Positions 1 through 42,911 of a stretch of 42,911 bases of DNA are shown one piece after another; position 1 is the stretch's first letter; each line of letters begins with the position of its first letter. The notes under the pieces are model-generated. The model was not told the origin of the DNA, ran no database searches, and worked only from the letters and a program-made list of their open reading frames with translations. Origin of the DNA: Zoogloea oleivorans (lineage in GTDB: Bacteria; Pseudomonadota; Gammaproteobacteria; Burkholderiales; Rhodocyclaceae); assembly GCF_008107625.1 (NCBI RefSeq), contig NZ_SDKK01000009.1:1-42911 (forward strand), read 5' to 3'. The position numbers and the translations under genes were made by a program.

Positions 1-102
1 TGAAACGCCAGCACTGCGACCCTCTGCAGCACCGCTGAAACACCACCACTTCACCACCCCGTCCGCGTTTCGTTTCCGGCAACGCTGCAACGAAGAGGCC
101 GC

Positions 103-130
103 ATTATATATAACAATCAAACTCCGTCAA
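103..130 (-). promoter_or_regulatory. Sigma-70-type promoter reading leftwards out of the window
   Basis: On the minus strand a TTGACG -35 hexamer (bases 125-130) is followed after 16 bp by a perfect TATAAT -10 hexamer (bases 103-108). The surrounding stretch is AT-rich, unlike the rest of the window. Transcription would start near base 96 and run out of the left edge, so the driven gene is not visible. It lies just downstream of the last gene of the giant-protein operon and may give the next gene its own promoter. No other gene is seen in bases 1-154. Confidence 0.6.
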
Positions 131-154
131 CATCATTGCGAAAATAAATTGCGA

Positions 155-2257
155 CTAGAACCCGAACTCCCGCCACATCACACTCGCAACACTGCGCAGG
201 AAGCGCAGCCCCGGCGCCTCCCAGTTGCCGGCAATGGTTACTTTGCCCCGCCAGCTGTGCTGCCTGGAACTTCCCTCCGAGTGGATTTTGAGCGACACCC
301 TGTAAACCGTTCTCTCTGGATGCAAGACTCCATTCTTCTCCCGAACCTGTATGTGCCCTCCAAACAGGGTGGCCAGTTCCGGTTCAGTCAAGGTACGGGA
401 GGCATCCCGGTCGATGCCTGTTACTTCCAGCCGCACTGTGGGGCCCTCTAGACTGTCACTGATGAAGAGGGCTCGATCCCCGACGGCAATACGCTGGATA
501 TCCTCGCCGTCCACATAGGTAACAACCTGCCGGGGGCCTTTGCTGATCAGTCGGCCCAGCACTTCGTGGTTACCCACCCAGTCGCCGACCTGGATATCCG
601 GATTCAGGTCCCTCAGGACACCCTCATAAGGCGCAGTCGGTGCATAGCGGGCCGTATCTGCAGAGATGGTGCTTTCCTCGGCCTGTGCAGTGAGCAACTG
701 TTCATTCAGCACCTGCCAGTCCTTGCGCGTTTCCGGGTCGAATCCGGCAGAGGCGGATTGCAGGGAGAGTCGCTCCCGACGCGCTTCGCTCTGGTCACTG
801 CGGGCCTGCAGATTCGGCGAGCTCATTTCCAGAAGCACGGCACCGGAAGCCACGGCAACACCGTTGGCAACCGGCAGCGTGGCGATCCGGGCGTGCTCAG
901 GGGCGTAGATCACGAATTGATCCCGGGGCTGCAACAGGCCACTGGTGGTGATCCGTGTGGGCCAGGGCACGACGAACAGGGTGAAGAGCAAAGCCCCCAT
1001 CCAGGCGCTGTGGCGGGCACGACGACTCTGTCGAATGGCGGGCCAGCGATCCCGCCAGGCCCTGATTTCGGTCCAGATGGGCAAGAACACAAACCAGACG
1101 ATCTCGACCAGAAACAGCCCAATTCCCACGGCCTTGATGAAGAACTGGTAAACCAGCACCGCAATGCCCAAAAACAGGGTCAGACGATAGAGCCAGGTTG
1201 CCCACGCAAACAAGATGAGCCACCGCTGCTTGCGCTTCGGGAAATGCTCCGGAGCGGGCTCGCCCAGCGCGAAGAGCCTCTCCCGCAAATCCCACCGTGC
1301 GATGGCAAAGGCCCGGGCATGCAGGTTGGGGAGTTGAAAATAATCTGCAACGAGAAAATAGCCGTCAAAACGCATGAAGGGGCTGGCGTTGATGACGATG
1401 GTGGAAACCCAGGTGGTGGTCGATAGCAAGAATGCGATGGACTTGGGCCCGCCGTCCGGAAGCCAGGCCCAGGCCAGAGTGGCCCAGATGGCGATGGTCA
1501 GTTCCGTGACAATCCCGGCGGCTGCCACATGCAGTCGCTGATCGCGGCGAGTCAGCTTCCAGACTTCGTTGGTGTCCGTGTAGGCCACCGGCCACAGTAC
1601 GAGAAAGGCCAGACCCATGGTGGGAACCCGGCAGCCATAGCGTTTTGCCGTGACGCCATGCCCCAACTCATGCAGCGTTTTGACGCCGGCGATCGTCAGG
1701 CCATAGGCCACCACGCCTTCCCAGCTCAGCATATCCACCAGGGTTGCCGAAAACGGCTCCCATTCCCGATAGACACTGACCACACCGGCGACTGCAGCCA
1801 TCAGGGTCAGATGCAGGAAGGTCCGGCTGAAGAAGAAATCCAGGTGTGTGTGCCAGCGGGACAGCCAGCGATCCGGCTTGATCAGCGGTATCCGGAAAAA
1901 CAGATAGTTGTGCAACAGCCAGCGGGTCGTGCTGCCGCGCCGTAGTTTGAGCATCTCGGCCAGTTGTGCCGCACAACCGGGGGCCGTCTGCAGAAGCTGG
2001 TTTGCTTGCAGGAACTGCAGCATCCCGCCGACATCTTCCAGAGTAATGTGGAGGGTCGTTTCCTGGGTAACGGCATCAACGATGCGCAAGGGGTCATCCA
2101 GGCGCCAGTGGCTCAGGATTTCAAAGCTGGGCCAGTCCAACTGATAGAAGAGGTTGCGTACCGGATCATGGAGTGTCCAGGTCGGCTGTCCATCGGGCAG
2201 CCGGGGCCCGGGCAACAACGCAATCTCTTCTCGAAGCGGGGGAAGGTACTGGTTCAT
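155..2257 (-). CDS. PqqD-like / M50 metalloprotease / HlyD-like fusion membrane protein
   Basis: A 700-residue polytopic membrane protein. Residues about 5-92 resemble a PqqD-like (RRE) peptide-binding domain. Residues about 145-430 contain several hydrophobic segments with HELGH (H196, E197, H200), the zinc motif of M50 site-2 proteases, and a downstream FDGY (D298) that fits the third zinc ligand. Residues about 435-700, after a final membrane segment, look like a periplasmic HlyD/biotin-lipoyl-type adaptor. The ATG at 2257 is preferred: it shares its A with the upstream stop (TGATG), whereas an in-frame TTG lies one codon earlier. It is the last gene of the giant-protein operon, in the place where a type I system would have its ABC exporter; no Walker motifs are present. 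The family is known as 'site-2 protease/HlyD' proteins. Binding or cleavage of the giant protein is inference. Confidence 0.85.
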   Translation of the reverse strand: MNQYLPPLREEIALLPGPRLPDGQPTWTLHDPVRNLFYQLDWPSFEILSHWRLDDPLRIVDAVTQETTLHITLEDVGGMLQFLQANQLLQTAPGCAAQLAEMLKLRRGSTTRWLLHNYLFFRIPLIKPDRWLSRWHTHLDFFFSRTFLHLTLMAAVAGVVSVYREWEPFSATLVDMLSWEGVVAYGLTIAGVKTLHELGHGVTAKRYGCRVPTMGLAFLVLWPVAYTDTNEVWKLTRRDQRLHVAAAGIVTELTIAIWATLAWAWLPDGGPKSIAFLLSTTTWVSTIVINASPFMRFDGYFLVADYFQLPNLHARAFAIARWDLRERLFALGEPAPEHFPKRKQRWLILFAWATWLYRLTLFLGIAVLVYQFFIKAVGIGLFLVEIVWFVFLPIWTEIRAWRDRWPAIRQSRRARHSAWMGALLFTLFVVPWPTRITTSGLLQPRDQFVIYAPEHARIATLPVANGVAVASGAVLLEMSSPNLQARSDQSEARRERLSLQSASAGFDPETRKDWQVLNEQLLTAQAEESTISADTARYAPTAPYEGVLRDLNPDIQVGDWVGNHEVLGRLISKGPRQVVTYVDGEDIQRIAVGDRALFISDSLEGPTVRLEVTGIDRDASRTLTEPELATLFGGHIQVREKNGVLHPERTVYRVSLKIHSEGSSRQHSWRGKVTIAGNWEAPGLRFLRSVASVMWREFGF

Positions 2258-3636
2258 CAAATCGCCAGGAATTGCCGAATGCTGGCGAGGGGACGGCGCA
2301 GAACCCAGTAGCCGAGTGGCGCCCAGTCCCCGTGGAACTTGGCGGTGCCCTTCAGACCGATGCGCGGCCCGGCGGCGGTATCCCCCAATCTCGCCCGGGC
2401 CCGATAGGCGTAACTGCCATCGGGACGCGGCACAGCCTCATGGCTGATATAGCGCAGCTGACCGGAGACCGCCGAAAAGGGGCTCGCAGCCAGATACAGA
2501 CTGACAACGGCACCATCGTCCAGCGGAATGGCGTCGCCGATCGAGAGCCAGGCTTCAATCTCGACCTCGTTGGGATGGGCGATCCGCATGACCCGTTCTC
2601 CGGTCTGGACGGGACGACCGATCCATTCGGAAGGATCATCGAAGATAACCACGCCATCCTGGGGGGCCAGGACTTTGGAACGTTCAAACTGGCTGCCGAG
2701 AAATTCAGCCTCAGCCCGCTTCTCACCGATCTTGCCGATCAAGCCGGCCAGCTGCCCCTTCGACTTGGCGTCCGAAACCGCCATCTGGGCAAGCTGCCGG
2801 TATTCGACCTCTGCCGTCTCCAGGGTTTGTCGGGCTACCTGCAGGCGGCTGCCCATAGGCGCCTCATCGAAGCTGAAAAGGATTTGCCCGGCCTTCACCG
2901 TCTCATTCGGCTGCACATGGAACTGCCCTATCACGCCATCCATCGGCGCGCGAATCACCGCGGGATTGGCAGGAACCAGCTCTCCCGGAGCCAGAACCGT
3001 CAGGCGCACCGGAAACATGAGCAGCAGAAGTATTCCCAGGCCGATCCGACTCGAACGGCGCTGCCACCATTTGCCTTGCGAAGAGCGGCCCGCCCCTTTC
3101 TCGCCCATCAGCGAAAAGGACCAGCCCGACGGCTTGACGCGGGCCAGCCAGGCATGGCGCCAGCTATCCAGCCATTCCCCCAGCAAGATCAGGCTGTCAT
3201 CGCCGAAATGGATCTCCCCGGCAAGCAGCAACCCCCCCGGGCAGCTACCCGGGTGCTCGGCGCTGACCGCGATGGGTATCCACAGGGCCTCGGCAGGGAA
3301 CCATTCCGACCATTCGGCCGCCACTTCCGGGCTCAGATCAGCCGGGCCAACCCGACGGGACGACAGGATTTCGCTCCTGGACAGCTCCCGGCAGACCCGG
3401 CTCAGCCATTGCGCATAGGGCGCATTCTCTTCGGGTTGCAGTACGCCTGACAGGGTCCTCACGCCGCCCTGCTCGAACCACAGGACAGACTGCCGGTAGG
3501 GCACCAGCAGGCGCGTGTCGTTGACCAGCAGAAAAGCCAGCTCATCAAGCCCGGCCGCCGCGCGGGCGCGGTGACCGAGATCAATGAGACTGAGGAGTGG
3601 ATTGGCCGATTCAGGTGAGGTATCGATGATGCTCAT
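2257..3636 (-). CDS. Membrane adaptor (HlyD family) with cytoplasmic GAF-like N-terminus
   Basis: A 459-residue protein. Residues about 15-160 look like a GAF-type domain (weak, by pattern only). A basic stretch is followed by one membrane segment at about 197-215. Residues about 216-440 are a HlyD-like adaptor: a lipoyl-type half motif (APMDGVI), a helical hairpin of about 60 residues, a second half motif (APQDGVV) and a beta-barrel. Its ATG overlaps the stop of the giant-protein gene by 4 nt (ATGA), and its stop overlaps the next start, so the three genes are translationally coupled. HlyD proteins bridge an inner-membrane exporter and an outer-membrane channel. With no ABC or RND pump in the operon, the likely partner is the M50 fusion protein (inference). 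The cytoplasmic N-terminus could sense a signal or bind substrate. Confidence 0.82.
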   Translation of the reverse strand: MSIIDTSPESANPLLSLIDLGHRARAAAGLDELAFLLVNDTRLLVPYRQSVLWFEQGGVRTLSGVLQPEENAPYAQWLSRVCRELSRSEILSSRRVGPADLSPEVAAEWSEWFPAEALWIPIAVSAEHPGSCPGGLLLAGEIHFGDDSLILLGEWLDSWRHAWLARVKPSGWSFSLMGEKGAGRSSQGKWWQRRSSRIGLGILLLLMFPVRLTVLAPGELVPANPAVIRAPMDGVIGQFHVQPNETVKAGQILFSFDEAPMGSRLQVARQTLETAEVEYRQLAQMAVSDAKSKGQLAGLIGKIGEKRAEAEFLGSQFERSKVLAPQDGVVIFDDPSEWIGRPVQTGERVMRIAHPNEVEIEAWLSIGDAIPLDDGAVVSLYLAASPFSAVSGQLRYISHEAVPRPDGSYAYRARARLGDTAAGPRIGLKGTAKFHGDWAPLGYWVLRRPLASIRQFLAI

Positions 3637-6600
3637 GCCTGATTGCGTAGAGCCGCCTGGGCGCCACGGGACAAGGCGGCCAGCCGTTCGGATACACCCA
3701 GGGGACGGCTAGCCATGCGCAACTGCTCGCTCAGACCTGCCCGTCCGGCAGGAACCTGGAGAGTCTGGCTTTGGACGTCCCGCTTGCCCACCACGATCCG
3801 GAAGGTGGTGACCGCTTGCCGGCCTTCGCTGTCGCGCGCCGTCACCTTGATGAACAGTTCCCCCTCAAATCCCGGTGGCGCCTGCACGTCGATCTTGCCG
3901 GTGCGCGGATCAAAGGACACCCAACTGGGCAAAGGCTGACCATCCACCTGACTGATACCGACCTGCACGGTGGCATTCGGGTTGGTGTGCGTGAAGGCAT
4001 CGACGGGAATGATGATTTGCACCTGGCGGGCATCTCCCAGAACCTGGTTCGTCATGCCGCGGCCAACCAGAAGGGCATCCGGTGACCCGGGAAGATGGGG
4101 GGCCACAATGACCTGAAAACCACCGGGAATGACCGCCTGGGTCAGCCCTCCGGCCACAGTGGTCGACGATTCCGAGCGGGCGCTGAAGCGTTCCACCACG
4201 GGGACGGGAGTCGTCACGGACGGGATCGGGGTCGGGGCCTGCACGTCTCGGGCTCCACCTGCGGGCAAACCGAGGATCGACGCCGGGGGCAGGAATTCCG
4301 CCACAGGGGCCAGTATCTGCGGCGGATTACTCACGGGTGCCGGGGCGGATTCGGGCGGTACTGATGGTTTGGGCTGCACCTCCGGCTGAACGGGGAGCGG
4401 CACGCCAGTCACCACTGACGTTGCTTCACTCACCCCCCTTTCCGGCGTGCCATAGCCATCGACATACACGGCTACAACCCGCAACGCCTTGCCCACCAAT
4501 GTCGAATCGATTTGCAGTTGTGCACCGGTGGCACCGGGAATTGCAATCCAGCCTTCCTCGGCATCAGAGACTTGCCACTGGTAGGAAACCGGTCCCAGAC
4601 CATCGGCGTCGGCCAGTGTATCGCTGGCCATGAGGGTCGCGCCCTGAGTCGCAATACCGCTGATGATCACGCTGCCAGCGGGAGCATCGTTGACGTTAGC
4701 TACAGCACCGGTGGTGGCGGACGTCACGCTCTCCGGCGTGCCTTGTGCGTCGGTATAGCTGGCCGTGACGGCAATTGTCTTGCCGATCAGAGCAGGGCTC
4801 ACCACCAGGCTGACACCCGTGCCAAGCGTATTGCCGTCACCGTCCTTCCACGTGTAGGTGATAGCGCCCAGGCCATCCGCATCGGTCAGGGTGTCGCTGA
4901 CCGCAAGGGTCTCGCCTTCGGCGGCAGTACCGACGATCGTTACGCTGCCGACAGGGGCCTCGTTGACGTTAGCCACGGCAGCGGTGGCAGCGGACGTCAC
5001 GCTCTCCGGCGTGCCTTGTGCGTCGGTATAGCTGGCCGTGACGGTAATCGTCTTGCCGATCAGTGAAGGGCTCACCGCCAGACTGACGCCCGTGCCAAGC
5101 GTATTGCCGTCACCGTCCTTCCACGTGTAGGTGATAGCGCCCAGGCCATCCGCATCGGTCAGGGTGTCGCTGACCGCAAGGGTCTCGCCTTCGGCGGCAG
5201 TACCGACGATCGTCACGCTACCGACAGGGACATCGTTGCCGGCCGTCACGCGGACGTCGGCCCCATCAGTAGCGGTAGAGAAGGCCGTGGTGCCGCCATT
5301 GATTGTCGTGTCGGCGCTACCACCATTGCTGCCATTGCTCTGGTCCCAGGCACGGAAGCTGATGACATCGGTGAGAAGGCCGCTCACATCGGCATTCGGC
5401 TGAAAATAGATCAGCGCGGTATCGGCCAGCAACAGGGCGCTGCCCGCCGACACGACGGGAGCCGCACGCCAGGTGGCACCGCCGTCGATGGAGTAATGAA
5501 GCGTCCCCTGGGCGCTGACAGCGCTGATCGCAATGCCCACGTGGGCGTCGCCATCGGTCACACCACCGACCAGCGAAGAGACGAGGGTCGCCCCCTGCCC
5601 CACACCGAGGGTCACACCGTTCCCCGGGGCTGCCGCATCTTCCGGCATCGCCGTCAGGCTCAGCAGCGTGTCGGCCAGCACCGGTGCGTTGTTGGCGCGG
5701 GTCAGCACAAGATCGTTACCGGTACTGCCGGCATAGCTGATCGTGACGGGATGCCCGTCAATCGTGGCAGTGAAGCCCTCGGCGAGACCGTTGAAACTGC
5801 CGCTGACAGCATCAAGGCCATCATTGTCGATGAGGATGAAGCTGTCGCCGCTGATCGGCGTATAGCCGCCACCCAGCGTGGCCGCCAGGGTAGAGCCATC
5901 GCCGAGCATGTTGATGTCCACTGCCCCGGTTACGGCAATCTGGTCGTAGTCCGTCCCTGCAGTGGTGCCGTTGATCTCCATGGACAGGCCGCCCTCGGCG
6001 ACGGTGAGGCCGCCACCCAGGGTGATCCTGCCGGGGCCGCTAATGCCAGGAGCCAGGGTGCCACCGGCCTGAACGGTCACTGCCCCGGCCACCGTGCCCG
6101 TGCCGGCCAGCGTGGCGCCCGAGGACACACCAAGACTTGAGGTGGCAGATAACACGCCGGTAACGGACAAGGTTCCGGCCGACACACTCGTGACACCGCT
6201 GTAAGTGCTGTTGCCCGACAGGGTCAGCGTCCCGCTGCCGGCCTTGGTCACCCCACCGGTACCACCAATCACCCCCGAAAACTCGGTGGAGCTACTGTTA
6301 CCGCCGGCCGTCAGCGTATTGGCTCCGAGAGCCAGCGTACCCGCTCCGGCCAGCGAGCCGATGGCCTCGGCCTGCGACAACGTGAGCGTTGCGCCGGCAG
6401 CGACCGTGACGGCGGTCGTGTCGGCCACAGCCCCGCCACTCCGATTCAGCGTCAGCCCGCCCGCCGAGACGATGGTGGCACCGGTATAGGTATTGTTCCC
6501 GGTGAGGGTCAGCGTACCGCTACCGGCTTTGGTCAGACCACTGTTGGCGCCGGAGATGACACCCGAGAAGATGGTCGAGGTGTTGTCAACCCCGGTCGTC

Positions 6601-9600
6601 AGCCGATAGTTTCCCAACGCAACGCTGCCGGCACCGCTCAGTGAGCCGATGGTTTCGCCCCCTCCGCCCAGGGTCAGGGTGGTTCCGCTGGATACCGTCA
6701 CCGCGCTTGTGTCGCCGATGCTGGCGCCGCCGATCACGCTCAGATTGCCGGCCGACAGGTTGATGGCGCCGGAATGGGTGTTGGTCCCGGACAGCGTCAG
6801 TGTCCCGTCCCCCGCCTTGCTCAGCGCCCCCGTCCCCGACAACACGCCCGACAAGGTGACGGCGCTGCCGTTGAAGATCGTGGCGTCGTCGGCGATCGCG
6901 ATGGCGTTGGAAACCGTCACGCCGCTGCCGGTGATCGTCAACATACTGCCGCCTGCCAGCGTCGCCGTACCGGTTCCCAGGTTGCTGCCGCTGCTGATCG
7001 ATACACCGTTGGCGCCACGGATGTCCGTGCCACCAGAATAGGTGTTGGCCCCCGACAGGGTCAGGTTGCCACCATTGATCTTGGTCAGCGCCCCGACGCC
7101 GGAAATCACACCGGACAGCGTCAGGGTCTGGCTGACGTTATTGACGTTGATCGTGCCGCCGCCAACGCCCAGCACGATGGCGTTGTCCATGGTGAAAGTG
7201 CTCCCGCCATTCTCCAAAGCACCGCTGTCCAGCGTGATGGCGCCGCCGACCATTCGCGAATCGGAACTTGCCTTCACCGTCCCACCCGTGACCGTCAAAG
7301 TCGCAGCTGCGCCGGAGTTGTTCGTATTGTCCAGCGTCAGGTTGCCGGCACCGGCCTTGGTCAGCGCAGACGAACCGGAAATCTGTCCCGCCAGGGTGAC
7401 TGCGCTGGCGTTGGTGATGCGGGAGTCGGCCGACAGCGCAATAGCGTTGTCGATGGTGACGCCGCTGCCGGTGATCGTCAGGTCGCCGCCATTCAGCGTC
7501 ACGGCCCCGCTGCCGAGATTGCCGTCGGCGGCGATACTCAATGTGCCGGCGGTCACCGAGGTGTTTCCCGTGTAGGTGTTGGCACCCGACAGGGTCAGCG
7601 TACCCAGCCCGCTCTTGCTCAGGCTGCCGGCTCCGGCAAGCTCGCTGCCGATGGTTGCCGTGTTGCCGCTGCCGTTAGTGACATTCAGATCACCACCCAC
7701 GATGAGGGTGCTGCCGGCAATGCTTAATCCATTGGCCCCACCAAGGTTCAGGATATCGCCGCTGCCCACTGTGGCAGTGCTGCCCAGCGTAATGGTGGCG
7801 TTGTCACTCAGCACCACACTGACGGTGTCGGCGCCCCCCTGCGCAGCGCCGCGCACCAGGGCTTCCCGCAGCGAGAAGCCGTCAGCCGCATCGTTGCCGC
7901 TGTCGTCGTTGCTCTGATCGACGACGATCGTCGAACTGGTAACGGTGACGTCGGCATGAGTGGTGCTGCTCCCGTCGCTCAGGGCAAAGCGGATCGTCGC
8001 ATCGCCATAGGGCGTGTCGTTGCGATACAGGATGCCCTGCATCACCGACTGCACCAGTGCCTGGGTGGCGTCGGCACCTCCGTTGGCAAAGCTGATGGTC
8101 AGGGTGCCACCCGTGTTCGTGAAGGTGGCAAAAGTCTGCCCGCCCGCTTGCAGGTTCGCGCCACTGACCGTGAAACCGGATGCACTGAAGCTGAACAGAT
8201 CGTTGGCGGACGCATCCGCGCTGCCATCGGTAACGCGACTCACCGTCAAGGTCGCGCCGTTCCAGTTGGTCGCGTCGTTTTCCGTGTCAGTGACGGAAAG
8301 GGCCGTACCGCCATCCAGCGCCACCGTGTTGCCAACCCCCGCCCAGGCGACACTGTCGCCGGACAGAGCGGTGATGACCGGCGGCGCATTGGCGCCCGCC
8401 ACGGTAATGCCGTTGCCGGTCAGGTCGGCGACGGTCACCGCCGCATCGGCCCCGGTGGCCCAGTCCTCTGCAGCCTCCAGGTTGTAGGTGACGCTGCCGG
8501 TCGAGCTGGTGCCGTTGTTGGTCAGCCGGGTAGCGACAGCCGCCCTGTCTGTCACGCCCAGCGTTACCGTGAAGCTGGTGGAGCTGGTGATCTCGACATT
8601 GGAGGTGTCGCCGGTCAGCGTGTAAGCCGTGCTGTCGCCGCTGAGTGTGAGCTTGGTGACGTCGATATCGTTGGGGCTACCGGACTTGATCACGAAGTCC
8701 GTGCCGGTCACCACCAGCACGCCGGTGACTGCGTTGTAGGTGGCGGACGTAATGGTCGGAACCGCCACGTTGCTGGCAGTGATACCGTTACCGCTTGCAT
8801 CGACGTCGGTGACACCCGCAGCGGCACCTGCAGCCCAATCCTCCGCAGCGGCCAGGTTGTAGGTCGTCGCACCGGTCGAGCTGGTCCCGTTTTTGTTGAT
8901 GATCTGGTTGATCGCCGCCCTGTCGGTGGCACTCAAGGTCAGGCTGAAGGCCGTGCCGGAAGTGATTTCCACATTGGCGGTATCCGTCAGCGTGTAGGTC
9001 GATCCGCCTTCGCCGGTGAAGGTGAGTTTATTGGCGACGATGTCGTTGGTGGCACCGCTCAGCTTCAGAAAGCCGGTGCCGGTCACGGCCAGTACGCCGG
9101 TGCTGGCGTTGTAGGTCGATGAGGTGATCGCCGGAACTGCCACATTGCTGGTGGTGATGCCATTGCCGGTGGCATCGGCAATACTGGTGTTGCCGATAAC
9201 GGTGTTCCAGTCATCGGCGACGGCGAGGTTATACGTCGTGCCGCCCGTCGTGGAGGTGCCGTTCTTGTTCAGCATCTGGTTGATCGCCGCCTTGTCGGTA
9301 GCGCTCAACGTCAGGGTAAAACCGGTGCCGGAACTAATCTCGACATTCGCGGTGTTGGTCAGCGTATGAGTTGCACCGCCTTCGCCGGTCAGCGTGAATT
9401 TATTGGCGGTAATATCGTTGGCCGCCCCGCTGGCCGCCACCAGATTGGTGCCGGTCACCACCAGAGACCCCGTGCTGGCATCGTAGGTGGAAGATGTAAT
9501 GGTCGGTGTCTGTACATTGCTGACGGTAACGCCATTGCCCGTCAGGTCGGCGCTCCCGGCGGTGGCCGGATTCCAGTCGGCAGCCGCCGCAATATTGAAA

Positions 9601-11198
9601 GTCGTGCCGCCAACCGACGAGGTACCGTTCTTGTTCAGCAAACCTTCCACATTGACCTGGTCAGTGGCATTCAGCGCCACGGTAAAGGACGTCGCCGAAG
9701 TGATCTCAACATTCGACGAGGTCAGGGCATAGGTTGCGCCTCCCTGTCCGGTAAGCGTCAGCTTGCTGACATTGATATCGTTGGTTGCACCTGTCGTGGC
9801 AAGCAAGCCCGTGCCGGTAAGCACGAGAGAGTTGGTGCTGGCGTCGTAAGTGGCGGAGGTAATCGCAGGGGGCTGCGGGGGCGGGGTAAAAACAATGTCA
9901 TCCGCCACGAAGGTAACGGAACCGCCACCAAGGGCAGTTACCTTGATTGATGTGACCATTCCCCAGTCATTCGTGCCAGACAAGTTGACCGAATAAATGG
10001 GCAGGCCACTTCCGTTGTTAAGGTTACTGTAAGTGGGATTGACGTCATAGGTATAGGTTGTGGCACCGTTGAAGCCTTGTATGCTGAAGCTGCTGACCGG
10101 TCCCGTATTTGCCGAAAAACCCACCAGAAAACTCGAAACATCCACCGCCTGATTGAACGTGAATTGAAGGTAGGCATTTCCATTGGTGGAGGAATAGAGG
10201 ACGGTGTCACTGCCTGTATTCCATGTGCCCAGCGACGTATCACTGGTTGTGGCAGAAACCGTTACGCCGCTCACTGTTTGGCTGACGGTGCCAGTGCCGG
10301 AGCCAACGCCGCTTTCAAAGTCGAACACCGCGAGGGTGTACTGGTAGCCTTCAATCGCTTCCGTTGTAACAGGCAGGACGGTCTCTATGCTTCCGGTCTG
10401 TCCTTCAAGAACCCAGTCACCACCGTAAATACGGGCACCGGTGGTGTCAGTGGAGGCCGCTATATCAGCCTCAGTCGTCTGTGCCAATGCCGCGATGAAG
10501 GCCGCACCGTCCGATCCTTCTGCCACATCGCAGCCGTACAACAAAATATCTGCATTCACATCGAGCGTGCGGCCAATAGCCGCCAGTTCGCTGCTGTGGT
10601 CATCCAGATTTTGCGCCGTTAAATTAAGCGTCCCCAAGTGCAGCGAAGCCTCGGAACCATGAGAGAAGATGTGAATGGCATCAATGCCGCTGCGCCCATT
10701 GAGTATTTGTACCATCTGGTCCAGACCGTCCCGGGTCGAGTCGAGGACATGAACTTCCGCCCCCGGCTTCAGCCCTGCCAGCAAGGTCTGGTAGTCAACG
10801 ACGTTACTTTCGATGAACACGATTTCAGTGCGCACGCTACCGGCTGGCGGTGTGGCCAGAGCGAGGGGCTGCAGGTTGACGGCATCTGCGTGGGGACTGG
10901 CGTCACCCGATTCAAGTACATGAGATACATCGGCCACCGCAGTCACGGCCGCCCCGTCAAACATGAAGCGCTGCTCCAGCGCCAGGGGCCGAATGCCGTG
11001 CAGCGCGAGCTTGCGCCGGCTCGGCAGGGGGCTGGCCGCGCGTTCTCCACTCACCATGAGACTCCCCGCCAGCAGGGTCGCCTCGCTGCCTTCGGCGCTA
11101 CGGCTGGAAGCAGACTTACCCTTGCTGCGCACACACTCGGCAACAGCCACAAAGGTGCGGGTAACTTCATTCCAGACAGTGCGGTACAAACGATTCAT
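3633..11198 (-). CDS. Giant repetitive surface protein with ESPR-like start, LEPR-XLL-type motif and DUF4347
   Basis: A 2521-residue protein, very rich in Thr, Ser, Gly and Ala, and probably a secreted adhesin. Residues 1-28 resemble the ESPR of type V secreted proteins (MNRLYRTVWNE, then a VAVAE pattern). Residues 74-84 read LEQRFMFDGAA, a LEPR-XLL-type motif. Residues about 122-290 are DUF4347, with SHG (H180) and YGCD (C223). Then come an unassigned beta domain (to about 440), four repeats of 121-125 residues (about 443-940), a cadherin-like section, autotransporter-associated beta-strand repeats rich in TLTLSG (about 1165-1735), another cadherin-like section (about 1740-1985), Ig-like repeats of 91 residues (about 1988-2260), a Pro-rich linker and a C-terminal putative-Ig domain. 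No strong Sec signal core, RTX nonapeptides, LPXTG or autotransporter barrel is seen. The start has a GGGAG ribosome binding site about 8 nt upstream. Confidence 0.88.
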   Translation of the reverse strand: MNRLYRTVWNEVTRTFVAVAECVRSKGKSASSRSAEGSEATLLAGSLMVSGERAASPLPSRRKLALHGIRPLALEQRFMFDGAAVTAVADVSHVLESGDASPHADAVNLQPLALATPPAGSVRTEIVFIESNVVDYQTLLAGLKPGAEVHVLDSTRDGLDQMVQILNGRSGIDAIHIFSHGSEASLHLGTLNLTAQNLDDHSSELAAIGRTLDVNADILLYGCDVAEGSDGAAFIAALAQTTEADIAASTDTTGARIYGGDWVLEGQTGSIETVLPVTTEAIEGYQYTLAVFDFESGVGSGTGTVSQTVSGVTVSATTSDTSLGTWNTGSDTVLYSSTNGNAYLQFTFNQAVDVSSFLVGFSANTGPVSSFSIQGFNGATTYTYDVNPTYSNLNNGSGLPIYSVNLSGTNDWGMVTSIKVTALGGGSVTFVADDIVFTPPPQPPAITSATYDASTNSLVLTGTGLLATTGATNDINVSKLTLTGQGGATYALTSSNVEITSATSFTVALNATDQVNVEGLLNKNGTSSVGGTTFNIAAAADWNPATAGSADLTGNGVTVSNVQTPTITSSTYDASTGSLVVTGTNLVAASGAANDITANKFTLTGEGGATHTLTNTANVEISSGTGFTLTLSATDKAAINQMLNKNGTSTTGGTTYNLAVADDWNTVIGNTSIADATGNGITTSNVAVPAITSSTYNASTGVLAVTGTGFLKLSGATNDIVANKLTFTGEGGSTYTLTDTANVEITSGTAFSLTLSATDRAAINQIINKNGTSSTGATTYNLAAAEDWAAGAAAGVTDVDASGNGITASNVAVPTITSATYNAVTGVLVVTGTDFVIKSGSPNDIDVTKLTLSGDSTAYTLTGDTSNVEITSSTSFTVTLGVTDRAAVATRLTNNGTSSTGSVTYNLEAAEDWATGADAAVTVADLTGNGITVAGANAPPVITALSGDSVAWAGVGNTVALDGGTALSVTDTENDATNWNGATLTVSRVTDGSADASANDLFSFSASGFTVSGANLQAGGQTFATFTNTGGTLTISFANGGADATQALVQSVMQGILYRNDTPYGDATIRFALSDGSSTTHADVTVTSSTIVVDQSNDDSGNDAADGFSLREALVRGAAQGGADTVSVVLSDNATITLGSTATVGSGDILNLGGANGLSIAGSTLIVGGDLNVTNGSGNTATIGSELAGAGSLSKSGLGTLTLSGANTYTGNTSVTAGTLSIAADGNLGSGAVTLNGGDLTITGSGVTIDNAIALSADSRITNASAVTLAGQISGSSALTKAGAGNLTLDNTNNSGAAATLTVTGGTVKASSDSRMVGGAITLDSGALENGGSTFTMDNAIVLGVGGGTINVNNVSQTLTLSGVISGVGALTKINGGNLTLSGANTYSGGTDIRGANGVSISSGSNLGTGTATLAGGSMLTITGSGVTVSNAIAIADDATIFNGSAVTLSGVLSGTGALSKAGDGTLTLSGTNTHSGAINLSAGNLSVIGGASIGDTSAVTVSSGTTLTLGGGGETIGSLSGAGSVALGNYRLTTGVDNTSTIFSGVISGANSGLTKAGSGTLTLTGNNTYTGATIVSAGGLTLNRSGGAVADTTAVTVAAGATLTLSQAEAIGSLAGAGTLALGANTLTAGGNSSSTEFSGVIGGTGGVTKAGSGTLTLSGNSTYSGVTSVSAGTLSVTGVLSATSSLGVSSGATLAGTGTVAGAVTVQAGGTLAPGISGPGRITLGGGLTVAEGGLSMEINGTTAGTDYDQIAVTGAVDINMLGDGSTLAATLGGGYTPISGDSFILIDNDGLDAVSGSFNGLAEGFTATIDGHPVTISYAGSTGNDLVLTRANNAPVLADTLLSLTAMPEDAAAPGNGVTLGVGQGATLVSSLVGGVTDGDAHVGIAISAVSAQGTLHYSIDGGATWRAAPVVSAGSALLLADTALIYFQPNADVSGLLTDVISFRAWDQSNGSNGGSADTTINGGTTAFSTATDGADVRVTAGNDVPVGSVTIVGTAAEGETLAVSDTLTDADGLGAITYTWKDGDGNTLGTGVSLAVSPSLIGKTITVTASYTDAQGTPESVTSAATAAVANVNEAPVGSVTIVGTAAEGETLAVSDTLTDADGLGAITYTWKDGDGNTLGTGVSLVVSPALIGKTIAVTASYTDAQGTPESVTSATTGAVANVNDAPAGSVIISGIATQGATLMASDTLADADGLGPVSYQWQVSDAEEGWIAIPGATGAQLQIDSTLVGKALRVVAVYVDGYGTPERGVSEATSVVTGVPLPVQPEVQPKPSVPPESAPAPVSNPPQILAPVAEFLPPASILGLPAGGARDVQAPTPIPSVTTPVPVVERFSARSESSTTVAGGLTQAVIPGGFQVIVAPHLPGSPDALLVGRGMTNQVLGDARQVQIIIPVDAFTHTNPNATVQVGISQVDGQPLPSWVSFDPRTGKIDVQAPPGFEGELFIKVTARDSEGRQAVTTFRIVVGKRDVQSQTLQVPAGRAGLSEQLRMASRPLGVSERLAALSRGAQAALRNQA
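4689..5234 (-). repeat. Two near-identical 273-bp tandem copies inside the giant gene
   Basis: Copies at 4689-4961 and 4962-5234 differ at about 16 positions by eye and share an uninterrupted identical run of 125 bp (4816-4940 against 5089-5213). Each encodes one 91-residue Ig-like module (DADGLGAITYTWKDGDGNTL core). A third, much more diverged module lies on the low-coordinate side (about 4416-4688). The pattern points to recent duplication or gene conversion and to likely length variation in this part of the protein. Confidence 0.9.
8375..9870 (-). repeat. Four diverged tandem repeats of 363-375 bp in the giant gene
   Basis: The same motif (encoding ITSxTYxAxTG, with the DNA signature GCGTYGTAGGT on the plus strand) recurs near 8731, 9106, 9478 and 9841, giving periods of 375, 372 and 363 bp. 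Each unit encodes 121-125 residues ending in a D-x-TGNGIT-type motif, with a conserved NKNGTS segment inside. The copies are clearly diverged at DNA level, so this expansion is older than the 273-bp pair. Confidence 0.85.
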
Positions 11199-11223
11199 GG
11201 TGACGCTCCCAGCGGGGGATGAA

Positions 11224-12015
11224 TTACTGGCCAGCCGACGGTGCCATCAGCACCTTGCCGCTCATGCCTGCAATGAGTTCAGTAAATTTGCCGTCGATCA
11301 CGGCGTTGAGCTTGATGGACTGGCTGACCGGATCCACCCGTGCGCCGATCCGCTGCACTTTGGCCGGATAGGTCTTGCCCGTCTCGTCGATACGGACTTG
11401 CAGGGCTGAGCCGGTCTTGATCCAGGCCAGCCACTTGGAGGGCACGATGAATTCCAGCTCGAGCACCGAATCGTCGATGATTTCGAGCACGGCCTGGCCG
11501 GGTTGCACGTATTGCTGCTCGCGCACCTTTTGCTCGGCAATACGCCCGGCGTAGGGCGCCGCCACATTGCACTTGCCCAGCACCGCACTATTGGCGGCAA
11601 CCTCGGCCCGCGCCTTCATGACTTCGGCTTCCGAGATTTCCAGCTCCACCTTGCCGACCGAGTTGAGCTCGGCCAGCCGCTTGTTGGCTTGCCAGGTCTT
11701 GTCGGCTGCGCCCAGGGCTGCCCGGGCCTTGTTGATCTGGGCTTGCTGCAAGGAGCAGTCGAACTGGATCAGGCTTTGCCCCTGCTTGAAGGCGCTGCCT
11801 TCCGAAACCGGCAGCCGGCTGACCTTGGCGCCGATTTCGGCGGCCAGGGTGGTGTAACGCCGGGGCGACAACTGGGCGCGGATCTCCCGCTTGTCGAGGG
11901 CGCTGGCAGTTGGCGGAGCCAAAGGCGCCGCCGCGGTGCCTGGAGCGGCGACGGCCAGGGACGACGCCAGGACAGCGAGCACAACCATCAGGCCCTGAAA
12001 GGTTTGCGGTGTCAT
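11224..12015 (-). CDS. Periplasmic adaptor (membrane fusion) protein, secreted type
   Basis: A 263-residue RND/HlyD-type periplasmic adaptor. A cleavable signal peptide is visible at residues 1-24 (hydrophobic core LMVVLAVLASSLAVA). Next come a lipoyl-like half (GAKVSRLPVSEGSAFKQG), a short alpha-helical hairpin (about 85-140), the second lipoyl half (APYAGRIAEQKV) and a beta-barrel (to about 255). It begins 5 nt after the stop of the outer-membrane lipoprotein gene and ends 25 nt before the giant gene, so all are co-transcribed. It has no membrane anchor, unlike the second adaptor of the operon, so the machine would contain two different adaptors, or three counting the HlyD-like tail of the M50 protein. 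Its channel partner is presumably the adjacent outer-membrane factor. Confidence 0.85.
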   Translation of the reverse strand: MTPQTFQGLMVVLAVLASSLAVAAPGTAAAPLAPPTASALDKREIRAQLSPRRYTTLAAEIGAKVSRLPVSEGSAFKQGQSLIQFDCSLQQAQINKARAALGAADKTWQANKRLAELNSVGKVELEISEAEVMKARAEVAANSAVLGKCNVAAPYAGRIAEQKVREQQYVQPGQAVLEIIDDSVLELEFIVPSKWLAWIKTGSALQVRIDETGKTYPAKVQRIGARVDPVSQSIKLNAVIDGKFTELIAGMSGKVLMAPSAGQ

Positions 12016-12020
12016 GCCGC

Positions 12021-13583
12021 TTATTCCTTGGCCGAGGCCGTATCGGCTTCAGGCAAGGGCGGAAGCTTGCCCGCCTCCCAGCTCTGCAGCGATTGGGCGA
12101 CGGCGGCGCTGAGATCCTTGAGGGGCATGCGGTCACTGCCTTCGATCAGGGGTTCCAGCCCGAGGGTAGCCTGCAGCCGTGAGGCCGCTGCCTGGGCGTT
12201 GGAGAGCGCCTGGTAGCGACGCAGCACGGAAAGGATGGAGGCAGTCTGCTGGGAGACCCGCTCCAGCTTGGTCTGCTTCTCGGCCTTTTCCTGATTGACG
12301 ATGTGCTCGGCGATGCGGGTGTCCACATCGGCAATGGCGTCGGCCCGTTCGAATTGACGGCTCGCATTGGCGTACTGCAGGCGCGCAATGTGCAGCTGCG
12401 TGAGCACCGCCATCTGGGTAGAAATGCGCTTCTGATCGGCCAGGGCAACACCCGCATCGGCGAGGCGCATTTGCGCCGGAGCAGCGAGGAGCCCCAGCAG
12501 GTTGAAGGAAATCTGGGCGCCGGCCTCATTCCACGACTGGTTGATCAGGAAGGAGTCGTTGCTGTTCTTGAGCGCGTAGTTGAAGGAAATCCCCGGAAAC
12601 AGCCGCAGCAGGGCCCGACGGGTTTCCTGCTGGGCGATGCGCGCGTTGTACATGCTCTCCCGCAAGTCGGGATTGAGCATGAGGGCGTGCGCCTCCATGT
12701 TCTCGACCGGCACATTCAGCCAGGCTGACTGGACGGCACTGACCGGCTCGACAATCTTGAAAGGTTGGGACAGGGGCAAATTGGTGAGAGAAGCCAGTTC
12801 AACGCGAGCGGTGGACAACTCCTGCTCGATGACCTCCAGGAGCCGGATGTTCTCCAGCAACTGACGCTGATAGCGCAGGGGCTCGAGGGGTGGGCGGATT
12901 TGTTCGGCTTCGGCCTGGCGGGAGTTCTTCAGAGCCCCTTCGGCATCCTGGAGCGTGCTGCGCAAGCTGCCTCCCAGCTTTTCGGCGGCAACCACGCGCC
13001 AGTAGGCGGTGCGCACATCCTGGATCAGGTTGTGCAGGGCCTTGCGCCGCCGCTCGGTGGCCACCAGCACCCGATCGGCATTTTGCTTGGCGGCATAGTA
13101 ACTCTGGCCAAAATCGAGCAGGCTCCAGGAAAAGCCCAGATCTGTCGTCAGCGCCTCGCGACTGGAAGAAATGTATGGGTTGGCCAGCGAGGGCTGACCG
13201 GTGACCGAATCCTGACTACGGCTGATCAGATCATTGTTGCGGTAACGATAACCGGCCGAGGCAACCAGTTTCGGCAACATGTCGAAGTTGCCGGCTTCAA
13301 AGGTGCCATGGGCCACGGCCTCTTCCATGGCCTTGAGACGACGATCGGCGTTGTACTTGATGGCCCGGGCGATGGCCTCTTCGAGGCTGAGCGCACTGCC
13401 CAGGGGTTCGACATTGTGGTTCAGGACAGCCTTGTCAGCCTGGGTGCTGGCAAGAATATCCGCCGGCTTGAGCGCCTCGGGCTGCAGCGAGGCACACCCC
13501 GTCAGGCCCAGTGCAACGGCCAAGGCAAGGAGTTTCCTGGCCGGAAAATAGACGGGAGAGTGAGTTCTGGATTGATTTTTCAT
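12021..13583 (-). CDS. Outer-membrane factor lipoprotein (TolC/NodT type)
   Basis: A 520-residue outer-membrane efflux protein. The N-terminus has a basic stretch, a hydrophobic core and a lipobox (LTGC, Cys at about 29), so it should be lipid-anchored in the outer membrane. Two OEP-type halves rich in long helices follow (about 65-270 and 290-490), with the usual Asn-Ala-Asp and Leu-Asp-Phe-Gly motifs near the first beta-strands. It is the first gene of the minus-strand operon that includes the giant protein, and would provide the outer-membrane channel. No convincing ribosome binding site precedes the ATG, and no other in-frame start lies before the signal peptide. Confidence 0.87.
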   Translation of the reverse strand: MKNQSRTHSPVYFPARKLLALAVALGLTGCASLQPEALKPADILASTQADKAVLNHNVEPLGSALSLEEAIARAIKYNADRRLKAMEEAVAHGTFEAGNFDMLPKLVASAGYRYRNNDLISRSQDSVTGQPSLANPYISSSREALTTDLGFSWSLLDFGQSYYAAKQNADRVLVATERRRKALHNLIQDVRTAYWRVVAAEKLGGSLRSTLQDAEGALKNSRQAEAEQIRPPLEPLRYQRQLLENIRLLEVIEQELSTARVELASLTNLPLSQPFKIVEPVSAVQSAWLNVPVENMEAHALMLNPDLRESMYNARIAQQETRRALLRLFPGISFNYALKNSNDSFLINQSWNEAGAQISFNLLGLLAAPAQMRLADAGVALADQKRISTQMAVLTQLHIARLQYANASRQFERADAIADVDTRIAEHIVNQEKAEKQTKLERVSQQTASILSVLRRYQALSNAQAAASRLQATLGLEPLIEGSDRMPLKDLSAAVAQSLQSWEAGKLPPLPEADTASAKE

Positions 13584-13862
13584 GTTGGCAGAGGGCTGGG
13601 CGTTGAGCGCGTCAGCATCAAAAGTCTTGAATCCCCAGTCTTTGCCGATCCGGGGGGCTATGCAGTCATGGCCTGGAACACATCACCGGCCTCGCCAGGA
13701 CAAAAAGGTGCTTCCATCGACTTGCGGGCGTTTCCCACGCAAGCGGCAAGGCATGTTTTTGATAAAAATCGCATTTTCCCGAAAATTGCTATCGACTCGA
13801 ATTGACTGTTCTTGAGTTTTTTTGAGGTAACGTCTGATCATCTGCATACAAGGAAAAATCCG
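13584..13862. promoter_or_regulatory. Divergent intergenic region between the secretion operon and creA
   Basis: A 279-bp stretch without a gene. Its right half is AT-rich and must contain promoters for both directions, but no textbook -10/-35 pair stands out. TTGATAAAAATCGC at 13759-13772 matches 8 of the 10 fixed positions of the FNR/DNR box (TTGAT-N4-ATCAA). A candidate plus-strand -35 (TTGACT) lies near 13802. An AAGGA ribosome binding site at about 13850 serves creA. Confidence 0.4.
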
Positions 13863-14333
13863 ATGAAAACCAGATCCGCCCTTTTGCAGCTCGCCGCCCT
13901 GGCGGCCAGCCTGCCCGGCCTCACCCATGCCGACACTGTCGGCTGCGTCACCACTGCGTGGAAACTGGTCGGCGCCAATCACAAGGTCTGCGTCGAAGCC
14001 TTCCACGACGCGAAGGTGCCCGGCGTCACCTGCCACGTCAGCCAGGCCCGCACCGGTGGCGTATCGGGGAGCCTCGGGCTGGCGCAGGATCCGTCCCAGT
14101 TCTCCCTGGCCTGCCGGCAAACCGGGCCGATCACCCTGCCGGCCAAGCTGCCGGAAAGCGACACGGTATTCAGCGAAGACACCTCGGTGCTGTTCAAGGA
14201 AACCCGCGTCGTGCGCCTGTGGGACAAGGCCAACAACACGCTGGTTTATGTGGCGATCAGCCGCAAGCTCATCGACGGCGCGCCGGCCAACAGCATATCC
14301 ACCGTACCGGTGATGCCGTGGGGCAGCAGATAA
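13863..14333 (+). CDS. creA: CreA family periplasmic protein
   Basis: A 156-residue protein with a Sec signal peptide (residues 1-23, cleavage after THA) and the CreA fold pattern: two Cys near the start of the mature protein, KVCVEAFHD, GVTCHVSQA (third Cys), FSLACRQTG (fourth Cys) and a C-terminal VYVAISRKLIDG. The four Cys suggest disulfides in the periplasm. The function of CreA is not established; the name comes from the E. coli cre locus. The ATG at 13863 is chosen over an in-frame start at 13812 because of the signal peptide and an AAGGA ribosome binding site. It precedes nirJ by about 90 nt in the same direction and may be co-transcribed. Confidence 0.85.
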   Translation: MKTRSALLQLAALAASLPGLTHADTVGCVTTAWKLVGANHKVCVEAFHDAKVPGVTCHVSQARTGGVSGSLGLAQDPSQFSLACRQTGPITLPAKLPESDTVFSEDTSVLFKETRVVRLWDKANNTLVYVAISRKLIDGAPANSISTVPVMPWGSR

Positions 14334-14424
14334 GGCAGGCCATGCCAGTCAGGTTGATACCCGTCAAGGCCGCATGAGGCACGCGGCAGCGACAATCGTC
14401 CCAAACCCTTCTGAAGGTCAGGCC

Positions 14425-15618
14425 ATGTTCCGCATCTCCAGCTACATCCGTGAAATCGCCGCCCCCACGCCTCTTGGCCCGCGCCGCCATCCGCCCGGGC
14501 CGGTGGTGATCTGGAACCTGATCCGGCGCTGCAACCTGACCTGCAAGCACTGCTATTCGATCTCCGCCGACAAGGACTTTGCCGGCGAGCTGGGTACCGA
14601 CGAAGTTTTCACGGTGATGGACGACCTGAAGGGCTTCCGCGTGCCGGTGCTGATCCTTTCCGGCGGCGAGCCGCTTCTGCGCCCCGACATCTTCGAGATT
14701 GCCAGCCGCGCCAAGAAAATGGGCTTCTACGTCGGCCTGTCGTCCAATGGCACGCTGATCGACAAGTCGAACATCGACGCCATCGCCGCTGCCGACTTCG
14801 ATTACGTCGGCGTCAGCATTGACGGCATTCGTGACACCCACGACAAGTTTCGCCGCCTCGACGGCGCCTTCGACCGCTCCCTGGCCGGCCTGCGCCTGTG
14901 CCGCGAACTCGGCGTAAAAGTGGGCGTGCGCTACACCATGACCCAGGACAACGCCGCCGACCTGCCCGGCGTGCTGCAACTGGTCGAAGACGAAGGCATC
15001 GACCGCTTCTATTTTTCGCACCTCAACTATGCCGGCCGCGGCAACAAGAACCGCGCCGACGACGCCCACCACATCCTCACCCGCGACGCGATGGAACTGC
15101 TTTTCGAAACCGCCTGGGATTGCGAGCAGCGCGGGCTCGACAAGGATTTCACCACCGGCAACAACGACGCCGACGGCCCCTTCTTCCTGCAATGGGTGCA
15201 GCGCCGATTCCCCAACCGGGCGGCCCACATCGAAGCCAAGCTGCGCCAGTGGGGTGGCAACTCCAGCGGCGTCAACGTCGCCAACATCGACAACCTGGGC
15301 AACGTGCACCCGGACACCATGTGGTGGCATCACACCCTCGGCAACGTGCGCGAACGGGCCTTCTCGGAGATCTGGACGGATCTGTCCGACCCGCTCATGG
15401 CCGGCCTCAAGCAATCGCCGCGCCCCGTGAAAGGCCGCTGCGCCGAATGCCGCCACCTGGCCATGTGCAACGGCAACACCCGCGTGCGCGCCCAGCAGCT
15501 CACCAACGACCCCTGGCAGGAAGACCCGGGTTGCTACCTGACCAACGCCGAAATCGGCGTGGCCGACGGCGACCGGCTGGAAGTGAAACCGTGGGTGCGC
15601 CTTGCCCCGGCGGCCTGA
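14425..15618 (+). CDS. nirJ: Heme d1 biosynthesis radical SAM protein NirJ
   Basis: A 397-residue radical SAM enzyme. The N-terminal cluster motif CNLTCKHC (C36, C40, C43) binds the SAM-cleaving [4Fe-4S] cluster, and GGEP follows at the expected place. The C-terminal region has C339, C342, C348 and C370, a SPASM-like pattern for a second cluster. NirJ removes the two propionate side chains of 12,18-didecarboxysiroheme in the heme d1 pathway, making the cofactor of cytochrome cd1 nitrite reductase. The ATG at 14425 has a GAAGG ribosome binding site 7 nt upstream; an upstream in-frame start gives an unsupported extension. nirN follows downstream after a hairpin element. Length and motifs fit the family well. 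Confidence 0.92.
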   Translation: MFRISSYIREIAAPTPLGPRRHPPGPVVIWNLIRRCNLTCKHCYSISADKDFAGELGTDEVFTVMDDLKGFRVPVLILSGGEPLLRPDIFEIASRAKKMGFYVGLSSNGTLIDKSNIDAIAAADFDYVGVSIDGIRDTHDKFRRLDGAFDRSLAGLRLCRELGVKVGVRYTMTQDNAADLPGVLQLVEDEGIDRFYFSHLNYAGRGNKNRADDAHHILTRDAMELLFETAWDCEQRGLDKDFTTGNNDADGPFFLQWVQRRFPNRAAHIEAKLRQWGGNSSGVNVANIDNLGNVHPDTMWWHHTLGNVRERAFSEIWTDLSDPLMAGLKQSPRPVKGRCAECRHLAMCNGNTRVRAQQLTNDPWQEDPGCYLTNAEIGVADGDRLEVKPWVRLAPAA

Positions 15619-15625
15619 CGCATTG

Positions 15626-15697
15626 CTGTGGGTCGGGCTTCAGCCCGACTCTTCCCCTTGATCGGCGCAGGCTGTCGGACAGAAGTCCGACCCACAG
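15626..15697. repeat. Inverted pair of REP-like palindromes (GTGGGTCGG family)
   Basis: The units CTGTGGGTCGGGCTTCAGCC... (15626-15649) and its inverted relative (15674-15697) flank a 24-bp spacer between nirJ and nirN. Each unit can form its own short hairpin and the two can pair with each other, like a BIME of two REP units. The same core occurs singly at 25748-25775 and 39358-39385. Confidence 0.8.
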
Positions 15698-15710
15698 GAC
15701 GATTCAAACC

Positions 15711-17273
15711 ATGACCAAAATTTTTCCCGGCCTCGCCTTGGCAGCGCTGGCCCTCACGGCCTTCGCCGCCCCCGCCTTGGCCGGCGCACCCGAACTGTTC
15801 ACCCAGCACTGCGCCAGCTGCCACGGGGCCAGCCGCCTGGGCGCCATGGGCCCGGCGCTGCTGCCAGCCAGCCTCGAACGCCTCAAACGCAAGGACGCCG
15901 TCGCCACCATTCGCGATGGCCGCGCCGCCACCCAGATGCCGGCCTTTGGCGCCGTGCTGTCCGCCGCCGACATCGACAGCCTGGCCGAATGGGTTTACTC
16001 GCCGGTCACGCCCGCCCCGAGCTGGAGCGAAGCCGACATTCGTGCCTCCCGCATCGAACCCTTCCCCGCTGGCAGCCTGCCGGACGCCCGCCAGGGCGAC
16101 GTGGCCAAGGCCGATCCGATGAACCTGTTCATCGTTGTTGAAGCGGGCGATCACCACGTCAGCGTGCTCGACGGCGACCGCATGGAGCGCATCTTCCGCT
16201 TCCCGTCCCGCTACGCCCTGCACGGCGGGCCCAAGTTCACGCCGGACGGCCGCTACGTGTTCTTTGCCTCGCGGGATGGCTGGATCAGCAAATTCGACAT
16301 CTGGAACCTGAAAATCGTCGCCGAAGTGCGCGCCGGCATCAACAGCCGCAACGCCGCCGTGTCGAGCGACGGGCGCTACGTGGCAGTGGCCAACTACCTG
16401 CCCGGCAACCTGGTGATCTTCGATGCGGATTTGAAGCTGCTCAAGGTCATCGACGGCCGCAACCTGAAGGGCGATGTCGGCTCACGCATCTCGGCGGTGT
16501 ACGACGCCGCGCCGCGCAAGAGCTTCGTGGTCGGCCTCAAGGATCTGCCGGAAATCTGGGAAGTGTCCTACGACCCGCAGGCCAAGCCCTTCTTCGACGG
16601 CTACGTGCACGACTACAAAATGGGCGAAGCCATCGCCACGCCAGGCTTCCTCAACCCCCGCCGCACCGAACTCGAAGAGCCCCTCGACGACTTCTTCTTC
16701 ACCCAGAGTTACGACAACGTGGTCGGCGCCTCCCGCGAGGGCCGCGGCCGGGTCGTCAATCTGGACGTGCGCCGCCCCATCGCCAGCCTCGATCTGCCCG
16801 GCATGCCCCACCTGGGCTCCGGCATTTCATGGCTGCGCGACGGCCACCGGGTGGTCGCCAGCACCAACCTGAAAGACGCCAGGGTCAGCGTGATCGACAT
16901 GCAGAACTGGCAGACCGTGGCCAGCATCCCGACCCTCGGCCCCGGCTTCTTTTTGCGCAGCCACGAGAAAAGCCCCTACGCCTGGGTCGATTCAATGATG
17001 AGCCCGACGGCCCGCGACACCCTGCAGGTGATCGACAAGCAGAGCCTGCAGGTGGTTGCCCAGGTCCGCCCTGAACCGGGCAAGACCTTCGCCCATGTCG
17101 AGTTCGACCGCTACGGCCGCTACGTGATTGCCAGCCTGATGGAAAAGGACGGTGCCCTGATTTTCCTCGATGCCAACACCTTCAAGGAAATCAAGCGCCT
17201 GCCCGCCAGCAAGCCGATCGGCAAGTACAACCTGTTCAACAAGATCCAGCGCTCGGAAGGCACCAGCCACTGA
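15711..17273 (+). CDS. nirN: Cytochrome c-d1 dehydrogenase NirN (last step of heme d1 synthesis)
   Basis: A 520-residue periplasmic protein. A signal peptide (1-24, ALA end) is followed by a cytochrome c domain with CASCH (C34, C37, H38) and a TQMPAFG segment supplying a likely axial Met. From about 130 to the end lies a cytochrome d1-type beta-propeller with repeated blade motifs (VSVLDG, SVIDM, QVIDK). NirN oxidises dihydro-heme d1 to heme d1 and helps deliver it to NirS. The length is slightly above that of P. aeruginosa NirN, and its position after nirJ supports NirN over NirS or NirF: NirF lacks the c-type heme, and NirS is usually longer. The ATG follows the REP pair directly and has only a weak ribosome binding site. 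No other nir genes lie in the window. Confidence 0.88.
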   Translation: MTKIFPGLALAALALTAFAAPALAGAPELFTQHCASCHGASRLGAMGPALLPASLERLKRKDAVATIRDGRAATQMPAFGAVLSAADIDSLAEWVYSPVTPAPSWSEADIRASRIEPFPAGSLPDARQGDVAKADPMNLFIVVEAGDHHVSVLDGDRMERIFRFPSRYALHGGPKFTPDGRYVFFASRDGWISKFDIWNLKIVAEVRAGINSRNAAVSSDGRYVAVANYLPGNLVIFDADLKLLKVIDGRNLKGDVGSRISAVYDAAPRKSFVVGLKDLPEIWEVSYDPQAKPFFDGYVHDYKMGEAIATPGFLNPRRTELEEPLDDFFFTQSYDNVVGASREGRGRVVNLDVRRPIASLDLPGMPHLGSGISWLRDGHRVVASTNLKDARVSVIDMQNWQTVASIPTLGPGFFLRSHEKSPYAWVDSMMSPTARDTLQVIDKQSLQVVAQVRPEPGKTFAHVEFDRYGRYVIASLMEKDGALIFLDANTFKEIKRLPASKPIGKYNLFNKIQRSEGTSH

Positions 17274-17286
17274 ACGAAATCCGGGT

Positions 17287-17841
17287 TCAGCAGCCCAGGC
17301 TGAAACGCTTGTCGGAGGCACTCAGGCGGCGTGCCTTTTGCATTTCGATGTAGGCCGGCCCCTGAGGCTGGCGCAGGTGGGCGTCGATCTGGTCGATCAA
17401 GTACATCAAGGCCCGGCATTCGGCATCCTTGTCCGATTCGGCGTCGGAACGGGGCGTCGCCGAGCGGGGAGCCGCCTCCGATGAAACCGGCGACCGGCTG
17501 GCAACCAGACGGCGATACTGTTCGGCGTAACTGGCCGTGGGCGTACCGGGCGGCGGCGTGCGCAGATCGATGATCTCCTGGCGCTCACCGGCAGCACAGG
17601 GCAGATCCGAAAAAGTCTGGCTACCTCCGCCCGTGCAACGGTAAGCCTGATCGGGGCCGGCAAAAACAGGCTGACGAACTGCCGACGCTGGCACCGGAAG
17701 CCGAGGCGGCGCCACTCCCGGCTCGGGAGCGGCCGGAGGCGGAAGGTCATTACCCGCGGTTGGTGTCCGATACTGCTCCGACCAATAGGCGATTGCCCCC
17801 GTCAGCAAAAGGGCCGCCAGGAGCACGGAGCCTTCCTTCAT
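17287..17841 (-). CDS. Membrane-anchored DUF4124-like protein
   Basis: A 184-residue protein of unknown function. One N-terminal membrane segment (residues 4-20) is followed by a Pro-rich linker (30-62), then YRCTGGGSQTFSDLPCA (67-83), which resembles DUF4124 with a Cys pair. After a Ser/Arg-rich stretch, the C-terminal part (from about 140) has Cys-Arg-Ala-Leu and ends in SLGC. Its start (MKEGS, then LLL and AIAYWS) and its C-terminal part match the next gene at 17869-18207, so the two are paralogs. Its stop lies 13 nt from the end of nirN (convergent). Confidence 0.7.
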   Translation of the reverse strand: MKEGSVLLAALLLTGAIAYWSEQYRTPTAGNDLPPPAAPEPGVAPPRLPVPASAVRQPVFAGPDQAYRCTGGGSQTFSDLPCAAGERQEIIDLRTPPPGTPTASYAEQYRRLVASRSPVSSEAAPRSATPRSDAESDKDAECRALMYLIDQIDAHLRQPQGPAYIEMQKARRLSASDKRFSLGC

Positions 17842-17868
17842 GCGCGGACGCCCCTGCTCTGCCGGGAC

Positions 17869-18207
17869 TCAGCAGCCAAGCGCCATGCGCTTTTCAACAT
17901 ACATCCGCCGCCGCGCGGCCAGTTGTTCGATGGCCGCCGGAGACTGGGGGCTCAGCAGGGCGGCATCAACGCCGAGAATGACCTCCTGCAACTCCTCGCA
18001 CAGGGCGACCCTGGCGGCACCGTCGACACTGCCTGCCACCTCCAGGTGTTCGGCAGGTGCCGAGGGCGGACGGGCGGCGCTGGGCGGGAAGACAGGCTCG
18101 GCGACCGGCGGCCGGGCACCCCAGCCACGCAGCCGGTAATGGTCGGACCAATAAGCGATCCCGACCGCCAGCAGCAGGGCAACGAGGAGGGCGGAACCTT
18201 CCTTCAC
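17869..18207 (-). CDS. Small membrane-anchored protein, paralog of the gene at 17287-17841
   Basis: A 112-residue protein of unknown function. It has the same N-terminal anchor as its neighbour (MKEGSALLVALLL, then GIAYWSDHYR), a Pro/Ala linker, and a C-terminal helix region with one Cys at about 79, LSPQSPAAI and the end MALGC. It lacks the DUF4124-like Cys-pair segment of its paralog. The two genes are 27 nt apart in the same direction and are probably co-transcribed. Both should be anchored in the inner membrane with the rest in the periplasm. Confidence 0.65.
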   Translation of the reverse strand: MKEGSALLVALLLAVGIAYWSDHYRLRGWGARPPVAEPVFPPSAARPPSAPAEHLEVAGSVDGAARVALCEELQEVILGVDAALLSPQSPAAIEQLAARRRMYVEKRMALGC

Positions 18208-18294
18208 GGTTTGATCTCGGTTGGCATGGGGCGGAATTTATCATCCGGCTCCCCGGAATGGGTGCGATCCCCGACACGATGGCGGCAAGATGGC

Positions 18295-18308
18295 TTGAGC
18301 GGCATCAA
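18295..18308 (+). promoter_or_regulatory. FNR/DNR-type box upstream of the DUF2249 gene
   Basis: TTGAGCGGCATCAA matches TTGAT-N4-ATCAA at 9 of the 10 fixed positions. Its centre is about 69 bp before the ATG at 18371, so a class II site at -41.5 would put the transcript start near 18343. The DNR-like regulator encoded at 18630-19322 has the recognition-helix pattern ETLSR (FNR has ETISR), which fits binding to TTGAT half-sites. Confidence 0.72.
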
Positions 18309-18370
18309 GGTTCAGGCCGCCGGGTCGGGCCACTCTGTCGTGCCCAACCCATTCTGCAGCGAGCCCCGAA

Positions 18371-18610
18371 ATGTCCGAAGCCCCTACCCCCGTGATTGTC
18401 GACGCCCGCGGCTTGATGCCGCCGGAGCCGCTCAACCTGACCCTCGAAGCGCTCGACACGATGCCGCCGGACGGCGAAGTGCTCCTGCTGATCTACCGGG
18501 AACCGACACCGCTGTACGACATCCTGCGGCGCAACGGCTACACCCATCGCACGGAGACCAACAGCGATGGCGAATTCGTCATCCACATCCGCCACGCGGC
18601 AGCCGCCTAG
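18371..18610 (+). CDS. DUF2249 domain protein
   Basis: A 79-residue cytoplasmic protein that is almost entirely a DUF2249 domain: the VDARGLMPPEPLNLTLEALD opening, a GEVLLLIYREPTPLYDILR middle and an RNGY turn before the last strand. These small TusA/SirA-like domains are common next to genes for nitric oxide and nitrogen-oxide respiration in proteobacteria, but their biochemical role is not settled. The FNR/DNR box about 63 nt upstream suggests induction at low oxygen or by NO (inference). It converges on the regulator gene with a 19-nt gap. Confidence 0.82.
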   Translation: MSEAPTPVIVDARGLMPPEPLNLTLEALDTMPPDGEVLLLIYREPTPLYDILRRNGYTHRTETNSDGEFVIHIRHAAAA

Positions 18611-18626
18611 GCCGCTGCCCGGCGGC
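18611..18626. terminator. Short hairpin between convergent genes
   Basis: GCCGC-TGCCCG-GCGGC followed by ATTT lies in the 19-nt gap between the DUF2249 gene and the convergent regulator gene. A 5-bp GC stem is short, and only three Ts follow, so this is a weak candidate for a two-way terminator. Confidence 0.3.
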
Positions 18627-18629
18627 ATT

Positions 18630-19322
18630 TCAGTCGTGTTCGGCGAGGCGGGCCGCGTCGTGGATAAGAATGTGCTTGCCCTGCACCGAGATGAGGCCGG
18701 CGTCGGACAGTTCGTGGAAGATCCGCGACAGGGTTTCCGGCGTCAGGCTCAGGCGCGAGGCAATGACCTGCTTGCTGGTCGGCAGCTCGACGGCGTGCTC
18801 GCCCTTGGCCGCGCAGGGCACGCTTTCGGCCAGTTGCAGCAGGTAACCGATGACCCGCTGGGTAGACGAGCGCAGCGCGTAGGATTCCACGTCCCGCACC
18901 ATGGTGTGCAGGCGGATCGACATGCCCGCCAGCAGCTTGCGGGCAAAGCGCGGGTCCTGCTCGATCTGGCCAAACACCGCCGCCGAACCGATGTGCAGCA
19001 CCAGCGTATCGGCCAGCGCATCGCCCAGCACCGGATAGGGCTGGTCGAGGAACATCACCGCCTCGCCGAAGCTCTGCAGCGGGCCGAGGATTTCGACCAC
19101 CTTCTCATTGCCCTGGGCCGAAGTGAAGGCCAGCTTGATCTGGCCCCACACAACCAGGAAAAAACCCTTCGGCTGGTCGCCCCGCTGGAACAGGCGATCC
19201 CCCTTCTGCAGGCGGCGTTCCCGGGTGGCGGCGGCCATCACGGCCAGATCCTCCGGGGACAGGGCACTGAACAGGGGCATGCGGCTCAACAGGCCGGGGA
19301 TATCGATCTTCTCGGTGGACAT
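18630..19322 (-). CDS. dnr: Crp/Fnr family regulator, DNR/NnrR type
   Basis: A 230-residue regulator. Residues about 12-125 form the cyclic-nucleotide-binding-like sensor fold (GDRLFQRGD, FGE at the usual places), followed by the dimerisation helix (about 130-165) and a winged HTH (about 178-225) with the recognition helix TPETLSRIF. E, S and R are spaced as in FNR (ETISR), which contact TTGAT. There is only one Cys (about 170), so the [4Fe-4S] ligands of FNR are missing. This fits the heme-dependent NO sensor DNR or NnrR. It lies divergent to nnrS and convergent to the DUF2249 gene, so it is very likely the local nitrogen-oxide regulator. The effector is inferred from context. Confidence 0.84.
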   Translation of the reverse strand: MSTEKIDIPGLLSRMPLFSALSPEDLAVMAAATRERRLQKGDRLFQRGDQPKGFFLVVWGQIKLAFTSAQGNEKVVEILGPLQSFGEAVMFLDQPYPVLGDALADTLVLHIGSAAVFGQIEQDPRFARKLLAGMSIRLHTMVRDVESYALRSSTQRVIGYLLQLAESVPCAAKGEHAVELPTSKQVIASRLSLTPETLSRIFHELSDAGLISVQGKHILIHDAARLAEHD

Positions 19323-19414
19323 GGCGCTAACTCTCTACTCGGGCGAAGTGCCGCAAGAGGATTCTAACCCTCCCAGCACGCCCTGCACCCTTCACGAAAG
19401 CTTCGTACCCATTT

Positions 19415-20689
19415 ATGGTTAAGCCCGCCCCGATCCAGCTCAAGCAGGCCCCGGCCAGCCCGCCGCCCGCCAACACGCCGCCGCCCTCCCGCGTCGCAAT
19501 CCTCTTTGCCGCCCCCCACCGGCCGATGTTCCTGGCCGGCGCAGTGCAGACTGTGCTGACCTTCATCCCGTGGCTGTGGGAACTCCTCGCCCGTACCGGC
19601 CTGGTGGCGGGGCCGGCGTGGCCGTGGCCACCCGGCTGGGTGCATGGTCTGTGGGCGGCCTACGGGATCTTTCCGTTCTTCGTGTTCGGCTTCCTGCTGA
19701 CCGCCATGCCGCGCTGGCAGGGCTTGCCGGACACCCCGGGCGAGGCGGCACGGCGGCCCTGGCTGCTGCTGGTCAGCGGCTGGCTGGTTTTCGATATCGG
19801 ACTGTTGATCACCCATCCGGCGCTGCGCATTGGCGGCCTGGCACTGGTGCTGACCGGCTGGCTGCTGGCCCTGCGCCTGCTGCATCCGGTGGCCTTCAAA
19901 CCCGGCGGCGGACGCCAGCATCCGGCCACCGCCTGGCTGGCGCTCGCCGCCGGGGCGCTGGGGCTCATCGCCTGGCTGGGCTTTGCCGTGATCGACGACC
20001 CACGACTGGCCCGGATCGGCATCGCCATCGGCCTGTGGTGGCTGCTCGCGCCGCTCTTCATGGTGGTCAGCCACCGCATGATTCCGTTCTTCTCGGCCTC
20101 GGCGCTGCCCAAGTACGAGCCCGTACGACCCGACTGGGCGCTGTATGTGCTGGTCGGCGCCAGCGTCGTGCACGGCCTGCTGGCCAGCGCAGATCTCGCT
20201 GCATGGACCTGGCCGACCGATCTGGCCGCCGCCGGCACCGCCTTCTGGCTGAGCTGGAAGTGGCAGTTCCGGCGCAGCTTTGCCGTGCGCCTGCTGGCCA
20301 TGCTGCACATCGGCTTCCTGTGGCTGGGCATCGCCTGGCTGCTCGCCGGGGTGCAGGGCCTGCTGCATGCGGTCGGTGTCGCCACCCTCGGCCTGGCCCC
20401 GCTGCATGCCATGTCGGTGGGCTTCTTTGCCACCATGACACTGGCGATGGTGTCGCGCGTCACCCTCGGCCACTCGGGCCGCCCGCTGGTGGCCGACAGC
20501 CTTACCTGGCGCCTGGCCCTCGGCCTGCACGCGGTGGCAGCCCTGCGCGTACTGGCCGACATCGTACCGGTCGGCCATGCGTTGCTGCTGGTCATCGCCG
20601 GTACCGGCTGGCTGGCGGTTTTCCTGCCATGGGCAACAAGGCTCGTTCCTGTCTACCTGTCACGCCGGGCCGACGGCCGGCCGGGCTGA
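19415..20689 (+). CDS. nnrS: NnrS family heme-copper membrane protein
   Basis: A 424-residue protein with about 12 membrane segments. Hallmarks are the N-terminal PHRPMFLAG, the FGFLLTAMPRWQGLP loop, VVSHRMIPFF and the late MSRVTLGHSGR-type motif (here VSRVTLGHSGRPL). These are typical of NnrS, an inner-membrane heme protein linked to relief of nitrosative stress in denitrifiers. The first about 30 residues are a Pro-rich extension, so a later start is possible, but no better ribosome binding site is visible. It is divergent from the DNR-like gene across 92 bp. No FNR/DNR box was found in that gap. Confidence 0.9.
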   Translation: MVKPAPIQLKQAPASPPPANTPPPSRVAILFAAPHRPMFLAGAVQTVLTFIPWLWELLARTGLVAGPAWPWPPGWVHGLWAAYGIFPFFVFGFLLTAMPRWQGLPDTPGEAARRPWLLLVSGWLVFDIGLLITHPALRIGGLALVLTGWLLALRLLHPVAFKPGGGRQHPATAWLALAAGALGLIAWLGFAVIDDPRLARIGIAIGLWWLLAPLFMVVSHRMIPFFSASALPKYEPVRPDWALYVLVGASVVHGLLASADLAAWTWPTDLAAAGTAFWLSWKWQFRRSFAVRLLAMLHIGFLWLGIAWLLAGVQGLLHAVGVATLGLAPLHAMSVGFFATMTLAMVSRVTLGHSGRPLVADSLTWRLALGLHAVAALRVLADIVPVGHALLLVIAGTGWLAVFLPWATRLVPVYLSRRADGRPG

Positions 20690-20819
20690 AATCAGGAAAT
20701 ATGCCCGCATCGAGGTGCATTTGCTGGCCATAAGCACAATGAATTGGGACTTCCTGCCTTGGTAAGTGCAGACCTCCCGAAGCATCATCGCGGAAAACCG
20801 AATTTGCCCACGTGCCACG

Positions 20820-23800
20820 ATGAAGCGAGATCGCACAAATATGGAATCCTCGAACAAGCCGGCTCACCGACTGTCGCCGGAATGCTCCCTGTTCGAAGCC
20901 CTCTCGTGCCTGCTCACCCAGGGGCTGCCGTTCATCCCGGTGGGCGAGGACGGCCCCGATCAACGCTTCCTCAGCACGACGGCACTGGTCAAGGCCTGGC
21001 AGGCCGGCATGCCCGGCGAGACACCGGTGTCCAGCCTCGAACTGGCCAGCGCCACCGATCTACCATCTGAAACGCCGGGCGCCGACAGCCTGATCAACGG
21101 CCTGCCCATGCTGCTGTGGCTGAAGGATCGGGGCGGACGCTTCCTGATCGTCAATCGCGGCTTCGCGGAGTCCTGCGGCCAGACTTCGCCCCAGGCCCTG
21201 ATCGGCAAGACCGACCTGGATCTGTGGCCCCAGGAGCTGGCCGAGGCCTACCGGGCCGAAGACGCCGAAGTCATCGCCACCGGCCGGCCACGCACACGCA
21301 TCGAACAGATCGCCGATCGTGGCACACCCACCTGGTTCGAAACCTTCAAGGCCCCGGTACGCAGTAGCGACGGGCAAATCGTCGGCACCCTCGGCTTCGC
21401 CTGCGACATCAGCGAACGGATGCGCCAGCAGGCGGCCGCCCAGCACAGTCAGAAACAGCTGGCCTACGTGCTGGCCACCATCGGCGAAGGCGTGTGGGAC
21501 TGGGACCTGGCCACCGACCAGGTCACCCACAACCCGCGCTGGTGCCAGATGCTCGGCCTCGACGAGCAGAACCTGAACCACCCGGCCGAAGACTTCCTGA
21601 CCCTCGTTCATGACGACGATCGCAACGCAAGGGCCACAGCGATCAACACCTGCCTTGGTGGTGCTGGCAGCTACCGTGCCGAATACCGCCTCCGCCATGC
21701 CGACGGCCACTACCTGTGGATACGCGACCAGGGCAACGTGGTCGAATATGGCGAACACGGCCAACCGCTGCGCATGGTCGGCAGCATCGCCGACATCCAT
21801 GCAGCCCGCAGCACCGCCCTCGCCCTGCAGGAAAGCCAGACGCGCTACCAGCAGGTTTTCGACAACGTGCGCGAGGTGATCTTCCAGACCGATCCCCTGG
21901 GACACTGGGAGCTGCTCAACCCGGCGTGGACCGACATCACCGGATTTTCGGTTGACGCATCTCTCGGCCGCAGCTTCGGCGACTACCTTCACCCGGACGA
22001 CCGCGCCTCCAAGTACCGTGCCTTCAAGCCTCTCATCGCCCGCACTCGCGACCACTGCAGCGCCACGCTGCGCCTGCTGTGCCAGGATGGCAGCTACCGC
22101 TGGGTGGACATCTTTATCCGCGCACTGCTCGACAAGAACGGCGAACTGACCGGCACCTCCGGCACCCTCAACGACGTCACCACCCGGGTCGCTGCCGAAA
22201 ACTACCTGAGCCTCACCGCCAGCGTGTTCCGCCACGCCCACGAGAGCATCATCATCACCGATCCGGATGCCTGCATCCTCGAAGTGAACGACAGCTTCTG
22301 TGCGCTGACCGGCTACACCCGCGACGAAGTCATCGGCCAGAACTCCCGCCTGCTGCGTTCTGGGCGGCAGGACGCCCAGTTCTACACCCAGATGTGGGCC
22401 GAGCTTCAGACCAAAGGCGTCTGGCAGGGCGAAACCTGGAACCTCAAGAAGAACGGCGAAATCTACGCCCAGCTCGGCAACATCTCCGCGGTACGCAACG
22501 AAGCCGGCCAGACCACCCACTACGTCGGGCTGTTTTCCGACATCACGGGGCTCAAGGAAAGCCAGCGCCACCTGGAGCACATGGCCTACCACGACGCACT
22601 GACCCAGTTGCCCAACCGCAGCCTGCTCGCCGACCGCATGAGCATGGCCATCGCCCAGGCCGAGCGCAACGGTACGCTGGCCGCCGTCGCCTACCTCGAC
22701 CTCGACGGCTTCAAGCCGGTGAACGACACCCACGGCCACGCGGTAGGCGATCTGTTGCTGGTCGAAATGGCACGCCGCCTGCAGGCCTCCACGCGGGCCG
22801 GCGACACCGTCGCGCGGCTCGGCGGCGACGAGTTCGCCCTGATTTACAACGGCCTTGAACACAGCGACGAGTGCGATCAGGTTTTCGAGCGCCTGCGCGC
22901 CAGCATTGCCGAACCGGTGCGTATCGACGACCGTGAAATCCGCGTCACCGCCAGCATCGGCATCACCCTGTGCCCCCTCGACGGCGCCGACCCGGAAACC
23001 CTGCTGCGCCATGCCGACCAGGCCATGTACCTGGCCAAAAAAGCCGGTCGCAACCGCTTCCACCTCTTCAACCCGGAACGCGACCGCCAGTTGCGCGCCC
23101 ACCGCGACGCCCAGAGCCGGATCGAATCGGCGCTCTACGACGGCGAGCTGGAGTTGCACTACCAGCCCAAGATGGACACCCGCCTGAACAGCCTGATCGG
23201 CGTCGAAGCGCTGATCCGCTGGAAGCACCCGACCCTCGGCCTGCGCCTGCCGGGCGACTTCCTGCCGATGCTCAGCGAATCGCGCTTCGAGATCGAACTC
23301 GGCAACTGGATTCTCGCCACCGCCGTGGCCCAGCTCGACACCTGGCGCGCTGCCGGCTTCGGCACCGCCATGAGCGTCAACATCGCGGCGCGCCATCTGG
23401 CCCACCCGGACTTCGTCCCCCACCTGCGCAGTGTGCTGACCGCCCACCCGGATCTCGACCCGGGCCTGCTGCAGCTCGAAGTGCTCGAAACCGCCACCCT
23501 CGGTGACATCAAGCGCATCGCCAGCATCATGGCCGCCTGCAACGCGCTGGGCGTCAGCTTTGCCATCGACGATTTCGGCATCGGCCACGGGGCCGTCAAC
23601 AGCCTGCGCAGCCTGCCGGTGCGGAGCATCAAGATCGACCGCTCCTTCATCCATAACATGCTCGACGACGACGACGACCTGGCCACCGTGCAAAGCGTCA
23701 TCGGCCTGGCCACGGCCTTCCACCGGGAAGTCATCGCCGAAGGCGTCGAAACGCCGCGCCACCGCCAGGCCCTGCTCAAGCTGGGCTGCCACCTGGCCCA

Positions 23801-23876
23801 GGGCCACGGCATCGCCCGCCCCATGTCGGCCGCCCACATGCAGGTGTGGATGCAGAAACACCCACCCCGCCACTAG
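20820..23876 (+). CDS. PAS-GGDEF-EAL protein (c-di-GMP turnover)
   Basis: About 1018 residues. An N-terminal segment of about 85 residues with no clear family is followed by four PAS/PAC-type domains (about 85-200, 205-335, 340-460, 465-580), then GGDEF (about 590-755) and EAL (about 765-1015). The GGDEF domain has an intact RLGGDEF and an I-site RAGD upstream. The EAL domain keeps EALIRW, the Asn of SVNIA, the DDFGIG loop, KIDRSFI and AEGVET, so phosphodiesterase activity is plausible. No membrane segment is seen, so it should be a cytoplasmic sensor. Start choice is uncertain: GTG 20766, ATG 20820 and ATG 20841 are in frame and none has a good ribosome binding site. Its signal may relate to the flanking nitrogen-oxide genes (inference only). 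Confidence 0.88.
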   Translation: MKRDRTNMESSNKPAHRLSPECSLFEALSCLLTQGLPFIPVGEDGPDQRFLSTTALVKAWQAGMPGETPVSSLELASATDLPSETPGADSLINGLPMLLWLKDRGGRFLIVNRGFAESCGQTSPQALIGKTDLDLWPQELAEAYRAEDAEVIATGRPRTRIEQIADRGTPTWFETFKAPVRSSDGQIVGTLGFACDISERMRQQAAAQHSQKQLAYVLATIGEGVWDWDLATDQVTHNPRWCQMLGLDEQNLNHPAEDFLTLVHDDDRNARATAINTCLGGAGSYRAEYRLRHADGHYLWIRDQGNVVEYGEHGQPLRMVGSIADIHAARSTALALQESQTRYQQVFDNVREVIFQTDPLGHWELLNPAWTDITGFSVDASLGRSFGDYLHPDDRASKYRAFKPLIARTRDHCSATLRLLCQDGSYRWVDIFIRALLDKNGELTGTSGTLNDVTTRVAAENYLSLTASVFRHAHESIIITDPDACILEVNDSFCALTGYTRDEVIGQNSRLLRSGRQDAQFYTQMWAELQTKGVWQGETWNLKKNGEIYAQLGNISAVRNEAGQTTHYVGLFSDITGLKESQRHLEHMAYHDALTQLPNRSLLADRMSMAIAQAERNGTLAAVAYLDLDGFKPVNDTHGHAVGDLLLVEMARRLQASTRAGDTVARLGGDEFALIYNGLEHSDECDQVFERLRASIAEPVRIDDREIRVTASIGITLCPLDGADPETLLRHADQAMYLAKKAGRNRFHLFNPERDRQLRAHRDAQSRIESALYDGELELHYQPKMDTRLNSLIGVEALIRWKHPTLGLRLPGDFLPMLSESRFEIELGNWILATAVAQLDTWRAAGFGTAMSVNIAARHLAHPDFVPHLRSVLTAHPDLDPGLLQLEVLETATLGDIKRIASIMAACNALGVSFAIDDFGIGHGAVNSLRSLPVRSIKIDRSFIHNMLDDDDDLATVQSVIGLATAFHREVIAEGVETPRHRQALLKLGCHLAQGHGIARPMSAAHMQVWMQKHPPRH

Positions 23877-23880
23877 GCGT

Positions 23881-23900
23881 CGGGACCCTTCCCGGTCCCG
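23881..23900 (+). terminator. GC-rich hairpin after the PAS-GGDEF-EAL gene
   Basis: CGGGACC-CTTCCC-GGTCCCG forms a perfect 7-bp stem 5 nt after the stop codon. No T-run follows, so it could be a weak terminator or an mRNA-stabilising hairpin. Confidence 0.4.
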
Positions 23901-23995
23901 CAGTGCACTATTCCAGCCCGATTTCGTGCGACCATGCGCAACGCGAGCCTGCCTGAAGGCGCCTCGCGCTCCCTGCCACAACCGCACAATCGAAC

Positions 23996-24760
23996 ATGGA
24001 ATTCCTGACCGACCCGCAACTGCTGATCGCCTTCTTCACCCTCACCGCGCTGGAACTGGTGCTGGGTATCGACAACGTGATCTTCATTTCCATCCTGGTA
24101 GACAAGCTGCCACCGGAAAAACGCGCCTTCGCCCGCCGTCTTGGCCTGTTTCTGGCCATGTTCATGCGCATCGGCCTCTTGATGGTCCTGTCGTGGATGG
24201 CCGGCCTCACCGAACCGCTGGTCACCGTGCTCGAACACGGTTTCTCCGGACGTGACCTGATCCTCCTCGGCGGCGGCCTCTTCCTGGTGTGGAAGAGCAC
24301 CCAGGAAGTGCACCAGCTGATGGAAGGGGAAGAAGGGGAAGCCTCCAGCGCCGTGAAAGCCACTTTCACGGCGGTGATTTTCCAGATCATCCTGATCGAC
24401 ATCGTCTTCTCGCTGGACTCCATCATCACCGCCATCGGCATGGTCAACAACCTGCAGGTGATGATCGCCGCGGTGGTCGCCTCGGTAGGCCTGATGATGC
24501 TGGCCTCCGCGCCCATCGGCGAGTTCGTGTCACGCCACCCGACGGTCAAGATGCTGGCCCTGTCCTTCCTGCTGGTGATCGGCGTGGTGCTGATCGCCGA
24601 TGCCTTCGGCAATCACGTACCCAAGGGCTACATCTACTCGGCGATGGCCTTCTCGGTACTGGTCGAAATGCTCAACCTGCGCATGCGCACCAAGCACGCC
24701 AAGAAGGCCGCACCGGTCAAACTCCACGAGCCCTACGTGCGCGAGGAAGGCCAGCAGTGA
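23996..24760 (+). CDS. TerC family integral membrane protein
   Basis: A 254-residue protein with about seven membrane segments. The motifs ELVLGIDNVIFI (residues about 17-28) and IDIVFSLDSII (about 136-146) are the two acidic TerC signatures placed in membrane helices. Family members such as Alx and YoaE/YceF-type proteins export Mn2+ or support metal loading of secreted proteins; the substrate here is not known. The short length and lack of CBS/CorC domains place it with the YgdQ-like branch. Its stop overlaps the GTG start of srkA by 4 nt (GTGA), so the two are translationally coupled. Confidence 0.86.
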   Translation: MEFLTDPQLLIAFFTLTALELVLGIDNVIFISILVDKLPPEKRAFARRLGLFLAMFMRIGLLMVLSWMAGLTEPLVTVLEHGFSGRDLILLGGGLFLVWKSTQEVHQLMEGEEGEASSAVKATFTAVIFQIILIDIVFSLDSIITAIGMVNNLQVMIAAVVASVGLMMLASAPIGEFVSRHPTVKMLALSFLLVIGVVLIADAFGNHVPKGYIYSAMAFSVLVEMLNLRMRTKHAKKAAPVKLHEPYVREEGQQ

Positions 24761-25737
24761 CAGCCCCCTTCGGGCCGCTTACACCGGACTTCATCCTCAC
24801 CGCGGTGGAGGCCTCGGGCCTTCGCTGCGACGGCCGGCTGCTCACCCTCAACAGCTACGAAAACCGGGTCTACCAGGTCGGCATCGAAGACGCCGCTCCG
24901 CTGATCGCCAAGTTCTACCGGCCCGGCCGGTGGAGCGACGAGGCCATCCTCGAAGAGCACGCTTTCCTGGCCGAACTGGCCGAGGCCGAAATCCCCGCCG
25001 TGCCGGCCCTGGAGATCAACGGCAAAACGCTGCACGAGCATGAAGGCTTCCGCATCGCCCTCTTCGAACGTCGCGGCGGACGGGCGCCCGAACTCGACGA
25101 TCCGGAAGTGCTTACCTGGTTGGGGCGTTTTCTCGGCCGCATCCACGCCATCGGCGCCCGCCAGCCCTTCGCCCACCGGCCCGACCTGACCATCCAGAAC
25201 TTCGGCGAACAACCGCGGGACGAGCTGCTGCAATCGCCCTTCCTGCCGCCGGAACTGCGGGAAGCCTGGCTGTCGGTGGTCAACCAGGCCCTCGACGGCG
25301 TCCGCCGCTGCTTCGATCGAGCCGGCGAACTGCCGATGCTGCGCCTGCACGGCGACGTGCACGGCGGCAACGTGTTGTGGACCGATTCCGGCCCGCATTT
25401 CGTGGACTTTGACGACGCCCGCAACGGCCCGGCGGTGCAGGATCTGTGGATGCAGCTGTCCGGTGATGCGCCGGCCATGGCGCGCCAGTTCGACAGCGTG
25501 CTTGAAGGGTATGAACAGTTTGCCGATTTCGAGCCGCGCAGCCTCAACCTGGTGGAAGCCCTGCGCACCCTGCGCCTGATCCACTACGCCGGCTGGATCG
25601 CCAAGCGCTGGGATGACCCGGCCTTTCCGGCCGCCTTCAGCTGGTTCGACACCCCGCGCTACTGGCAGGACATGATCCTGGCGCTGCGTGAGCAGGTCGC
25701 GCTGATGGATGAATCACCCCTGGCGCGGCAGTTCTGA
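24757..25737 (+). CDS. srkA: Stress-response protein kinase SrkA (YihE/RdoA)
   Basis: A 326-residue protein of the APH/kinase-like fold. It has the family start (LTPDFILTAVEASGLRCDGR, NSYENRVYQV), the nucleotide-binding Lys in PLIAKFYRPGRW, the catalytic loop HGDVHGGNVLW and the metal-binding DFDDAR. The length matches E. coli SrkA (328). SrkA is a Ser/Thr kinase that protects cells in the Cpx envelope-stress response and is often next to dsbA in enterics; here the partner is a TerC protein. The GTG at 24757 overlaps the upstream stop and is the only start that gives the conserved N-terminus. Confidence 0.9.
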   Translation: MTAPFGPLTPDFILTAVEASGLRCDGRLLTLNSYENRVYQVGIEDAAPLIAKFYRPGRWSDEAILEEHAFLAELAEAEIPAVPALEINGKTLHEHEGFRIALFERRGGRAPELDDPEVLTWLGRFLGRIHAIGARQPFAHRPDLTIQNFGEQPRDELLQSPFLPPELREAWLSVVNQALDGVRRCFDRAGELPMLRLHGDVHGGNVLWTDSGPHFVDFDDARNGPAVQDLWMQLSGDAPAMARQFDSVLEGYEQFADFEPRSLNLVEALRTLRLIHYAGWIAKRWDDPAFPAAFSWFDTPRYWQDMILALREQVALMDESPLARQF

Positions 25738-25747
25738 GCCATCCCCA

Positions 25748-25775
25748 TGTGGGTCGGACTGAAGTCCGACCCACA
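25748..25775. repeat. REP-like palindrome after srkA
   Basis: A perfect 13-bp inverted repeat, TGTGGGTCGGACT and AGTCCGACCCACA, with a 2-nt loop (GA). It lies 10 nt after the srkA stop and just before the convergent HAD gene, so it may also act as a terminator for both. It is the same family as 15626-15697 and 39358-39385. Confidence 0.85.
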
Positions 25776-25777
25776 AA

Positions 25778-26290
25778 TCAGGCCGGAGCGGCGGCTTCGG
25801 CCTCGCCCTTGCCAGCCCGGAAAGCATCCAGCAGGCCACGCATGCGGCCGGCGTCTTCTTCAGTAAAACCACGCTTGAAATCGGTGAGCACCAGGCGGGC
25901 GCGGGTCGGCCAGTTGCCCGGCGCATCGTCCACCGCCAGCCATTCGGCGCTCGGCGCCTTGGCGGCCAGCCACTGACGGGCTTCCTTTTCGCGCAGGCCA
26001 TACAGTTCGTTGGCCGTCTTCGGGAAGATCGTCATCGAGATATCCACCACCCGCGGACGGATATCTTCCGAAAAGCGCGCCGCCAGCTTGGTCAGCGAGA
26101 AAATCGTCCGCCAGTCGGACGAAATGACGATGCGGACCTCCGGATAATCGCGCAGCACCGTTTCCAGAACCGGCATGCAGCGGAAGTCCTCCACCTCGCC
26201 CCACGGGTGGGTAACCCCGTCGAAATCGAGGAAGACATAGACCAGGCTCAGGGCCGGCGGCAGCAGGTTTTCGGTGGTCTTTTGATGCAT
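25778..26290 (-). CDS. HAD-like hydrolase domain protein
   Basis: A 170-residue protein. FLDFDGVTHP (about residues 20-29) is HAD motif I with both Asp, VISSDWR (about 55-61) fits motif II, and LAVDDAPGNW (about 122-131) fits the acidic motif IV. The spacing resembles the HAD domain found in 'Swiss Army Knife' RNA-repair proteins (HAD_SAK type), but the substrate is unknown. The ATG at 26290 is preferred over a TTG at 26335; neither has a clear ribosome binding site. It is divergent to fabI across about 134 bp. Confidence 0.75.
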   Translation of the reverse strand: MHQKTTENLLPPALSLVYVFLDFDGVTHPWGEVEDFRCMPVLETVLRDYPEVRIVISSDWRTIFSLTKLAARFSEDIRPRVVDISMTIFPKTANELYGLREKEARQWLAAKAPSAEWLAVDDAPGNWPTRARLVLTDFKRGFTEEDAGRMRGLLDAFRAGKGEAEAAAPA

Positions 26291-26424
26291 CGCAACAATC
26301 AAGCTATGGAAACGCGGAAACTTGCCGTTAAGCAAAAAGTCAGTATGTAACAGTGACGCTGGACTATTCTAAGGTCAGCAATTGCTGCGCTGCACTAATT
26401 TTCTCATCCCAACGGAGTCCTGCC

Positions 26425-27204
26425 ATGAAACCGATCATCAACCTCGAAGGCAAAGTCGGCCTGATCACCGGCATCGCCAACGAAAAGTCCATCTCCACCG
26501 GTGTCGCCGAGTCCTGTATCGAGGCCGGCGCCAAGGTTATCATCACTTACCAGAACGAGAAGACCCTGGCCTTCCTCGAGCCCATCGTCAGCCGCCTTGG
26601 CGTTGAAGATGTGCTGCTGCTGGACGTGACCAAGCCGGAAACGATGGACGAAGTTTTCGCCAAGATCGACGCCAAGTACGGCAAGCTCGACTTCGCCATC
26701 CACAGTATGGCCTTCGCCAAGCGCGACGACCTGCACGGCCGCGTGGTCGACACCTCCGCCGACGGCTTCGCGCTGGCCATGGACGTGTCCACCCACTCCT
26801 TCGTGCGCCTCGCCCGCAAGGCCGAGCCCCTGCTCGAAAAGGCCGGCGGCGGTTCGCTGATCACCATGACCTACCTCGGTAGCGAAAAAGTCATCGCCAA
26901 CTACGGCGTGATGGGCCTGTGCAAGGCCGCCCTCGAAGCCGCCACCCGCTACATGGCCTTCGAACTCGGCTCCAAGAACATCCGCGTCAATGCCGTTTCC
27001 CCCGGCCCGCTGATGACCCGCGCCGCCTCCGGCATCGCCGGCTTCGACGGCCTGATGGCGGCCGCCGTGGATCGCTCCCCGCTGCACCGTCTGGTAACCC
27101 CGGAAGACATCGGCGCACTGGTTTCCTTCCTGGTGTCCGACGCTGGCCGCAACATGTCGGGAGGCGTACACTTCGTGGATGCCGGTTACAACATCATCGG
27201 GTAA
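26425..27204 (+). CDS. fabI: Enoyl-ACP reductase (FabI)
   Basis: A 259-residue short-chain dehydrogenase of the FabI branch. It has the atypical nucleotide-binding motif GIANEKSISTGVA, HSMAFA (FabI-type substitute for NNAG), and NYGVMGLCK giving the Y-x6-K catalytic pair, followed by RYMAFELG and AVSPGPLMTRAASGI. It catalyses the NAD(P)H-dependent last step of each fatty-acid elongation cycle in the cytoplasm. The ATG at 26425 has a GGAG ribosome binding site 8-9 nt upstream; a 24-residue longer form from 26353 has no support. It could be one of several enoyl reductases in the genome. Confidence 0.9.
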   Translation: MKPIINLEGKVGLITGIANEKSISTGVAESCIEAGAKVIITYQNEKTLAFLEPIVSRLGVEDVLLLDVTKPETMDEVFAKIDAKYGKLDFAIHSMAFAKRDDLHGRVVDTSADGFALAMDVSTHSFVRLARKAEPLLEKAGGGSLITMTYLGSEKVIANYGVMGLCKAALEAATRYMAFELGSKNIRVNAVSPGPLMTRAASGIAGFDGLMAAAVDRSPLHRLVTPEDIGALVSFLVSDAGRNMSGGVHFVDAGYNIIG

Positions 27205-27271
27205 AACCTCTCGGTTCATGATGATCGACCCATCCGCCGCCGGGGCGGATCAGGTGACGGAAGTCGCCTGC

Positions 27272-27814
27272 ATGCCCGACCCGGTGCCGGCTCACCCCCT
27301 GCTCGACGGCCTTCGGGAACTCGGGCGGGGGGAATCCTCCATCGTCCTCGACGCAGGCGACGGAGAACGGGTTTTCAAGGTGGTAAGCTCCCCCGCCGAC
27401 TACTACTACCTCGCTGCCGACGACCGTCCCACCGGCATCCATTTTCCCCGGCTTTACCAAGACCACGGCGTCATCGGCAAGGCCAGCAACGGCTTCTCCT
27501 TCCGCCTGCTCGAAATCGAACGTCTGCTGCCCGTCAGCGGCCCGGCCGAAGCCCTCGGCCACCTGCTTTCCCAAGCCTACTGGGAAGGCTGCGAGAAATG
27601 GGCCAACCTCGGCGTCAATCGCGGCCGCCTGGCGCTCTACCACATCGCCCAGGAACCGCCCCCCGAGCTTCCCGCCAGCCTGATCCAGGCCATTTCCGCC
27701 CTCTCCGACTTCATCGAGGGCTACCCGGTCCAGCCGGACATTCTCAATCCCCACAACCTGATGATGCGCGCCGACGGCACGCTGGTGTTTTCGGACCCGG
27801 TCTTTCTGCCCTGA
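27272..27814 (+). CDS. Uncharacterised small kinase-like protein
   Basis: About 180 residues, family not recognised. It shows the skeleton of a protein-kinase fold: a Gly-rich loop (LGRGESSIVLD), a Lys strand (ERVFKVVSS), and near the C-terminus DILNPHNLMM followed by TLVFSDPVF, which resembles the catalytic loop D-x4-N and a DxG-like Asp. The usual C-lobe is missing, so this may be a minimal kinase or a pseudokinase. The ATG at 27272 has a GGAAG ribosome binding site; ATG 27218 is an alternative. It follows fabI by 67 nt on the same strand. Confidence 0.6.
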   Translation: MPDPVPAHPLLDGLRELGRGESSIVLDAGDGERVFKVVSSPADYYYLAADDRPTGIHFPRLYQDHGVIGKASNGFSFRLLEIERLLPVSGPAEALGHLLSQAYWEGCEKWANLGVNRGRLALYHIAQEPPPELPASLIQAISALSDFIEGYPVQPDILNPHNLMMRADGTLVFSDPVFLP

Positions 27815-27827
27815 AAGTGTTGAACCG

Positions 27828-27856
27828 GTGACCGGACAGGTCACAGTAGCTTGACA
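27828..27856 (+). promoter_or_regulatory. Inverted repeat and -35-like element before the cyanophycinase gene
   Basis: GTGACC-GGACA-GGTCAC (27828-27844) is a perfect 6-bp inverted repeat lying 6 bp before a consensus TTGACA (27851-27856). No good -10 hexamer follows at the right distance (GAGCAT is the best), which would fit an activator-dependent promoter. It could equally be a short hairpin after the upstream gene. Confidence 0.3.
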
Positions 27857-27910
27857 TTCCTCCCCCGGCTGCGGAGCATCATCCGGATCCAATCCAGGGA
27901 GGGCCTCACC

Positions 27911-28939
27911 ATGCACAAGCTCATTCGCCGTTCGGCCGTTCAGGGCGCGCAGGCCCTCATCCTTGCCCTGGCACTTGCCGGCAGCGGCCCGGCGAGCGCC
28001 GGCAGCAAGCCCCCGTACGAATATTACGTGGTCGGCAATCCGGCCGATGCCAGCCCGGCCCAGCTTCCCCGCGAACCGTCGGTCTTGCTGATGGGCGGCG
28101 GCCCGGATGTGGATGCCGCCTTTCCGTGGATGATCACCCGCGGCGGCGGCGGGGATTTTGTCGTGATCCGCGCCCGCGGCACTGACGCCTACAACCCCTA
28201 CATCTACGCCATGGGCGGTGTCGATTCCGTCGAAACGCTGATCATTCCTTCCATCGAAGCCGCCAACGATCCCTTCGTGATCGACCGCATCAACAAGGCC
28301 GAGGCCCTGTTCATCGCCGGTGGCGACCAGAGCGACTACATCAATTACTGGAAAGGCACCGGCGTCGAGCAGGCACTCCAGGGCCTGATCGCCCGCAACG
28401 TGCCGATCGGCGGCACCAGTGCCGGGCTCGCCGTCATGGGTCAGTTCGACTTCGCCGCCTTCAACGGCTCGGCCTACTCCGACGACGCACTGGCCAACCC
28501 TTACTACAAGCGCATGACCCTCGACCGGACCTTTCTCACCGCCCCCGGCCTGGGCTATGTGATCACCGAGGCCCACCTCGACACCCGCGACCGCATGGGC
28601 CGGCTGGTGGCCTTCATGGCGCGCATCGTGCAGGACGGCTGGTCGGGCATGGCCCGCGGAATCGGCGTGGACGTCGAAACAGCCCTCGCCGTGGAAGGCA
28701 GCAGCGTCACCCGGCTCGGCACCGGCTCGGCGTACTTCCTGCAAAGCACCGGCCTGCCGCAAGTGTGCCAGCCCCGCACCCCGCTCACCTACCGCAACCT
28801 GGGCGTACAGCGCCTGTCCGGCAACGGTCGTTTCGATTTGCAGAACTGGCGGGGCTACAACGACGCCACCACCAACTACACCCTGTCTGCCGAGTCCGGC
28901 ATCCTGTACTCCACCCAGCCGGGCGGCAGCATCTACTGA
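27911..28939 (+). CDS. Secreted cyanophycinase-like S51 peptidase
   Basis: A 342-residue protein. A Sec signal peptide (1-30, ending ASAG) is followed by a class-I-glutamine-amidotransferase-like S51 fold: LLMGGGPDVD, IAGGDQSDYI, and the nucleophile elbow GGTSAGLAVMG with the catalytic Ser; TEAHLDTRDRMGRLV matches the conserved His/Arg motif of cyanophycinases. Cyanophycinase splits multi-Arg-poly-Asp into beta-Asp-Arg dipeptides. The signal peptide indicates an exported enzyme, able to use cyanophycin released by other cells rather than an internal store. No cyanophycin synthetase lies in the window. The ATG has a GGGAGGG ribosome binding site about 9 nt upstream. Confidence 0.83.
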   Translation: MHKLIRRSAVQGAQALILALALAGSGPASAGSKPPYEYYVVGNPADASPAQLPREPSVLLMGGGPDVDAAFPWMITRGGGGDFVVIRARGTDAYNPYIYAMGGVDSVETLIIPSIEAANDPFVIDRINKAEALFIAGGDQSDYINYWKGTGVEQALQGLIARNVPIGGTSAGLAVMGQFDFAAFNGSAYSDDALANPYYKRMTLDRTFLTAPGLGYVITEAHLDTRDRMGRLVAFMARIVQDGWSGMARGIGVDVETALAVEGSSVTRLGTGSAYFLQSTGLPQVCQPRTPLTYRNLGVQRLSGNGRFDLQNWRGYNDATTNYTLSAESGILYSTQPGGSIY

Positions 28940-28984
28940 ACCCCGAACGGGGCGGCAGGCCTTGTGCCCTCCGCCCCCGGCGCT

Positions 28985-29893
28985 TCAGATCACCGCATCC
29001 TTCACTTCGCCGCCGAGCACTTCGAGCAGCGCCGGGATCAGGCGTGACAGCTCGCCGCTCATCAGGGCGAAGTCCGCCTCCATCTGCATGTCGGCGGCGT
29101 CACCCTGGCGCTCGGCTTCTTCCTTGATGATGTCGAGGAAGGCCACGCGCTTGATCTCCATCTTTTCGGTCAGGATGATCGAGATGCGGTCGTCGAAGGT
29201 CATCGCCAGGCGCGTCGGCAGCTTTCCGGCGGCCAGGTGATCCTGCACGTCCTTGCCGTCGAGGGCGTGGCGCACGTAGCGCACGGCGGCCTTCTCGTCG
29301 GTAACGGCGCGCAGTTCGCAGTCCAGGTCGATGGTGAAGTTGCCGGTTGCCTGATTGGCAATCAGCCAGTCGGTCATCACCGACACCGGCGACAACTGGG
29401 TCTTGACCATCTTCACCGGCAACTCGTCGAGGCTGTCGCGCAGGGCGTCGAGGATTTCCTCGGCGCGGGCCGGGCTGGAAGCATCCACCACCAGCCAGCC
29501 GGCAATCGGGTTGATCCACGCAAAGGCCGTGCGGCGGCGCGTGAAGGCGCGCGGCAGCAGCTCCTGCAGCACCGCCTCCTTGATTTCCTTCATCTGCTTG
29601 CGGCCGGGCTTGAAGCCCTGCTGCGCTTCGATGATCTCGGCCTTGTCAGCCGCCACTTCATTCACCACCGACGAGGGCAGCAGCTTCTGCTCGACGGCCA
29701 GCGCGATGAGGAACTGGCCACCGACAGCCATCACGAAGCGGTCGTCCTTGGTCGGCGAGGTCCACCCGCGGCTGGCCATGTCCTGGCTGCCACAGGGCTG
29801 GAAGGGATGGGCGGCAAGCTTTTCGGCGAGGGCTTCGGCAGTCAGGCCCCAGTTTTCAGGAAGACGGTAGATCTGGAGATTGCGGAACCACAT
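28985..29893 (-). CDS. rdgC: Recombination-associated protein RdgC
   Basis: A 302-residue protein matching RdgC in length (E. coli 303) and pattern: the MWFRNLQIYRLP start, FQPCGSQDMASRGWTSP, LPSSVVNEV, GRKQMKEIKE, and DDRISIILTEKMEIKRVAFLD near the end. RdgC forms a ring dimer that binds double-stranded DNA without sequence preference and restrains RecA. The ATG at 29893 gives the conserved N-terminus; an in-frame ATG 4 codons earlier is possible. It is convergent with the cyanophycinase gene and divergent from a small membrane-protein gene. Confidence 0.93.
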   Translation of the reverse strand: MWFRNLQIYRLPENWGLTAEALAEKLAAHPFQPCGSQDMASRGWTSPTKDDRFVMAVGGQFLIALAVEQKLLPSSVVNEVAADKAEIIEAQQGFKPGRKQMKEIKEAVLQELLPRAFTRRRTAFAWINPIAGWLVVDASSPARAEEILDALRDSLDELPVKMVKTQLSPVSVMTDWLIANQATGNFTIDLDCELRAVTDEKAAVRYVRHALDGKDVQDHLAAGKLPTRLAMTFDDRISIILTEKMEIKRVAFLDIIKEEAERQGDAADMQMEADFALMSGELSRLIPALLEVLGGEVKDAVI

Positions 29894-29986
29894 GGCGGGA
29901 GACATCCGTGCTGATGGAAAAGAGGCGGCATTGTAGCGGCTTCGGGGGCCCAATCCCGGTGCAACGCGTGCACAATCCGGTGCTCA

Positions 29987-30385
29987 ATGAAATCACTCTC
30001 CCCGCGCCTGCAAGCCCTGGGTCTGCCCCTCGTATTGTGGGCCGGCCTTGTCGCCTATGACCTGCTGACAAGACTGGCGGCCCAGTTGATGCCGCTGCCG
30101 ACCGAGGGCGGGCTGACGCTTGCGGTGCAGCTGAGCCAGGGCTTTCTCGCCGCCACACTGATGGCGGCAGTCAGCAGTTACCCACTGGCACGCCTGTATG
30201 GCCGCCGGGCGGTGGTGGTGGCGCTCTTGATGGCCGTGCCGGTGCTGTACCTCGCGCTGCCCGGCCTCACGGCGCCAGGGCAGGCGCCGCTGGCGATTTT
30301 TCTGTCGGTGTGGAAACTGCTGGCCTTTGTGGCCCTGCTGGTGGGCGGCACCTGGATCGCCGCCCGGCGCCGCTCAGCCGCCTGA
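29987..30385 (+). CDS. Small integral membrane protein of unknown function
   Basis: A 132-residue protein with four predicted membrane helices (about 11-32, 46-66, 73-93, 102-124) and a basic C-terminal tail (ARRRSAA), giving both ends in the cytoplasm. No family was recognised. Its last 12 nt overlap the 3' end of bluB on the other strand, so the two convergent messages are complementary at their ends. Codon use looks like that of its neighbours. Confidence 0.65.
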   Translation: MKSLSPRLQALGLPLVLWAGLVAYDLLTRLAAQLMPLPTEGGLTLAVQLSQGFLAATLMAAVSSYPLARLYGRRAVVVALLMAVPVLYLALPGLTAPGQAPLAIFLSVWKLLAFVALLVGGTWIAARRRSAA

Positions 30386-31051
30386 GGCGGGCGGCGCGTC
30401 GGCCCGCCAGCCGTTCTCGAAGAGCACCGTTTCCAGCGGCATGCGTTCGGCCCACTGGTGGATTTCGAGCATCGGCCGGGGGTAGAACTCGTCCACGTGA
30501 CCGATGCACAGGATCGCCACCGGGCGGGCCCCGACCGGCATGTCGAGCAGCGTGGCCAGCTCCACCGGATCGAAGATCGACACCCAGCCCATGCCGATAC
30601 CTTCGGCACGGGCCGCCAGCCACATGTTCTGGATCGCGCAGGCCACCGACGCCAGGTCCATCTCGGGCAGCGTACGCCGGCCGAAGATGTGCTTCTCGCG
30701 GCCGTCCGACAGCGCCACGACGATCACCTCGCCGGCCTCCAGCAGGCCTTCCACCTTGAGGCGCATGAAGTCCTCTTCGCGCTCGCCCAGCGCACGGGCG
30801 GTGGCGCAGCGTTCCTTCTCGACCAGCCCGTGCATGCGCTCGCGCAGGCCCCGGTCGGTGATGCGGATGAAGCGCCACGGCTGCATGTAGCCGACGCTGG
30901 GGGCGTGGTGGGCGGCCCACAGCAGGCGTGCCAGCACCGCCGGGTCCACCGGATCGGAGCGGAAGTGACGCATGTCGCGCCGTTCGGCGATGACACGATA
31001 AATGGCCGACACCTCGGCCTCCGGGAAACGGTGGGGATTGGCGTCGGTCAT
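30374..31051 (-). CDS. bluB: 5,6-dimethylbenzimidazole synthase BluB
   Basis: A 225-residue flavin-destructase of the nitroreductase fold. BluB signatures are RRDMRHFRSDPVD near the start, HAPSVGYMQPWRFI, AIQNMWLAARAEGIGMGWVS and the C-terminal PVAILCIGHVDEFYPRPMLE. It consumes FMNH2 and O2 to make the lower ligand of vitamin B12. The ATG at 31051 has a GAGG ribosome binding site, placed over the end of the dbpA gene 10 nt upstream, so it is probably co-transcribed with dbpA. No other cobalamin gene lies in the window, and no riboswitch was noticed upstream. Confidence 0.93.
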   Translation of the reverse strand: MTDANPHRFPEAEVSAIYRVIAERRDMRHFRSDPVDPAVLARLLWAAHHAPSVGYMQPWRFIRITDRGLRERMHGLVEKERCATARALGEREEDFMRLKVEGLLEAGEVIVVALSDGREKHIFGRRTLPEMDLASVACAIQNMWLAARAEGIGMGWVSIFDPVELATLLDMPVGARPVAILCIGHVDEFYPRPMLEIHQWAERMPLETVLFENGWRADAPPASGG

Positions 31052-31061
31052 GGTGCAACCT

Positions 31062-32543
31062 CTAGTCGTCGAGCAAGCGGACACGAACCTTCTTGCCCTT
31101 GATCTTGCCGTCGTTGAGGCGCTTGAGCGCCCGCTTGGCGATGCTGCGCTCGACGGCCACGTAGGTGGACAGCTCGTTCACGTTGATCTTGCCGATCTGG
31201 CTGGCAGTGAAGCCGGCCTCGCCGGTAAGGGCGCCGAGCACGTCGCCGGCGCGGATCTTTTCCTTGCGCCCACCGAGGATCTGCAGCGTGATCATCGGCG
31301 GCACCAGCGGCTCCTGGGTTTCGGCCTGCAGGTCGGCGATGGACTCCCACACCGGCTCGAAACCGTGGGCGCGGGCGATGTTGTTCACACGCCCCATCTC
31401 GTTGCCGCTGACCAGGCTCAGGGCCCAGCCGTTTTCGTCGGCGCGGCCAGTGCGGCCGATGCGGTGCACGTGCACTTCCGGGTCCGGCGTCACGTCCACG
31501 TTGATCACCGCTTCGAGCTTGGCGATGTCGAGGCCGCGGGCGGCCACGTCGGTCGCCACCAGCACCGAGCAACTGCGGTTGGCAAACTGCACCATCACCT
31601 GGTCACGGTCGCGCTGGTCGAGCTCGCCGTGCAGGGCCAGCACCTGGAAGCCTTCGGCGTGCAGCACGTCGATCAGGTCGCGGCACTGCTGCTTGGTGTT
31701 GCAGAAGGCCAGCGTGCTTTCCGGGCGGTAGTGGCGCAGCAGCAGGCCCACGGCATGCAGACGCTGGTCGGGCGTCACCTCAAAGAAGCGCTGGCGGATC
31801 TTGTCGGCCTCGTGCTGCTCGGGCAGCGAGATTTCCTGCGGCTGGCGCATGAACTGGCGAGCCAGGCGCACCACGCCTTCCGGGTAGGTGGCCGAAAACA
31901 GCAGCGTCTGGCGCGACTTGGGGCAGGCCTTGGCCACGTAGGCGATGTCGTCGAAGAAGCCCATGTCGAGCATGCGGTCGGCTTCGTCGAGGACCAGTGT
32001 GGCCAGACCGTCGAGCTTCAGGCTGCCGCGCGAGATGTGGTCCATCAGGCGGCCCGGCGTACCGACGACGATGTGCGCGCCGTGCTCGAGGCTGTCGGCC
32101 TGCGGACGGATCGGCGTGCCACCACACAGACTGAGGATCTTGATGTTTTCTTCGGAACGGGCGAGGCGGCGGATCTCCTGCGTGACCTGCTCGGCCAGCT
32201 CGCGGGTCGGGCACAGCACCAGGGCCTGCACGGCAAAGCTGCGGGCGTTGAGGCGGTCGAGCAAGGCCAGCGCGAAGGCGGCGGTCTTGCCGCTGCCGGT
32301 CTTGGCCTGGGCGATCAGATCGTGCCCGGCCAGGGCTACCGGCAGGCTGGCGGCCTGGATCGGCGTCATGGCGTGATAGCCGAGGCGGGTCAGGTTGGCG
32401 ATGACCGCGGCGGGCAGGTTCAGCTGCTCGAAGGGCGCCGCCACAACGGGCGCGGGGGCCGCGACGAAAATGGCGTCGGCGGCAAAGGCTTCGGGGGTCG
32501 CACCGGAATCGGCGTCCGGCGTCGGGGGTAAGGTCGAGTTCAT
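31062..32543 (-). CDS. dbpA: DEAD-box RNA helicase DbpA
   Basis: A 493-residue helicase. A 35-residue Pro/Ala-rich N-terminal extension precedes the Q motif (FEQLNLP, TPIQ), motif I AQAKTGSGKT, PTRELAEQV, GTPGR, motif II LDEADRMLDMGF, SAT, and in lobe 2 ATDVAARGLDI and HRIGRTGRA. The C-terminal 75 residues (MITLQILGGRKEKIRAGDVL ... TYVAVERSIA) form the DbpA RNA-binding domain that recognises 23S rRNA hairpin 92. The role is large-subunit assembly. The N-terminal extension is longer than in E. coli DbpA. The gene lies 49 nt after the J-like gene and 10 nt before bluB. Confidence 0.93.
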   Translation of the reverse strand: MNSTLPPTPDADSGATPEAFAADAIFVAAPAPVVAAPFEQLNLPAAVIANLTRLGYHAMTPIQAASLPVALAGHDLIAQAKTGSGKTAAFALALLDRLNARSFAVQALVLCPTRELAEQVTQEIRRLARSEENIKILSLCGGTPIRPQADSLEHGAHIVVGTPGRLMDHISRGSLKLDGLATLVLDEADRMLDMGFFDDIAYVAKACPKSRQTLLFSATYPEGVVRLARQFMRQPQEISLPEQHEADKIRQRFFEVTPDQRLHAVGLLLRHYRPESTLAFCNTKQQCRDLIDVLHAEGFQVLALHGELDQRDRDQVMVQFANRSCSVLVATDVAARGLDIAKLEAVINVDVTPDPEVHVHRIGRTGRADENGWALSLVSGNEMGRVNNIARAHGFEPVWESIADLQAETQEPLVPPMITLQILGGRKEKIRAGDVLGALTGEAGFTASQIGKINVNELSTYVAVERSIAKRALKRLNDGKIKGKKVRVRLLDD

Positions 32544-32592
32544 ACCGGATTATCCCGGAAAGCGCCGCCCTGCGCCTAAAAACCCTGCGATT

Positions 32593-33408
32593 TCAGCGCT
32601 GTAGTTCCTGCTGCCAGCGGTAACGCTCGCGCGCCACGCGTTCCTGCACACGACGCTGCTCCTCCATGTCGATGCGCCGCTCGGCCTCTTCCTTCTGACG
32701 CTTGTCCCATTCGGCCTTGCGGCGGGCGGCCTCCTCGGCACGCTCGAGATCGGCGGATACCCGGTCGGCGTACTGGCTGCGCTCCTGCAGGGCGCGCTCG
32801 CGCTTGTACTCCTCCTCCTTGCGGGCGTACTCCTTGCGCCGCTCCTCGGCGCTCTGCACCGCCTCCTCGCGCTGCTGTTTCGCGGCGGCCTCCTGCTCGG
32901 CGATCTCCTGTGGCGACAGGTCGCCATACATCTGGCGCCGCTCGGCGGCGATGACCCGCTCCTGCATCTCCACCGCCACCTCGCCGCTCGCCACCCGACT
33001 GGCGTTCTTGAAGGCGAAGAGCGAGAAGAAGATCTGGATCACCATGCCGACAATCATCAGGCCGCCGATGATCGTCAGCATGATCCGCCCCGGCGTCCAC
33101 TTCACATCGCTGATCTCCACCTTCAAGGGCTGCACCAGGTCAGCCAGCGGCACGTGTCCCGGCCCCGGCACCCTCTCCGGCTGGGTCGGCACCAGGCTCG
33201 CGTCGTAAGTCGCGCGCCGCCCCGGATCGGACAGGATCCACCAGGCTTCCTTGATCACCTTGATCTGGTTGTCCGCATCCATCGGCGCCAGCCCGTGGGG
33301 GCCGGACTGGTAATGCCGCACCAGACGGATGTGGGCCGCGTGAATGTCCGCCTCGCTCGCCGATGGCGTGAGTCCGAGGAGGTCGTAAAGCGTGGTCTTG
33401 GCCTTCAT
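32593..33408 (-). CDS. J-like domain membrane protein with long coiled coil, HPD motif absent
   Basis: A 271-residue protein. Residues 5-70 align with a J domain (LYDLLGLTPSASEADIHAA ... AWWILSDPGRRATYD), but the HPD tripeptide expected after helix II is replaced: the sequence reads HYQSGPHG at 32-39. A single membrane segment lies at about 108-132, followed by a strongly charged helix (about 145-271, rich in E, R, K, Q), likely a coiled coil. Without HPD it should not stimulate Hsp70 ATPase, so a scaffold role is more likely (inference). The ATG at 33408 is chosen because the J-like domain starts right after it. Confidence 0.75.
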   Translation of the reverse strand: MKAKTTLYDLLGLTPSASEADIHAAHIRLVRHYQSGPHGLAPMDADNQIKVIKEAWWILSDPGRRATYDASLVPTQPERVPGPGHVPLADLVQPLKVEISDVKWTPGRIMLTIIGGLMIVGMVIQIFFSLFAFKNASRVASGEVAVEMQERVIAAERRQMYGDLSPQEIAEQEAAAKQQREEAVQSAEERRKEYARKEEEYKRERALQERSQYADRVSADLERAEEAARRKAEWDKRQKEEAERRIDMEEQRRVQERVARERYRWQQELQR

Positions 33409-33550
33409 GTTCGAGGAGGGCTCCGGCGGAGGCGGGAATATGGCGCAGATTATATCGTCACGGCGGCGGTGCGCCTCTCGACCGGCGGTTGCCGACCGGC
33501 GCGGATCGTTCCATGCTCTCACAAGGTATTCATGCTCAGGAGAAAACGCC

Positions 33551-34105
33551 TTGAATTCAACATTCGTCATGCCGGACACCATTCTCGATTTCTGGTTCAA
33601 GGAGACGTCATCCAAGCAGTGGTGGAGCAAGTCGGATGATTTCGACCGGCTCATCGCGTCACGCTTCGGTGACGTGCTCAAGGCCGCCGAACGCTGCGAA
33701 CTCTATCGATGGCGTGAAACACCTGGCGGGTGCCTCGCTGAAATCATTGTTCTCGACCAGTTTTCACGCAACATCCATCGCGACCGCCCGGGAGCCTTTG
33801 CCAATGACCCGCTGGCGTTGGGCCTGGCGCAAACGGCGATTGCCTCGCAGGCAGACCTGCAGCTGGAATCCACGCAGCGGGCCTTCCTGTACATGCCTTA
33901 CATGCATAGTGAGTCGCCGCTGATTCATGCGGTAGCGGTTTCGCTGTTCAGCCAGGCGGGCATGGACGGAAACCTCGAGTTTGAACTGCGGCACAAGGCC
34001 ATCATCGACCGCTTCGGTCGTTATCCGCACCGGAACGCCATTCTTGGTCGTTCATCGACAGCAGAAGAAGTCGCGTTTCTGAAAACGCCGGGTTCGTCAT
34101 TTTGA
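33551..34105 (+). CDS. DUF924 family protein
   Basis: A 184-residue protein: ILDFWF near the start, then WWSKSDDFDRLIASRFGD, LAEIIVLDQFSRNIHRDRPGAFAND, FLYMPYMHSES and the C-terminal RYPHRNAILGR, all typical of DUF924 (TPR-like all-helical, function unknown). The start is decided by the ribosome binding site: AGGAGA at 33538-33543 is 7 nt before a TTG at 33551, while the in-frame ATG at 33569 has none. It is divergent from the J-like gene and followed by the 21-bp repeat array. Confidence 0.82.
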   Translation: MNSTFVMPDTILDFWFKETSSKQWWSKSDDFDRLIASRFGDVLKAAERCELYRWRETPGGCLAEIIVLDQFSRNIHRDRPGAFANDPLALGLAQTAIASQADLQLESTQRAFLYMPYMHSESPLIHAVAVSLFSQAGMDGNLEFELRHKAIIDRFGRYPHRNAILGRSSTAEEVAFLKTPGSSF

Positions 34106-34141
34106 ATGCGGACTCCGGGGAGATGTACCGACCCGATTCCC

Positions 34142-34414
34142 CTCGGTGTCGTGCAATTTCCGCTTGTGGGCAAGCGTCGGCGGGTCGGTGGCGAACGATT
34201 TCGCTTCGCTTTCGAACGCTGGCGGCTTGCCGTCGAAGCATGCGGGTTCGGTGGCGAGGCGCGCAGGTTCGGTGGCGAGGCGAAGAGCCTCGGCGGCGAA
34301 GGGAGAAGCCTTGCAACCGCGCGGAGCGGGCTTGCCGGCGAGGCTTTTTGGCTCGCTCGCAAGCAGTTTTCGCTTGCCAGCGAAGTTCAAGGCCGTGCCG
34401 CCGGGGTTTTGGGC
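34142..34414. repeat. Array of thirteen degenerate 21-bp tandem repeats
   Basis: Units begin at 34142, 34163, 34184 and every 21 bp up to 34394, with no gap. The conserved part is YTYGSYGGCGARGC at the start of each unit; the last 7 bp vary. The array fills the 366-bp gap between the DUF924 stop and the rlmA stop. All frames read heptapeptide patterns (for example SLASE/RLATEP types on both strands), but no frame has a convincing start with a ribosome binding site, and the open frame on the minus strand (34097-34390) would overlap the end of the DUF924 gene. I read it as a non-coding repeat, with a small repetitive protein as the alternative. Confidence 0.8.
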
Positions 34415-34471
34415 TTGCGGCGGTAGCGCGCGGACATGGCTTCGCGGAGGGATACGAGGTGCTGGCCCCCG

Positions 34472-35317
34472 CTAGCCCCGCCCGAAACGGGTCAGGCGCA
34501 CGTCCACCGTCACCGTCAGCGCCGTCAGCGCGGCGGCCCGGGCGCGGCCTTCGGCGGTGGCGCGGTAGAGATGCGGTGTCATGGCCAGCAGGTCGGCAAT
34601 CTGCTCGGCGCCAACGATGTCGGCGGAATAGCTGACGCTTTCGGTGGACAGGCTGACAAAACCCGCCGGCGGGCGCGGCTCGGCGCTGCGTTCCGGCTTG
34701 AGGGCGGGATAGATGATTTCGCGCAGTTCGCGCAGGTGATCGGGCCCGGCATCCACCTGCAGCAGCAGCCCGGCGGGCTTGAGTACCCGGGCAAATTCGG
34801 CATAGACGGGGAAGCCGAACATGCACAGCACCCGGTCGAGACTGCCCGGCAGCACCGGCAGGTTGGCGTTGCTGCCGACCACCCAGCTGGGCCGCTTGTC
34901 CTGTTTGGCCGCCGACAGGACGGCCCACTTGGAGATATCCAGCCCCAGCACGGCCAGGCTTTGACGGCTCTCGGTCGCCGCGGCGGCCAGCTGGCGCAGG
35001 TAGTAGCCCTCGCCGCTGCCGGCATCGAGGCAACTGGCGGTGGCGCCGGGGCGCAAATCGGCCAGCGCCGCGCGGCTTACCGCGGCGGCAATCGGCTGGT
35101 AAAAGCCGGCATTGAGAAAGCGCCGCCGCGCCGCCACCATCTCCTTGCTGTCGCCGGGGTCGCGTGAGCGCTTTTGCTGGACCGGCAGCAGGTTGATGTA
35201 GCCCTGGCTGGCAATATCGAAGCTGTGCCCGGCGGCACAGCGCCAGGTGGCACCGTCGCGGCGCAAGGGCGCGCCGTCCAGGGGGCAGGCCAGCGCCTGG
35301 AATGGAATGATGTTCAT
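34472..35317 (-). CDS. rlmA: 23S rRNA (guanine-N1)-methyltransferase, RlmA type
   Basis: A 281-residue protein. The N-terminal zinc-finger region is CPLDGAPLRRDGATWRCAAG with H31, where E. coli RlmA has Cys-x2-Cys; the second Cys is Asp14 here, leaving C11, C27 and H31. QGYINLLPVQQKRSRDPGDS follows exactly as in the family. The methyltransferase domain has CLDAGSGEGYYL (SAM binding) and LGLDISKWAV. RlmA-type enzymes methylate G745 (RlmA-I) or G748 (TlrB/RlmA-II) of 23S rRNA; by similarity to E. coli this is RlmA-I. The gene ends after the 21-bp array and starts 78 nt from the ABC gene on the same strand. Confidence 0.88.
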   Translation of the reverse strand: MNIIPFQALACPLDGAPLRRDGATWRCAAGHSFDIASQGYINLLPVQQKRSRDPGDSKEMVAARRRFLNAGFYQPIAAAVSRAALADLRPGATASCLDAGSGEGYYLRQLAAAATESRQSLAVLGLDISKWAVLSAAKQDKRPSWVVGSNANLPVLPGSLDRVLCMFGFPVYAEFARVLKPAGLLLQVDAGPDHLRELREIIYPALKPERSAEPRPPAGFVSLSTESVSYSADIVGAEQIADLLAMTPHLYRATAEGRARAAALTALTVTVDVRLTRFGRG

Positions 35318-35395
35318 GTCGACTCGGTCGCCACTAAGGGAGCGGCGAATTATAGTCTGCCCGCTTTGGCAGGCCGGATCCGTGGCACGCGCGGG

Positions 35396-36090
<695 letters not shown>

Positions 36091-36094
<4 letters not shown>

Positions 36095-37311
36095 GAGCGG
36101 ATCGCCTGTACCGGGTCCATGCGCGCCGCACGCCGCGCCGGAATGAGTGCCGAGGCGAGGCCGACGCCGGTGGCCACCAGCGCCGCCATCAGGATGAAGC
36201 GCGGCTCCAGCTCGGCGGCAAACAGCGGCGTGCCGTCGGCGTTGCGGTAGATCGCCGAAAACGCGTTGAGCAGCCCGAAGGCCAGCAGGCTGCCGATCAC
36301 CGAGCCCACCGCCCCGACCAGCGCGCCCTGGATCAGGAAGATCTGCAGGATCAGGCTGCGGCTGGCCCCCATCGCGCGCAGGATGCCGATCTCCTTCTGC
36401 TTCTGGACGACGCTGACCACCAGCACGCTGGCAATGCCCAGCGCGACGATGATGATCACAAAGCTGCGGATCAGGTTGTTGGAAACGGTCTGGTTGCGCA
36501 GGGCGGCGAGGAGCTGGGCGTTGGTCTGCATCCAGCTGTCCACGGTGAGGCCGGTGGCGCCCTTCAGGCGGTCAGCGATGGGCTGGGCGTCAAAGATGTC
36601 GGCCACGGTGAGGTCCAGATTGGAAACGCCGCCGGGCAGATCCAGCAGGCTCTGGGCCAGCGGCAGGGTCACGAAGACCCAGCGGCGGTTGAGGTCCTTG
36701 TTGCCGATGTCGAAGATGCCACCCACCTGCAGCAGCTCGTCGCGTCCGTTGGGCAGCGCCACACGCAGCTTGTCCTCGAGGCGGATACCCAGATCCTTGG
36801 CCAGTTCTGTGCCGATCACCGCGCGGGTGCCGTCCACCGCAAAGCGCCCGGCCACCATGTATTCCTCCATGCGCACGATGCGCCGGTAGCGCTCGGCATC
36901 GACGCCCATCAGGGCCACCGACTTGTTGGCCTGCCCGCGCACCGCAAAGGCCGGCCCGGTCACCACCGGCGACACGGCCGTGACGCCCTCCATGCCGGCG
37001 GCCAGGCGGGCCACGTTCTCCCACTGGTCCACCGAGCGCAGGCGCTGGGCGCGGGGCTCGATCACGGTGGCAAAGCCTTCGTCGTCGATGGCGCGGCGGT
37101 TAGCTTCTTCGAGCGGGCGGATCACCACGTGGGCCTGACTGCCGAGCACCCGGTCGACGATCTGGGCCTGCAACTGGGTGATGAGCTGGGTCAGGAAAAC
37201 GATCACCGCCACTCCGCCGGTGGTGCCGGCGAGGATCAGCAGCGTCTGCATGCGCCCCTCGCGCAGGAAGCGCAGGGCGACGAGGGGCGCAAAAGGCAGG
37301 CGGAACTTCAC
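36091..37311 (-). CDS. MacB/FtsX-like ABC permease
   Basis: A 406-residue permease. One membrane segment (about 22-44) is followed by a periplasmic MacB-PCD-type domain (about 45-275) and three more segments (about 282-305, 325-350, 370-390) of the FtsX fold, ending [16 protein letters not shown], the usual tail of this family. The four-helix layout fits MacB-type permeases that drive a periplasmic pump. Its start overlaps the adaptor stop by 4 nt (ATGA). The substrate is unknown; such systems export antibiotics, siderophores, lipopeptides or peptides. Confidence 0.88.
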
Positions 37312-38546
37312 TTGGTCATGCCTTGCGGCACCTGCAGGCCACCGACCTTCGGCTTCTTCGGCGCGCGGATGCGGATCTTGTCGCCGTCCAGCGCGCCGGA
37401 GGCGGGCAGGATCGCCAGATCACCTTCGGCAAGGCCCTTGAGAATTTCGACCCGGCCGATCCCGGCCAGACCCACCGTCACGTCGGCCCGGCTGGCCAGG
37501 CCGTCGCGAGCCACCAGCACCCACGGCTTGTTGCCGTCGAGGTCGCGCACCGCCTCGCTGGGCAGCACAAGGGTGGCGTCCTGGTGGCCGCTGACGGTTT
37601 CCACCGAGATGGTCATGTCGGGGCGCAGGAAGGCCGGCGGTTGAGCTACGCGGAAGCGGATCTCGACGGTGCCGCGCAGCGGGTCCACCGCCGGGGCAAG
37701 GTAATACAGCTCGGCATCGAAGGGCTGGGCCGGGTAGGCATCGGCCACGCCGCGGGCCTTCTGGCCGGGGCGCAGGAGGCGCAGGTTCTTCTCGTCCACG
37801 GTGGCGTAGACGCGGGTTTCGCCGGCGTCGGCGAGTTCCAGCAGCACCTTGCCGGCGCTGGCCACATCGCCGGGCTCGGCCTTGCGGGTCAGCACGGTGC
37901 CGGCCGAGGGCGCGACGAGGGTCAGCTGCGCGGCGCGGGCTTTGGCATTGGTGAGCTGGGCGCGGGCCTGCTCGACGCGGGCCACGGCGGCCTGCCGCTC
38001 GGTGCCGCCGGGTTTCTGGGCCGCCAGCTGGGCACGGGCGGTGTCGGCGGCCGATGCGGCATTAGCGGCGTTGCGCAGCGCGTCGTCGGCCTTGGATTGG
38101 GCGTAAAAACCCTTGGCGACGAGCTGGCGGGCACGCTCGGCCTCGGCGCGGGCCACGCCGAGGTTGGCTTCGGCCTGGGCGAGCTGCTGGGCCGCCACCG
38201 GCTGGCCGAGCCTGTCGATCTGGGTAAGGCGGGCTTCGGCCTCGGCCAGCGCAGCGGCGGCCTGGCGGATCAGTGCGTCGGCATCGTCGGCACGCAGGCG
38301 GGCCAGCACCTGGCCGGGCTGCACCCGGTCGCCCTCGCGCACGGTGACGTCCAGCACCGTGGCGGCCAGCGGGCTGCCGATGGCAATGCGCGCCGGCGTG
38401 GCGATGCGCCCGGTGGCAACGACCGACTGGGTCAGCGGCGCCTTGAGCACGCTGGCCACATCCACTTCACGGCCCTTCGGCCACAGCAAGGCCCCGGACA
38501 CGGCAGCGGCGACAAGCAGCGCAACAACCAGATTGCGGCGCTTCAC
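37308..38546 (-). CDS. Periplasmic adaptor of a MacAB-like exporter
   Basis: A 412-residue RND/HlyD-type adaptor (422 if a TTG at 38576 is used). The N-terminal membrane anchor (NLVVALLVAAAVSGALLW) is followed by a lipoyl half (LDVTVREGDRVQPGQVL), a long Ala-rich helical hairpin (about 90-195), the second lipoyl half (APSAGTVLTRKAEPGDV), a beta-barrel and a membrane-proximal domain. It is the first gene of a three-gene unit with the permease and ATPase. No outer-membrane factor gene is nearby, so a TolC from elsewhere, or the one at 12021-13583, would be needed. The start is uncertain because neither candidate has a clear ribosome binding site. Confidence 0.85.
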   Translation of the reverse strand: MKRRNLVVALLVAAAVSGALLWPKGREVDVASVLKAPLTQSVVATGRIATPARIAIGSPLAATVLDVTVREGDRVQPGQVLARLRADDADALIRQAAAALAEAEARLTQIDRLGQPVAAQQLAQAEANLGVARAEAERARQLVAKGFYAQSKADDALRNAANAASAADTARAQLAAQKPGGTERQAAVARVEQARAQLTNAKARAAQLTLVAPSAGTVLTRKAEPGDVASAGKVLLELADAGETRVYATVDEKNLRLLRPGQKARGVADAYPAQPFDAELYYLAPAVDPLRGTVEIRFRVAQPPAFLRPDMTISVETVSGHQDATLVLPSEAVRDLDGNKPWVLVARDGLASRADVTVGLAGIGRVEILKGLAEGDLAILPASGALDGDKIRIRAPKKPKVGGLQVPQGMTK

Positions 38547-38664
38547 GCCGGCTCGACCGGCTGTTGTTTGGTGCAAGCGTTAAGGAGTGCAAGGAGCAGA
38601 ACGGGCGCAAGATAACGCGTGATAGCCTTGAGAAACATTTTTTGTAACCGGAAGGGGGTTTGCC

Positions 38665-39348
38665 GTGCGTGCGATTCTGAGAGCTTTGTTCCTGCTTGTC
38701 ATCTCTTCCCAGGTGTGGGCCTTCGGCCTCGCCGATCTCACCGACAAGGACGCCTCCGGTGGCCTGAAGGAAGCGCTGGCGCAGGGCGCCGCCAAGGCCG
38801 TAGGACAACTCGGTGCCGATGGGGGTTTCATGAACAATCCGAAAGTGAAGATCGGCCTGCCCGAGAGCCTCGCCCCGATGGAAGGCATGCTGCGCACCAT
38901 GGGCCGCGGCAAGGATCTCGACAACCTCGTCGCCACCATGAACAAGGCCGCCGAGCAGGCCGTGCCGAAGGCCAAGGGCCTGCTGGTGGACGCCGTCAAG
39001 AAGATGAGCGTGGACGACGCCAAGAAGATCCTGTCCGGCGGCGACGATGCCGGCACCCAGTACTTCAAGGAAAAAACCGCCACCCAGCTCGCCGAGTCCT
39101 TCCTGCCGACGGTCAAGGAAAGCACCGACAAGCTGGCCCTGTCGGCCCAGTACAACAAGCTCGCCGGCAAGGCCAGCCAGTTCGGTCTGGCCAAGGGCGA
39201 TGAGCTGAAGATCGAGAACTACGTGACCAAGAAGGCTCTCGACGGCCTCTACCTGATGATCGCCGAAGAAGAAAAGGCCATCCGCAAGGATCCCGTCGGC
39301 GGCGCCACCGGACTGGCCAAGAAGGCCTTCGGGGCGATCGGGCAGTAA
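38665..39348 (+). CDS. DUF4197 family secreted protein
   Basis: A 227-residue protein with a signal peptide (1-19, ending VWA) followed by a helical DUF4197 domain: [70 protein letters not shown] and a C-terminal [20 protein letters not shown]. The family is common in proteobacteria and has no known function; the mature protein should be periplasmic. The GTG start at 38665 has a strong GGAAGGGGG ribosome binding site. It is divergent from the MacAB-like operon and is followed by a REP-like palindrome. Confidence 0.85.
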
Positions 39349-39357
39349 AGCGGCCCC

Positions 39358-39385
39358 TGTGGGTCGGGTTGAAACCCGACCCACA
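39358..39385. repeat. REP-like palindrome after the DUF4197 gene
   Basis: A perfect 13-bp inverted repeat, TGTGGGTCGGGTT and AACCCGACCCACA, loop GA, starting 10 nt after the stop and followed by AAAA. Compared with the copy at 25748-25775 the stem has changed on both arms (ACT/AGT against GTT/AAC), so pairing is kept by compensatory changes. Confidence 0.85.
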
Positions 39386-39455
39386 AAAAGCGGAACTCCT
39401 CGCCGGCGGACGACTCTCTGCGTTAACAGGCGCCCGCCCACCGAGGAGAAACAAC

Positions 39456-40742
39456 ATGAACAACCTCTCCCACATCCCGTCCTATCTGTCGGCCGAGCAC
39501 CTCGGCCCGTGGGAAACCTTCCTGGTCCAGATCGACCGGGTCGAGCCTCACCTGAATCCCGAACTGCGCCCGCTGACCCCCATCCTCACCCGCCCGATGC
39601 GGGCGCTGATCGTGAACGTGCCGATCCGCCTCGACAACGGCGAGATGGCCCACTTCGAGGGCTACCGGGTGCACCACAACCTGGCCCGCGGGCCGGGCAA
39701 GGGCGGTATCCGCTATCACCCGGACGTGACCCTGTCCGAAGTGATGGCCCTGTCGGCATGGATGACGGTGAAGAACGCGGTGGTGAATGTGCCCTTCGGT
39801 GGCGCCAAGGGTGGCGTGCGGGTCGATCCCAGGCAGCTCTCGCTGGCCGAACTCGAACGCCTGACGCGCCGTTACACCAGCGAGATCCACATCCTGCTGG
39901 GCCAGGACAAGGACATTCCGGCGCCGGACATCAACACCAACGAGCAGACCATGGCCTGGATGATGGACACCTACTCAATGAACGAGGGGCGTACCGCCAT
40001 GGGCGTGGTGACCGGCAAGCCGATCAGCCTGGGCGGCAGCCTGGGCCGCAAGGACGCCACCGGGCGCGGTGTGTTCGTCGCCACGGTCGAGGCGGCCAGG
40101 CGCATCGGCATGAACATCGCCGACGCCAAGGTGGCGGTGCAGGGCTTCGGCAATGTGGGCGAAGCGGCCGCCCGGCTGTTCTCGGATGCCGGCGCGAAGG
40201 TGGTGGCCCTGCAGGACAGCAGCGGCGCCATCGCCAACCCGGCCGGGCTCGACGTACGCGCCGTCAAGGCCTGGCGCCAGCAGCACGGCACCCTGGTCGG
40301 CGCCCTCGGCACCGAGGTGATCACCACCGACAGCTTCTGGAGCATGGATGCCGACATCCTCATCGTTGCCGCCATGGAAAACCAGATTACCGCCACCAAC
40401 GCCGGCCTGATCCGCGCCCGCCTGATCTGTGAGGGCGCCAACGGTCCGACCACCCCGGAGGCCGACCTGATCCTGCAGGAGCGCGGCATCACGGTGATCC
40501 CCGACGTGCTTGCCAACGCCGGCGGGGTGACGGTGAGCTACTTCGAGTGGGTGCAGGACATCAGCGCCTTCTTCTGGACCGAAGACGAGATCAATGCCCG
40601 CCTCGACCGCATCATGCGCGAGGCCTTTGCCGCGGTATGGGAGGCCGCCAAGACAAAGGGCATCACGATGCGCACAGCCGCCTTTGTGCTCGGCTGCGAA
40701 CGCGTGCTGCTGGCGCACAAGGTGCGCGGGCTCTACCCCTAG
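39456..40742 (+). CDS. gdhA: Glutamate dehydrogenase
   Basis: A 428-residue Glu/Leu/Phe/Val dehydrogenase. The substrate domain has [14 protein letters not shown], then [24 protein letters not shown] with the catalytic Lys and the [17 protein letters not shown] segment. The nucleotide domain has [10 protein letters not shown], followed by a strand ending in ALQDSSG. The enzyme interconverts glutamate and 2-oxoglutarate plus ammonium. The length fits hexameric NAD-type enzymes, but cofactor preference is not certain by eye. The ATG has a GAGGAG ribosome binding site. A hairpin follows the stop. Confidence 0.93.
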
Positions 40743-40743
40743 A

Positions 40744-40766
40744 CGCAACCCGCCGTACGGGTCGCG
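40744..40766 (+). terminator. Hairpin after glutamate dehydrogenase
   Basis: CGCAACCCG and CGGGTCGCG form a 9-bp stem with one A-C mismatch and a 5-nt loop (CCGTA), starting 1 nt after the stop. TAATA follows instead of a T-run, so it is a moderate terminator candidate. Confidence 0.45.
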
Positions 40767-40826
40767 TAATACCCCTGCCACGCAGCAGGTTTAGGCTCGC
40801 GGGTCCGTCATCCTGCATGCCCGCTT

Positions 40827-41843
40827 GTGAATCCCAGCGACGCTTCCTATGGCTCCGACCGTTCGGGGCTGATTTCCGGTTTCCTGTTCCGCCCTGGGCG
40901 CCCCGGCGAGCCCATGAACACGGCCGGGGCGGTGCGCTGGCTGAAGGGCGAGATGCCGGCCGCCGAAGGCGCTTTCGCGTGGCTGCATTTCAACTTGGCC
41001 AATGCCTCTACCGAGCGCTGGCTGCGCGATCATCTGGGCGAGGTGGACGCCTTTTTCGATGCGCTGCACGAAGGCTCGCGGTCGACACGCATCGAGTTTG
41101 CCCACGACGCGCTGATTGCGGTGGTGAACGATGTGCTCTTCGAGTTCGACTTCGAGCCGTCGCAGATCGCCACCCTGTGGATGTGCGTGGACCAGCGCAC
41201 GGTGGTCACCACCCGCCTTCAGCCGCTGCGCTCCATCGACCGCTTGCGCGCAGCGGTGAAGGGCGGCGAGGCTTTCGAGACACCGGTGGCCCTGCTCACC
41301 CACCTGCTGCGCGACCAGGCCGACGTGCTGGTGCAGATCGTGCGCGCCGCCACCGGACGGGTGGACGACGTCGAGGACAGCCTGCTCGCCGAGCGGGTCC
41401 AGCGCAGCCGGGCCAAGCTGGGGGCACTGCGGCGCGTGCTGGTGCGCCTGCGCCGCCTGCTCGCCCCGGAACCGGGCGCCCTCTTCCGCCTGCTCAACCA
41501 GCCCCCGGCCTGGGTGGCACCGGACGACGTTCAGGAGCTGCGCCATTCGACGGAGGAGTTCTCGGCCGTGCTGGCCGACATGACGGCGCTGCAGGAACGC
41601 ATCAAGCTGCTGCAGGAGGAAATCGCCGCGCGGGTGACGGAGGAAACCAACCGCAGCGTCTATGTGCTGACGATGGTCACCGTGCTGGCCCTGCCGATCA
41701 ACATGATCGCCGGCCTGCTCGGCATGAACGTGGGCGGCATCCCGCTGGCCGAACACCACGCCGGCTTCTGGATCGTCGTGGCGATCATCGCCAGCTTTAC
41801 GGTCGTCGCTGGCTGGCTGGCCTTCCGGCGGCGGGAGGACTAG
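40827..41843 (+). CDS. zntB: ZntB-type CorA family metal transporter
   Basis: A 338-residue protein. A large cytoplasmic N-terminal domain (WLHFNLANASTERWL, then VVNDVLFEFDFEPSQIATLWMC) and a long helix (about 210-275) are followed by two membrane segments (about 279-299 and 310-331), with GMNVGGIPL between them, the GMN signature of the CorA superfamily. The following IPLAEHH and the WLHFN start fit ZntB, a Zn2+ transporter in the inner membrane. The start is GTG with a poor ribosome binding site. The stop overlaps that of the convergent deacetylase gene within the palindrome CTAG. Confidence 0.87.
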   Translation: MNPSDASYGSDRSGLISGFLFRPGRPGEPMNTAGAVRWLKGEMPAAEGAFAWLHFNLANASTERWLRDHLGEVDAFFDALHEGSRSTRIEFAHDALIAVVNDVLFEFDFEPSQIATLWMCVDQRTVVTTRLQPLRSIDRLRAAVKGGEAFETPVALLTHLLRDQADVLVQIVRAATGRVDDVEDSLLAERVQRSRAKLGALRRVLVRLRRLLAPEPGALFRLLNQPPAWVAPDDVQELRHSTEEFSAVLADMTALQERIKLLQEEIAARVTEETNRSVYVLTMVTVLALPINMIAGLLGMNVGGIPLAEHHAGFWIVVAIIASFTVVAGWLAFRRRED

Positions 41844-42583
41844 GTGCGGCGGATCTGGGCGTGCTTGGGAAGGTTCTTGGTGAGCAGCTTCCAGGCCACG
41901 CCGAACACGTCGTCGCCACGGGACACCGCCTTGCGCGGCAGGGTCAGGAGGTCGTCGGCGGGCGTGGCGGCGGCGCGCACGCAGGTGGTGCCGGTAACAT
42001 AGCCGGCCGCCGCGGCCGCTTCGACGGCGCGAAGGTCATGACTGCCGTAGGGATAGCAGAAGTGCTCGACGCGCTGGCCGAGGATGTCTTCCAGCGCACG
42101 CTTGCTGTCCCGCATTTCGGCGTGGATACGGGCATCGTCGGCGTCGGCGAGGCGCGGGTGGGTCACCGTGTGGGAGCCGATGGTGAAGCCGAGATCCTGC
42201 ACCTCGCGCAGTTGGCTGACGTTCATCAGCGGCGCCGGTTCGAGGCCTTCCGGGGCGACCCACGCCGAGGTCTTGCCGACCAGGCTGCTCACCGCGTAGA
42301 CCGTGGCCGGATAGCCGTGGGCCTTGAGCACCGGGGCGGCGTTTTCAAGGAAGTCCACGTAGGCATCGTCGAAGGTCAGCACCAGCGGACGCGGCGGCAG
42401 CGGCGCGTCGCCACACAGGCCGGCAGCGGCTTCGTCGAGGCTGATCACCCCGTAGCCGAGAACCTTGAACATCTTCATCTGCGCCCGAAAGCGCGGCAGA
42501 TGGCAGTACAGCGCGCCGTGCGCCTTGACCCGGCCGGGAAAATTGCCGACCCGGTGGTACATCAGGATCTGGACCTGCTTCAT
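41840..42583 (-). CDS. Polysaccharide deacetylase family protein
   Basis: A 247-residue NodB-type (CE4) domain protein without a signal peptide. Motifs: MYHRVG near the start, LTFDDAY (catalytic and metal Asp), SHTVTHPRL (metal His pair), YPYGSHD and a late LPRK. Such cytoplasmic deacetylases occur in exopolysaccharide and glycan gene clusters and remove N-acetyl groups from sugars. The ATG at 42583 overlaps the glycosyltransferase stop by 4 nt (ATGA), which supports a joint role in glycan synthesis. Its stop codon shares CTAG with the convergent zntB. Confidence 0.87.
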   Translation of the reverse strand: MKQVQILMYHRVGNFPGRVKAHGALYCHLPRFRAQMKMFKVLGYGVISLDEAAAGLCGDAPLPPRPLVLTFDDAYVDFLENAAPVLKAHGYPATVYAVSSLVGKTSAWVAPEGLEPAPLMNVSQLREVQDLGFTIGSHTVTHPRLADADDARIHAEMRDSKRALEDILGQRVEHFCYPYGSHDLRAVEAAAAAGYVTGTTCVRAAATPADDLLTLPRKAVSRGDDVFGVAWKLLTKNLPKHAQIRRT

Positions 42584-42911
42584 CGGGAATGGGCCTCCAG
42601 GGCCTGTCGATAAACCGCCAGCGTCTTGCCGAGCATGGCGTCGAGGGTAAAGCCGTCTTCGAAACGGCGTCGCGCGCGGGCGCCGCAATCGCGCCGCAGG
42701 GCCGGATCGGCCAACAGGGCATCGATGGCCGTGGCCAGCGTCGGCGGATCGTCGGGTGGCACGAGGAAGCCGTTGTCGCCCTCCTTCACCACCTCGCCGG
42801 TGCCGCCAACCCAGCTGGCGACGATCGGCAGCGAGAAAGCCGATGCTTCGAGCAAAGCCAGCGACAAGGCCTCCCGGCGCGACGGTGCCACGAAAAGGTC
42901 GGCGGCGCCAA
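42580..42911 (-). CDS. Glycosyltransferase family 4 (GT-B), C-terminal part, cut by the window edge
   Basis: The last about 109 residues of a glycosyltransferase whose 5' part lies beyond base 42911. The visible part has the GT4 donor-binding motif REALSLALLEA (E-x7-E), then PIVASWVGGTGEVV, DGFLVPPDDP-like NGFLVPPDD and the usual C-terminal helices. It is coupled by a 4-nt overlap to the polysaccharide deacetylase gene. The acceptor and donor cannot be told from this part. Confidence 0.88.
   Translation of the reverse strand, partial: GAADLFVAPSRREALSLALLEASAFSLPIVASWVGGTGEVVKEGDNGFLVPPDDPPTLATAIDALLADPALRRDCGARARRRFEDGFTLDAMLGKTLAVYRQALEAHSR

What the first reader, a model, noticed from the sequence alone, without database searches (positions are those of the whole stretch)
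155..13583. Giant-protein export operon with an M50 protease in place of the ABC exporter
Five coupled genes encode an outer-membrane factor lipoprotein, a periplasmic adaptor, a 2521-residue repetitive protein, a membrane adaptor with a GAF-like domain, and a PqqD-M50-HlyD fusion. The layout copies a type I secretion operon, yet no ATPase or RND pump is encoded. Seen: gene order, overlaps and motifs. Known: HlyD and TolC families form export ducts, and M50 enzymes cleave in the membrane. Inference: the polytopic M50 protein is the inner-membrane part of a distinct route for giant surface proteins, perhaps fed by Sec or driven by another energy source.
Basis: partly seen in the sequence, partly recalled or inferred. 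Interest (0 to 1): 0.85.

Follow-up and report, generated by a model that had tools for sequence, protein, structure and literature searches.

The report
ABC-free export operon for giant proteins
Bacteria carry an operon that appears to move giant repeat proteins to the cell surface using a membrane protease fused to an export adaptor instead of the usual ATP-driven pump, and a short start-of-protein tag appears to mark its cargo.

Summary
In detail: five coupled genes (TolC-type lipoprotein, RND-type adaptor, 2521-aa giant, GAF-type/HlyD, PqqD-like/M50/HlyD), with no linked ABC or RND gene seen. The window starts at a contig end, 154 nt past the M50 gene, so absence downstream had to be judged from relatives. 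The M50-HlyD protein is widespread (93 of 398 Pseudomonadota genomes) and forms two clades. Clade B carries a short SecA-like ATPase next to the M50 gene; that module was described in 2015 (Kamneva et al., PMC4452313), with SecA as suggested ATPase and M50 as suggested pore. The window belongs to clade A, which has no dedicated SecA; my searches found no description of it. New here: the giants carry an N-terminal leader motif, LExRx(M/L)FD(G/A) in clade A and LExRxLLS(A/G) in clade B. It is rare in the DUF4347 proteins I could check from genomes without M50, and missing from the ABC-linked DUF4347 giant of this same genome. Best reading: an ABC-free, leader-dependent tripartite exporter in which RRE-M50-HlyD reads and cuts the leader. 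The clade A energy source is unknown; housekeeping SecA is my guess. No step is shown experimentally.

The parts
12021..13583 (-). TolC-family outer-membrane factor, lipoprotein (520 aa)
   Evidence: Pfam OEP 8.6e-31; LTGC lipobox in the N-terminus (by eye)
11224..12015 (-). RND-type periplasmic adaptor with Sec-type N-terminus (263 aa)
   Evidence: NCBIfam TIGR01730 above cut-off, 116.4 vs 94.9 bits; HlyD_3 1.3e-21
3633..11198 (-). Giant repeat protein (2521 aa): ESPR, leader motif, DUF4347, PATR repeats; presumed cargo
   Evidence: Pfam ESPR 3e-13, DUF4347 2.9e-57, PATR 2e-30; linkage and leader analysis
10947..10979 (-). Leader motif LEQRFMFDGAA (residues 74-84 of the giant)
   Evidence: Motif of cassette-linked giants
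2257..3636 (-). GAF-type cytoplasmic domain + one TM + HlyD adaptor (459 aa)
   Evidence: HlyD_3 1.4e-17; hydrophobic stretch at residues 200-216; model pLDDT 90.9, adaptor part matches MacA/MexA; GAF only in some relatives
155..2260 (-). PqqD-like (RRE-type) domain + polytopic M50 protease + HlyD adaptor (701 aa)
   Evidence: Peptidase_M50 1.3e-8, HlyD_3 1.5e-10; HExxH and N/P/D residues conserved in a 41-sequence alignment; model pLDDT 87.1, adaptor part matches MacA/AcrA/MexA

Best explanation
The operon encodes a type-I-like, ABC-free exporter for giant surface proteins (clade A of the M50-HlyD family). The outer-membrane lipoprotein and the periplasmic adaptor form the duct (inferred from family knowledge). 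Two membrane adaptors form its inner-membrane end: GAF-HlyD, and the RRE/M50/HlyD protein. The cargo is recognised by an N-terminal leader, LExRx(M/L)FD(G/A), that does not look like an ordinary Sec signal. The PqqD-like domain binds it and the M50 active site cuts it (inferred). In the sister clade a dedicated SecA-like ATPase supplies the drive (inferred from linkage). In clade A no dedicated motor is encoded; the least costly guess is that the housekeeping SecA does it.
For: Same five genes, same order, in a second copy in this genome (C58), and all five in changed order in a third. M50 and DUF4347 co-occur in 74 of 398 genomes (93 and 92 have each; Fisher p about 1e-44, kinship not corrected). 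Leader motif: 45 of 52 clade A candidate giants and 16 clade B giants (29 large ORFs looked at, 13 without), with D in clade A and S/A in clade B at one position. Of 11 DUF4347 proteins with a visible start from 8 of the 18 genomes that have DUF4347 but no M50, 1 has it. In this genome the four M50-linked giants have it; the fifth DUF4347 giant, beside two PrtD-type ABC exporters, lacks it. M50 catalytic residues are kept. Clade B: 42 of 43 SecA-like genes lie within about 1 kb of an M50 gene, and the other reaches a contig end. Relatives of the M50 part cut leaders of small peptides: the daptide protease model matches at 2e-43 but below its cut-off, and EpeP is thought to do both cleavage and export (PMC10885120, passages). 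7 of 26 clade A genomes have no ABC exporter above the cut-offs of three T1SS models.
Against: No motor is linked in clade A. Two clade B loci of 40 lack SecA and one has a degenerate copy without the P-loop, so SecA may not be essential. EpeP deletion did not fully abolish its product. An M50 fold is not known to conduct polypeptides (recalled). The window giant carries an ESPR, a type V signal extension, and its leader region (hydropathy 1.51) falls in the range of the Sec-like controls, which hints at ordinary Sec export. Some DUF4347 proteins of M50-positive genomes lack the leader. Nothing here shows that the giants are secreted, that the leader is cut, or that the parts form a complex. 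The motif was defined after looking at the sequences.
Confidence: 0.55

Rival explanations
1. Processing only: the giant crosses the inner membrane by ordinary SecYEG, and the M50 cassette just trims or anchors it while the duct carries it on.
For: The window giant has an ESPR (3e-13) and its leader region reaches hydropathy 1.51, inside the control range. M50 proteases typically cut membrane proteins (recalled). No motor is linked in clade A.
Against: Most of 31 cassette-linked giants lack a clear hydrophobic core before the motif: best 13-residue hydropathy 0.24-1.73 against 1.48-3.35 in 11 large proteins with Sec-like N-termini used as controls, so the ranges overlap. ESPR was not seen by eye in the other own giants. 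Clade B has its own SecA-like protein.
Confidence: 0.25
2. Hidden ABC: an unlinked type I ABC exporter powers the duct.
For: The own genome has ABC exporters above all three T1SS cut-offs. A DUF4347 giant sits beside two of them.
Against: 7 of 26 clade A genomes have none above the cut-offs of TIGR03375, TIGR01842 or TIGR01846, though all 26 have ABC proteins that match below the cut-offs. The ABC-linked giant lacks the leader.
Confidence: 0.1
3. Type V secretion: the giant is an autotransporter or two-partner passenger.
For: ESPR and PATR (passenger-associated) repeats.
Against: No autotransporter barrel or TPS domain in the giant and no TpsB among the operon proteins; the N-terminal leader is shared by giants without ESPR.
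Confidence: 0.04

Closest known systems
SecA_DEAD / M50 / HlyD / GAF module (Kamneva, Poudel, Ward 2015, PMC4452313; abstract, sections 16, 17 and 18 and passages read)
   Same: M50-HlyD protein, GAF-HlyD protein, further HlyD adaptor, sometimes an OEP protein, no ABC gene; the authors already propose SecA as ATPase and M50 as pore. The own C69 locus and clade B look like this module.
   Different: The window (clade A) has no SecA-like gene and forms a separate clan (SH-aLRT 100). The words leader, giant, LEPR and DUF4347 do not occur in the paper's main text, and the sections I read describe no SecA-less form. Their supplementary tree of M50 homologues marks only those in the loci, so it may contain clade A; I did not see it.
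Type I secretion systems (LapBCE/PrtDEF/HlyBD-TolC)
   Same: TolC-family outer-membrane factor, HlyD-family adaptor, giant repeat cargo in one operon.
   Different: No linked ABC transporter; an N-terminal leader; M50 protein in place of the ABC.
RiPP leader-removing M50 proteases (EpeP/YydH, daptide protease)
   Same: Homologous M50 region (daptide model E 2e-43, below cut-off). EpeP is thought to do both cleavage and export (PMC10885120, passages).
   Different: Cargo is thousands of residues long; the protease is fused to a PqqD-like domain and a HlyD adaptor.
PCAT exporters (C39 peptidase-ABC; recalled)
   Same: Couple leader recognition and removal to export.
   Different: Zinc intramembrane-type protease instead of a cysteine protease, and no ABC motor.

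Membership tests
Type I secretion system | ABC transporter as inner-membrane motor | tested here: not met
   None linked in the own genome (coordinates; contig ends behind the window operon) nor, at exporter size, in 80 clade A loci
Type I secretion system | HlyD-family adaptor and TolC-family outer-membrane factor | tested here: met
Type I secretion system | C-terminal, uncleaved secretion signal | tested here: inconclusive
   A loose C-terminal motif is in 48 of 55 clade A giants (pattern chosen after viewing); its function is unknown
Kamneva SecA/M50/HlyD/GAF module | M50-HlyD and GAF-HlyD proteins encoded together | tested here: met
   M50-HlyD and the second HlyD gene. GAF itself only by relatives
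Kamneva SecA/M50/HlyD/GAF module | Secondary SecA_DEAD protein | tested here: not met
   Not in the operon; the own genome has one, at C69. 25 of 25 other clade A genomes tested have a single strong SecA match
RND tripartite efflux pump | RND transporter gene in the operon | tested here: not met
Type V secretion (autotransporter/TPS) | Outer-membrane barrel translocator or TPS domain | tested here: not met
   Pfam on all five proteins
LEPR-XLL domain (NF012209) | Match to the NCBIfam model | tested here: not met
   No hit for the window giant at E<=0.01 or for the first 773 residues of the E. coli clade A giant at E<=1; clade B giants hit, 2 of 3 at or above cut-off
M50 / site-2 protease | HExxH and distal N/P/D motif in a polytopic membrane protein | tested here: met
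   Invariant H197, E198, H201, N291, D299 and nearly invariant P294 in 41 sequences; hydrophobic helices
M50 / site-2 protease | Proteolytic activity on the leader | not testable with these tools
   Needs an experiment

The most novel reading that the evidence does not exclude
The M50-HlyD protein is itself the inner-membrane gate for giant proteins. It reads a class-specific leader code (FDGA or LLSA) through its RRE domain, cuts it, and passes the chain straight into the HlyD/TolC duct without SecYEG. In clade B it is pushed by a cut-down SecA that has lost the regions that normally work with SecY; in clade A it is driven some other way.
Probability: 0.2. Interest if true: 0.92.

Novelty: new variant of a known kind. 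Interest (0 to 1): 0.68.

Why it matters
If right, a large fraction of Pseudomonadota (93 of 398 sampled genomes have an M50-HlyD protein), and a few E. coli plasmids, hold a secretion route that textbooks lack (recalled). It would separate the duct of type I secretion from its ABC motor, tie an intramembrane-type protease to protein export, and let cargo be predicted from a short leader motif. It would also give a likely job to the LEPR-XLL domain of giant proteins, and it makes the 2015 SecA/M50 prediction directly testable in laboratory strains.

Tried and rejected
ABC or RND gene hidden near the cassette: not found. ABC hits in 7 of 80 clade A loci are ORFs of 230-375 aa, too short for exporters; only two ABC proteins served as queries. 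A further conserved neighbour in clade A that could be a motor: a clustering of flanking ORFs (60-1000 aa, 84 loci; the 25 largest groups viewed) showed a kinase-like group in 12 loci at varying places (one member is a sensor kinase by Pfam), an ABC ATP-binding group in 6, and groups that look like antisense or repeat ORFs.

A second SecA in clade A genomes: none; the weak second hits (31.2 bits or less) look like other helicases (my reading).

ESPR as the shared export signal: disfavoured, because the other own giants start without it (by eye).

Literature: searches were made. Among their listings only Kamneva et al. 2015 describes the module. A Methylococcus secretome paper (PMC4257694, passages) was not relevant. 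In Chem Rev 2021 (PMC8277102, passages) SecA appears only with SecYEG/SecDF; the held text stops at 300,000 of 747,799 characters. That clade A is not in print rests on these searches alone.

First-pass patterns for the leader were wrong and missed it; the pattern was corrected by eye and reused. Three clade A starts that the pattern missed were matched by the looser one. In one search the E. coli row was mis-hit and counted as S/A; its real motif LESRQLFDG is. In some searches I used a wrong frame of the housekeeping SecA; one search uses the right one.

Leader counts, clade A: within 500 nt of a cassette gene 27 of 31 (misses: L033 and L096, opposite-strand neighbours; L049 and L109, starting in repeats within 260 nt of a contig end); further away 1 of 4 (L076; misses L031 second, L060, L076 second); E. 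coli 1 of 1; picked by shared contig 6 of 6 and 10 of 10 (out of 29 loci; the others share no contig with a listed M50 match). Clade B: 16 with the motif, and 13 large ORFs near clade B loci without it (L145, L149, L153, L155-L158, L160, L161, two in L177, L182, second C69 ORF). By eye several of these have Sec-type N-termini; one was tested and is a TPS protein (L182).
Full report
1. What is there. The five genes are real and tightly packed on the minus strand. The window is the start of contig C40, so the 154 nt behind the M50 gene say nothing about what follows.

2. The same genome holds four M50-HlyD proteins (five match rows, the fifth at the gene beside the C69 one) and five DUF4347 giants. 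C58 has one cassette in the same order and one with the giant in front. C69 has a divergent cassette: a HlyD protein, PqqD-M50-HlyD, a 668-aa SecA-like protein, an adaptor and a giant. The fifth DUF4347 giant (C36) has no M50 match near it; it sits beside two ABC exporters that pass the PrtD model cut-off. No ABC_membrane gene lies near the four M50 cassettes as far as the contigs go (10 places in the genome; the nearest is about 30 kb from a cassette).

3. Relatives. All 80 have the M50 gene by construction, 78 show the GAF-HlyD gene, none a SecA-like gene, and none an ABC gene of exporter size; 69 of the 80 have more than 2 kb behind the M50 gene, and many are cut on the other side, so TolC is seen in 38 and the adaptor in 41. 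Plasmid records with a relative: 75, including 18 Escherichia and 8 Citrobacter; E. coli genomes with a near-identical gene: 24 of 5426. In 398 Pseudomonadota genomes, 93 have a match to the clade B M50-HlyD model at E<=1e-10, and 89 to the clade A model at E<=1e-60.

4. The SecA-linked sister clade. I fetched 40 of the 45 best rows (left out: the own C69 row, two of G085, one of G069, one of G185). 37 of the 40 have a SecA-like gene by BLAST beside the M50 gene. L163 and L166 lack one; L178 has a degenerate one (SecA_DEAD E 0.005, P-loop lost by eye). From the other side, 43 short SecA-like genes stand out from the housekeeping SecA by score (647 bits or more against 572 or less; at most three candidates per genome were scored, so this is a lower bound). 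39 lie within about 1 kb of an M50 match by coordinates; of the other four, three proved to do so (one beside an M50 fragment at a contig end) and one runs into a contig end itself. The protein keeps both ATPase domains, the preprotein-binding domain and the ATPase motifs, but ends where the helical scaffold of SecA begins or soon after. It lacks the counterpart of the helical wing, most or all of the two-helix finger, and the C-tail (domain names recalled). A tree of 72 M50-HlyD proteins puts the 29 clade A rows on one side of a branch with SH-aLRT 100; the SecA-less and degenerate rows fall among clade B (quick method; L166 is a long branch).

5. Cargo and leader. M50 and DUF4347 co-occur far above chance: 74 genomes have both, 19 only M50, 18 only DUF4347, 287 neither; Fisher p about 1e-44, kinship not corrected. 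Giants near a clade A cassette begin with a short stretch, often basic, and then LExRx(M/L)(F/L)D(G/A): 45 of 52 candidates examined. Within 500 nt of a cassette gene it is 27 of 31, the four misses being two opposite-strand neighbours and two ORFs that start inside repeats at a contig end; the remaining counts are in Tried and rejected. Sixteen giants near clade B cassettes have LExRx(L/M)(L/F/Y)(S/A)(A/G); 13 other large ORFs near clade B loci lack it (one is TPS). At the diagnostic position the 45 clade A leaders have D and the 16 clade B leaders S or A, once the mis-hit E. coli row is read by its true motif. In one record (Alisedimentitalea) the annotated start hides the leader, which lies in frame just upstream. 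Of the 18 genomes with DUF4347 but no M50, coordinates were listed for 8; of their 11 DUF4347 proteins with a visible start, 1 has the motif, in a 57%-complete MAG of a genus in which several other members have M50. Not every giant fits: in M50-positive genomes some unlinked DUF4347 proteins lack the leader (for example L186, L188, L226, L227).

6. Structure. Models: P0005 pLDDT 87.1, pTM 0.67; P0004 pLDDT 90.9, pTM 0.62. Foldseek finds MacA, AcrA, MexA and other adaptors for the HlyD parts of both; the 50 rows listed for each show no M50 and no GAF structure. The M50 residues H197, E198, H201, N291 and D299 are invariant in 41 sequences and P294 nearly so.

7. Mechanism. Shown by sequence: the parts, their linkage, the two clades, the leader, the conserved active site. 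Inferred: the duct (family knowledge), leader binding by the PqqD-like domain and cutting by M50 (relatives that remove leaders; PMC10885120 passages), SecA-like as motor in clade B (linkage; also proposed in PMC4452313). Guess: housekeeping SecA in clade A. That rests on absence: 25 of 25 clade A genomes have one strong SecA match each, and 7 of 26 lack an ABC exporter above the cut-offs of three type I models (G082, G023, G213, G298, G016, G064, G088).

8. What is known. Kamneva et al. 2015 described the SecA-linked module and its likely roles; I read the abstract, sections 16, 17 and 18 and passages. There they name no cargo and no leader and describe no SecA-less clade; their supplementary M50 tree, which I did not see, may include clade A members. 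The full-text searches listed under Tried and rejected found nothing else. I therefore file the window as a new variant of a known, still untested kind.

Noticed in passing
3' ends of clade A giants in L030-L109, L021-L024: A loose C-terminal motif, roughly (R/K/P)xx(L/F/V)xx(Q/K)(L/I/V/F/M), lies in the last 75 residues of 48 of 55 clade A giants (shuffled tails: mean 5.6, maximum 13 in 500). The pattern was chosen after viewing; a possible second signal.
   Followed up: partly
window 11055-11198 (minus): The giant starts with an ESPR (type V extended signal region, E 3e-13) but no strong hydrophobic core follows; the other own giants lack it by eye.
   Followed up: partly
L178:11042-12994 (G010): A SecA-like ORF in the right place next to the M50 gene but degenerate, P-loop lost: possibly a pseudo-ATPase kept for another role.
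   Followed up: partly
   Followed up: partly
G006:C1:2731072: DUF4347 in an open frame of 14,920 codons on the same contig as a clade B cassette; 11,649 and 10,907 in two other genomes.
   Followed up: no
L021, L255 (E. coli plasmid pABWA45_1): A complete clade A cassette with a 13.4-kb giant gene on an IncF plasmid; 24 of 5426 complete E. coli genomes have a match to the M50 gene.
   Followed up: partly
window 13812-25737 (plus): Neighbouring genes look like a denitrification cluster: CreA, radical SAM, cytochrome d1 domain, NnrS; then a PAS-GGDEF-EAL protein and an APH-type kinase.
   Followed up: no
window 9137-9224 (plus): ARAGORN reports a tRNA-Gly on the strand opposite to the giant gene, inside that gene; probably a false positive.
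   Followed up: no
G000:C69:1-9609: The C69 giant seems split into a 1988-aa and a 1226-aa ORF in different frames that meet near base 3650: frameshift or assembly error.
   Followed up: no
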